This document shows positions 1 to 64,000 of a DNA stretch of 64,000 nucleotides, one piece after another. The stretch's first letter is position 1. Each line of letters begins with the position of its first letter. The DNA lies in assembly GCA_029204225.1 (NCBI GenBank), contig CM055107.1:3662706-3726705 (forward strand). Direction: 5' to 3'. The position numbers and the translations under genes are program-made. The notes under the pieces are model-generated. The model did no database searches. It was given only the letters and a program-made list of their open reading frames with translations, and was not told the DNA's origin. The DNA comes from Diphasiastrum complanatum. Lineage: Eukaryota > Streptophyta > Lycopodiopsida > Lycopodiales > Lycopodiaceae.

Positions 1-1805
1 CCTAATTTTGGCATTTTGAATCCATTTCTCAGGTCGACGAAGATTCATAATGAGAGTAAGGTGCTCAGCGAAGGTTTCCAAAGTGATAGGCTTCTGAGCT
101 CTCCCCTGGCTTCAAAATAGGTACTTACTGTGCAAACCAAACTCAATATAGGCGAATCTGAACTGGATGTATGATCTGGCAACTCGACGAAGTTTCATAA
201 GACTGTTTGTTCGAGATCTAACTAAAAAAGTGATTTTTTGAGTCATTTTCCATTAAAATTGGATTCTTGAAAATACTTTTCTTCCTATTTTTCTAATCTA
301 ATAACTTTCTTGACTTTTGCTCATCATTCTTTTTCTTCTCTTTTTCATTTTCAATTTCCTTTTCCAAAAAAGAATCAACAAGTAGTGAAAAACAACAAAA
401 GTAAAAAATGAGTAGATCTTCGATCATGTTGGTAGATCTGGCTGCCAATCAAAGGGATTAACCTTTGGTTTGCGTTTAGCTCTTTTGTGAAAAGATGAGA
501 ACCTCTTGGAATTCTAACTTGAAGAGTCGTCTTTGATTTTCCCTTTACCTTTATCCAATAAAGGCGGTACATCTTTTGGTTCAACTATTGAAACTGCATC
601 TTGTGATGAAGTTTTCCATTTCATAACCATGTTGTAATGTTGCTTAGCTTGCTTTTTCGCCATTGGTCATGTATTCTTTTCTTCCTTCAATATAACTACT
701 TTCGGTTGTTTTATTGTTAGTTCATCAAGAATATCACGAACTCCAAACTTGTAGGATCCATGTGATTTAAAATATGCTCATCAATAAATTCTGCATTTTC
801 ATCATAAGATAAGGCCTGACTGACATGAATGAGTTCATTTTCAATAGGATCTGAAATTGGATTGGTTGATATACATACTACATTCATCATATTTACTGGG
901 AATGTGATTGGTGTATCCAAAATTCAATTAGGCAAAAAAATCTCGCTCAACTCTGCATTGTCATCTCATTGACACATATATCCTGTTGTACAATCCACTA
1001 TTGCAAGAACTTGATTCCAATTAACAGTATCTGTTTGAGAGTCATAGTGCACTCTCAAAATTTTCACTTGTCGATCACAAGTATGATCCATTGTTGAGAA
1101 ATCATCATATCCTTTTTGGACTACTGGTTTGATTGTCCAAGTGATTGGATCAACTTTAATTGCATACTCATGATTCTCGAATGTAATTTTTTCGGTTCTC
1201 CAGTAATGAATCACTTGTGCAACTCGTAACCATGGATGTCCCGATAGAATACGATAAACAGATGGCGCATCTGGTAAGTTTATTACTACAAAAAAGTAAT
1301 GACAAACTGAACTCCGCCTATTTGTACAACCTAACATTTATGACCAAAGTATGACTCTAATCGACAGAATCCTCTTAACAAAAAAGTAAACATTAGCATT
1401 AATATCTATGAAGCGAAGGTTTTTCACAATACCTATCTGACAAAAAGCATTAGCCACATGATTAGTAACACCCTCAACGTATCAGATTTCATATTTCAAT
1501 TCTTACATCAATTCAACACATCTAGCATTTTGACTCTTCAAATCAAGTTGATTACAAAAGTACTTTAGAGGTTGATGACCAATACACACCATAAATATAG
1601 TGTCACCAATTTTGAAGTCCATGAATACCATATTTCTAGCTTCACTAACAACAAGGAGACATCCATCTCCGACTTGTGACTCGCACAATATCCCTTTCTT
1701 TGTAAAAGCACTATAGCTCCAAAGACATCTGGTTCTCACCAACATGGCTTTACATGAAGCGGGGTATGAGAGGCCCATTTGAGTGCTTTTTCTTATTTTC
1801 TGCAC
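1..1805 (-). mobile_element. Ty3/gypsy retrotransposon remnants
   Basis: The minus strand carries broken gypsy-type polyprotein. About 1440-1805 reads like the RNase H end of a gypsy pol (GHQPLKYFCNQLDLKSQ, then VEGVTNHVANAF, where functional copies have the 'VADALSR' region). About 966-1337 resembles the retropepsin C-terminal part (LSGHPWLRVAQVIHYWRTEK, compare 'LLGRPWL...W'), and 717-920 is the hydrophilic spacer that follows it. Internal stops and frameshifts occur throughout. The order RNase H then protease is not that of an intact element, so at least two fragments are joined. Positions 1-700 hold lysine-rich fragments with no recognisable domain. Confidence 0.5.
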
Positions 1806-2172
1806 ACAAATCTACATAGAAAATTAGACCTAGCATTGGGTTTCAACGTCCTTATGATGAAAAGATATATATTAAAAGTGTAATTTCATCATTTGGTCAG
1901 AGTGATTGGGCTAATTGGCCTATAATTTTTGAAAGAGGAAGAGGAAGATGGCAGCTAGACATCAGATTTTTGAGGAAGTTGACTATCTTATATATTAGCC
2001 GCTACTGTGAATATTCATGATGATCAAAACGTTTCAAAGATGATTTGGTCTACATGACAACTATCACTTGATTTGCTATTCAGCTATAGATCCACCTCCC
2101 TGGTTGAAATGATTCTCTAGCGTCAGATGTTTTCGCACATGACTGCAAAATTGCAAACCGGAGAAATTTTTT

Positions 2173-3354
2173 TTAAGCGTGACTAAATGAAGCCAGGAGG
2201 TGGATCGTAAGTAAAAACCAGCAAAGCCAGAGATCGAGAAATCTTCCAAAAACCCCGTTGGCGGTTTGATTAGTGCTTTGGAAGGAGTCAGTACTGCCTT
2301 GGAAGCTTTGGCTAGCACCATAAAGTGATTGAGAACCCTGTATATCGTCATCAACTAGCTGCCGCTTCACTTCTCTTGGACTAAGACTGGGAAACATGAT
2401 TGCATTTTTGGCAGAAGAATGGCCTAGACCAATTAAGTGTCCTATCTCATGCACTGCTACAGACTCCAGATCCATAGCAAAGGGTGATTTTTCTGAAGTC
2501 ATATCAGCTGTCCAGTATTCAGCGTTATCGAGATGGAAACGTCCATCTTCTGGAGAGAATGAATGGGCGAGAATACCCAGCATTCCATCGAAGGGCTGCC
2601 CATCGCTGTGGTCTCCATCCGCGAACTCAATCTTAATGTCTGCGTCGTCGTAGCTGCTGATCTCTTTGAAGGTGAGAGGCACGACGGCGGACCACTGAGC
2701 GAAAGCCTCAGCGAAAGCAGTGGTTCTTGCAGCAGTGGAGACACGAGTGGTCTCGAGCGAGGGTGAGAAGGCGTAGGTGAGGCTACGCTTGCTTGTCCAA
2801 ACTGGGTTGCCAGGGAAGAAGGAGTAATGTTTGATTCCAGTTGTGATCTGTGTCTTCTTTCGGTCGTTGATATCAAAAAAGCTTTCCAGAACATCTGCGC
2901 GGCCACAGCGTGGCTGGATGAGCTGATACAGTGTGGGTAGATCTAATATTCCCGTGATGGGCAATCCAAACCACTGTTGGTAGAGCCTTATTGCTGCCTC
3001 AACGGCATCGTCGAAGTCTGCACTAGCAATCATCCCTTCGGGGAGATCCAGATAGCCAAACTGTGCAAAGTAAAGCTTCAGATGTGCTATGGCGTCGCTT
3101 GAATATCCCTTCGTGGCGTTGATAAGGGACTTGAAGTCGGACCATACTCCTGCTTCTAGATTCAGAAACTGCAAGGGGTCAAGATTAATCGGAAACATGA
3201 ATGATTTTGAAGCAGCTTGATCTGTAGATCCTTCAACACGCATTACTTGAAAGAAAAGAGCCTGAGCCATGAACCAATAAAGGCTCACAAAAACGAAGCC
3301 ACAGCTATAGATATGTTTTACACGACACCCCCGCATGATAAAATGTGACTTCAT
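2173..3354 (-). CDS. Matrixin-type metalloproteinase (plant MMP), intronless
   Basis: A zinc endopeptidase of the MMP (M10A) family, expected at the cell surface or in the extracellular matrix. The 393-residue frame is complete. A hydrophobic N-terminus (about residues 16-40) can act as signal or anchor. A peptidoglycan-binding-like prodomain spans about 65-145. The cysteine switch PRCGRAD lies at 148-154 (Cys150; plant MMPs usually have PRCG followed by V/N). The catalytic domain contains the zinc site HEIGHLIGLGHS (302-313), all three His and the Glu present, followed by the Met-turn IMFPS (Met320). A Ser/Thr/Gln-rich linker leads to a hydrophobic C-terminus (about 368-390) suitable for a GPI anchor. 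Lack of introns and of a hemopexin domain is usual for plant MMPs. The first ATG is used; Met7 or Met29 are alternatives. No break is visible, so it is probably functional. Confidence 0.93.
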   Translation of the reverse strand: MKSHFIMRGCRVKHIYSCGFVFVSLYWFMAQALFFQVMRVEGSTDQAASKSFMFPINLDPLQFLNLEAGVWSDFKSLINATKGYSSDAIAHLKLYFAQFGYLDLPEGMIASADFDDAVEAAIRLYQQWFGLPITGILDLPTLYQLIQPRCGRADVLESFFDINDRKKTQITTGIKHYSFFPGNPVWTSKRSLTYAFSPSLETTRVSTAARTTAFAEAFAQWSAVVPLTFKEISSYDDADIKIEFADGDHSDGQPFDGMLGILAHSFSPEDGRFHLDNAEYWTADMTSEKSPFAMDLESVAVHEIGHLIGLGHSSAKNAIMFPSLSPREVKRQLVDDDIQGSQSLYGASQSFQGSTDSFQSTNQTANGVFGRFLDLWLCWFLLTIHLLASFSHA

Positions 3355-5211
3355 TACAAGCTATCATGAAAATTTTGTTAAGCAAGCAATGCAAATTGTG
3401 AACGTGTAAATCAGAATTTTTTGTACAATCGGATGAAAAGACACACGATCTTTTGTATCATCCAACAGTCAGCTCGTGGATAGCTGAGGTGCTGCGTGAG
3501 AAGATACAGACGTGAGTGAAACGCGTTGTGACTAGCTCCAAAGTAGGCTCAGTTTATTATACTATGGGCTTCTGAAAGCTCGCACAAAACAATCAAGCAA
3601 TAGGAGTTAGCTTTACCTACGGCAATGACAAAGCTAAAACGAGTAACTAGACTAGGTTATATAGTGAATATGGATATATGATGTACTATATACATAAAGT
3701 ACAAAGGAAGCGGGTTACTTGTTTGTGTGTGTGTGTGTGTGTGTGTTTGTTGTGTTGTGCTGTGGGAAGAGGTAACTTATCTGCTTAACAACCTAAGAAG
3801 AAACTGCACGTGATGGAGGTAAAAAAACTCTAGTGTTCTTGTGCTTGACTACAATTTGAGCTAGAAGCTTTGTAAGATTATTCCCTTAGATAAAGATAAG
3901 CTTAACTACTAGATTTATCAATAAGTATGCCTTATTCAATGCACCCAAATGTCATTTTCGAGTCATATTTACATTTTTGTTTTAGTCTACCTAGTTTTCA
4001 TATATATATCTCTCTCTCTCTCCCCCCCCCCCCCCCCCCCCCCCACCCCCCCCACTGAATAATTGACCACAACGACATTGCTTCCACCTATACATTCAAG
4101 ATTCTTTGCTAGCCATATTTACCTTCCTGCAGGATGATTTGGTTGGATTTGCAGTATGCCCAATACAAAGAAGGTGTTATGTTGTTCGATGATGTGACAT
4201 CAAATAATCACAACCTTTTTGTCATCAACATGTAATCATTTGAAAGATAAGGCTTGGAAGCAATTTACATTCTTAAAATTTAGAAAAATGCTTAGTTGAT
4301 TGAACCTCTAGTTCATCTATTTTCATCGAATTAATTGCTAATAGATTACCTAAGAGCAAATCATGACATAATTTTGAATATGGCCATTGATATATGCATT
4401 AAAACATGTATACAATAAACCATAAGAGGCATGATTAAGTAGAGTTCAATGTCCACATTCTTTGTGTGCAATGCAATATCTTGATATTCATATACAAGTC
4501 ATTCATGTAGGAGATGTGGAACCTATAAACTATCCTAGAATATCTTAAGGAAACTAATATCTTAAGGTTTGAATACAAATGGTGAAAATACAAGCACCTT
4601 TTCTAAGATCTTTCAAGAAGCAACAATGGAATGTCAACATAATATAACATAAATAACGTGTGCTAACAGTGGTCAATCCATAAGATCTCAAAGAGCTCAA
4701 GTGAATTGAACCAATTCTTCTGACAAGAATGTTGATAGGTGCAAAGGGTAGGAAGAGAAATTTGGATTGATCCCATATAAACTTCATGTGTTGAAAATCT
4801 CCCTTCAAATATTGGCCTAAATCTTGATAGTACCTAATTGTAACTATTTTCATGGCCTTATTGAAACCTGACTCTCTTTTTTGTTCTATTCTCTAAGTAG
4901 CACTAAGATTTGTGGTACTGATTAGTTTATCATAGCATCTACATGTTAAAACCTGTTGTAAGAAGCTAACTCTGGTAGTATATAGGAGAATTAGTCCCAG
5001 GAAATTATCAAATAGATGTTGATTTTTCAAGTAGAAACTTTGACACCAAGGTTCCATTGTGTTAATAGTTTCACTCGACTCTTTAGTTCCTGGTTTAAGT
5101 TTTGAGGCGATAAGGCTCATTATCTGTTTATAGACGCATAAGTAATAAAAAGGGTAATTTGGAAAACCACACTATAATACACGTGTTTGTTATTTGGAAT
5201 ATTGAATACTT

Positions 5212-5214
<3 letters not shown>
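3355..5214. other. Non-coding stretch upstream of the matrixin
   Basis: I see no supported gene. The first few hundred bases are the likely promoter side of the matrixin. Simple repeats include (TG)n at 3723-3747 and a CT tract running into a poly-C run at about 4008-4054. A minus-strand open frame at 4554-4853 has no recognisable domain and is not called. Confidence 0.6.

Positions 5215-5258
<44 letters not shown>
5215..5258. repeat. (GT)n microsatellite
   Basis: An uninterrupted 44-base GT repeat. The His/Thr-rich open frame read across it on the other strand is an artefact of the repeat. Confidence 0.95.
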
Positions 5259-5262
<4 letters not shown>

Positions 5263-5384
5263 ACTAATACGAAACAGTTCCGTTTTGTGGCAGGTTCCAT
5301 GGAGGTTTTGTGAAATTTTTTCACGGAACTGTACGGAACGGATATATTTTTAAAAAAAAAACAAAATGTTCTCCTTTCAAAGTT

Positions 5385-5561
5385 GATACCTCCTGTATAG
5401 CTCAAAACTGCAAAAAAAACTTGTCTAGGGCCCCAAAACTCAAGCCCTAATCTCAAAAAAAGGAATAAAAGTTCGTTTTACTCTCTTTTTTTGAGATTAG
5501 GGCTTGATTTTTGGGGCCCTAGACTACTTTTTTTGCAATTTTGAGCTATACAAGAGGTATC
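5385..5561. repeat. Foldback inverted repeat (about 75-bp arms)
   Basis: The left arm (5385-5462) and right arm (about 5484-5561) are near-perfect reverse complements, sharing for example GGGGCCCTAGA and GAGATTAGGGCTTGA. They flank a loop of about 20 bases. A small-hairpin or MITE-like remnant is the simplest reading. Positions 5273-5332 also hold a short inverted pair (ACAGTTCCGT and ACGGAACTGT). Confidence 0.85.
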
Positions 5562-6847
<1,286 letters not shown>

Positions 6848-7158
6848 GTTGTCTCCAAAAAATTATTATAGAAACATGTCAAAAAATTAAAATATTAAAA
6901 ATTTAATCTAATCAAATCAAATAATATTTAGCATTTTTTTAATAATATGAATTTAACAATTTCATATATTCTAATAAATAAAAATCTCTATTCTATTTTA
7001 ACATTAATAACCATGATCAAAACTAAAATTGCAACAAACTATTAGGATTTCTTTATTACAAACAAATTGAAAAAAATTAAATCAATCAAAAACATCTCAA
7101 AACACAAAGTTTCAAAAAATATAAACACAACTTCTTTTTTAACATAAAAGAGAGTTCA

Positions 7159-7685
7159 TTACATCAAAAAATCATCAATGTCATTTACATCTTTCTCTTT
7201 CTCTAGAGGAGCCACTGTAGAGACAAGTGACACCTCTTCCAATACTTCATCGACAATTATTACATTGTAGTCTTGAACTAGAACATTAGCAAACTCTCCT
7301 ATATCATCCACCTTCCCGCTGGCAGGAGCTTGTGGTTCCTTGGACAAGAGAATTACTGAGTCCTCATTATCTAAACCCTTATCTACCTCAGCCAACTCAT
7401 CTGGTAAAATTGAAAGAGATTTCATTCTCATTTGACAAATTCAACTAAATTAGAATCTAAATCTACTGCAGCAACATGTATGTCTTTCTGAACAACACAT
7501 GCGCTGGTAGTGCCACTACCACTAAATAAATCCAAAACCCAAAGAGCTGGGTGAGAAAAACTATCAATTAGATGATTAATTGATTGTTGTGGCTTTTGGT
7601 AGGGAAAAGCCATGGAACCCGTCATAGGATTTTTGAGTTTCTCTATGACAATTGGATATTGGAACAAGTTTCCAAAACTTGTCAA
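7159..7685 (-). pseudogene. DNA N4/N6-methyltransferase-like C-terminal fragment
   Basis: The first frame (7428-7685) ends with the pattern of the N-4/N-6 DNA methylase family (PF01555-like): a KPQQSINHLI helix, the SAM-binding motif I in LDLFSGSGTTS, then VAAVDLDSNLVEFVK. A second frame (7159-7431) overlaps it by four bases in another register and continues as MRMKSLS plus an acidic tail ending at a stop. One lost base in GTCAAATGAGAATG would explain the shift, because family members normally continue with a basic helix here. A splice acceptor (CACCACTAG) precedes 7686, so this is probably a last exon. The catalytic [DNS]PPY motif should lie upstream but is not found; copia sequence lies there instead. 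Site-specific DNA methylases of this type are unusual for a plant nuclear gene, so a mobile-element, viral or bacterial source is plausible. Confidence 0.65.
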
Positions 7686-7880
7686 CCTAGTGGTGTTATA
7701 ATGGTTTTCATAATTCGATAATCATTTTAATTAATATTAAAATAAACTGAATTTTAGTCCAACGTAACAATTTATGAAGAGCATGACATAAATGATGACC
7801 AAAGTATTTCATGACAAGCATAGTAGGAAAATTATCTGCCCACTACGAAAAGTAGGCTGAAAAAAAATTGTCGTATTTGG

Positions 7881-8150
7881 TTAGGCTCTGCATTCCATAT
7901 AAATTTCTTCTTCTAGATATCCGTTTAAAAATGCATTTGAGACATCTAGTTGAAAAACTTGCCATTTGAAAAAAGAAGCAATAGAAATGATGATTCTAAT
8001 TGATACCATCTTTGTAATTGGAGCAAAAGTCTCCTCATAATCAAGTCCATAAACTTGAGCAAAACCCTTTGCACAAAGTCTTGCCTTGTACTTGTTGATT
8101 GTGCCATCTTGATTATATTTAACTCGAAAAATCCATTTGCAACCAATAGT
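7881..8150 (-). mobile_element. Copia reverse transcriptase fragment
   Basis: Typical N-terminal part of the Ty1/copia RT domain: IGCKWIFRVKYNQDG, KARLCAKGFAQ, DYEETFAPI and WQVFQLDVSNAFLNGYLEEE. Open but truncated at both ends, with no catalytic YVDD box. It is fused directly to a different retroelement sequence at about 8150. Confidence 0.85.
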
Positions 8151-8640
8151 GTGCAATCTTTTTGCAATAGTGGCACTTACCCTTCTTCTTGGAGCCTTGA
8201 TCTTGAGCTTCCTTAGATTTTTGACAAGGACGGAAAAAACGAGTAGAGAAAGAAGTCTCGGGATACTTATGTTGTCATGTAGTAGCAAGTGATATAGCAT
8301 CAGAAAGTGCAAGAGGTCGAAAAGATGCAACATCATAGCATAGTGGACCCCGAAGTCCAGCGATATAGCGGAAAATAAGCCCAGTAGGCTGTAAATCCAT
8401 AAAGAGATAAGATAACTCCGTAAACTAATCTATGTAGAGAGCTAAATCACTAGTCTGAGTAAGGCTACCAAAAATATCGTGTTGACGACCCAACTACTGA
8501 GAATCAATCATAGCATAACAGAGGTCACGGCAAAAAGCAGTCCACACATGCATACCCTCTCACGAAAGACACGTCACTAAGTAGCAGCTCATGTAGGGCA
8601 GCTAACTGGATCTTCTGGACATCGATCTTTGGATACATTA
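8151..8640 (-). mobile_element. Gypsy-type gag remnant
   Basis: With stops ignored, the minus strand reads as the retrotransposon gag region of gypsy elements (ALYIDxFTELSYLF, RYIAGLRGPLCYDV, LALSDAISLA), then the start of a zinc knuckle (CHYCKK). The frame runs straight into copia RT sequence at about 8150. Four or more in-frame stops mean it is dead. Confidence 0.5.
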
Positions 8641-8659
8641 GAAAGTATCTTAACAAGTA

Positions 8660-9358
8660 TCTATGAGACTTTAAATGTGTCAACTTGTCTCTTCCTGAGA
8701 AAGAAAGTTCTTACACTCAAAATGAGCAAGGCACCTCAGTCAGTGACCATTTGAACAAGTTCAAGCAGTTGCTGAATCAACTTGATGCAATAGGTTCCCC
8801 TATTTCTGAAGAAGACTCAGCAATTTCTCTTATCGCCAATCTTCCATCCTCCTACGACAACCTAGTATTGCTCTTGAGCAATACTTCTGCTCTATCACTC
8901 CAAAAGCTGACAGCAAGCCTATTGCAAAAAAAGAAGTCAGGAGAAAAAGCTTATCCACAACGAGTACCAAGTCAGTGGCACTATACTCTAATAAGCAACA
9001 GTCCAATAAGAAGAATTTCAAGGACAAGAAAATGAAGGCAGCGGAGCAGCCAGATTCAACGCCACAACAACAACAACAGCATAGACAACAACAAACTCTT
9101 ATGTAGATTCTGCAAAAGATCTACTCACGACATCGAGGATTGTCGCATTCGCAAGCACAACGCAACGAGGAAAAGATGCAGTAGCACCAAGAAGGAGGTT
9201 CTGACTCTGTCAGAAATTTCCAAGAAGATGAGAAGGCACTGATGGTACAAGACCAACCAAGCAAAGATACCTGTGAATGGTCTCTCGATTCAGGTGCTTC
9301 ATAGCACATGATACCATGTAAGAACCTATTTTCTACTCTTACAGCAACGGAATCAAAG
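8660..9358 (+). mobile_element. Copia gag-protease, 5' part of the host of the transposon
   Basis: Frame 8685-9035 is the C-terminal half of a copia gag (SVSDHLNKFKQLLNQL, ISLIANLPSSYDNLVLLLS). A degenerate zinc-knuckle region follows, then the protease active-site region SLDSGAS, broken by a stop, and CKNLFSTLTATESK ending exactly at 9358. The reading frame resumes at 18651 on the far side of the inserted DNA transposon. Confidence 0.88.
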
Positions 9359-9393
9359 CATTAGAGGAGTTCTCAATATCAAAAAGACCCTTT
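9359..9393 (+). repeat. Left terminal inverted repeat (35 bp)
   Basis: Identical over 35 bases to the reverse complement of 18616-18650; the two sides diverge immediately inward (GTAAAG versus AAGGAA). Confidence 0.97.
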
Positions 9394-9794
9394 GTAAAGA
9401 TACTTTTATATTTTTTCTTTAGTTTCGACCGTCACCAGGCCCAATCAAAATGCACAGATTTGAAATATACGTAACGTAGTTCAAATTAACTAAAAAATAA
9501 AAATGCACTATAGAAAACTTTGAAATTTGTGTCCGGGCAGCATGGACGTATCCCATTGGTTTCTTCTTCCTGTCCGACACGTGCTAATCTGTCCGACGTC
9601 AATACCTCAAGTTAAATTTACTTTACTATGCTGGTTAGAATAATGAAATTTTCTAACTATACTAGTTATAGTTATAGAAACATAGTATATACAATTACAT
9701 AAAATATGGTATACGTAGTGACTGTGACTATGTTAAATTAAAATTAAAAAAACATATCAGAGAGATTTTTGGCGCCCAAGCTTTGAAAATAGCA

Positions 9795-11132
9795 ATGGCA
9801 AGGAGACCCAGATCGACAATCGATTCTGTGATTCTTTACAATGAGAAAGATGAAGCTGATAACTGGAAGCCAACAAAATATACGAAAAACTCATGGGTAT
9901 TGCTGCATCCATCATCAAAGGGCAATTTTCGACAAAAGAACAGAACAAAAATGACTTACAAATCTTATTAGAAAGCAAAAAATTTGGAGTTTAAGACTAC
10001 CCCGGGAAGTCAATCGATATCAGAAGTCTTAGTGCAACATGTATATATACATTCAAAAATCAAAGTACATGATATCAATCCTCATGATCATCAAAAATGT
10101 AATTGTCAGTATATCAAAACATATGCACTCTACAACAATTGTAGGTGATTTCCTTTATTGATGCTCTTCAGATTATGATTTAAATGCTTCAACATTGTTT
10201 TTTTCTTTCAGATTTATATCCATCATGCATAAGTGAATGGGAGCCCGGACAATCACTTGTAGGAATATTAGACGTGATTCACTCTGATGTTGGAAAGCTG
10301 CAATACACTTGCAGATTGTGGTATCTATTTTTATGAATCTTTATATGCGCCACAAACAGATGGAGGTTTTGGCAAGCTCGAAGCAATTCCATTGCCTAGT
10401 TTTCAAAGTGATGAGTGGCCTGCTCCTGACAACATTGTTTATGAATCCTTGAGATGCAAGCTACTCATTGATATTAAAAATGCTATGAAGATAAGCACAG
10501 GCTCGAAAATTGTTCACCTAAGTTGGTTTATCTCATTGCATACATTTGTTGATTTTTTCTCGAGTGCTAGTGTTCGTAGGACACCAACTTTATTTGTTTG
10601 CAAGGATTTGTCAGATCTCATGGATCAAGGCTGGGATAGTAAAACAAATAATGACATAGAATGCACGATTAAAAAGACCTCAATGATCTTTCGTTATCAT
10701 ATCGAAAAGCAAATGCTCAGTCTCACATTTAGCTACAAGAGATACAAGAAAAATGAAGGTACATGGCTACCACTGGATCAAGACTTTGAACTAAATGGTC
10801 ACACAAACCGAATGGAGATAAGCATTATCTACAATGAGGAATATTTGATTATGGTTGAGGTGGAAGAGCACTGGAAGCTTGATTTTATCAGAACAGAGCT
10901 CATGTTATTACAAACCAATCTACCAACATATTTCAGATTTATCATCAACGGAAGACTCGTAAGTACTTTATGTTTATTGCCATTTCAAAATAGAACAAAA
11001 TAATAGAAAATGTCATCATTTACAATTGCACATTCACTGATATTTGCCATGTCACAGATGCGAAAAAGACAGGAGCTGATAACGTGCTGCAAAGATCTAC
11101 CTACAACAATCACCATTGTGGGAGAACAATAG
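9795..11132 (+). pseudogene. Transposon gene A: unknown protein, frameshifted
   Basis: I do not recognise this family. The main exon runs from an acceptor at 10210 (TTTCTTTCAG) to a donor after 10958 (CTC/GTAAGT). A second exon, 11058-11132, follows an acceptor CACAG and ends ITIVGEQ-stop; its register fits the first exon. The 10211-10300 part reads in one frame (SLVGILDVIHSDVGKLQY) and the rest in another (LADCGIYFYESLYAP onward). Comparison with the relative at 58359-58612, which has both parts in one frame, points to a small out-of-frame deletion near 10305. The last about 75 residues alternate strand-like and helical segments (MEISIIYNEEYLIMVEV, FRFIINGRLMRKRQEL), suggesting a ubiquitin-like or PB1-like beta-grasp; this is inference. 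A possible first exon begins at ATG 9795 (MARRPRSTIDSVILYNEKD) but its splice phase does not fit well. Confidence 0.7.
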
Positions 11133-12149
11133 TTTCAAATAAACTTTAGTAAAAATCTGTGTATACACTCTTTCATTCAGTAAATGAAAGCCCAAGTTGG
11201 ACATCTATACATGTATTTTGTGCTCCCAACTTCATAAACTGGAGCAGCATTTGATATATCAATGTATATTTTTCTATGAAGTCTATACATGTATTTTTGT
11301 TCTATGCTATCTATATTTTTTCTGATCTTAATTTAGTACAACAACATCATCCTTTGCACCATCATCAATAACAGGAGGCTGAAGCCTTGCCCTAACCAGT
11401 ATACTCAAGATAATTTCTTGTCTAAATCTTTACACCTGGCTTGATGTGTACTCAGGAAGTGTAAACTGCAAAATAGAACATTCATGCATTAGTAATGGCC
11501 AATAACAACACCAGAATAGAAAACTAATCATGATTCCAAAATAAGAATAAGAAAGATGAACCACTCAAAAAAACAACTTGGCATTGTACAATGTGTACCA
11601 CCCACAGCTGAATGAATCATTTTGCTGGGGTGACTGCAAAATAATTCAGCACACAAGAAATCAATTATGAAACAGAATGAATTAGATTGAAAATATTTCA
11701 TTAGAATACTTATTTCAAAATGCTATTAAGAAAGACAGAGTTTACTTCCAAGCTGACGATCTGCCAGTCCACGGAATGGGGAACGTCTGTAGGAATATAT
11801 TTACTTAGATATGGAATGTATATATCTACATCCTTATGCGTATTTCTCGCCGAATTCATCTTGATACAAAAACATTTAATAATATTGTTTACAGATCTCT
11901 TAATAGAGATCAGGTTTAAACTCCAGTGGTCACTGCAAAATAAGATTGAAATTTCTTTAGTTGCAATTCTGAGAACTATTTTCATTGACAATGCCAATGT
12001 TAAAGCATAAAACAGCAAGAAGCATTTGATATAACTTAATTCGTATGATAAGGTATGAGCAGATACTTTGTTGCTGGTGTGAATCCACTTGTCAGACACT
12101 GTGACAATGTGTCATTGTTCTCCTTGAAGGCCTGAACCAGGAAGTTACT
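11133..12149. other. Spacer between convergent genes A and B
   Basis: About 1 kb inside the transposon where the 3' ends of A and B face each other. No supported gene; the short frames at 11710-12099 show no domain. Confidence 0.5.
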
Positions 12150-13031
12150 CTACACCAGCAACTCATTTGATGAATCTCTTGCAATGTCATATTGCAAGAG
12201 TGTAAGCCCGGACTCTATCACAGGATCACTGATAGAAGCCCGTCTGTCTTTGAGATCCAGGCAATCTAGAACTCTAAAATTAATACTAAAATCAAGTTCA
12301 TCTAGTCTAAAACAAAAAGGAGTACCAATTGTATCTATAGCATCCAATATGTCTTTCTCAAATTTAAGATAATCATCCGAATCTATATATGTATAAAAAT
12401 TGGGAGGAGGAGGAGGTGGTGGATGTGTAGTATCTACAACAATTATAGGAGTATCCAAAACAGAGGTAGCTATATTTACAGCATTATCTACAATGGATTC
12501 TGGGATAGGCTTCACTGAATCTGAAGGGTTAGGCTTCGCTTTCTTAGGAGCACACTTGGGGGTTGTCTGCTTCCTAGGACGCTTCGTAGGAAGATTAGTC
12601 CTATCTACAGGAGTTGGTCTAGGAGTAGCAGGCTGAGATACATGTAACCTACAGTACCTATCCCTCATTCTCATCAGAAGCTGAGAATCCTTGGGCATTA
12701 TGGTAACCCTCTTGGTATGGATGGCAAGCAAAAAAGAATCCTCAAAAAAAAGGCAAATATAATCTTCAGCAGCCTCCTGAAGGCACTGAAGAGCACTCGG
12801 TGTGAATCTAACGTGTTGTCTGAGATCATTTCTTGTTATGTTCCAGACAGCACGATAGAATGGAGCTCTTGGGATCAACAGAGTTGTTGACCTCTGATAC
12901 TTGCGTATCTTATAGAGCCACTTGCTGCGGTTGTGCGTTCTAGGTCTAACAGGTGGTGTGATGGCAACCGCAGGAGATGAGGATGAGCCAAGAGAGAAGA
13001 AGTCCCTCCTTGTCTGCATTCTCCTATCCAT
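12150..13031 (-). CDS. Transposon gene B: histone H3-fold protein with long C-terminal extension
   Basis: An intact 293-residue frame. Residues 38-128 follow the histone H3 fold in order: KIRKYQRSTTLLI (alpha-N), PFYRAVWNI (alpha-1), RFTPSALQCLQEAAEDYI (alpha-2) and HTKRVTIMPKDSQLLMRMR (alpha-3). Blocks IRKYQ, LQEAAE and KRVTIMPKD match canonical H3. The N-terminal tail (about 37 residues) lacks the modifiable ARTKQT and ARKS motifs. Loop 1 is one residue longer than in H3, a mild CENH3-like trait, but the KRVTIMPKD block is H3-like, not CENH3-like. Residues 129-293 are an extension absent from normal H3: a basic putative nuclear signal (KRPRKQTTPKCAPKKAKP, 149-166), a run of seven prolines (204-210) and an acidic segment (216-265). 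The start ATG has good context (CCCATGG). It diverges from gene C across the G-box promoter. Nuclear, DNA-bound action is inferred. Confidence 0.88.
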   Translation of the reverse strand: MDRRMQTRRDFFSLGSSSSPAVAITPPVRPRTHNRSKWLYKIRKYQRSTTLLIPRAPFYRAVWNITRNDLRQHVRFTPSALQCLQEAAEDYICLFFEDSFLLAIHTKRVTIMPKDSQLLMRMRDRYCRLHVSQPATPRPTPVDRTNLPTKRPRKQTTPKCAPKKAKPNPSDSVKPIPESIVDNAVNIATSVLDTPIIVVDTTHPPPPPPPNFYTYIDSDDYLKFEKDILDAIDTIGTPFCFRLDELDFSINFRVLDCLDLKDRRASISDPVIESGLTLLQYDIARDSSNELLV

Positions 13032-13347
13032 GGGCGTGAACTATGTGATAGCGGACTTGTGCGTGAAGGTTAGGATGAGAAGGGAGGGATGATAAAGAAC
13101 TCGCAGAGGACCGCTATGTACGGACACAATGTATGGTATATCGGACCTATGCGAGCTGAATATCAGAGAGAACGATTAGATTTGAGGAAAGACGCACAAG
13201 CGTGATATGGGGTGACACGTAGGCAGACGTATCAGACCTGTGCGCATGGAAGGCAGTAGGAGGAATTTCAATTGTGAAGGGTGCACACAAATGCGAAAAA
13301 AAAGTGAAAAAAAATTCATCAAATTTGTGATTTTATATCGGGGTTCG

Positions 13348-13624
13348 CACGTGTGAAAGAACGTCCTGTCACGCGTGTGGGAGTTGTACGGACAAATGCG
13401 AGAGTGACATGTGTCACCCTGTCACATTACACGTGTGGAATTTGTACGATCGAATGCGAGAGCGACACGTGTTTATGAGCAATCGAATAAACACGTGACA
13501 TGTGTCCAGGTGTCATTTCACACGTGTGCAGGTGTCATCTCACACGTGTCTGCGCTGTTGTCCAATTGAAAGTAGACACGTGTCCTAAGTCCATTGACCA
13601 CACGTGCAAAAATTTAGTATAAAT
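13348..13624. promoter_or_regulatory. Divergent promoter with eight G-boxes and a TATA box
   Basis: CACGTG occurs at 13348, 13430, 13466, 13492, 13521, 13543, 13577 and 13601, against an expectation well below one in this length. The core is the binding site of plant bHLH and bZIP factors. TATAAAT at 13618-13624 lies just beyond the last box, correctly placed for transcription rightward into gene C (ATG 13850). The leftward gene B starts at 13031. A degenerate 58-bp tandem repeat (about 13373-13490, sharing TTGTACG and AATGCGAGAG) carries some of the boxes. Confidence 0.75.
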
Positions 13625-13849
13625 GGCACAAAAACCAAATAATTTTTTACCTTTTCCGTTCTTGAAATTCGCGACATATCGTTTTTGTGCACGCTCATTG
13701 CTGTCTGTTTGCTTGCAACTATACCTACTCGTGCACAAGTGCAATATTCTGTATCTGTTTGCCGTACATATCCATCTTCTGCGCCATTTTGATAGTTAGT
13801 TTTGGTTCAGTTCTCCCGCACGCACAAGTGTGATATTCACGTTACTGCC

Positions 13850-15361
13850 ATGGCCTCTTCCTCATCATCCTCACGAGAATCAGGCTTGAATTCATTTTTG
13901 AGTGAATTTGGGATTACTGAAAACCTAGACTACTTCCACAGTCTATTCAGGCCATATCTACATGTTTTCAGGACTGCACATCCAAATTCTGACATATTTT
14001 ATGAACATTATGTCTGATTCAGAGATATAATTAGAAAGCATGTTTTCTCCATAGGTCCACTCCAGTAAATGCATTGTACTGATCTTGTTCGTTTCTTCCC
14101 AGCTTTTAGACATAGACTGGATAGAATGTTCACCAAATTGTTTGATCTTTTCAAAAGTAGTTCTATGTGTCCGTATTGCAACAAGAAATGTCGATTGGTT
14201 GAATATCAGAGTGGTTTCATACTTTTTCTGTTAGTTCAGATCCCAAATGATGATGAAGTTCCTATTGCTGACCCTTCTTTTGCACCCTCCTCTGTTTAGT
14301 CAGCCATTAAGGATATCAGTCACTTTCTTATACTCTTGATAAAGAAAGTGACTTCATTGATGTAAATACTGATGTTCTGCGGGATTCTTTCATTGGCCAA
14401 AATACATCTGATGATGAATCCAAATCTATGGAGGATTTGAAATGTCTTTTCAATTTTTCTATATACTATATTAATGACGATGTATATTTTACTACTGCTG
14501 ATTTATGTAAATTTTTTTACTATCGTGAGGACGAGGTTCTATGTTTATTATCCGGCACAATTTCCAAATTCTCCGACTTTTAGATTTTGAGACAGATGAC
14601 CTTGTTGCTAGTATTGATTTTGATGATGAGGAGGGTCTTATGACCGGTGAAAAATGCCTGAATAAGACTTTATCAAATATAGTTGAGAATGGGAGAGGCA
14701 GACCATCCGATGAAGAATTCACGGCATTTCAATCCTAGATGGGCTTCCCTCGTCCATCATTAATGCACTTCACTAATGATTCCACTTCAGTACGTGGTCA
14801 TTATATTGATCATCCTGATCTGGTTGCTGCTGATGATGAAGAATGTGTAAGTATTTAATCTTCCTTGCATTTGAATATTTTCAATCACTGAATGTGTTTT
14901 TGCTAACATATTTCCTATTGTAGGATGCTCTCATAATAGATGATTTTGCTGCGAGACGAGGTGGTTTCAGACAACACGCATCCTCGTTCCAGAGGGACAG
15001 TGGACTGGGCCACTATCTTAGGCATGTCTTGAAGAATGAGATCTGTATTGCTCATTCCAAGCTGAGCCCAGTCGGGGAGAGTCTTATAATGGCAGTTAAA
15101 GCTTTATCATTTTATCTAGGAGGACATAAATTTGTTAAGACAAATAAGATCATTTTTGTCAAAAGATCTTATGTGTTGAACATTTTAGGCTTTACTGATG
15201 GGAATGTTCCTTTAAGGAGCTCCCATTATTTATTGCATTCCACTTATATTGAGCTTAGTGGAAATAAGGATAATGCACATCTATTAGATGCATACGCTAG
15301 CAGAGAATTTCTTCATGACAATACTACCATAGAATCTGATACAAGATCTGATGATGAATAG
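13850..15361 (+). pseudogene. Transposon gene C: acidic protein of unknown function, decayed
   Basis: Starts MASSSSSSRESGLNSFLSEF. The same frame continues to about 14325 through stops at 14015 (TGA), 14066 (TAA) and 14297 (TAG) and includes a CPYCNKKC cysteine pair (possible zinc site). After a frameshift near 14329 it continues as DKESDFIDVNTDVL, then shifts again near 14580 into an Asp/Glu-rich part with a TAG at 14736. A clean intron lies at 14848-14923 (TGT/GTAAGT ... TTGTAG), keeping the frame into DALIIDDFAARRGG and a final exon ending at 15361 with a Ser/Asp-rich tail. I do not recognise the family. Length would be about 500 residues. Real splice sites plus coherent translation across breaks show it was a gene; acidity and G-box promoter may hint at a chromatin or regulatory role (inference). 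Confidence 0.6.
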
Positions 15362-15481
15362 TTGACACTTTGTATTTTGGTATAATACAATCAATACATT
15401 TACATTGGGTATTTCTCCTCTCTTGTTCAATGAATTTGCAAAGCAATTTTAAACATGTCATGATGATCTTCTACTCAGCAA

Positions 15482-18132
15482 TCATCTAATTTTCTCTTCC
15501 TGTATGAACTTGCATGCTTTTCTAAACTTGTTGTTTTGTGTGGACTTTGTTATATGTCGAATCTGAACTCTGCAGTAGAACCACTGAAACAATTGACAAA
15601 TGTAGTTTCGTTTTTCATTGGTTCCTCCATGTTGTGTATTTCTATGAAATGATGCTCGTGCTTGCCAGTGTGACTTCTCCATCCCTTGTGATGACCATAC
15701 ACTCAAGCTTCCATATGTATTTGCAAAAAATGTTGTATGATCTCTTAGTATGTGCTGCATATGTCAAAATCGTAATGTTAGTCTTATGTTTGGATCTAAA
15801 TATATATGAAAATTTGAAAGCATTTTGAAAATTTTATACTAACCATGTAATGAGTGATGTGATCTTCTCCCCATGATTTTGATATTGCATTAACAAACTC
15901 GACACAAGTCCTTTGGACAGCTTTCTTATCAATATCAGAGTATTTTTCTTTTCTTAAAATAGCAATCATACTATCAAGCTTTTTCCATACAACAACTTTT
16001 AGTACTCTGGTTTTGTCGTCTTTCTCGAAGTCCTGAGTGGCAGCAATAATATCTGTCCAGACTGAGTGTTGAATATTAGAAGCCTTACCAGTATGATTTG
16101 ATAGAAAACGACGTGCTTTTGCTCCTCCTATGCTTGGCTTAGTTGGCATGTTCCCATTCTATCTTGAAAGCTTTTCATCTTTTTGAATTTTGATATGTCC
16201 TTTATGGAGTCTAGCTTTTGATAAAACATCTTCTAATCGAGAGATAGTTTCCTTTGCTAATGATGTTGGCTTAGTATTCCAAGCAAAAACTATATGAAGA
16301 TAAATGATCTTTTCTATTAATCTAACTTCTGCATGAAGAGTGCAAACATGCACATTTTTTAAGGGGGTAGGCAGCACAGGCTTCCAGTTTGGATCTGCAT
16401 ATTCTCTAGTAATTCCTGTACTCCTAATTACATCTTTTGCCATTTTCATGTAGTACAAACAAGGGTGTTTTGATGTAGCACCGTGAGAGACATTATACAT
16501 ACATTTCAATGTTTTCAAATCATCTACTAAGTGCCATTTAACATTGAAGTCTCCAACTCTTGGAACGTTGAGAAGTCCTCCATCCATATGGTCCTTGATG
16601 ATCCTAGGATAAGATGTCCTTGAGAATATCCATGATAATATATCATGATCCTCTTTCAGCACCTGTCCAAAGAATTAATTAGACTTAGTTTACAATGTAT
16701 TAACACTATTCAATAAATGTAATGTAATAATGAGGCTAATGACCTGAAACGCTGCCAACCACCATATATCATTTTCTGACTGGACATTGAATTTGAAATC
16801 TTCTTGGTTCTCTGTTTGTGATAGAGCGCCATTCATGAGAGTTATACTAACCCTTTCCATCTTCTGTCCTTTCACAATTTCTGACTCATCTAACTTAAGT
16901 ACTATGATTATTTTGCCATTCACCTTTTCATAGGTTATATCATAGAATGTGACGATGTATCTCAGCAAGTAATTTAGATCAACAAATAAATTGTTTGATG
17001 AATTATAGGATATCGATCTTCCATCAGTTTCATACACCTCCTCAATATGAAATGGAGTTCTAGTGATCTTATGCATACCTATGTTTAATGTATCCCTCTC
17101 TTTCTTCAAGTGATATGTCCTAGGGATTGGGACTTTTCTAATTTGAACTTGCTTAAAAGCTTCTCTAATTAGTTTAAATATTGTTGTATATGCTTCCCTA
17201 CTAATACCTGCAAAATCACAAGCACCCTGAACTATAGTCTTATCTAAAATATTTTGAATGTCCACCATCAAAGACTCTGCTATTTTACACTTTACATTTG
17301 AAATCCTATTGTTCATCATGATATGCTCAGTGGATTTGCAAGTCAATATTGTGCCCAATGACATTCCTAGTGAAGCATTGTCTTTAATATTCCGAGGAGC
17401 TACTAATGCAGATCTGCAAAAAAAATAGATAGTTAACAGAATATCACCATAGCTGAAATTAAATCCAAATGTCATTGAAAAACTTACAAAATTCAAAATA
17501 TGCTTACTTGAATGCACGGATCCTTCTATTTCGATAACCTTTTTTTGAAAGCGTTTGAATATCCTTGCAACTTTGTTGCTTTCGCTTCTTACTTTTAGCC
17601 TTCTTCTTTACCAAATCCACATCCTTCAATAATTGTAAGTTTTTAATACGAATAGACTATAAGACTGATTGCATTTGCTCTAGTTCTGATTTGATATTGA
17701 TTGTTATCTTCTGTAATGATTCATTTTTTTTTTAAGTTGTTCATTTTCTTCTAACGTCTTTTGGAGATGACAATCTCTATTCTGACAATAAGAGGATATC
17801 CGAACTAACTCACCTTCTAAAAAGTGAACTTTATTCATATAAAGTTGTTTTCCATGGTTTTGCAATCTTTCATAATATCCTAGTAATCCATTGTGCCCAT
17901 TGCATATCCATGTAACTAAATGAGTTATTGAAGAGAATGTGGGATGTGTCCAAGTGCTTGGATCTTGTGGATATAATGTTCCATCTGTCCACAAATTCAC
18001 GTTTTTCTTTCCTTCTGCCCTGTAACGAGAACGATCTTCAACAGATATTTGAACTCCTTTGCCTCCTCTTCGCTGCAAAGGTGCCAAATCAATAGGGATA
18101 TCCACATGTAGATGATATAATGTCATTATCAA
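15482..18132 (-). pseudogene. Transposon gene D: transposase-like, four exons, inactivated
   Basis: Four exons join in phase: 18132-17508, 17413-16744, 16662-15844 and 15754-15482, all with GT-AG boundaries, giving about 795 residues. Exon 1 has a coiled coil (LQKTLEENEQLKKK) and a basic region (KKKAKSKKRKQQ). Exon 2 has IVLKLDESEIVKGQKMERVS; exon 3 has WHLVDDLKTLKCMYNVSHGA followed by TSKHPCLYY; exon 4 has HILRDHTTFFANTYG and WSSQGMEKSHWQAR. The order D...DLK...GATxxxxC...QGxEK matches, from memory of motif layout, large RNase H-fold proteins in uncharacterised eukaryotic DNA transposons; Asp, Asp and Glu are candidate DDE residues. It is dead: a frameshift in a ten-A run near 17735, a TAG near 17660 and a TAG at 16159-16161. 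Being the only enzyme-like gene, it is the likely transposase of the element. Confidence 0.72.
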
Positions 18133-18615
18133 AAAAATAATAGAGTAATCAATTGCATCAAAGTACTACGACCAGATTCTATGAAGCAGAACAAAATACT
18201 CATCTTTGATTATATTATATACTATGTATGATCAATCCAATCTCCATGCTTGTATGCTTGATTCAAATTTGGAAATTCCGCTCATTTTTTCATTCCAATA
18301 GGTAGTTGGCGCTCATATTTCCATTCTCATGGAAGGAATGCATATGTAAACATTTTGCAATTTCTCCTGATTCGAATTTGGGGATGGCGGTCATATTCTA
18401 GATCCAGTGAAAATATTGCCCTTTTCGTAACCAATGGAGGGAATATTTTTGAATTTAGTCAAGTTATATTGCGAACCGTTAACAGTTCTTAACTGTGACT
18501 ATAGACGGTTAGATCATTAGGAGTTGGGGAGGCCTTGGGAGTGGTGTGGGCAAGCAAATAAACAATATTGTTTTATTTATTTTGATATTTTTGTATATCC
18601 TACATGGCATTCCTT

Positions 18616-18650
18616 AAAGGGTCTTTTTGATATTGAGAACTCCTCTAATG
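18616..18650 (-). repeat. Right terminal inverted repeat (35 bp)
   Basis: Reverse complement identical to 9359-9393 over 35 bases; the copia frame resumes at 18651. Confidence 0.97.
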
Positions 18651-19165
18651 TACATTTTCTTCAGAGACTCAAGCACACACAAAGTCAAATCCCAAGGTTT
18701 CATTTGGCTACAATTCCCTGATGGCATCACTGGATAGTTAGATGGTGTACTTTACGCACCCAAATTAACAAAGAATTTTCTGTCTATAAGCAAGATCACT
18801 AATCATGGCTATAGAGCTCTGTTTATTGCTAGCCGATGTACTATTATTGATGGAAATTTTAATGAAATCCTCTCTGCACACAGAGAAGGAAATTTGTATA
18901 TCTTGAGTCATGATTATGCACTTTCTGTGAGTAATTCTGGTGCTCATGTTTGGCATCAAAGATTAGGTCAGCTAAACATGAGGTCTATCTTGTACATGCA
19001 TCACAATAGTAGGGTCAGGACATGAGTATTAACGTTGTCCCCACAGCAAAACAGATTGTCTATGAAACGTGCTTACTAGGGAAACAACCTAGAACAAAAC
19101 TTCCAAAAGGACAAGCCAAAAGAGCGAAGTCCATTCTTTCACTAATTCACAGTGACTTTATTTAG
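18651..19165 (+). mobile_element. Copia protease-integrase, 3' part of the transposon's host
   Basis: Continues the copia frame broken at 9358: YIFFRDSSTHKVKSQGFIWL, then YAPKLTKNFLSISKITNHGY and the GAG-pre-integrase region HVWHQRLGQLNMRSILYMHH. It stops at about 19165, where another LTR begins. Close relative of the copia at 43010-44888. Confidence 0.88.
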
Positions 19166-19181
19166 AAATAGTAAGCTCAAC

Positions 19182-19531
19182 TGTGATTGTATTGTTAGTG
19201 TAGTTTACAGTTGTTATGAATTGTTTCAGTTTGGTAGGTAGGCTTTAGTTAAAAAGCCAGCCTGGGGGCTTGTCCTGAGCCGATAACGAGATTATACCTA
19301 TTTATAGGCTAAAATGCCACGTAGAGGCCAACAGTGAAATTCATGCATTTATTAGGCTTATGCCACGTGGCGTCTCCATGCTAAAGGGGACCTTTGCTTG
19401 TATATGTATCACTTTCTTTGTATTAAATATGCTTTTGCTTTGCTCCTCCATCACTCTGTTACTTGTGGATGTTGTTTATGATTTTGATGGTTGGCAACCA
19501 CTAGATCAGAATTTTCGCATAGAATGTTAAC
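19182..19531 (+). repeat. Copia LTR with adjacent tRNA-Met priming site
   Basis: The end is fixed by the priming site TGGTATCAGAGCC at 19533-19545, complementary to initiator tRNA-Met. The start is less sure. A minus-strand copy of its last about 100 bases lies at 45638-45745. Confidence 0.75.
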
Positions 19532-21000
19532 TTGGTATCAGAGCCTTTAGGTTGTGGAGGAACGTACACGATCGAAGCTCTTGGAAGAGTGATTCCATCG
19601 ACGGTAGCATCAAAATCGGGCAACGATAAGGACGTCGTACGGGGTATAGGATGGTCCGGGGTGATCAGAGATGCAAAGCCCTTCGATTCAGTGCATACAA
19701 AATTGATTCGTAGAATCCAAATTAAAGAAATTTCATAGCAGGCAGGCTATGAGGCAGTAGTTGACAAAAAAGAGCTCATAACGATATCAATTCTCAATGA
19801 ATTGTGGAGTAGTTTGTTGCAAACAAGAATTGGGACAGGTCGCTGGGACAACCGGGGTAGCTGGGGTGATTTGATTTCAGAAATCGAATGAAAAGCGGTT
19901 TTGAGATCGTGCAACAAAACTGGTGTTTTGTTAGCTGGGGTTTACAGTAAAAAAGTGACGGATTTTTGGCTGTAGGAGATCAATTTTGGATATGTAAAAC
20001 CCTGGTGAGGTAGAAAGAGTGCCAAAAGGCATGCTCAGAAGAGGTGAAGGCATGACTTGCAGTCTTCTGAGGAAACTATATTCATGGACAACTAGGGTTT
20101 AAAGATAGAAAATCTCTGATATTCCTCTATAGGAGATGATTTTCTGATTTGTGAAGCTATAGAGAATAGCGCCGGTGCAAGCCGACCCTGCCTGCAGCTA
20201 GCCGTGGAAGGCCGTGGAAGGCTTGAAGAGTAGGATCAGACTGAGAACGCGCATGTTTGTACTCTGATCCAACTCTCCATAACAAAAAACAACAAGAGAA
20301 TACATGTGAGGAGATGTGGATGAGATGGGCACAGGAAGTCAGGGCGCAACATTGACATGCACTACCAGATTAAGAGGTTGTTGGCAAGCAGGTTTCAAAC
20401 AGGGCATAGACGACCCCACCCCACAGATGGATGGTGCAATCACCATTTGTAGGCAACAGTTGGTAGGCCAGGCACTCCATAGTTGGTATGCCAAGCACTC
20501 CACAGTAGTCGGCTGGTTTATACGAAACGACAAATGTCATGACTCATCTCTTTTTGAAAAAGAAATTTCAATTGCTCAAGATGAGTGAAGCTAAGGAACT
20601 TCAATCAGTGATCATCTAAATCAAACAGCTACTTAATTAGCTAGTTGTAGTAGGTTTGCTAGTATCGGATGAAGATGCCACCATGCCGCTTCTCACCAAT
20701 CTTCCTCCCTCTTATGACAGTGTAGTATTGCCCTTGAGCAATACTCCTAGGCTATCTCTCTAGAAGCTGACAACAAATTTTTGCAGGAAGAAGTAAAAAG
20801 GAAAAATTTATCCTCCTCGCACAACAAGACGGTTGCCTTGTATTCGAACAAGCAACATTTCAAGAAGAAGAATTCTAATGACAGGAAGACAAAGGCTAAG
20901 CAAACTAATTTGAACCAACAACAATAGCACGATCAACAACAACAGAAGGTCCAAGACCAAACTCTTCAAACTTTGAACTCTTTGGAAATTTACAGCAACC
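19532..21000 (+). mobile_element. Decayed copia leader and gag
   Basis: Downstream of the LTR and priming site the plus strand has a frame to 19738. A gag remnant at about 20316-20995 resembles the one at 8685 (SISDHLNQT, LALEQYS, ALYSNKQHFKKKNSNDRKTK) and has several stops. It ends against the minus-strand element at about 21000. Confidence 0.65.
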
Positions 21001-22520
21001 GAACAATAAATGTGAGTGATGACCATTTGCTTGCTTGTCTCCTCCAACTTTGTCCTTTCTTGATATGTCTCCACCATAAAACTCCATGAATGAGCCTCCA
21101 TCTCCATCTTGCCACAAGATATCATCAACACTTGATGAATTGGCCATGAATGAGTGACATAATGAACCTCCAATAGCTTCATTTCCATCAGCAAAACCAG
21201 CCAAGAATGCTAGTACAACTCCAACAATAAGATATTGCAAGACAATGTAGCTAGTTTGTCCATATCTTGACAATTTGCATACATCCACATGAAATAGCTC
21301 AAACATGAGATAGAACAAGTAAAGTAAACTTGAACAATACTTCCTTGCTGCTCTTTTGAACTTACTTGGTCCAATAAGCTGCAAAAATAGATCCATAACA
21401 TAACTTCCAAATAACCTTCCTTTGATGCTCTTGACTAGCTCCAAATTGCCACCTTTCCTTTTGTTTGTTGAAGCCCTTTGAAACCAACCTCTTGATCATC
21501 AACTTGACCATCAAAGTCATTGAACAGAATTTGTTTTCCAGATCCATTACTTGATTTTCCAGTATGAAAACCATGAGAACCAATATCCACTTGCATAGCA
21601 TCATCTACACAAGAAAATTCTCCAAAACATGTGAGTAAAGCAAAATGAGTCGCTTCCACTTGCTTACCTTTCTCTTGATCATCAAAGATATCAAAGATAT
21701 GAATATCTTCAGACCTGGACCTCTGGAAATGCTCCCTCTCAAACATATGATCAAGATCCAACAAGATCTCATCAATGCTTGATCTCGAATTTCCACAAAG
21801 GTTAGTGAAAACAATGTCACCAATGTCACCATCATAAATCAAAAGATAGATTCCAAACTTTCCATCCAACATGAAGTAGAGTAGGTGAAGATGAGTATCA
21901 AACCTAATAAATCCAGCCTTCTGGAGTCCATAAAATCCCTCAATAAGCTCACCAATGAGATCTCCCTTGCCTTGAAGAAATTGTCTTTTGATTTGCTCCA
22001 TGTAGTCTTCTCCAACCAACCTTTTGCCATCTTGAGTGATCAATTCGCAATCATAGAGTCCTTTGAGTTGATGAAGAGATGTGAGATCCATGCCTTGGAT
22101 CCTCCCAAGAACCAATCTTCCATTGCTCTTTCCTTCATAAGACTCCCTCTTAATGATTGCATCATAAGAAGTATAAATCTCAAAAACATTAGAAGCCATG
22201 AGAAAAATGATTAGTACCTTCAACATAAGGATGATTGAAGTACTCTCTTTTTTCAAACAAAAACATCTACTCAATGTTTTAGGTAATAACTCATATGATA
22301 ATGATTCTTCCTCACTATCATTCACAATGACATCATTCAAAGTACATCCTACTTTGAACTCTTCACATACTTCTCTTCTTCTTGACTTGTGACTATCTTC
22401 CTTGCCAAGTCTCTTGATAGAACCATTTGATCTACTCTCTTTATGAAGACATGTGACACCACTTGCTGGAAAAATGACTTTCTTGGAATCATAACAAAAG
22501 AATGTAGAAGAACCACCTCC
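21001..22520 (-). mobile_element. Unknown frame replacing pol in a copia-like element
   Basis: In the same frame as the gag-protease at 22521-23738 and separated from it by one TAA, about 360 codons are open to 21435. The product (VFEIYTSYDAIIKRESYEGK, LVLGRIQGMDLTSLHQLKG and so on) has no integrase, RT or RNase H motif and I do not recognise it. Near its end, DDQEKGKQVEATHFALL and EFSCVDDAMQ resemble the integrase-RT linker of the plus copia at 52110-52210 (DKGKQVEG, SCVEDAL). So a central pol segment appears replaced or deleted. From 21435 to 21001 frames are broken. Confidence 0.55.
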
Positions 22521-23738
22521 TTAATGCATGCACCTAGCAACATCATTTTCCATATGATCAAAGAAATCATTAACAACAATCTTTTCCAAGGAAGAACCTT
22601 CACCTCCATTGATGAAGTTAGCTCTTTCCTTACCTTTTGCATGCTTGCACTTGACATCAAGTCTTGCTTTCCTATTAGTAGAGAGACAAATAGGAATTGA
22701 ACCAATACCTTCAATCACACACTCACCACCATTGGCCATTTGAATTGCTTTCTTGGCTCCATCATAAGTGACCAAAGAAGTAAAAAACTTCTTGTGACTA
22801 GTCATGTGTGAACTAGCTCCACTATCAATCCACCATGAATCTTTGTCACCTACACTTGATATTAGACTTGAAGAACACATCAAAAGAGAATCACCACCAC
22901 CTAGATCCTCATCATTAGTAGTAAAGTTGATTTGCTTGCTACCTTCATCTCTTTGCTTCTTCAAACATTCATTTGCAAAATGCCCTTTGATTCCACAATA
23001 GAAGCATTTTAACTTAGACTTATCTTTCTTTTTGCCAAAAGAAGAAGTCTCACCTTGATCTTGTCCTTTAGACCACTTGCCTTTTCCTTTGCCCTTGAAC
23101 TTGCCTTTGATGAACATAGCCTCCTCTTCATAATGAGATGTCGATGTAGATCCACCTCTTCTTGATTGAAGACTATACTCCTCATTCACCAAGATCTCTT
23201 GCAAATCCACAATACTTGGCAAAGTTTTTTGAATAGCAAAACTTTGAACAAGATTAGCATGATCATCCAACAAGCCATTAAGTATAACTTGAACAAGTTC
23301 TACCTCCTTAATGCTTTCATCAATACATGCTAACTCATCATTGAATGCCTTAACCCTCAAAACAAAAGCATGAGTATTCTCTTCCTTCTTTTGAAAATTT
23401 TGAAAGATTTGCCTCCTAAGAGTAAGCACTCTTGATGTAGACTTGGATTCATAAAGCTTCTTCAAAGCTTCCCAAGCCTCCAAAGATGATGTGCACTTAC
23501 CAACTTCCTTGAGAAGTTCATTGGTAACATTCATCTTAATCATGTGTAGAGCTTTCTTTGCTCTCTTGTCATACCTCACTTTATCTTGAGGTGCTTGAGG
23601 CCTCTCCTCCACACCTGCAACAATCTCCATCAACTCATTCATCTCCAATAAGGACTCCATCCTCACCTTCCAAGTACAATAGTTGATTGAGGTAAGCCTA
23701 TCATTGCTCTCCAGCATGAATCCACCACTTGTAGCCAT
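22521..23738 (-). CDS. Copia-like gag-protease polyprotein
   Basis: A 405-residue frame starting MATSGGFMLESNDRLTSINY. It has the UBN2/retrotrans-gag signature (YCTWKVRMESLLEMNEL, EAWEALKKLYESKS, LTLRRQIFQNFQKKEENTHA), a lysine/glycine-rich linker, a CCHC zinc knuckle (CFYCGIKGHFANEC) and the protease active site (WWIDSGASSHMT). It binds element RNA and forms the particle; the protease matures the polyprotein. The frame is undamaged up to a TAA at 22521-22523, after which the same frame stays open without an RT. It may be a non-autonomous element relying on a partner's pol. Confidence 0.88.
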   Translation of the reverse strand: MATSGGFMLESNDRLTSINYCTWKVRMESLLEMNELMEIVAGVEERPQAPQDKVRYDKRAKKALHMIKMNVTNELLKEVGKCTSSLEAWEALKKLYESKSTSRVLTLRRQIFQNFQKKEENTHAFVLRVKAFNDELACIDESIKEVELVQVILNGLLDDHANLVQSFAIQKTLPSIVDLQEILVNEEYSLQSRRGGSTSTSHYEEEAMFIKGKFKGKGKGKWSKGQDQGETSSFGKKKDKSKLKCFYCGIKGHFANECLKKQRDEGSKQINFTTNDEDLGGGDSLLMCSSSLISSVGDKDSWWIDSGASSHMTSHKKFFTSLVTYDGAKKAIQMANGGECVIEGIGSIPICLSTNRKARLDVKCKHAKGKERANFINGGEGSSLEKIVVNDFFDHMENDVARCMH

Positions 23739-24048
23739 GTTGGAGTGACCTGATCTTCTCTTTCAACCTGTTCCAATGCACAAAGCACTCTCTTGAATGT
23801 CAACAAATGAACTCAAGAAGATATCACAAAGATATGGAACCTCTCACATCTCTTCTGGCACTTCTAACTAGAAAATCAACACATAGAATAGTGAAATCTT
23901 GATCAACCTATAATCTATCCTCAATCTAATGATTCTTCCCACTTCCTAAGATTGAAACACACTCAAATGAAGTTCAGCAACCTCACAAACTAGAGATCCA
24001 ATCAAAAGTCTTGGGATCGTAAAGCTATCATGCTTTGAGAGGGAGCTG

Positions 24049-25000
24049 AAGAAATGAAATGTTTCTAACTACAGAGCCTTGTTAGCTTTCAGCCCTCAAC
24101 TTGACAAAGATGTTCGCGAACTCGAAAATTTGGAGACACGAAACATGAAGAGTTTCGCGAACATGAAAGTCAAAGAAAACGAGGACGAACGATTCACGAA
24201 CATGAAAGTCAACGAAGACAAAGACGAATGGTTCGCAAACACGAAAGATCCACGAACGAGATTCCTTCGCGGTCTAGTATGAGAGAAAGGCATACGAGCA
24301 AAATGCGAAACCCGTTTTTTCCTCACACTCCCAAGAGTACTAGCAAGATCACGCAAGTACCCATAAGTACAAAGATTTGATCTGATGGCATGATGTCAGC
24401 ATATACTTCCTAGGTCGTGGCTAATCTGCCACTCTTGTAACTCCCTGATTAGTTGCTTAATCACTCTAATCTTAGATTTACAAGAGTGACTGTACTCACT
24501 GGAACATACTTGACATATAGATCAACAGAATATACATATTGCAAAAGCAAGAGAAGAAGTCTGATGCTAGTAAGCAATCAAGACAAAATACAGATAGCAA
24601 CTCTGCCTGCGTGCGGGATGAGCTCTATGATCAGGATCCATAGAAATCCAAGAGTCCGCTAGTAAGCGAGATATACATCTGTGAGAGAAGTGTTTCTCTC
24701 ACGCCAACGCACTGTGTGGATTTGCATGCAGTACTTGAAAAAATCAGAGAAAGATCAATATAGATGACCTTCTTGTTGCGTATGATCTTGAATGTGAATG
24801 CATATGCTGTTTACTTTGTATGTCTGAGTTTTTCTTGTACATGTGAATTCCACACTTTGGTTGAAGTTATGATGAATGTTGTATTAAATTTATGAACGTA
24901 GATCAGCAGTGACTGACTACACTCTGGAGGATTGTAGGAGTGACTCAACTGGCAGTGTCCAGCGGTCGCATCTGAACTCCATCTGAACTGAAGAGAGTCA
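24049..25000 (+). repeat. LTR of family E, plus orientation
   Basis: A polypurine tract TTTGAGAGGGAGC directly precedes the LTR start TGAAGAAATGAAATG. The end segment (CACTCTGGAGGATTGTAG near 24920) is shared with the LTRs at 25066-25906 and 25914-26776. The right end is approximate. Confidence 0.65.
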
Positions 25001-25065
25001 TGATTGATTCGCCTTTGCAAAAGTTTCGCGAATCCGACAAATTTCTCATCCCTGATACACTATTG

Positions 25066-25906
25066 AGAATAATCAAACAGAAGTTTAGATGGAATTCAAT
25101 TTTGTCTGCTAGCTACTGCTTGCTAGATCAGATCTACAATCCTCCAAAGTGTGGGCAGACACTGTTGACCTACGTTATAATTTGTTTTGGCATTCCACAG
25201 GGTAAAACCAGTGTGTGAAATAAAGAATAAACAGCTACTAACGAACATATAACAATTAGACATCAAAGCACTCAAGATTATACAACATGTGCATTAGAGC
25301 TACTATATTATCAATGATCTCTTTCTCATAGAGAGAGCGCTGCATGACAGACCCACACAGTGTGTTGGCATGAAAGAATCTATGTCTTTCGTGAAATCAA
25401 AACCATCTCGCTTACTGTGGACTTCTTGGACATCGGCTAGCAACACAGTGCTTAGCTCAGATTGGTATACTACCAAAGAAAAAATTCATACATTTTCTCT
25501 GATACTTAATCTCTCAATTTCAATCTACATGTATTAGATGGAGTGAGGACACGTTTATGCTAATCAAGGATTACAAAAACGACGGATTAGACACACTCCA
25601 ATGATATCCAGATTGTCTGTGGAGGATGATGTCCTCCTGGTACTTTCCTGATCTCTCTTGTACTTTGGTCGTGAAGATCCATTGCCTTTCAGCCTTGTGT
25701 CTTCTTCGTTGAGCTTCTTTGGGTCCACGAACATTTTACCTTCATGTTCGGGTGTCCTTCAGTCCACAAATCTTTTACATTCGCCTTCGGGTATCCTTCA
25801 GTCCTCAAAACTTTGGTCTTCATGCTCGGAGAACTCTCTTGCGTTTCCGCAGACTTGAGCTCGAAAGCTAGCAAAGCTTTGTGGCTCAAAACATTTTGTT
25901 TCTTCA
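25066..25906 (-). repeat. LTR of family E, minus orientation
   Basis: Reverse-complement copy of the same LTR. Its U3 start (TGAAGAAACAAAATG on the minus strand) is at 25906, and a degraded priming site (GTGTATCAGGGA on the minus strand) adjoins the lower end near 25052-25063. Confidence 0.65.
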
Positions 25907-25958
25907 AGGGAACTGAAGAAACAAAATGTTTCACGCCACAAAGCTTTGCTAGCTTTCA
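25862..25958. repeat. Head-to-head LTR palindrome
   Basis: 25862-25906 and 25914-25958 are inverted copies matching at 41 of 45 positions, separated by AGGGAAC (25907-25913). The arms are the U3 starts of two oppositely oriented LTRs; similarity stops beyond the arms. Confidence 0.88.
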
Positions 25959-26776
25959 ACCTCCTGTCTGAAGAAATACAAAGAATCTGCCCACATGCAG
26001 AAAACCACCTCATGTCACAACTGCCACATAACCGTTTCAGCCGAACAAGACATGAAGGCAAATACCTCGAAGGTCAAATGTTCGAAGACCAAAGGAGCTC
26101 AAAGTCAAAGTCGAAAGTTGAACGAGACACGAAGGCGAAGAAGACTGGAAGACCGAAAGGCGGCAGATCTTCACGCTCCAAGTACAACCAAGATCAAGCA
26201 AAGTACCAGGAGGACAACCACCTCCACGGACGATGTTGACATGTTCAGAGCACCATTAGAACGTGCCTAACCAGCCATTCTTGTAATCTCAGATTAGATT
26301 AAACCCTTTCTCTCTCCATCTATATAATTAGATTGAAGATAAGAGAATTGGTTGGATTGTCAATTGGTTGAGTGTCAACCTGAGCTAAGCATAGTGTTGC
26401 TGAGTAGACGTCCAAGAAGTCTGCTAGTAAGTGAGACAATCTAACATTATTCATGAGAGACATAGCTTCTCTTGTGCCGATGCATTGTGTGGGTTTGTTA
26501 GAACAACGCTCTTACAAAATGGATCATTGATAATACAGTAGCTTAAATGCACATGTAGTTTCAACTTGAATGATCTCGAATGCTTGGATGTTTGATTGTT
26601 GTCTATGCATGTTCAGTTGTTTATTCTTTATTCCGCACACTAGTTCATCTTTGTCTAATGCCTAAACGAATTATAACGTAGGTCAACAATGTTTGTCTAC
26701 ACTCTGGAGGATTGTAGATCTAATCTAGCAGGCAGTAGCCGGCATTCAGAATCGAACTCCATCCGGGTTCTCAATA
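25914..26776 (+). repeat. LTR of family E, plus orientation, with priming site
   Basis: Starts TGAAGAAACAAAATG after an AGGGAAC polypurine remnant. A variant priming site TGGTATCAAAAGAGC follows near 26779, so this LTR can be read as a 5' LTR. Confidence 0.65.
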
Positions 26777-26779
26777 ATG

Positions 26780-28390
26780 GTATCAAAAGAGCGACTGAAA
26801 TTCATGTCACATCAAACCGCTCTATTTTTCTATTTTCTCAATAGAAGAACATTTCTAATAGGATCTTGAAGGAAATTCACATAGTAGTTTAAACATTTTA
26901 TACACTTGAATTTTGTCTTTGGAATCAGTTCCAAAAGTTGTTGATTAAATCATTGTATAGGTCCAGTTTGTTTGAGATATTCAAATGATTTCATGTAAAA
27001 TCTTGTAACATTATCAATATATGCAATCTTTGTGAATTAATATGCATGAGTGTCCCACCATGCTTGAATGTGTCTTTGAAATCACAATAAAGCAAAGTGG
27101 ATTTTATCCCTGTACTGCGATGGTATCTTGGTGTTTCGTCTGAAAAGTGTCATCAAAAATATTCTCAGAATCATGGACTTGCTCGAATCCTATTTCGGGG
27201 GATTGAAATTCAAAGGGCGCTTTTTACAAGTAGAGGTGAGAAAGTCCTCCAAATCCAAGGTAGAGACTCCAAATGTCCTCCAGGCAATTTGCAAGCTCCA
27301 AGATGCTCCCCAACTCCAAGCTAGGATGCCTCCACCTGGAAGTAAGGATCTGCAAGCCTCCAAGGATCTCTCCTCCACCTATGTCCCTACTCTTAAACAC
27401 AAAGATAGATAACAAGTTGGCCTCAAGTATTCACCACCCAACCATAGCTAGATCTAGGCTCCAAGCAAGACCTATCTAGCACCCCCTTGCTAACCATAAA
27501 CAAATCACAAGCATACCACAACAGACTATAGCATTCTCAAGACCCAAACCCTACTTATGTCCCATACATAAGCAAGATCCAAACCCTAAGCATACTACAC
27601 ACAAGAAAGTACTCTACACACTAGTAGCAACACTAGTGCATAAGCAAAGCAAGCAAGAGAAATCTCTCCTCTCCCCAATGGGCGCCCTACTACCATCATA
27701 TAGATGGCCCATGGACCCCTCCAGTGCACTATGGAGTTCCATGCCCATCCAATGAGAGAGAGAGAAGCCTAGGGGAGTTAAAGAACCTCCAAGAACCTCC
27801 ATAGGCTTATGGAAAGTCAAGAGACTCATTCCATAACCTATGACTCTTTGAATGCCTTTCTTGTGGGAGTTGGGAACTCACTGGACCCATTGGAAGTGCG
27901 CCCTCCTACTAGGTCCCAATGCCCAAGTTGTGCATATAGACTTTGGTCCTAGACCATTAAAGTGATATGGTTCAAGGTTGAGGCCCAAGGTTTAGAAAAA
28001 TAGTCATCCAATGACTTTCTAACACCTCTCTAGGTTCCATACCTCCATCCAAGGCATAGACACCTACCTGCCCTTTACCAAGGACAATAGTACCTTAATC
28101 TAAGACACCTACTCTTAATCCTAAGGGTACCCCTTATCCAAGGGTCACGTGACTCCATACCTCCGACCAAGGTATAGTCACTTGCCTGTCCTTATCCAAA
28201 GGCACATACCCTTATCCTAAGGGTAACTTTCCATTTAGCCCCCAACACTAAATGGACCAATAGGGGTCTGAAGTCCTGCTAGTTACATAGGTATGTAACA
28301 ACGCTGGACTTTGGGCCATGTCAAAAACTTCTGAGGTCCCAAGGGAGTCAGAATCATCGAACATGTCCATAAACTGTTTTGAGAGACAGT
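26780..28390. other. Retroelement-derived non-coding sequence
   Basis: No supported gene. The first part is the leader after the priming site. The 27400-28300 part is CT/CCA-rich with internal duplications: for example CCATACCTCC near 28037 recurs 118 bases downstream with the surrounding about 35 bases. It looks like LTR or untranslated retroelement sequence. Confidence 0.45.
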
Positions 28391-28579
28391 CTCTCCATTT
28401 TCAAGAGTTTATACTCGTCTTGATTCTTCAGAAATGAGCACACTTTGGAGTGCTTCCAAACTTGGTAGCTCCTCTTTAATGACATAACTCTGAACAAGGT
28501 TGTCATATTCCTCCTTTAACCCATTAAGTATGACTTGAAAAAGTTCATTTTGGTTGATGGAGTCTCCTATGCATGACAA
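28391..28579 (-). mobile_element. Copia gag fragment
   Basis: The minus strand reads INQNELFQVILNGLKEEYDN then LVQSYVIKEELPSLEALQ, closely matching the intact gag at 22521-23738. It ends abruptly at about 28579 against unrelated sequence. Confidence 0.75.
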
Positions 28580-29363
28580 CGTACACGGCGACGACTATGA
28601 AGATGCCTAGTGAGAGAAGACTCTACCGGTGCTTCTTCATAGATTGACATCACGGTATGGGCATTGAACCCACGAAGCCTGTCCTCCACGTAAGAGGTGG
28701 ATAATAGCGAGAGAAGAGGCCCAACCGCAAATTGCTGCTCGGTGTTACCCTTAATTGCCCTCTTCAACTCTCCAAAAACCGTCTTATACCAGTTATAAGA
28801 CTCGAGGGGACCAGATCCTATCTTGTAGTTGGAGTCGACAATACGGTGCAGGATCTGTGAGGAAATATGTTCATTCCATCAGGAAGTTGTTCAGGAGCTG
28901 GGCTGGATGATGGAATCTTGGATGGAATCTAGGAGATACCCGTCATGAGTCCAGTAGTACTCGATGGAGATGTCTACAAACGGCTTGATCACGTTCTTGG
29001 CATGCTTATGGTTTGGAGATGGCTCCTTACCAGATGTGATTCATATGGCTGCAAGGGCGGCTTCAGTAACACGCATCTTGTGTGTGGTAGTCTGGAAAGT
29101 AATATAAAAATTAGACTTGGCCTCAGTCCAAGTGCTAAAGGCCATGGTAATGAAATGCATATTTATTTTCTAGAGAAGGCTCGCTCATAGATTTCCATTG
29201 TCGTGAGCAAAGGCCCGGCAAGGGTCATCCACTGAGCAACCATGCTCGCGCTAGGAAGCAACATGTTGTCCGTGGCAGTTGGAACATCACGATAGAAAGA
29301 GTATCGCGGAGGCTGAGAGGTATCGATAGAAGACATGATGACTAGAAGTGAGTGTGAGTGCAT
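28567..29363 (-). mobile_element. Retroelement-like coding remnant, unidentified
   Basis: Two broken minus-strand frames: a start-like MSSIDTSQPPRYSFYRDVPT at 29333, and KRAIKGNTEQQFAVGPLLSL with RLRGFNAHTVMSIYEEAP at 28567-28767. The layout resembles a gag N-terminus, but I do not recognise the family. Stops and shifts separate the pieces. Confidence 0.4.
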
Positions 29364-29689
29364 ATCAGAAGGCAGGAAAAAGTTGGTAGAAAGTTTTGGT
29401 CACGAAATTTTTTTGCAAGAGCTCCGCTAGTGCAAGTGACAAATGAATCGAATTCAACCTACTTATAGGTGAATTTGGAGGGTCCATTAGACAGAGTACT
29501 AGTTTGGGTGATCAATTCTGGACAAAAATTTGCAGGCTTGCTCAGTATTGTGAAAATAGCTTCCAAAATTCTCAACAAAGGTTTTAGTCAAAAATAGCAG
29601 TCTGGCGAAGGTCAACATTCGTTTAAAGCCATGTTTTGCCTGAAATTACAGTAATCTGAAGGGCCTCCCACCAACAGTAATCCAACACA

Positions 29690-30690
29690 CCATACCCTTG
29701 GTGATGGAGCAGTCCCCAAGGTGAGTCGTTATTACCGCTGCAACCCAAACTATACAGAGCTGATCAAGCAAGAGTTGCAGAAGCTGTTAAATGTTGATTT
29801 CATTTATGAAATCTAGCAAACTGAATGGGTATCACCGATAGTTATAGTACCCAAGAAGAACGACAAAATGCGAATTTGTGTGAATCTTAAGGCACTAAAC
29901 GCAGTCACCAAAAAGGATCATTTTCCTTTACCCTTTACAACAAGTGTTCTTGTTAGGGTAGCTGGAGCCGAAGCCTACAGTTTTCTGGACGGCTTCAGCG
30001 GGTACAATCAAGTGAAGATAGCACCTCAAGACCAGCATAAGACAGCATTTGCCATGGAATGGAGAACCTATGCCTATAAGGTGATGCCATTCGGACTTTG
30101 CAATGCCCCAAGCACTTTCCAGCAAGTCATGTAGGCGGCATTCAAAGAGTATTTGCAGAAATTTTCGGAAATTTTCTTGGACGATCTGTGCGTGCATGGA
30201 CCAAACTCTGAACACTTATCCAATCTGGAGAAGGTGCTACAAAAATGCTGCGAATTCCAAGTCTCCTTGAATCCAAAAAAATGTCAATTTTGGGTTACAT
30301 ATGGCTTGATTCTTGGCCATATAGTGTCTAGACACGGGATCACCACAGACCTATCGAAAATCAGGATCATTGTTGATCTACCACCACCAGGAACGATCCG
30401 TGAGGTCTACATCTTTATGGATCACGCTAACTATTACATGATTTTCATCCTAGATTTTGCGGAGTTAGCATGACCAATTTACAAACTCACAACGGATCCA
30501 CATTGGAATGAGAAAGCCCTAAAGGCTTTCCAAAAGCTTAAAGATGCCTTGGTCTCAGCACCAATCTTACTTCCGCCCAATTGGTCCATTGGGTTTTATG
30601 TGCATACAGACGCATCGAAGTATGCAATAGGAGCAGTCTTAAACTAGCCAGGAGAACACAAAAAAGATTTTTCGATACGATTTGCAAGCC
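29690..30690 (+). mobile_element. Ty3/gypsy reverse transcriptase-RNase H remnant
   Basis: Successive RT blocks: WVSPIVIVPKKNDKMRICVN, AYSFLDGFSGYNQVKIAPQD, YKVMPFGLCNAPSTFQQVM, the catalytic-like FLDDLCVHG (YLDD in active elements), LNPKKCQFWV, then thumb and RNase H start (FYVHTDASKYAIGAVLN). Stops near 29816, 30132, 30470 and 30645 inactivate it. Confidence 0.92.
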
Positions 30691-30712
30691 GACATGCAAG
30701 ATAATATCCAAT

Positions 30713-31205
30713 GTAGGCTTTGTAGGTTTAGAAGGAGCTATTAGCCTTAAGAACAAGGCGGTTCTCCTCTTTAGGCCCTCCAAAGTAACTAATAAGGATA
30801 ATAGGCCGATAAGGGCCCCATGTAGTCTAGATAACACTTAACAAGGGCTAACTATCCCTCAAGATAGTTAATTTAAGTTAAGTGAGAGCATTGTCTATAA
30901 CCAAGCAAGAGACATCAATTTGTGAATCTTTTGGCTCATTTGCAAGTGAGAGCTTCTTGCTTCCTCCTTGTGAATGTGAGCCATAGGAATCTCCATTGCT
31001 AGGTCTCATGTGCCCTATTTACATGAACTCATGCTCCTATTACCATTCATTGTACTCTCTATATCATTGCTAATGTAATTCCATTGTGATCTCCATGTTT
31101 CTAGCTTTCTATTGATATGTTATCATGATTGTCTTGTACTTTTCTTGCTTCTAGCTTTACTATCATTGTTATTGCTATGAGTTTGAGATTTGGCACATGA
31201 CATTT
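30713..31205 (+). repeat. Copia-type LTR with priming site
   Basis: The end is set by TGATATCAGAGC at 31208-31219, one base from the tRNA-Met priming consensus. The LTR start (TGTAGGCTTTG) is a guess. Confidence 0.6.
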
Positions 31206-31219
31206 CTTGATATCAGAGC

Positions 31220-32964
31220 ATAGATCCTAAATTTATGATGATTCTATGTGAATTTCATTAGATTTGATAAGTTTATTGCATTTGTAGCTTTCTTTTGATT
31301 AATTTCATTTGTCCATCTATAGATTTTGAAACTTCTATAGAGCCCTAGAAGTTGATTGGCTATTAACCTACACTCACATAATTGAAATAGATTGGGATCG
31401 ATCTTAGTGTATGAAATTTCTTCAAGACATGATTGTGCTTATCATCTATAGTTTAGAAGGTGTGAATCTATGTTGTATGAGTCTCTAGAATGGTGGTACA
31501 TTTAATAGATGAATATTCAATTGAATGGGTTCGATGAGATGAGCATTCTAAAATAGTTGGGCATGGACAGTTATAAATAGGTATGCCATTGTTCTAGTTG
31601 TAAATTGTAGCGATTGTCCAAATTATTTTTTGTGACAACAATAGTTTACTCATTTTTTGTTGACACCTTGTAACATATTAATGGTACTAGAATTTGTAAT
31701 CTACAAAAATATACATTGTACAATGGAAAATCGGATGAGGCTAAATGGGAGCTCCAGGCTCCAATATGTCAACAAGACGTATAAGGTGGGGTTTAAGTAT
31801 GCATCATAGTTGTTGTAGTTCAACCTTGTTGGTCATTTTGTTCAACTAACTTCATTATGTACATTTTACGGCCCAAGAATACACAATCTAAACTTGAATT
31901 TGCACCTACATAGGCACAACACTAACTCTTACCTATTACTGGATCTATTTTACCTAGTGATTTACATCAGGCAGTTGGTTTTGAGTAATTAGTTTAATAA
32001 TTAATTTCTGACTTACATCGGGTATTTGGTTTTAAGTAATCAGCTTACTATTCTAAGTTCTACTTAGCTTTTAGATAGCTTTATTCATTTCTGCCGTTTT
32101 ACGGTATTTTATTTTAAATACTTTAATCTTCTTGTTTGATCATGGGTTTTCCCATCATTTTTAATAAAATCAGGGTTAATTATTATTCTTACCAAACTCG
32201 ACGACCATAGAAAGTATTAGACACATTTATTTTATTTTGTCCAAAGATGTGTAGCATGTTGAATAGAACCCGACATGTGTCATCAAAGGAATTTAACAAA
32301 AAATGGATCAATGGGACAGTAGGGATTCAAACTCTTGCAACAATCCATTTTAACACTTACCACCCAAGCGTGAAAAAAAGGGATGGTCCGTTGCCCATTA
32401 TTTCACTTGTCAAGGCTTACAAAATGGATGGCAAGATAAAGGGAGCAGGACTAGTGGAATACAACCCTTCAGGGGTGGTGTTTACTTCTTTTATGTTCCA
32501 AACCATATCTAGTTGCCAAAATTTGCTCTCAAACTTGGCATATTATGAAATATAGATACAATCGATGTAGATATGCAATGGAAGCATCATCAATTGTAGA
32601 TTGGCTGATCTGAAGAAAAACATTGGACTAGACTTGAAGAAGAAAGCCACTGAGATTTATTTCACAATATCTCTACACTGATCCTTCGACCTGTACATTG
32701 GTATTAGAAATCCAAGACACTTCTGTCAACCAAAAAAAAGAACATAAATCTGACTAGTTTGGCACAGGCAGACAGGTATCCAAAAAGTGTCTAGTATACA
32801 CGGAAAGCAGTCTCAGAAGAAATTTTAGTCTTAAATATATATGTTGATAGCAGCCATTTTCCTAGTCTAGACTCAGAGTGCATTTACCAATAGATTACGG
32901 GACCAAGAGGACTTGATAGAGCAAGGGAGTCGTCATTTTTTACAACACTTTACAGTTTTAGACT
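31220..32964. other. Stretch without a recognisable gene
   Basis: The first about 500 bases are likely retroelement leader. A plus frame at 32247-32555 (PSVKKRDGPLPIISLVKAYK in its middle) has protein-like composition but no recognised domain or context, so it is not called. Confidence 0.4.
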
Positions 32965-34997
32965 TCATGCAGAAGGAGCAGGAGCTGTCTGAGGTTTTGG
33001 ATCAGAAACTGCAGCTTCCTCAATTTTGGGAGCATCTTTTGATTCATAAGCAGGTGCAGCATCAGGCACCTTATCTGCGGTTGCTATTGCTGTAGGAACT
33101 GCAGCAGCAGAACCAGTCTGAGGTGTTGGATACGAGACTGGTTTTTTCTCAGGTTCAAGAACATCTTTTAATTTATCTGCTTTTGAAATAGGTGCAGCCT
33201 CGGGCGCTTTTTCGGGGGTTGCTCTTTCGGGAGGAAGTGCAGCTGCAAATTTTGTCTCAGATGTTAAATTCGAAACTGGTTTTTCAACTTTAGGAGCTTC
33301 GCTTGATTCATCTGCTTTTGAAACAGGTGCAGCATCAGGGACATTTTCTGGTCTTGCAGGAGTCACAACTGTGGCAGGTTCTGAAGTGGAAGGTGCTGCT
33401 ACTGCTGCTTCTGTTAGTGCTTTGCTTTTCACTGATTCTTCGGTGGTGACAGTCTTCTCCTCGGGTGCGGCTGGGGACTCAGTTGGCTCCCCGGTATCTT
33501 CAGCAGGTTTTGGTTCGATTAGGACTTCCTTTTCTGCAATAACTGGTGGCTTTTCGACTTCTTCTACAGGAAGCTCCCTCTTCTTCTCATCTACAGCTGC
33601 TTCAACTGGAACTTCTATAACCGGCTCTGGTTCATCTATGACGAAAACGGAAGCTTTAAGCAGCAAAAAAGTACTAGGTCCAGGCAATGCTGCAGCACCA
33701 TATCTGGCCAAAGACTCGCTCAATATGGAAGCACCTGGAAAACCTGCAGATAAAGATTAATCATTAAAAGAAAGATCGGACAGAAGACATGGACTTATTG
33801 CAGAACTTCCCTCATAATAGCAGGCGCCTCTAGCATAATTTTCAATCTTTAATAATTTACATCTGATAAGACTGATCACAAGAACTCAGACAATGCCTTC
33901 AGAAATTACAGAGACGGAGAGAGTACGGATCTCAGTTAGGCGCAATCTGAAATAAGGTCCAAGGGAAGACCTGCTTTAGCAAGATCTTGTATAAGATTCA
34001 GCGTGTGCAAAGCATGCTCTTCGACAATTGAGTCATCTGGCTTCTTCATCAATATCTGTGAAAGTGTAGTTTACAGAAATCAGTTGTTACCGTAATTGTT
34101 TAACTCTGACAAAGTTTACCATCACTTCTCTAACCCTTTCGTAAGTTTTCCGTATGATCACATCCTTTCTTATAAGCCTTACAATTAAATCCATCTGTTC
34201 AAAAGTGCTGCCAGCAAGTTCGATATATATAAACAAAAGGGCCCAATTATTTACATATTGTAAAAGGATGGTCATTTCAAAATACATATTTGTCAGAAAA
34301 TTCGTTCATCCGCATTCATAAATGTAAACCGGATACCTGTAAAGGAGATTTCAATATATATCTAAACCTTTGAAAGCTAAAAAATATCACGATATACCTG
34401 AGTTTTTGTTTCGGAGGTCTTGTACAGCAAAGACACTTTTTCTTTAAATTCGCCCTTCTTTTCCTCTAGTTCCTTAGAGATCATTTCCTGCAAATATCAA
34501 CATTATAATATATGAGATCGTATACGGCATAAAATCTGATTTGTAAAGCTCAAATCCAGCCATTGAATCTAAAACATAAGACATCCAAGCCAACAAATTA
34601 AGTCAATATATTTCTGATCTTATGATCAGAACCTGGTTGGAGCTATCGCCAATAGGAAAGCTATTCGACTCATCTGCCATATTATCATTATAGCTATTCG
34701 AAACAGCAGGCTGAATGTACGATTGCAACTACGGGCAGTAGGAGCACAATTTTGGTAAAAAATCCAAAGAAACATGACATATTTAACTGATTTTTGACAA
34801 ACATAACAATAGAAAGAGTATCTGACAAGGATAATTAAATTTGCAAGTCTGTTGCTCAGCTGAGTTATAAAAGAGTGTCAATAAGTAGAAACAGTCACCT
34901 TTGATTCGTCAAACTCTCTGATAACATCAGAAGCACCTTTCTTCTTCGGTTTCTTCTCAAAAAGCCTCTTCGTAAGTTTCTTCCAGTAAGAAGTCAT
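32965..34997 (-). CDS. Unrecognised six-exon plant protein, 412 residues
   Basis: Joining 34997-34899, 34728-34633, 34487-34398, 34194-34105, 34055-33971 and 33743-32965 gives one open frame; all introns are GT-AG and phases match. The start is MTSYWKKLTKRLFEKKPKKK, basic. Residues about 66-155 form charged helices (EMISKELEEKKGEFKEKVSL, LIVRLIRKDVIIRKTYERVR) leading to a conserved-looking block DLAKAGFPGASILSESLARY. The last about 230 residues are Ala/Pro/Glu/Lys-rich with a degenerate repeat roughly every 40-45 residues (NVPDAAPVSKADE, KAPEAAPISKADK, KVPDAAPAYESKD), likely disordered. No signal or membrane segment is evident. I do not know the family. Exon consistency argues for a live gene. 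The 5' untranslated part is not resolved; 34998-35650 may hold it. Confidence 0.82.
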
Positions 34998-36511
34998 GCC
35001 GACAGAGTATCCGATGTACTCAAAAGAAAATGGTTGCCGAGTGCAAACTCTTGTCTTCAAACCGCGATTGCTTTTAAAGAACACGCATCAAACAGGTCCG
35101 AATAGCTCTTCCTAGGCAAGGTCTGGATCAATGACGTTATCACTTTGAATAAGGAGGACGACAGACAGCAGTTTATCTTCAGGCTCTGATTCAAAATTGT
35201 ATGCTCCTTGCAAAAGGAAAAGCTGCAGCAAAACTGAGCCTCTTCAGCCAACAAAGGGTAATGACTCTAGATCTGCAATATTCCTCGTAAGCCTCAACGA
35301 ACAGAATCCCAGCTAGGCGATTGCTGAAAGTGAAGCCAAAGACTGTCTCTGAAACGTGATAATCAGAATTATTGCTCTTAACTTCAAAACGCAAAACAGA
35401 AAAAAGCTTAAAAGGAACAAGGCTGATCCTTATCGAGAAATTTCTTCAAAAATAGGAGCGCACTTTTCACAAGTGGACGATTGGAGGCTCTGAGCACGAA
35501 CTCATGTAATTTCAGTAAGAAAAGAGTCGAGATTATGCCGCTAATCTTCCAAGCAGACAAAGGAAAAACAAAACTGCAGCAACTGCAGATCATCAAAATA
35601 GTTCCACCGAATCACGAAGCAATAGAAGATAACAGAAACAAATAAGGAAGGGGATTGAAAGGGCCAACCTCACTCGACAACAAGAATGGCTTAGCCCTTT
35701 ATACAGTGCCACCTCAGCACCAACATCTCAGATTTCCAGAAATATCCTGGAGCTTTGGACTTCGTCCTCGTGATTACATCGAACATGGACCACTTCGACC
35801 TGCCCCTTCTTTCCAATTCACCATCTCTCTCTCTTTCTTTTTCATTTTCGAAAAACGAGCCGACGATCCAAAAATTGAAAGAAAACGAAAAGGAGCCGAC
35901 GACGTGCGCGGAGTGTATGGTTTCTAAATATAAAACATAAACATGGAAACTACTCGAATACGTACTACTTCCCTCCATGTTTTTTTTTTCTTTTTATTAA
36001 AGATCTAGAGAAGCCCTTATTTGTTTTGAAGCTATTTAGATCTAAAACAAAATTCACGTCATCTACATGAATCAAATTATTAATGTGAAAAGGTTTTCAA
36101 AGGGTCTCAACTACTCTCTCCCTCTCTTTTTAGAGGGAGCCATTGTCAAGAGCAATAACTAGATGTTCCTGCCTCCTTCTCTTGTCTTCGTTGCGTGGGC
36201 GTGAAGCATTGATCCATCTCTATTGAGGGCTGGGTCGGGATTGTTGTTCCTCTCGTCTTGTGTTTCAACGCATGGATTTTTTATGGGTTTTCTTGACATT
36301 TTTTATGCCAGTTTTCTTTTTCGCGAACTATTGCAATATGCGCTTTAAATCCTTATTCTATTTGTTTTATATTTAGCACATAAGTAGTATGCATTCCCTA
36401 GGAGGAACCCTGCTACCGCCTATAGTAGGGCTGAGTCTAGAGCATATTTACTTCACTTTTTTTTTTTTGAGCATTTAGCACATAAGTACTATGTGATCTT
36501 TAGAAGGAAGC
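34998..36511. other. Upstream region of the six-exon gene
   Basis: Probable 5' untranslated and promoter sequence of the gene to its left, with CT-rich tracts (35821-35848, 36111-36130). The short frames here are unsupported. Confidence 0.4.
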
Positions 36512-36655
36512 TTGCTATATACATTGACTTTTAAAACAGAGCATGATCGACTTCGACATACCCGACTCCAACTCCATCGACATCGACACAAGGGCAAATA
36601 GTCGACTTGACTCATTCGACACCCTCGACATCTATCGACTGTCACCACTCAATAG
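36512..36655 (+). repeat. Copia LTR fragment
   Basis: Matches 45003-45155 (GACATCGACACAAGGGCAAA, CATTCGACACCCTCGACATC), part of the 3' LTR of the copia ending at 44888. It abuts the LTR at 36649. Confidence 0.7.
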
Positions 36656-37075
36656 GAAAGCTCTTCCTACAAGGAGATCCTGCTTACAGGACAAACACAA
36701 TGGAAAACACACTACGGAGAAACCACGCAACCAAGTAGAAGCGACCAATCAACTCTAGAAGCTTCACCCCCAAGCCAAGGAATAGGAGGCATGAAAGTAG
36801 AGTGAGAGCCTGACAATGAATCAACCATAAAGTGAAGTAGTAGAGCGAGTTTGGCCTTCTTATATAGAGCCTAGAACCACCTGTGCAACTTAGTCATGCA
36901 AGGTCCCAACTCCCCTATACATAGATTCATTTAGAATAGAGTCTCTATGCATGGATCCTCTATTCATAGAAATGCTTTTGATAACTCTACACATGCACAT
37001 ACGGTCCCAAACCTTGTACTAACTCCATTTAGTGTATTCTGGGCCTCACAAGGATATTAGTTACTGTCGGGTCAC
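36649..37075 (-). repeat. LTR, lower copy of a minus-strand pair
   Basis: Direct copy of 42525-42949 at roughly nine identities in ten by eye. On the minus strand it starts TGTGACCCGACAGTAAC. Confidence 0.8.
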
Positions 37076-37199
37076 ATCCAGTATGATGTGGCATAACTAA
37101 CAGCTTGTTTCACTGGAGTAACGTGTATCCAAGACTAGGAGTAATATACTGAATCCTATGTACTGGTCATAAACATAACATTCTTCTCCTCTTAACCTG

Positions 37200-38300
37200 G
37201 TTTTGTCCTCAAAACATGAAAGGATTACAAGAACAGTTCCGTTGACTTTCTTTAATAACTTTAAGAATCATTATCCTTAGTATGACTTTCTTATCAAACA
37301 AGTACTCAGAGTTAAATTGGGTTTTTGGACCTAGAGCTCTCCTTTCGAGATCAAATCTCGAATGTGATGGTACTTCAGAGGTATGTGTTTTGTCTTTGAA
37401 TGGAAGACAGGATCCTGGGACAAATAGATGGCACTCTGAGAGTCCATCAACATCGTGCTTGGCCCTTCTTGTGGTATCTCGATTGCCTCCAGCATTATTT
37501 GCAGCCACACTACCTCATTCACCACCTTTGAAGCTACGACGTATTCAGCTTTGCAAGAGGATTGAGCCACCAAGGTTTGCTTTTTGCACATCTAGCTGAT
37601 TGCAGCTCCGCACACTATTGTACATCCTCCAGTTATGGACTTGCTGTCATCTTTGCAGCTTGCCCAGCTCGCATCACTGTAGTAGTGCAGCTCGAATCCT
37701 TTTTCTTCGTTTTCAGCTCTGTAGGTTAATCCCATATTCTGGGTACCCTTTAGATACTGTAGGATTCGTTTTGCCATTTGCCAATGTGCCATGCCAGGAT
37801 TGGAAGAGAATTGACTCAAGGCGTAAACATAGAAAGCTAGATCGAGTCTGGTACAAATTGTAAGGTACATCATACTACCGATTAAGTTTTGGTAGGGTAT
37901 ACCTGCCATCTTCTGCTCTTCCCCTTCTATTTTTGGGCAATCCTACTTCGTGATCTTGTCTCCAGCTATCATTAGTGTGGCCTTTTCTTTGCAGTCCATC
38001 ATGTGGTACTGCTTGAGCACCTTTCTGGCGTATTCTAACTGACTCAAGTGCATTTCACCCTTTGTTCGATCCCTTCTTATCTCCAGCCCTAGGCATTTTA
38101 TCACTTCTCCAAGATCTGTGATTTCGTAGCTTTCAGAAATTTGACTCTTCATGTCTTTGATCAGCATCAAGGAATTTCCTATCATTAGGGAATCATCCAT
38201 GAAGATAGTCAGTATCACAAAATCTTTTCCTACTCTTTTACTGTAGACATTGTAGTCTGGTTGTGTAGGATTGAAGTCTAGAGACTTCAGAATCATTATA
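37200..38300 (-). mobile_element. Copia RT-RNase H remnant
   Basis: The minus strand carries the C-terminal RT part (DYNVYSKRVGKDFVILTIFM, DDSLMIG in place of YVDD, EITDLGEVIKCLGLEI), then IGSMMYLTICTRLDLAF and the RNase H region (YYSDASWASCKDDSKSITGG, HSKTKHIPLKYHHIRD). Stops and frame changes at 37590 and 37940 break it. A polypurine tract AAGAGGAGAAGA on the minus strand near 37190 marks the 3' end. Confidence 0.88.
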
Positions 38301-38625
38301 CATGGTTCTCTTTGGGTTCTACTACTCATTGGTGCACTCTCTTGATGATATCTTGCAATCTTGTGTGTAGAATGCTCATATTTTGTTATTTTCGGTTCCA
38401 CACGTGTGAAATACAGTAGGGTACTGTAATTGTATGGACAACAAACATATTTTATGTTTTGGTTCATGTTTGATTAGTATCTCTTAGAGTTTGCATCTCA
38501 TTTTGTATGTAGATGCTGATTTTTTCTACATTGGCAGGATTGTTGGTTTGCTCCTTATTGTAACCAAAGATCAGGGACATGGATTGGATCTTGAATGATC
38601 TGAAATCCTTCACAGATATCAGTAG
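38295..38625. repeat. Dispersed retroelement segment shared with 53745-54062
   Basis: About 325 bases align in the same orientation (ATACATGGTTCTCT...TGTGTAGAATG...TGTATGTAGATGCTGA). Here it lies between a tRNA-Met priming site and RT sequence. Confidence 0.7.
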
Positions 38626-38650
38626 TGATAACCTGTGTGCTCTGATACCA

Positions 38651-39592
<942 letters not shown>

Positions 39593-42510
39593 AAAATTAC
39601 TGACTTCTCATACCTCCAACCCTTCCTTCCAGAAAATCCTTAACCACCTTATCTGATATTCTAGAGATCCACTGATCCATACCTGATCATGTGATTTAAA
39701 CAGAAGAATTAACATGGTTTAGATAAGCTTCGAATCCCTATGGATCCAAGAGCATTAACTCTAGGGACAAGCTTCTATCAACTAACAGATCCAATGTAAT
39801 CCATGTATCAGATTCCACTTCTAACATCACAATTGACATTTAAAACTGCAGATAGCTCCATGCTCACAAAGATATCAGTTATGAATTCAACTAAATGAAT
39901 TCAATCCAAAAAATTAATATCCAATATTAAACAATTATTCCCAAGGATTACCAAAATTCTAACTACAAAATACATTTTCCCGATCACGCTTACTACCTCT
40001 GATGTCCACTCTTCTTCCCCCCTTAAAATTTTCAATCCCTTGAAAATATGTTTTAGCTAAGATACAACAAAGTATAAAGACATTAGTAAATGTTAAAAAA
40101 TAAATTACTGTAGGAAAAACTCCTGAAACAATTTCATTTCTAGTTTATACCTGGGTTGAATCACCGATATACAAAAATCATCCACTAGTATGAAAAACAG
40201 TACTAGTCTGATCTTTTGCATACAATTCACCATAGGAATTAACCAAGAAATGAAATTAGTTTTTTACTTTTGATCAATTCCTATCAATTACAATTTTTTC
40301 AATAAAATTGGACTATTTTTTCTTTTTATTGACTAATTTGGCATTACTCTGTTAATATTAACAAAAACTATCCAAACTCATAATACGAAATTACATGAAT
40401 GAAAATCCTACCAATAGAATTTCAGTAACTCTTAATCTGTATCCAATAGGATTTTATTGTTTGGATAAAGAATTCTGTCACCACTCATTTTGTTTGGTCA
40501 TTTCGTATTGTTTGACGGTTTTAAATTCAATTTTGACGAGTATCTTGCACAAACGTTTACTTGACCCATTTCTAACGATCAATACCGATTAGAAATATAT
40601 TCTAATCAGACAAGTAACCGATTTTAAATTTTAACCAAATATGAAATTTGACAAAATAGAAAAAAATTCAATTTTAACTTTCAATCTGGGAGTACCCTAC
40701 TCCAAAAGTTAAAATAACATACAGTAAAAACTGCCGGCAAATTCGTTGCAGTTCCTTCTGTCAATTATCTATTATTGAAAATAATTTAGCCTTAGTGAAA
40801 CCACTGTGAGTAATTCTAACTGAAAACTCAATATAATCAATTTACCAATCTAAACTCATTCCATAGATAACAAATGACTGAAATTTTGATTTTTCCAAAA
40901 AAATAATAATAATTCAATTTCTGGTTCATTTTACGTAATTCAAAAAAATTCTAACACAAACATTGTTAGTACAAAAGGCAATCGAAATCGAAAAAATTGA
41001 AATATTGTTCGATTGTTAATGTCACTAAAACAATGTCCAACTGGCATGCAAAGCACACTACATCAGTCACAAAACGTCATTACGAAATTTTTTTGCGTAA
41101 ACTTCAGTTTTACAAAATTTGTCAGCCAACATCCCAGATTTGTAATCCCACCGTCAGAGCACATGCGTATGACCACTCAAATCGACTGTAAATCCCTCAT
41201 GCATGTCAGAATCACACTAAGAATCAACATGGAATCAATCCATGCAAGCACAATACCACAATTTAGGGAAAAGACTGGCATGTGATCAGAACAATTACAA
41301 ATTTTGCAAATTTTGCTCACAAAACTGCCAAAATTTCAAACGGCCATAACTTTGGCTACAGTGCACCAAATTAGGCATCGTAAAGCACAGTATAGAGGGA
41401 GATAAAGTGACCGAGATGCTTGCCACATCAGCCTGCCACCTAGGCTTCACACATGTCACAAAAGAGCAGTCATAATTCTGTAGTAGGGCGTACTTCCACA
41501 AGGTATTATGTTGTAAAAATGTGCAAACACCCATCCTCGCCCAAAAGTGATGTTACTAATAGTCTTAAATAGTCTATTAGACTTCTATTTCATATAGTTT
41601 CTAAGAAGCGGTATAGGCTGAGAACAAAGATTTCTAGGTTTGTAGAAGTCAAAATAGCTTCAAACTTGATGGAGATGAAGCATAAGCCACCGACCATCAA
41701 TTTACAGGTCAGATAGCTTGATGGGAAGGTTAAAAGAAATGCTAATCATGTTGTAAAAATTTCCAGCATGATATTCTTATGGATTGAGAGCAATCCATCT
41801 CCCAAAAACCACAAAAATAAGCTATTTTTTGGTCTTTTTTTACCTTCTACCAGCCCAATTCGTGGAATTCTTGGCTCTAACTTCAAGAACAGCTTCAAAA
41901 GGCTTTGGTTCAAATATTTACAAGCTATAAATGGTGTTTTACAGACATCCACTATCCAACTTTATGAAAAAAAAAAAAAACAAGCAAAAATGATGGTTTT
42001 TGGCTATTTTCTAGTTTTTTCTTCACAATAAAGTGGAAATTCATGACATGCAACTCTTTCTCTAGCACATGAAAACCGATTTATAGAATTATAGCTATCT
42101 AATTGATCTGATCTTGTTGGGTTTATGTTCTTACTATCAATTTTGAGTCAAAAAGCATGAAAAAAACAGGCAATTTTGACCATAACATCGACTAGAACTG
42201 TAAATCATGGAAAGATCCGACATGCGTCATTAATGATCCCTAAAATGAAAGTACACTTGCTAGAAAATTCAGATCTACACAAGATTTGAGCTACACAAGA
42301 AAAAGTTCCAAAAAAGCCTTTCAAATTGGCTTTCTAGGACAATTCTCCATAAAAACTCCAAAAATTTTCAAGAGAAATGGATCTTGGCACATGCAAATGG
42401 AAACCGGGTGCCATCTTGCTATCCACTTGGAAGAGAATTCCAATTGATCCAATCCGAAATTTCGACGAAAAGTAGCACTTCTCCAAGTTATCCAATCTTC
42501 GTAAGTCTTG
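39593..42510. other. AT-rich interior of a minus-strand LTR element
   Basis: About 2.9 kb without a supported gene, between the nested copia LTR and the priming site at 42511-42524. Part of 41300-41470 is an inverted diverged copy of 46370-46520 (CACCAAATT, CCTAGGCTTCAC), so this is retroelement untranslated sequence. Confidence 0.5.
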
Positions 42511-42524
42511 CTCTGATACCACTA

Positions 42525-42949
42525 TAAGGGAAAGCTCCTCAAGATCCTGCCTACAAGACAAACACAATGGAAAACACACTATGCAGAAACCACCCAACCA
42601 AGTAGAAGCAACCAATCAACTCTAGAAGCCTCATCCCCAAGCCAAGGAATAGGAGGCATGAAAGTAGAGTGAGAGCCTATTGGCAATGAATCAACCATAA
42701 GGTGAAGTAGTAGGGCGAGTTTGGCCTTCTTATATAGAGCCTAGAACCACCTATGCACTTACTCATGCAAGGTCCCAACTCCCCTATACATAGATTCATC
42801 TATAATAGAGTCTCTATGCATGGATCGCCTATTCATAGAATTGCTATTGATAACTCTACACATGCACATACGATCCCAAACCTTGTTCTAACTCCATTTA
42901 TTGTGTTTTGGGCCTCACAAGGATATTAGTTACTTTCGGGTCACAACCA
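42525..42949 (-). repeat. LTR, upper (5') copy of a minus-strand pair, with priming site
   Basis: Pairs with 36649-37075. GCTCTGATACCA just below it is, on the minus strand, the tRNA-Met priming site TGGTATCAGAGC. The pair delimits an element of about 6.3 kb that took later insertions. Confidence 0.82.
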
Positions 42950-43009
42950 CAATTGATGTATATTAGTACACAAAAAATCAGTTGATCAATATATATACAA
43001 TAACAAGAA

Positions 43010-44888
43010 TTTGAGAAGAGAAGAGTCGAAGATCAATCAGAGATTAGCGGAAGCGTGAATCAGAGTTCCTCCATGAAGCAATAGTCCCAGAAGAAGAGAA
43101 CTTCAAAGGACAAGAAGACTAAAACTGAACAAACTGATTCAAACCGGCAACTACAACAACACGATCGACAACATCAAAAGCCGAAAACCAAACTCTTCTA
43201 CAAGTATTGCAAGAGAACCAAACATGACATCATGGACTGTTGAGCTAGAGATGCTCTGCTATGGTATCTCAATCTCGGTGCTTCTCACTCCATGTAAATT
43301 CCTATTTGAAGAACTCACAGTAGCATATTCGAAGTACATTTAGCTCGATGACTCAAGTACACATCAAATTGAAAGCCAAGGAAAGAATTTATTGTCTTTC
43401 AGCAAGATCATGTACATCTTGAGTCATGAGTATGCACTTTCCATCAATGTGAGCACTTCAAAATCTCAGTTATGGCATCAAAGACTAGGACATTTAAATA
43501 TGAGATCAATCTTGTATATGCATCACAATAGCATGGTAAAGAAGTTAAACATGAATGTTGTCTCCACTGACATTCGACATGTCTGTGAGATGTGCTTCAA
43601 TTCTTAATGGGACAAGCCACTAGAGCTAAGTCCATTCTAGAATTGATACATAGTGATCTGTGCAGCCCTATGAGTACTCTCTCTCAGGGTTCAACACTAT
43701 ATTTTATCACTTTTATCAATGGCGAGATTCACCAGTATTATGTTCATCAAGAATAAGTTTGAGGCATTTAATTTCTTCAAAGAATTCAAGCAGTTTACTA
43801 AGACACAAACTGGTCAAAAGCTCAAGGCCCTTCATACAAATAGTGGGGGAGAATATCTCAAGCACAGAGGCCCAAGCTATTTTTTAATAGCTCTATATGT
43901 TGATGACTATTCAATCATCAGCAAATCGAATCAGTTACTACAAGAGACAAAGTATCTATTGTCGAAGGAATTTGAAATGATCGATTCAGGCCTAGTGCAT
44001 TACCTCCTCGGGATCGCAATAACTAGAGACAGAGCAAACAAAAGGATCGTGATAAGCCAAGAAAGGTATCTAACTAGTGTACTTTATAGTTATGGCATGG
44101 ACGACTGCAAGTCGACTGACTCACCTATGGATCCAAGATTTGAGCTATCAAAAGACATGTGTCCGAAGATTGAAGCAGAGAAGGAGATGTGCAAATACCC
44201 CTAGGGACCAGTCAATAGTCAGATCGATCACATATGCCATGGTCTGCACTTGATCCGATCTTGCCTACACAGTCAGCACACAGTCACAACATATGACGAA
44301 TCTTGACTTCACTGGAAAGCTCTATTGAGAGCATTAAGATACATTCAAGCCACAAGCACTATACTCTGTGCTATAATGGAAATACAAAGAATGCTCTAAC
44401 TCTTAATGTTTATTCTTGACTAGACTGGAGATGTGGACACACGAAAATTAACTTCTGGCTACTTATGCTTTCTAGCAGGAGGACCCATCTCATGGAACAG
44501 TTGAAAATAGAAATGCATTTCTTTGTCTTCCACAAAGTTCAAATACATTGCACCACCTCCGTAATAAAGGAGATTATTTGGCTTAGAAGATTGTTGCTTT
44601 AGGATTTAATGTTCTCTCAATTTACACCAACTATACTTTATTTCGACAATTAGAGTCGCATTGCTCTATCTCTGAACCCACGAACTCACTCTAGAACTAA
44701 ACACATTGAAGTTCAATTTCTTTTCTTAGAGAGAAAGTTCTGAACAAAGATGTCAAATTAAGCTACTATCATACTGATAGTATGTTGGCTGATATTTTGA
44801 AAAAACCTCTGTCAAGGGAGAAGCATGTTGTCTTATGCAACCTTATTAAACTTCATTCAGGATCCTAAGAGCTAAGCTCAAGGGGGAG
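43010..44888 (+). mobile_element. Decayed copia with an internal pol deletion
   Basis: Degenerate gag and zinc knuckle (about 43190-43240), protease region (to 43340), GAG-pre-integrase (QLWHQRLGHLNMRSILYMHH), then integrase truncated at GGEYLKHRG and joined in frame to the RT box ALYVDDYSIISK. RNase H remnants follow (43719-44850). The positions 43334/43335 are the uninterrupted version of the site into which the 9359-18650 transposon inserted in its relative. Confidence 0.88.
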
Positions 44889-45170
44889 TGATGAAGTTAA
44901 TCTTTACTCCTACTCACCTGAATTCATCTCTTGAGTACTCCTATATAATGCAAATATTCACTCTCTATAACAGCTTGCAGCCTTACTCGCATTACTCGAA
45001 TAGGCTGCATATACATCGACGTTTGAAACAGAGCAGAATCAACTTCGACATACCCAACTCCGAAAGAATTGACATCGACACAAGGGCAAACAGTCGACTC
45101 GACTCATTCGACACCCTCGACATCTGTCAATGATCACCACTCAATAGGAAGCTCTCCCTTTGTTCTATCC
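44889..45170 (+). repeat. Copia 3' LTR
   Basis: Follows a polypurine tract CAAGGGGGAGTG at the end of the copia body; shares its end with 36512-36655. The right border is approximate. Confidence 0.65.
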
Positions 45171-45637
45171 AATACAGACTATGTCACCGTTCACTATCCA
45201 ATAACTACACCACTTCACGATTGTTACCTACACAATTCACACTAAACACTACTATTATGTCCATGTCCAGTATGAGGGATTCGGAATAATTCTTGACATG
45301 GATAGTCGGTTTCTCCAAGTACATGGTTATTAGTTCTACCTCATCATTTCAGACTTGGTCGGTAAAGTAATTAATAATCATATGAGGGCTCAGACCTATA
45401 ATTGGACATAGGAGCACTTGCATGGTGTTTGACTGCTGTAATGCAAAAATAGGAGGTCAATTGCTTATTCAGGTTGCATGGGGATCCTAAGAGAAATATT
45501 CTCTCCTCATGGGAGAGAATATATACTATGGAAAATTGCCCATCTCCCTATTGAAATTTTTGATTCTATGAGCTAGGATCTCCTCCTCTCTTGTATTCAT
45601 TCACCTTGGCTTGGGGGTGAAGTGGTTAGGGTATTAA
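45171..45637. other. Spacer without a recognisable gene
   Basis: Nothing supported beyond possible LTR continuation. Confidence 0.35.
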
Positions 45638-45745
45638 TTAACATTCTATGCAGAAATTTGGATCTAGTAGAGAGTACAGATCAGAGATGCAATCACAAAC
45701 TGATTGCCAACCATCGAAACCATAAACATCTTCCACAAGTAACAG
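45638..45745 (-). repeat. Copia LTR fragment
   Basis: Reverse complement of the last part of the LTR at 19182-19531 (TCTGTTACTTGTGGA, GGTTGGCAA, GCATAGAATGTTAA). Confidence 0.75.
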
Positions 45746-47107
45746 AGTGACTATCATTTGATCAGCTAGCCTTATGGCAAAAGTGGTAGGCTTCATCTTT
45801 GTAAGTTCCCATTTTGCAACCAGACCCGCGACGTCTCTCTCTTTCTTTCTTCTGATTTATGCTTCTCTTGCAAGTTCTTTCCAGCTATGGTTTCATATGC
45901 TGATCGATCCAGCAGATTCAATCCTCCATGGCCAGTTGTGGCCCCTTGGAAACTAGCTTGCACTGCCAGGGCGCCCAGCTCTGTGACTTGATAGCACTAA
46001 AAATTGTTTTCAATGGAGAGAAATTCAGGGTCTTTTTATCTTATAAACCCTAGCTGTGTTTTGGCTATATGATAGAACTGCCAATTGTTGCTCCATCCTT
46101 CCATGGCTCATCATGCTCTTGTAGACATCACCTAGCTGCTCCAGCGCCCTACTGTAGCTTCTTTTAGTAGGAAAAAAAACCACCTCCTATAGTGCAAGAT
46201 CCACTTGTTTCTTTACTGAAATCCTGATTGACAATTTTCAACCAATCCTTGCATGTTGTTTAAGTTGTTTCTATGCCTCTCTAATGAATGTTAGAAGAGT
46301 GCTTGTAACCTCTGATTGGATGCATATTGGGCTGGATAGAGATTTTTGGTGAAACCATCTTGGAAAGTGCACCCTCCTACCTGAATTTTGATCATTTACT
46401 GGTCGCACGCGTGAAGCCTAGGTGGTATGGTGACATGGTAGGTGTCTTGTAAACCTAGTCTCCCTCTTTTTGTGCTTTACGGTGACCAATTTGGTGTCTT
46501 GTAGAGAAAGTTATGGCCATCGGAAGTTTGACAGTTTTTTAACTAAAAATTTGAAAAAAAATTCGTAATGTTCTGATGCATGCATGTATGTAACTTAGTT
46601 TACTGATTTTCTGTTATTGAAAATGTATGGATAGAACTTTATGCATGTTTGGATGCATGGTACATGAGTGTTCAGTAGATTAATCAGAGAAATTTCATGC
46701 ATGATGCTAATTTTGGCAATTCTAGTTCAAAAAGCTGATTTCCCAATGGTTAGACTATTTATAGGAATTTTTTGATCTTTCAGAAAACATCAGTGCATGT
46801 TAAGCTTGATGCATGCATGATGTTTTGAAATGAGTTCGAAATGTGATGGTACCTGTGAAACTGATAGATCGATCACTTTAATTGATTTTCGTAGATTTCG
46901 AAAATCCCAGTTTTTCGTAAATTTTTCGTGTGGTCCTTCAAAGTTGTTATTGTTCAAAATCGATCTGATATTGATTAAATGGGAATTTCTTCATGAAGTG
47001 AAAGACCTTGCTGAAATTATATCAGCCAGTTTGAAAGTCTAGTACTTTTCACTTTCTAGTTGAGAATTTCGGATCAGTCGACTAATTAAGTTAATTTTTT
47101 TGTTTCA
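45746..47107 (+). mobile_element. Gypsy leader/LTR-like non-coding sequence
   Basis: Non-coding, homologous in inverted form to part of 41300-41470, and leading into the gag fragment at 47108. Confidence 0.45.
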
Positions 47108-47362
47108 AGAAATCAATATGGCATATTATAATGTAGGTCTGGATGGTCAGGTGCCTATGCCTACCTATTTGTAGATTTGCCAACAATTAATCAGCCACAA
47201 CCAGTTTCAAGAGAGAAGAAAGAGAAGAAGCTAGAGGTGGTAGATGACTGGTTAACCAAGTGGACCGGTTATTTTAATCTACATGCAATTCCTGAAGAGA
47301 AAAAGATTGAATTCAATCTTGAACCAGAATTTGATCTAATTTGCATGTTGCTTTTCTTGTAA
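47108..47362 (+). mobile_element. Gypsy gag N-terminal fragment
   Basis: DDWLTKWTGYFNLHAIPEEK resembles the start of the retrotransposon gag domain (W...YF....IPEEEKV.F). Truncated at 47362; an upstream ATG at 47118 is out of frame, so a frameshift is likely. Confidence 0.55.
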
Positions 47363-47439
47363 GTATAACCTAACTTTGTAGATCTCTTGGATTTAAGCTT
47401 CTGATTTTTCAAATATAGAGCTTGAGGATCCGATCCTGA

Positions 47440-47800
47440 GCCTGAGGAGGATGCAGATCTTCTAATCTCCTCTTGTAGAGGTAGCGAAATTACTCTTGAC
47501 AGAGTGAGGTGCTCCTAGGTCGAATTTTTGTAGGCTTCATGTAGACTCATTAATAGAGTCATGAGAGCATCAGAATCTTCTATGACTGAGCCAATTGCAA
47601 TCATTTGCTCCATAAGATTTTTGAAAGTGTTGAGGTGACCGAAACACTCCCTACGTCAGCCATTCTCAGGGTGAGGAATTTCTTCCTCAAGTGTAGCTTG
47701 GAAGTCACATCCCTGATATCGTAGAGGGTTGCTAGGATGTCCCATGCATCCTTAGCAGTATGAGCAGCACGTATGTGGCTGATCTGAGTATACCGGCAGA
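47440..47800 (-). mobile_element. Copia gag fragment
   Basis: The minus strand reads IRAAHTAKDAWDILATLYDI then RDVTSKLHLRKKFLTLRM, a standard UBN2-type copia gag. It is broken in the middle. Confidence 0.7.
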
Positions 47801-48226
47801 CTTCTATTCTGTATATTGTCTATCTGTTACAGTTTGATGCATCTAGCAATTGCATATATTCAGAGTAGCATATCTGATTAGATAGATTAAACAATCTATA
47901 ACTAATCATAGATTACAAGAGTGGTGAGTTAGGCATGTCCTAACGCTCTTCTGCTAACATCATCATATCATATCAAAAATTGTAATTCATGGTACTTGTT
48001 TGATCTTCCTGATCCTTTGGAGCGTGAAGGGTTTTGTGTCGCGAAGATTTTTGTGTCGCTTCGAGTCGTTTGACCTTCTCCTTTTTCATGTCGTTTGACC
48101 TTCTCATATTGTGTCGCGAACATTTTTCTTTCGCGAACATGTTGCTTCGTGTCTTTTCGTCAGATTGGGAGTTGAGAGCTAGCAGGGCTTTGTTTCTTCA
48201 GCTCCCTCTCAAAGCGTGATAGCTTG
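47801..48226 (-). repeat. LTR of family E (3' LTR of the copia at 48247-51310)
   Basis: On the minus strand a polypurine tract TTTGAGAGGGAGC precedes TGAAGAAACAAAG, the same LTR start seen at 24049 and 25914. The lower border is approximate. Confidence 0.7.
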
Positions 48227-48246
48227 ATGACTCCAAGACTGCTCCT

Positions 48247-51200
48247 CTATTTCTTGAACAGACCTTTGTCTAAGGCCTTTGTGAAAATGTCAGCAACCAT
48301 CTCCTTCATTCCAATGAAAGTAGTATGCAGCTTCTTCTTCTCGATCAGATCCCTTATCAAGTGGTACTTGATTGCAACGTGTTTCGTCCTTGAGTGAAAC
48401 ACGGGATCCTTCTTCAGGTGTATTGTGGATGTATTATCCATCTACAAAATCAGAGGTTCATTCCTTGTTTTGCCCAGTTTGTCAAGGAACTGTTTGAGCC
48501 AAGTGATTTCATTGGCCATCTTTGCTGCTACTACGTACTCTGCTTCGCAAGATGATTGAGCCACGATGGCCCATTTTTTGTTGACCTAGAGAATTGCTGC
48601 TCCTGATGTGATGGTACATCCTCTTGAGACACTTTTAAAGTCGTCCTTGAGAGATGTCCAGCTAGCATCACTGTAGGAAAGCAGCTGGAACCCTGCATCA
48701 CGAGAATAATACAATCCAAAATCCTTCGTTAATTGAAGGTATTGCAAGATTCGTTTCGCAATCTTCCAATGAGTTGAGCCTGGATTCGTACTGAAATGGC
48801 TCATCCTGAACACGGCATATGCAATGTCAGGGCATGTGTTACTTGCAAGATACATTAGTGACCCGATCAGCTTCTTGTATGGTGTATGCTCCATCAATTC
48901 TTTTTCTTCTTCAGTCTTCGAACAATCCTCATTCATCAGGATTGTTCCTGCAAGCATTGGAGTATTTGCTCATTTGCAATTCACCATCCTGAAATCTTCT
49001 AGGATTTTTTAGGTATATCTGGACTGATGAAGGTACAATTTTCTTTCGTCATAGTCTCTGTCAATCTGTAAGCCAAGATAACATCTCGCTTCTCCTAGGT
49101 CTGCAATCTCGCAATGTTTCGAGATGTCATACTTCACCTCAGCAATAAGTTCTTCACTTTTGCAGAGTATCAGGGGGCCATCCGCATATACAACTACAAT
49201 GATGATCTTCCCATTTGTAATTCTTACATAAACGTTGGAATCAACTATTAGTGGCTTAAATCCCAAGGATTTTAGGGCTTGATCTTTCTTCTTATACCAT
49301 TGTTTCACTAATTGCTTTCAGACCGTAGATACTCCTGTGCATTCTACATTGATAAGTAGGAAGTGAATTCGAAATGTAGCCTGGAGGTTGATCCATGTAG
49401 ACCTCTTCATCTAGCTCACCATGTAAAAAGGCTGTCATTTCATCCACGATGTGAATCCTGAGATCATAAGCGGCTGCATATGCAAACAGTAGGCGTAGGG
49501 ACAAATATTTCATGACAAGAGAGAAAGTCTCAACATAGTCGATACCATATCTCTGAGAAAAACCTTTCGCTACAAGTCTGGCCTTATACTTTGAAATATT
49601 TCCATTCGGTCCATACTTCAGCTTGTATACCCACTTGCATTGTACAGTCTTTCAGTTATATGGTAATGGCTGCAACGTCCATACCTCATTCTTCTTCATA
49701 GATTCCATCTCCTCATTCATGGCTTGGATCGATTTGTCCTTTTCTGGAAATTCAATTGCTTCCTCGAATGTTTGTGGTTCTTCAGTGAATCTACAAAACT
49801 CTTCCGATGTAGAAGTTGCACTGCCTGGTACAAATCTTGTTGGCGCTCTTCGTTCTCTTGTCGATATTCTAGGAGATCCTTTTGGTACCACAATGCTCTT
49901 GCCTTTATCTGTTCTGCTAGATTCGGAACCATTTCGATTTACAGGTGTTGTAGCAGTAGGCTGGCTTGCAAATCTTTCTTCGTCTGATTCGTCGCTCGAA
50001 TGAGGTGCGACTCGAACATCTTCATCTGAGTGTTCGTCCTATGCTCCCTTTGTCACAGTTGGTAGGTCATAGTATTATCTTCCAAGGACTTCATAACTAA
50101 TAGGATCATTATTGGCCATTGTTCTGCTCTCATCGAATTTGACGTCTCTGACTGTCTTCATTGTGTTTGTCTCTGGCATATAGACTTTGTAGTATGACGA
50201 ACGATTGTCATATCCTACAAGATATCCTTGTTCTGCTTTCTCATCAAGCTTCTTTCGAATCTTGTCAAGAACATGTGCATATGCTGCACAGCCAAAAATT
50301 CGAATATGAGTCGGATTGGGTTTTCTACCCCACCATAATTTGTGTGGTGTTGTATGAGGAACACCAGATTTTCCTGTCCTATTCTGAATGTAAGCAGCTA
50401 TAGCTACTGCTTCAGCCCACAGCACTCTTGGAGCCTTCGAATAGGCCATCATGCATCTGGCGGCTTCTATGAGAGTCATGTTCTTTCTTTCTACAACACC
50501 GTTGTGTTGCGGTGTATAAGATGCAGTCCTTTTGTGAATGATTTCTTGATCATTGCAGAAATTAATGAATCGGTTTGAGATCTATTCTCCACCCCGATCT
50601 GTTCTGATCTGCTTCACCTTGTTTCCTGTGTATCTTTCTGCCCAGTTCACATACTCTATGAATTTGTGAAATGCATTTGATTTATTGTGAATGAAGTAGA
50701 CTCTAGAAAACCTATTATAATCATCAATAAAGGTGATATAATATTTTGAGCCTCCTATTGAGATCACGTTGAAAGGTCCATAGATGTCTGAATGTACTAG
50801 CTCCAGAATCTTTGTTGTTCTTTAGGAGTCCTTTACAAAAGGAGTACGTGACATCTTACCTTTTATACATGCATCACAGGTCATCGAATTGGTTGCATTC
50901 GAGATGCTCACCCCTGTGATTGCTCCATGATGGCTTGTTTGATACAGTTCCATTGAATTCATATGGCATAGTCTCCTGTGCCATAGAATATCTAACGAAT
51001 CATCATAAGTCTGATGTACTTGATCTGTAGATAGGCGTACCCTCAGGTGATACATGTTGCCTTTTCTTCTACCTTGTGTAATTAGTGTATTGGTGCTTGC
51101 ATCAACAACATTGCATGCTTCATCCGAGAACGTGACACACATCCCTGCATTAGCTATTCTTGCCACTGATAGCAAGTCCTGCTGCAGTGTAGGCACGAAC

Positions 51201-51310
51201 AAAATGTCTTCGAGTTGTCTGTCTTTGCCGTTTGTGTTGATCCGGAGTGTGCTGGCCCGGAGTAGCGCCCTGGTCGCGAGTAGTGGCTGAAACATCGAGT
51301 TGGGCATCGA
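48247..51310 (-). mobile_element. Copia pol: protease end, integrase, RT and RNase H, inactivated
   Basis: Minus-strand order: integrase N-terminus (DILWHRRLCHMNSMELYQTS, a CDACIKGK zinc motif), integrase core (YYITFIDDYNRFSRVYFIHN, RTDRGGE, then 50075-50479 with the WAEAVAIAAYIQNR box), RT (49009-49620, VVYADG in place of YVDD) and RNase H (YSDASWTSLKDDFKSVSRGC, HSRTKHVAIKYHLIRDLIEK, DIFTKAL). Several stops and frame changes. With the family E LTR at its lower side it is one element, cut at 51310 by the oppositely oriented copia. Confidence 0.92.
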
Positions 51311-51394
51311 GCTGGGACAGCGGCCCAGAGTGTGCTGGCCCAGGATGTATTAGGGAAGCGGCGGCCATGCAGGAGGGGTGGGGGGGTATTCTTA

Positions 51395-53420
51395 CTTTCA
51401 TCTAAAGCACAAGTATTTGAAAGCTCTCTTAAGTTCAAAGAATTTGTTGAGAAGTATCTTGATCACAAGCTCAAAACTTTTAAAGGGATAATGGTGGAGA
51501 ATATATCTCCAATGCATTTAAAGATTTTTGTGATCAAGAAGAAATTAAAAAAGAATTATCTTGTCCCTTCACCCCTCAACAAAATGGGGTAGCCGAGAGG
51601 AGGAATAGGACATTGTGTGAATGTTCTAAAGCCTTAAGGATTGATGCATGTTTACCAAAATCTCTTTGGGGATAAGCTCTCACTTGTGCTAACCATTTGC
51701 TGAATAGAATTCCATGTAGCTCTATTGAAGGCAAAACACCCTTTGAAGTCTTGTATGGGAGGAAGCCAAATCTCAAGGACTTAAAGGTGTTTGGATGCAT
51801 TTGCTATGTGCATACACCTTTGGAGAAAAGGACCAAGGAAGATCCATCATCAATCAAATGTATTATGCGCGGGTATGGCAAAGCAAGATATAAGGTATAC
51901 ATTCCATCTTCAAACAAGTTTGTGGTTTCTAGAGATATCATTTTTGATGAGGATAATATGCATAAACTTATTGATGGCTCAATCAAATCACCTATCAAGA
52001 GGGAGGTGGTCGAGGATCAAGATGTCATAGATCTTGAGGTGGAGCTAGAGCCAAGTGAATCAATCACTCCAAGAAGATCATCAAGGGTAAGAATGCAGCC
52101 ATTGAGGCTCACATACCAAGACAAGGGGAAGCAAGTCGAGGGTAATCCATCTTCATCCTTTGCACTCATTTCAAGTTTTGAAGAACCTTCATGTGTAGAA
52201 GATGCATTGAGTTCAAAGGAATGGTTTCAAGCTATGATAGATGAATATAATGCTTTGATGGAGAATGGCACATGGATCCTTGTTGATATACTCTTAAGAA
52301 TGTGATTGGATGGCTCAAGCAAAGGGCATAGATTTTGAAGAAACTTTTGCACCCCTGGCCAAGATGGTCACAATAAGGTTACTTCTTGCACTTGCTTCAC
52401 ATTTTGGTTGGATGCTCTTTCATATGGATGTTTCTAATGCATTATTAAATGGTTATTTGGAAGAAGACATCTTCGTGGAGTAGCCCCAAGGCTTCATCAA
52501 GCTCGGGATGGAAGGTAAAGTATGTCATCTTCAAAGGAGCTTATATGGTTTGAAGCAAGCATCAAGATCTTGGAATTCAAGACTTCATGATTTCTTAGTT
52601 TCTATTGAATTCACTCAAAGTGAATATGATCCAGATTTTTACATAATGTATGATGTAAATGGCATTGTACTTTTATTGATTTATGTAGATGACATCATCC
52701 TTAGTGGTGATAACGTTGATGGTATTGAGAAGACCAAGAAAAATCTATCACTAGAATTTAAGATGGTAGATCTTGGTCAACTTCACTTTATATTGGGCAT
52801 AGAAGTACTTAGGGGTTCAGATTTCATCTCTATTAGTCAAACTAAGTATGCTCAAAGTTTTCTCAATAGATTCAAGATGCAAGATTGCAAGCATGTAGAA
52901 ATACCAATGGAGCAAGATGTAAAACTGCCCAATAAAAGTCATGAAGCATCACTTATGGACATCACTCTTTATAGGCAATTTATATGCTCCTTAATGTGGA
53001 TCACCATAACTAGGCCTGATCTATGCTTTAGTGTGTGTAGGCTAAGTCAATATGCAAGATCCATTAGTGATATATTGGAAAAATGCTAAAAGGATCTTAA
53101 GATACATCTCGGGTACTCTAGATCATGGAATTCTCTATAGAGGAGATGTCATTGATTATTTTCCAGAGAATTCAAAGTTGATAGCATAGGGAAATCATCT
53201 CATTTACATTCTATGTGATTCTTCATGTCATATGTAGGTGCAATATCACTTTGTGAGGAAGCAAGTCATGGCAAAGGAGGTGGAGCTTCAACATGTGTCC
53301 TCAAGGGAATGTGTAGCTGATATCTTCACCAAAGCATTGGTAAAGGACTTGTTCATGAAGCATAGGACATCACTTGGAGTGTTATCAAAGTCTATGCTAA
53401 AACTAGTTGAAGAGGGAGTG
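51395..53420 (+). mobile_element. Copia integrase-RT-RNase H, inactivated
   Basis: The plus strand starts inside the integrase (FKEFVEKYLDHKLKTFKG, QQNGVAERRNRTLCE), continues with the C-terminal region (KTPFEVLYGRKPNLKDLKVF), the Glu/Ser-rich linker (to 52300), RT (HLQRSLYGLKQASRSWNSRL; YVDD motif in LLLIYVDDIILSG near 52685) and RNase H end (YHFVRKQVMAKEVELQHVSS, DIFTKALVKD). Stops near 52303, 52483 and 53087 break it. Its linker is related to the odd element at 21435-22340. Confidence 0.92.
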
Positions 53421-54062
53421 TGAGAAATTCAACTAGTCTAATCATATTTGCTACATTTGTTTATTTGGCAAATTGAGGCCAACATTATATTAGACTTAGA
53501 GTTTGACTTTTCAAAGTTATATTAGTCTAAATTTCATGTGAATAAACACTTTTGGAAAGTGTGGGAAAGTTAGAAGTCGAGTTTGAGTAGATTCAAATTT
53601 AAATGTTGGGTACATTGAATCTAGTCCCAAAAATAGTAGGATTTACATTTTGGAGGGAAAGCCAAGTGGCCAAATAGGGTTTGGACCTGTTATAAAAGAA
53701 TGTAACTCATGGAGAAGCGGATCTTCTCTCTTATCTATCTCATTTCATGCTTATACATGGTTCTCTTGGGTTCTACTATCCACTATACTTGTGATTGCTT
53801 GCAATTCTATGTGTAGAATGATCTATATCTGCTATTTTCAGGTTCACATGTGTGAAATACAATAGCTTGTTGGATTTGTATGGACAGCAATAGTACTTTA
53901 TGTTTTGATACATGTTTGATCAAGTTCTATTAGAGTTAGCATTCTATTTTGTATGTAGATGCTGAGTTTTCTACATTGGCAAGATTGGCGGAGTATCTTG
54001 TTTTGTAACCTAAGATCTTTAGATGATTTGGATCTGAATTGATCCCAAATATTTCGCAGTAG
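53421..54062 (+). repeat. Copia 3' LTR and adjoining repeat segment
   Basis: The polypurine tract GAAGAGGGAGTG directly precedes TGAGAAATTC at 53421. The part from 53745 is the segment shared with 38295-38625. The exact LTR end is not clear. Confidence 0.65.
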
Positions 54063-54547
54063 GTTAGGGGTGTGCGGAAGGTTCAAAGTTGATGAAATCA
54101 GCTAGGGATCGAGGGTGACCACGTGGTCGTACCCATTATAGGTGACGGTGAAATGGTCGGCATCGAAGGTGAAAAAGGACTGGTCCTGGATGAGTGGGAC
54201 TTCCATATTGGCCAATCGTCAGAACCGCAAGGCAGCCATCAGTGCGAAAAGTAGCTATCTCTTGTTCTGTGAGTAGTGGAAGGATGGTAAATTGTGAGGG
54301 TGCATGGGCGGCACTGCCAAGCGGGTCGGCGGGTAGATCGGGGAAAAGTCTCTCCCTCCTCTCGGCTAGGCGATGTCGACATGGATGGGGACGAATATAC
54401 GGTCTGCTGAGATGCGGATGGTGAGGTGCATGATGACATTGTGGGCCTCAAGGAGCGGCTGGGGCTTGATGATGGAGCTACACTAGTGAGTCGGGCTCTT
54501 TGTCTAGAGGGAGTAGCGACGTCAGAAAGGCGACGTTTCGGTGCCAT
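54063..54547 (-). mobile_element. Truncated gypsy gag start
   Basis: The minus strand starts MAPKRRLSDVATPSRQRARL (ATG at 54547-54545), Ser/Arg/Pro-rich, and after a frame change continues as FFTFDADHFTVTYNGYDHVV to a stop near 54103. Position downstream of the gypsy priming site argues for gag; the sequence itself is not recognised. Confidence 0.5.
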
Positions 54548-54599
54548 GGGGTCAATTTGGGAAGTACGGGATTGGAAGAAGGGAATGGAAGCTGTATGG

Positions 54600-54960
54600 T
54601 AGTTCGGGCTCTGATGGCGAGTCAAAGGGTTCGGCAAGTCAGCGGCGAGACAAGGTTGGCGAGTCAAGGATAGTGATGGAAAATCTCTGATGGCGAGTCA
54701 AGGAATCACAAAAAGTCTGATGGCGAGCCAGGAGATAACAATAAAGTGTCAAAAATCGAGGGTGCGAGTCAGGCAATTTGGCGAGTCAGCGGCGAGTCAG
54801 GCATTTTGACTCGCCGACTTCCAGAATGATGGCTCTGAGGCTGCTGGTCACTCTGTGTAAATGGCGAGTCAAATGGACAAGTAAAAATGAAAAAAAAATT
54901 AGGTACGCGACTCAGGACGTGAGTCAGAGATTTGACTCACCGAGGTCTCAGAACAAAGCT
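54600..54960. repeat. GAGTCA motif cluster in the gypsy leader
   Basis: About ten copies of GCGAGTCA or close variants, in both orientations, between the priming site and the gag start. Confidence 0.7.
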
Positions 54961-55090
54961 TATTGTTTGCTCAGCTCATTGGAAAAGTGGCAAGTCATGA
55001 AGGTAAGACAAAGGTGGAAAAAAACCTATAGGGGAGTGAAAAACCTATAAAAAATGCAAACAAAACCCAACTAGGTGTAGCTTAGTACCG

Positions 55091-56000
55091 TCTCCCCGGC
55101 AATGGCGCCAAAAAAATGTTAGACTCTTTCCATGCCTCCCTAATCGTCGCGATCAAGAGGGCAAAGTCGGGGTTTGGATTTCCAACCAGGTGAGTATCGA
55201 TGTAGTACGGGCTTCGATCCAATGGGGAGGGGATTAAGCTACAGATCTAAACGGGATCTAAACCTACCAAGGGTGTCAATCTTGGCATAAGATCTAGATG
55301 TGGAATGGCTTAGATGAGGGGTGAGGTTCTTGACGATCTTCTTGGCTCCTTTTGGGTTTTGATTTTGTGGTGATCCTCTTCTTGGTTCTTGGCTTTTTGG
55401 TAAATCCGGGTTTCTTGAGCTCTAGATCTTCTCCTCTTGAGGCTTATCTTCTCAAGGGAGGGGAACAATGAAAGTAAACCTACCCAATGGATCCTATTGA
55501 TCACTCCAAATGGTTTTCTAGCACCTACTTCACAAATGTATGGTTTTGTGGATTGATGGATAAAAACATGAGCTAATGATCATTCTATTATGTGATAGCA
55601 TGAATATGAAACAACAATCAAGCATTCATTCATCCACAAGCAAGCATACAATGACAAAATAAGAGGGCTTCACAAAGTAAGAAAATGTAGGAGGAGGCTT
55701 AGCTTCTCTCTATCAATCTCTATTTTTAGAATTCAAAAGCGATTACAAAACGGTATCACATCCCTACTTATAGGCAAAGCTAGGGTTAGGGTATGAGGTT
55801 CACCCAAAAACCATGTGCCATAACAAGTTGACTATCTTAAAAAAGTTATAACCCAAAATGCATTTAAAAACTACTTGGGTCCTTTCTTATTTTTGGCCCA
55901 TTGGAGTTTAGATCTATTTCTACTTCTCGCGCCTTTGGCTTACAAGTACAATGCACCTTCTAAGGGAGTCTGACGTTATATTACATATAGATCTAAATCT
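55091..56000 (-). repeat. Gypsy (Athila/Tat-type) priming site and 5' LTR
   Basis: The minus strand reads TGGCGCCATTGCCGGGGA (55110-55093), the priming site typical of plant Athila/Tat gypsy elements. The LTR begins at 55117 (ends ...AGTCTAACA on the minus strand). Its outer border is not determined; 56000 is a guess. Confidence 0.65.
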
Positions 56001-56225
56001 TTATGCCGACTCGACCATGCTTTTATTCTCGTCACCGTAAAATATGGGCAGGCGTTGGGCTTTGTTTTCGCTCATAGGCCGGTCCGCAACTCGTCGACCT
56101 TCTGAAATTGGCATTCTCGGTAAATCTAGATTCTGAAACTCCTTCTCAGTTATCCGTTGATGCTCCGAAATGTAGTTTGGCAGCTCGATTCCTTCATTTG
56201 ATATCCATCAGGATCTTTTTGGCAT

Positions 56226-56851
<626 letters not shown>

Positions 56852-57605
56852 ATCCCATGACCATTTGACATGTTCTTCAGGTGCATTGCTTTAAAAAAAA
56901 CATCCACTTCTGATACCGATTCATTGCAAATTCTGGTGTCATGCGATGCTTTTCCTAGAGAGATCATTGGTCTTTTTGATAAGGGAATTATTGTCCATGT
57001 TAGCAGCATCCTATGGATGATACATTTCGTGGCGGAATATTATGAATTCCAATCTTTTGGATTCGAGATTCCAGACATTGCTATTGTCAATTTGGACAGT
57101 GAAGTCCTCATAAATAATATTTTGAGTGTATACGATAAACACTCATTTGTAGTTGCACAACATGTTAAATGTCATAGATATATTTGTTTTTGCTCAGTAC
57201 TTAGAAGACGGGTGTGTTCATGATGTTGTGAATTGAGGTTCCACTCTTTTGCCATAGACACCAATCATTTTGTGTGTGAAGGATTTATTTATGCAAGTTG
57301 ATATAAATATGAAAGGACTCGGACATTTTTCCAAAATCTTATGTGTTGAACAATTGATATTTGTTCTTTTTGTTGCAAACCTTAAGTTCTGTACTAACAT
57401 TCAATGTGAAAATATGCATAAAGAGTGGTTTTGATCAGATCATGGATGCATGGATAATAATTTGTTGTTTATGTTTTGGATGCATGCAGCGTGTAACTTT
57501 ATCTTTCTACGTCTATATTGTGGGTAAATAGCAGAAGAAAACGATGTAAACAATATTACTCCGAAGTGTGTACGCAATCATTTATCATACAAAACTCCGG
57601 AGAAT

Positions 57606-57692
57606 ACTTCTTGGTTTCCAAGGGGAGGTTCGAACCTGGGACCAAAGAAACTTTGGATGCCAAGCTAACCAGTTGAGCCAACCCCGTTGGGT
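57606..57692 (-). mobile_element. tRNA-derived SINE with 13-bp target duplications
   Basis: On the minus strand an internal Pol III promoter is visible: box A TGGCTCAACTGG (57680-57669) and box B GGTTCGAACC (57636-57627). The 87-base unit is flanked by identical 13-base direct repeats AACTCCGGAGAAT (57593-57605 and 57693-57705). The arms do not fold as a functional tRNA. It is very short for a SINE, so it may be 3'-truncated. Confidence 0.85.
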
Positions 57693-57781
57693 AACTCCGG
57701 AGAATGAAACGATTCCAGGATGAAAGGCAAGATTAAACCGTAGTTGACAAGCTAAGAAAAGAGCTTTACATTCATATAGAG

Positions 57782-58260
57782 GTGAAGTTGTTTCAGAAGT
57801 TGGCACCAATGACACCATTGGAGCATTCACTACCCCCAGAACATGTGCATACAAACCAATTGTACATGACTCCAGATCTTGAAAGCAAGTCCGAGAAGAC
57901 ACGTAGGTTAAATCGAAGACGAATGGCAAAGAGAAGAAATTTAGCTTTGCAATTCTCTTTGGTTGAGCCTACTGTTACGTTTGGATGCAACGACACAATT
58001 TCTATACGGGAGTCGCACAAAATAGTAAATGAAAATTTGACATGCATACCAAGTGTTTGTAATATTATGACACCAGTTCCATTTATGCCAAGCATACGGG
58101 ATCAACCTATTGATATGCAAGTTGTTTCTGTTCCATCTAACAGAAACAAACATACATCATTTTCATTTTTAAAATAGCATGGTGAGAAAATACCTTCCTA
58201 TCATGATGCGGGTTTGATGGAACATAAGTGTGTTCATTGTGAAGTTTTGAGATAGAAGCA
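57782..58260 (+). mobile_element. Possible Helitron ORF N-terminal remnant
   Basis: The open frame to 58177 has a basic segment (RRLNRRRMAKRRN). Just after it, in a broken frame, YHDAGLMEHKCVHCEVL resembles the zinc-binding 'LG.M...C.HC.ALHW' signature found near the N-terminus of Helitron helicase proteins. No helicase or Rep motif is present. The family call is tentative. Confidence 0.35.
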
Positions 58261-58358
58261 GCAGTGCATTTTCAACAGAATGGAGCTATAATCACTCTCT
58301 TACATTTGCTTTCCTGGGTGTAAAATTAGATAAGTCTAATGCTAATACGTTTGTGCCA

Positions 58359-58612
58359 TCAAATAAGTGGATTGCTTCTTACGAATGAGCCTACGTTCTC
58401 ACAAATATATATATTGGATGCAGATGATTTGCAACTAGAAAGAAGGTTGAGTGCAGGTGCGCACAAATCCCACTCTAGTTTTTCTGTTCCTCCATTTAAG
58501 TCTGGAATATACATAGCATCATAGAAAAATATTCCAAAATCTGCAAGTTCTTTTGTCGTTCGTCCTTTGTATTGCAATTTGCCAATTTCTGAATGGATGA
58601 CATCTATAATAC
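58359..58612 (-). pseudogene. Relative of transposon gene A (fragment A')
   Basis: After an acceptor TTTCTTTCAG the minus strand reads IIDVIHSEIGKLQYKGRTTK then ELADFGIFFYDAMYIPDLNG and GTEKLE. This aligns with gene A of the 9.3-kb element (ILDVIHSDVGKLQY, LADCGIYFYESLYAP, GKLE). Similarity ends after KLE and the frame stops at 58359. It keeps in one frame the part that is shifted in gene A. No matching TIR is found nearby. Confidence 0.7.
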
Positions 58613-59742
58613 CTGAAAGAAAGATTACAGGTTCTCATTCATGTATATTTCATGGACATAAATCTGCAATACAATATTATAATAAGTTCCCACTCATAAA
58701 TACAATTACATATTCAAAAATGACAAGCAATCCAAAAGATTAAGATACTTACAATAACATTTTCGAAAATCATGTTGATTAACAGCATTCAATTTAAGTT
58801 CTATACATGTACAAGCACCTCTGAAATGGTTTGTCCTCTTGGAGATACTTTGAAATCAATAATCCGACCTTTCCAATAAGATCTATATGTATACTTGGCC
58901 TTTTTCTTTTGGTGAAAAGCCCCTCTCGTCGATAGATGCATCAGTACCCAAGAAGCCTTATGTTCTTCATACACTTACTTGTGGATACTTTTCACTAGTC
59001 CTACATTCAATATGCAACAAGCAGCTACCACTCGACTTGGGAAGGGACATGCTTCCCTTGTTTAGTAAGAGAGGTTTTGTTTCAGGAAGTCCATCTGAGA
59101 TGCTTGGAGTAAGTGTAGACTTTTTATACCATTGTCACCCCCACATCCTTATGTAGCATAGACATGTTGTATCAATCTTTCGTCCCCACATTGGGTCAGT
59201 ATCTCGAGATTACAGACTACCATGTTAACTCGTATGATTTGGGCAAAGCCCTCTATTCCACACGAGATCCTCCTTGTCGAGTTTGCTATCTATACAAGTC
59301 GATACAGCTTTATATTCAAAAAGTTCAGGCACTTCTAGATGCAAAGGGGAGATATACATAGATAGCTTTTACTTCTTTGGAGATATCTTCATGAGCTCCC
59401 ATTGATACCACACTTGACATATAGATTTACTAGTCTTACATGCCTTATAGTGGCCGCACAAGCCAGCCTATAGTAAGCTTACAATCTACTAGACCAGTAA
59501 TTCAAATCTTCCAAATATGAATTGTGTTTTCCGGGTCATGCGAATTATGCTACATAAAAACCATTATGTCAAGAATTGATTAGGCCACACGGACATAGCG
59601 GGGGGGGGGAACACATCTTGACAAACGGCCCTTCTAACTACGGGAACTTCTCTAATGTGGGGAGGGGCGGACTACTACAAGTGCAACAAGTAATGCAATA
59701 TGGTTACGAAGGATTCTACATTATCTACAGATGGTACAAGAT
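58613..59742. other. Stretch without a recognised gene
   Basis: Short frames only; retroelement pieces are likely because copia RNase H follows. No domain recognised. Confidence 0.35.
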
Positions 59743-59994
59743 TCACCTACGATACTTCAGTGCAACAATCAGAGTTGAATTAAATTGGCAAAAAATCCAA
59801 TTTTTCACAGCATGACAAAGCACATTGAAGTACGACACTTCATCAGAGAGAACATTCAAAGTGGTGAAGTGGAGCTTATCTATTGTCCTACGAAAGAGCG
59901 AGTTGCAAATATCTTTACCAAAGGACTTGGCAAAGAAAAATTTCAAAAGTTTAGAGAACTTCCAAGAATAATAGATAACACCAACAATTTGTAG
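59743..59994 (+). mobile_element. Copia RNase H C-terminal fragment
   Basis: KNPIFHSMTKHIEVRHFIRE, then YCPTKERVANIFTKGL, the usual end of copia pol. Cut on the left; stops at 59994. Confidence 0.85.
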
Positions 59995-60131
59995 GCTTGA
60001 TTCCAGCTCAACGATCTGCCTATCGGTCTTCTTCCAACGAACTACCATCAGTCCAAGCGCAACTCCTCCAATGATCTTCTTGCAACTCTGCAAAAGCTAA
60101 CTCTCTCTGTCACAAGCCTGCTCTGATACCA

Positions 60132-60930
60132 TGCCAAAATCTGATCCACAAATCGAAATGGAATTAACTAATCGTATTAGCACTCACACACACCAAGACC
60201 AGCATAAGAGATTAAGAGAGCTTAGTATATAGAGAGTGAGTAAAGCTCTATAGAATGGAATTAATCTATAATGGGGCGCCAGCCTACCTAAATAATTTCT
60301 CTATAGCTTGTGAAAAGCCAAAAGCCAAAAGCTAAAGCTAAAGGCAAAAAGCTGATTGCTATTATTGATACCTATTTTGGGTAAAGAGCCATAATGATTT
60401 ACCAAATAATAAAACCAAATTCTATTCTAAAACTAGTGCACCCACCTATATGCATGGATAACTATATTGACTCCAAATTTTACTATAAATAAAATTTTGG
60501 CTTGCCATTACACCTTTCTCGGCTTGCCAAGTCCCCGCATGTTCAAATTAGGATGTATTAGACATTGGCCAAAAGTAGGAGCACTATGCTAGTTAGATTT
60601 TGGCTTCAATTAAGACATTGGGCACTATGCCTATTTAAACAAATGGCCTCCCTACGTGGTGTGCTAAAAATAGAAATGGCATTTAAAGCCCATGTCTATG
60701 CATATAAGTGTAGGCTTGTCCATAATCACTAGTACACCATAGCAAGTCTCCAAGATTTTAAGCAAAGTGCCAAGTGGCATGAATATGACAAGCCAAAGCT
60801 TTTCATTACTTGTAAAGCAACTAGAACTTTGATATGTTAACCACTAGGCCTAAAAAATTTTGAGTAAAAAAACTTCTGAAACATATTATGCTCAAGCGCA
60901 ATGGGAGTGTAGTTGTCTCCTAACTCCAAC
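60132..60930 (-). repeat. Copia 5' LTR with priming site
   Basis: GCTCTGATACCA at 60120-60131 is the minus-strand tRNA-Met priming site. The LTR begins at 60132 and probably ends at 60930 (minus strand TGTTGGAG...TTTTGGCA). Only about 120 bases of its interior remain (to about 60000). Confidence 0.65.
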
Positions 60931-62113
60931 AATACCAATTGAATGCAAAGGATTCAGAGCAACACAATGGACCTAGAACTAAAGCCCTTCTCATAGTTAC
61001 AACGGTTACCAATTGAATGCAAAGTATTGACAACCATAATGGACCTAGAACTTTTTTATGTTCTAGGTTCAAATAAAACACAACCCTGCATCAACCTTCA
61101 TGTTGCAAAATGTTTCTCCATATGGTACCAAAAAGGATGTGCTTTACCACTGAAGTAGATGCTTTTGAATCTATGTATTGCTCTATGGCAGATAAAACCA
61201 CCCATTTACTAACAAAGAAATCCAGTGCATCAATTAATGCCAAAGTAATCTAGAGAATCAACTTCCCAAGTCATAAGAATGTTCTCCCATAAATATTTGC
61301 TTTGAAACTAGGTACGTGCTCTGTATCCGGATATTGTTCTTTCCGATAACTTAAACCCAATCATTGTCAAAAAAATCTAGTGCATCAATTTCCTATGTTG
61401 CATAACTGTTGTCCATACGGCACCACAAAGTCATACTTCACAACTAGGGCATGTGGTTTTGAAGCTAGGTATGAGTTTTTTCTATCCCTATTCATGACAT
61501 TAAATTTTCTTTGTATTGCAACGTATTTCTGGTGCACTCTTGGATAAAGTGATTTGTTTTGGCTACTGTCAGTTTTTGATATTTGCTTGCATATCTTGCA
61601 ATGCTTAAAGAAATAATTTGCCTATGCTATGCTACTCAACTTACCCTGCTACTAAAAGTATTCCACATTGATCACACCTAAAGTTTCATTGAATAAACAC
61701 CCTATCCTGATGTTTACCAGGTTTTTGCACCCAACTCCTTCATGAGTTGCAGCATCTCCTCCTTATGGAATGCATTATTCACAATTTTGGCTCTCATTCA
61801 ACTCCACATGTACAAAAGAATTCCTACCGCACAATGTCACTATACTAATGCCAAGAGAACAAGCGGCATTCCATAGAGAGAGGGTCCTATTGCCATGAGA
61901 TAACTCAGCACAGTGAGCTTCAATACATCCCTATAGGTGAAAGGCAAATTGAAAATGAGCCACCAAGGAGTCTAAGTTGTAAAAGGAGATCAAGGTAGAA
62001 ACAATTTGGAATGTGGGTTACTGCAGTCTCTACAAACATTTTCATTTGAATTCAAACACCTTAGCACAGCCAAGCTTGTGCATAACCAGACTTGTGACAG
62101 CTTGTAGATGAGA
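60931..62113. other. Intergenic sequence downstream of the GCN5-like gene
   Basis: No gene supported. A local duplication about 78 bases apart (ACCAATTGAATGCAAAG at 60932 and about 61010, each followed by ATGGACCTAGAACT) is visible. The last few hundred bases probably include the 3' untranslated region of the neighbouring gene. Confidence 0.5.
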
Positions 62114-63606
62114 TTATCCATGTTGAGGACGACTGCTGGCTTGAATGCCTGCCTGCAGCTTGTTCATAAAAACTGATTCCAATCTGCATGCATCAGAAGA
62201 AAGCAATCAAAATAATTGCCAAGCACATAACCCACAAAGAGAACCAATTCACCCCAATGGCAAAAATGGGTGTCCAATTTCTCTCACCTATTTGCACACT
62301 TGTAATATATAGTCTCAGGTGAATTATAAACCCGAGCATTAGCAAACATTCTTCGCATATCAGCTACAAACATCTCCAAAGTGAGGAAGTACTGCTCGCT
62401 GTCAAGCCGTTTAGATATTGTTCTCAAATCTGAAAATATCAAACCAACAACCTGTTAATAGCATAGGAATGTCAATGGCAACATCAAAGTAGAACAAATG
62501 TAGTACAACCTAGTTGAAAGAGCCAATTTAAGCAACTTTCTGCCGTAAGCCTCTTCTATCCTATGCTGCAAAAAGAATTAGGAACTAAAGAAGAAAAGGA
62601 AATTGCATGCCTATAGGATCTTTGATGATATCGTAGTAATCGGGCACTTCCCGTCCATCTACTGGTTCTTTAAAGGGCCAAGAGTCAATGTGTTCTGTTA
62701 CCACCTTTATGCAAAAACCAAAGAACAAGATAAGCATCAACAACTTGCATAAAGAACAAAAGAACAGCACAAACTGGGAGAGAAATTACCAGAAATAGAG
62801 ACTAAGCACATCAGAAAAAAAATTAAAATATAGCAATCACCTCCAAAGCATAATTGCCAGAAAACGTCCATAGTCCAAGGAACATTTGGACACCCCAACA
62901 CAGGATCGTCTCTTGAGTCCAGGGATGAAATGTCATGACGGTTGTTTTCTAACTAAAATTGAAAACTGCCTACCAAGTCTTAGTTTGATTTCCAATCCAG
63001 AGCTACCCTAAACCCTAAACTCGACAAACTTATCACACAAGGCAACAATCTTTGCGAAGAGGCCTCGTAATAAAAGAGTAATACGTCCTCATAAAGATTA
63101 GGTCCTCAAGATCCAGGTCTTCATAAACCAATGAGGAATGCCTAGGAGAATTTCCCACACAACGTGAATATTGATGTGTGATATATTCTTAAAATGTCAA
63201 CTGCCCATATGCTTCAGAAGAACAGGAAGTCTTGCCCGTCAGCAATAGCACCAATAGTTCTGCACCTTTATTACACAAGCTAATTTCTACAAGCATTGTA
63301 AGGCTAATGGTTCATGGTTTTGCAAGCATTTGCGCCTAAGACCTTAAGCAGGTATAAGTCCAACATCGATGACTGTTCATAGCCACTTTTAAAGTGTCAT
63401 CTCTCCAGCAGCATCATAACAAGAACACCTGGATGGGGACTTCGACCTTGTGGATCTAATGTTTCAGAAATGGGCACAAAGTCATACCTTCAGCAAAGAC
63501 CGCATGAAATTATTCAGTGATTGCCTTGTAGGGGGACCTTCCGAAGTTGCATTAACAAGACGAATTCGGGTATAGCCAAATTGATCTGGAGCCCAACCAG
63601 CTTCTT
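62114..63606 (-). CDS. GCN5: GCN5-type histone acetyltransferase, C-terminal exons (bromodomain)
   Basis: The catalytic subunit of SAGA-type complexes, acetylating histone H3; the bromodomain binds acetyl-lysine. Four exons, 63606-63488, 62704-62611, 62429-62288 and 62183-62114, join in phase. The first has the linker typical of plant GCN5 ([17 protein letters not shown]). The bromodomain then reads [60 protein letters not shown] and [13 protein letters not shown], with the acetyl-lysine-binding Asn in YNSP. It ends [10 protein letters not shown]-stop. The intron after 62611 uses a GC donor (ATAG/GCATGC); the others are GT-AG. The acetyltransferase domain would lie in upstream exons beyond the right edge; 63607-64000 looks like intron. 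No damage seen. Confidence 0.93.
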
Positions 63607-64000
63607 CTGCATTTAGTTCAATACGAAGTGTTCAATTTGAGAGCTACCAGAAAATAGTACTGGCATTGCTACGTAAAGCCTGGACAAGCATGGCTTCAAG
63701 AATTACTGACATACAAGATCTTGAATGCTAGAATAACAAAGAAACAGCCGTATACCAATTGTTTTTGCAGATCATGTAAAGAAACAAGTACAATAAAGTG
63801 GGTTATCCTTTCACCTATGTCACACTCAAAAGAGGGGCTAACTGTGCTCTTATCTTAAACGAGTCTTTGGCCCAGTTATCATGCATGGGTAGGGAATCAA
63901 CCCTAGGGGGTAAGCACCACCCAAGCATGTTACATGAACTACACCGCAAATGGACCGATTAAAAAATTACAGAAACTATAAAGGGCTTGCTTGATAAACC

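What the first reader, a model, noticed from the sequence alone, without database searches (positions are those of the whole stretch)
9359..18650. A 9.3-kb plant DNA transposon that carries a histone H3-like gene
Perfect 35-bp terminal inverted repeats enclose four alternating genes: unknown A, H3-fold B, acidic C and transposase-like D. The unit interrupts a copia reading frame cleanly. I know of no named plant transposon superfamily with this gene set. A mobile element bringing its own histone-like protein suggests a role in chromatin at its own DNA, in transpososome packaging, or in escape from silencing (inference).
Basis: partly seen in the sequence, partly recalled or inferred. Interest (0 to 1): 0.95.

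Follow-up and report, generated by a model that had tools for sequence, protein, structure and literature searches.

The report
Plant jumping gene carrying its own histone
A large, many-copy plant transposon with a transposase shaped like the antibody-gene recombinase RAG1 also carries a gene for an altered histone H3 that selection seems to keep, which raises the testable idea that a jumping gene supplies chromatin protein for its own DNA.

Summary
The 9,292-bp unit 9359-18650 has perfect 35-bp TIRs and genes A(+), B(-), C(+), D(-), and interrupts a copia frame. In the window's own genome the left end occurs at 40 scored places, two other loci hold B and D between both TIRs, and 24 of 132 scored B genes, the window included, have D exon 2 within 12 kb, all on the same strand (chance 0.27).

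Most likely: a cut-and-paste element whose H3 variant acts on its own chromatin. Function is inference; this copy is broken in A, C and D.

The parts
9359..9393 (+). left 35-bp terminal inverted repeat, begins 5'-CA
   Evidence: the exact 35-mer is in 28 of 28 loci L001-L028, which are 21 distinct places chosen as best hits to this end
18616..18650 (-). right 35-bp terminal inverted repeat, ends TG-3'
9795..11132 (+). gene A, unknown protein, broken here (stop after TYKSY; frameshift near 10300 by comparison with copy L018); main exon 10278-11003
   Evidence: 7 homologs at 94-31% identity in a protein search
12150..13031 (-). gene B, histone H3-like protein with basic, proline-rich linker and a C-terminal extension; open frame
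   Evidence: Pfam PF00125 E 1.5e-26; H3 chains in PDB E 1.5e-21; 132 scored matches in the genome
13032..13849 (.). intergenic region between the divergent genes B and C, probable shared promoter region (inference)
   Evidence: gene positions
13850..15361 (+). gene C, acidic protein with a CxxC stretch; intron 14847-14923; broken here by stops and frameshifts, last exon 14924-15361 open
   Evidence: longer open pieces in copy L010 (309 and 184 aa); no Pfam family
15482..18126 (-). gene D, RAG1/Transib-like (CMCT-like) transposase, multi-exon; introns 17414-17507 and 16663-16743, a third inferred between about 15763 and 15844; frameshift in an A-run near 17725 and in-frame stops
   Evidence: fold and motifs of homologs
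9200..9358 (+). left flank: interrupted copia Pol, first part of Pol_BBD
18651..19025 (+). right flank: continuation of the same copia frame

Best explanation
The unit is one decayed copy of a high-copy, four-gene cut-and-paste DNA transposon with a CMCT-like (RAG1/Transib/CACTA-like) transposase. D is the transposase. It would cut and join DNA at the 5'-CA...TG-3' TIR ends by a DDE mechanism on a RAG1-like RNase H core with a C(2)C/H(4)H zinc site. B is a histone H3 variant encoded as a regular gene of the element, not as recent cargo. I propose that B is made with D, pairs with host H4, and is laid down on or near element DNA. There it would give nucleosomes that cannot take H3K9 methylation while still offering an H3K4-like site, so that the element stays expressed or its ends stay accessible to D. 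Shown by computation: anatomy, copy number, B-D linkage in this genome, RAG1-like predicted fold of D's family, H3-like domain and constraint on B, loss of K9 in two families. Inferred: expression, transposition, nucleosome assembly, anti-silencing or end-access function, and the roles of A and C.
Against: No TSD at the 4 copies with both ends read, whereas CMCT elements are said to make 2-5 bp. The one diverged B carries a stop. H(4)H and E were seen only in the 3 of 34 homolog rows that reach that exon, plus the window exon. RAG1 is not found by sequence profile. Copies were chosen by end identity or by best protein score. The window's own tail has M, not K, at position 4, and 2 of 15 tails (L010, L023) have a stop at residue 5. 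106 of 132 scored B carry stops. The extension is less constrained (dN/dS 0.55). B's core is only 51% identical to Arabidopsis H3.1 and its tree place is unresolved. The protein search with B found 17 H3-type proteins, none shown to be in a transposon. D3 gave dN/dS 1.80 (7 copies, small dS). No expression, localisation or nucleosome data.
Confidence: 0.55

Rival explanations
1. B is captured cargo: a host H3 gene picked up once and amplified passively with the element, without function for it, as reported for a hAT element in fungi.
For: Close precedent: a hAT DNA transposon captured and amplified histone H3 to hundreds of copies in Pseudocercospora fijiensis (PMC6710886, abstract and outline). 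106 of 132 scored B matches carry stops. No B-D link was shown outside this genome.
Against: B is far from host-type H3 (51% to Arabidopsis H3.1), shows dN/dS 0.31 over tail and core with wrong-frame controls of 0.64 and 0.80 for the whole gene, and a diverged family holds B in the same place beside C and D.
Confidence: 0.2
2. B serves the transposition machine rather than silencing: it packs or marks the ends, helps targeting, or is a CENH3-like protein that steers insertion to or away from centromeres.
For: Some B residues recall CENH3 (LLIP..PF, AAEDY, DSFL; one-residue loop-1 insertion relative to H3.1 in the alignment). RAG2 of animals reads H3K4me3 (recalled), so a RAG1-like enzyme beside a K4-bearing H3 is suggestive.
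Against: Identity to CENH3 (45-48%) is no higher than to H3.1 (51%) and the tree does not join them. Hits lie on many contigs; no centromere map was available.
Confidence: 0.17
3. The unit is an endogenous DNA virus or virus-like element with a histone gene rather than a transposon.
For: Some DNA viruses carry histones (recalled); four genes between long TIRs.
Against: D's family has a RAG1-like predicted fold; no capsid or polymerase family in the Pfam scans of A-D pieces; no relative of D confirmed in viral contigs (15 pattern matches).
Confidence: 0.03
4. The association is an assembly or nesting artefact, or the TIRs belong to a younger element inserted around an unrelated gene cluster.
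For: Several copies are rearranged inside (inverted blocks in L009 and L051, both ends from the left end in L026).
Against: 23 same-strand B-D2 pairs at one spacing on many contigs; the same ends on copies with A, B, C and D.
Confidence: 0.02

Closest known systems
[quoted passage not shown]
   Same: DDE core with C(2)C and H(4)H between second D and E, 5'-CA..TG-3' ends, RAG1/Transib-like fold by model
   Different: no Pfam transposase family matches D pieces or 9 homologs; no 2-5 bp TSD seen; carries an H3 gene plus A and C
Lanisha (Maumus, McDaniel and Carey 2020, Repbase Reports; seen only as a citation and sentences in PMC12730594)
   Same: [quoted passage not shown] I recall it from the moss Ceratodon
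   Different: its sequence, ends and gene set are not held here, so identity could not be tested; whether it has a histone gene is unknown to me
RAG1/RAG2 transposons (TransibSU, ProtoRAG) of animals (PMC4411706, passages; ProtoRAG recalled)
   Same: RAG1-like transposase beside a chromatin-related partner gene
   Different: no RAG2-like family was recognised by Pfam in A or C; the partner is an H3 itself
Fungal hAT elements with captured histone H3 (PMC6710886, abstract)
   Same: H3 sequence amplified inside a DNA transposon
   Different: there a capture from the host gene, copies inactivated by RIP; here a diverged, constrained H3 variant with a different transposase
Transposons with chromatin genes: TET/JBP in fungi, SET in HarbingerS/MuDR, Vandal anti-silencing protein (PMC12730594, passages)
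   Same: element carries a gene acting on silencing marks
   Different: those are enzymes or regulators; here it would be the nucleosome building block

Membership tests
CMCT clade | DDE triad with C(2)C and H(3-4)H between second D and E | tested here: met
   D411/D508/E785, C528-x2-C531, H761-x4-H766 in P0030. Of 34 rows: first D in 28 (6 gaps), second D in 33 (1 gap), C in 31 and 32; the E exon is covered by 3 rows, all with E and HxxxxH; the window exon 15482-15763 shows HILRDH and GMEKSH
CMCT clade | 5'-CA..TG-3' termini (in most members) | tested here: met
   CATTAGAG...CTCTAATG
CMCT clade | 2-5 bp target-site duplication | tested here: not met
   none at the window, L009, L025, L026, the 4 copies with both ends read; the last three are rearranged inside, the window junction is clean. 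Membership is therefore not claimed, only CMCT-like
CMCT clade | RAG1/Transib-like catalytic fold | tested here: met
   [not shown]
Transib or RAG1 proper | sequence-level similarity to Transib/RAG1 | tested here: inconclusive
   profile A2 against PDB sequences, which hold RAG1 and HzTransib chains, lists neither at E up to 10
CACTA/EnSpm | match to a Pfam plant CACTA transposase profile (Transposase_21, name recalled) | tested here: not met
   no such family for the window exons or 9 homologs
Lanisha | similarity to the published Lanisha transposase | not testable with these tools
   Repbase not available; one paper in the library holds the word with 'transposon'
Histone H3 | H3 core domain with KRVTIMPKD loop 2 | tested here: met
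   PF00125 1.5e-26; KRVTIMPKD in B_WIN, L013, L019 and the diverged B
Histone H3 (canonical) | N-terminal tail with K4, K9, K27 | tested here: not met
   K4 kept in 14 of 15 copies, residue 9 never K; in L013 and L019 no other lysine before the core
CENH3 | groups with plant CENH3 in a tree | tested here: inconclusive
   tree of 20 rows unresolved, 45-48% identity

The most novel reading that the evidence does not exclude
An ancient lineage of RAG1-like plant transposons encodes its own histone H3 that keeps the K4 context (ARTKQTAR / DRRKQTRR) but has lost the K9 silencing site. The element thereby builds silencing-resistant, K4-markable nucleosomes on itself and couples its RAG1-like transposase to an H3K4-type signal, parallel to the H3K4me3 reading of animal RAG2 (recalled).
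Probability: 0.25. Interest if true: 0.97.

Novelty: new variant of a known kind. Interest (0 to 1): 0.86.

Why it matters
Transposons are known to carry chromatin enzymes or regulators, and fungi show H3 as captured cargo. A transposon whose standing gene set includes a constrained, tail-altered H3 would be a new way for a selfish element to act on silencing, and makes the question whether an element can dictate its own nucleosome state testable with one protein. It also shows a plant transposase family with a RAG1-like predicted fold that the Pfam scans and the PDB sequence search used here do not recognise.

Tried and rejected
Histone fold (H2B-like) in the last exon of C: suggested by eye, no Pfam or PDB sequence support; not folded; dropped. 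CHG methylation as cause of the many TAG stops in B: dropped, because B of L013 has 10 CAG against 1 CAA codon. TA or AT target duplications: AT would break the copia frame that the exact TIR junction keeps; TA was weighed by reading the sequence only. B as CENH3: unresolved. Relatives of D: none confirmed in viral contigs (15 pattern matches) or genome contigs (65). TIR 28-mer in viral contigs: none. NCBIfam on 34 D rows: only weak, scattered matches. Protein A: 7 homologs, but its model is poor (pLDDT 48.8), so no fold search; its end could be a ubiquitin-like fold (strand order only, weak). The C part of the query found nothing. Two further loci: right ends found (0 and 2 mismatches), left ends not inside the stretches fetched. 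Foldseek 'pdb' was busy each time, so the fold match rests on VIA-align alone. Literature: 8 searches; in the listings shown (at most 20 papers each, titles and abstract starts) none was a plant transposon with a histone H3 gene; the library lacks Repbase Reports and most subscription papers. The diverged element's own TIRs were not found.
Full report
What is there. The window holds one copy of a 9,292-bp unit, 9359-18650, bounded by 35-bp perfect inverted repeats whose 28-bp core occurs nowhere else in the window at up to 3 mismatches. Four genes alternate in strand: A 9795-11132 (+), B 12150-13031 (-), C 13850-15361 (+), D 18126-15482 (-). B and C are head to head, C and D tail to tail. In this copy A, C and D are broken, and B is an open 296-codon frame that stops earlier than in L013 and L019 (334 and 331 aa stop to stop).

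The insertion. Taking the unit out exactly at the TIR ends joins a copia polyprotein in one frame. The joined stretch matches Pfam Pol_BBD over its whole 81 positions with 81 residues at 71.2 bits, while the two parts give 33.5 and 27.7. So the unit moved into an existing, now decayed, element. No target duplication is seen at the window copy or at L009, L025 and L026, the four copies for which both ends were read. L009 and L025 are rearranged inside and L026 has two left ends, so only the window junction is strong evidence for zero TSD.

Is it a family? The window lies in a 1.7447-Gb assembly of 5,176 contigs. An 88-nt left-end probe gives 40 scored places at 99-100% identity out of 1,321 loose candidates. 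I read 20 of them over 10 kb: all carry the 35-mer exactly, with interiors 87-99% alike in blocks. These were best hits to the end, so the identity of the ends is partly selection. B is present in 15 of the 20 and D pieces in 7, each of these with B; several stretches end or are interrupted before D. Of 18 further places read only at the B position, 5 (L035-L038, L050) show B, so many copies are deleted there. Protein B finds 132 scored matches at 81-100% identity, 26 of them (hand count) without a stop. D exon 2 finds 150 at 92-100%. Of the 132 B, 24 (the window among them) have D2 within 12 kb, every one on the same strand, 23 on the expected side at 2.9-4.7 kb, one at 9.7 kb; 0.27 pairs are expected by chance. 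Only the best of thousands of candidates were scored, so the overlap of two capped lists is a lower bound. L009 has both TIRs and pieces of all four genes with inverted blocks; L025 is a 5.1-kb deleted copy with both TIRs and pieces of A, B, C and D. L051 has the left end, A, B, part of C and an inverted part of D.

Gene B. The core is 51% identical to Arabidopsis H3.1 and 45-48% to plant CENH3 (recalled sequences), with a one-residue longer loop 1 and an unchanged KRVTIMPKD loop 2; a 20-row tree does not resolve its origin. After the core come a basic, proline-rich linker and about 120 further residues shared by the copies. Pooled over 16 copies, dN/dS is 0.43 in frame against 0.64 and 0.80 in the wrong frames, 0.31 for tail plus core and 0.55 for the extension. 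Since most copies are dead, constraint on live copies should be stronger (inference). Medians for A, C1, C4 and D2 were 0.66, 0.52, 0.36 and 0.66; D3 gave 1.80 on 7 copies and a small dS.

The tail. Fifteen of the 16 copies can be read at the start: MDRRKQTRRDFF is the common form, aligned with H3 ARTKQTARKS. K4 is kept in 14 (the window has M), residue 9 is D in 14 and H in one, never K; two (L010, L023) have a stop at residue 5. In L013 and L019 K4 is the only lysine before the core. In a diverged element of the same genome (L017+L029) B begins MARTKQTARLHPRG, an exact H3 start that again departs at residue 9. There B (39%), C (31-42%) and the last D exon (52%) stand in the same order and orientation; that B has a stop. 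A database H3 of unknown host, P0008, reads ARTKQTARREG; nothing links it to a transposon. No link of B with D was seen outside this genome.

How it most likely works. Shown by computation: a multi-copy element with a RAG1-like DDE transposase family and a constrained H3 gene in its gene set. Inferred: D cuts and pastes at CA..TG ends; B pairs with H4 and marks element chromatin so that it cannot take K9 methylation while K4 stays available. A and C are unknown; C is acidic and could be a chaperone for B (inference). The main rival is passive capture as in fungal hAT-H3 elements (PMC6710886, abstract), made less likely by divergence, constraint and the second family.

Novelty. The clade is known; a lineage of it, Lanisha, has been named (cited in PMC12730594; I recall a moss source), and this may be it. 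A histone H3 as a constrained gene of a plant DNA transposon was not in the listings of 8 literature searches, in a library that lacks Repbase Reports. I call it a new variant of a known kind. Host: genome size, hits beyond 30 Mb on contigs C1-C23 but not on C24, and one fern relative make me think of the clubmoss Diphasiastrum complanatum (recalled, not tested).

Noticed in passing
L017 plus L029 (oriented 7873-11562): A diverged second family with D, C and B in the same order, B tail MARTKQTARL; its own ends were not found.
   Followed up: partly
L009, L051, L026: Inverted inner blocks and a copy with both ends from the left end, as if the ends act on each other inside or between copies.
   Followed up: no
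L018/L019 and L027/L028: Pairs of loci some 56 kb and 160 kb apart with matching coordinates and flanks, apparently segmental duplications; not aligned.
   Followed up: no
window 6682-6900 and 38913-39163 onward: Tandem array of an 8-bp unit, related at both places.
   Followed up: no
window 2173-3360 (-): 395-aa open frame that looks like a plant matrix metalloproteinase (HEIGHLIGLGH, by eye).
   Followed up: no
window 7881-9106, 22521-23762, 50822-53089: More open frames that look copia-like by eye; the region seems dense in retroelements.
   Followed up: no
P0063 (290 aa, contig of 595,556 bases): A relative of protein A at 31% identity on a very long contig of unknown host, a lead for the element elsewhere.
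   Followed up: no
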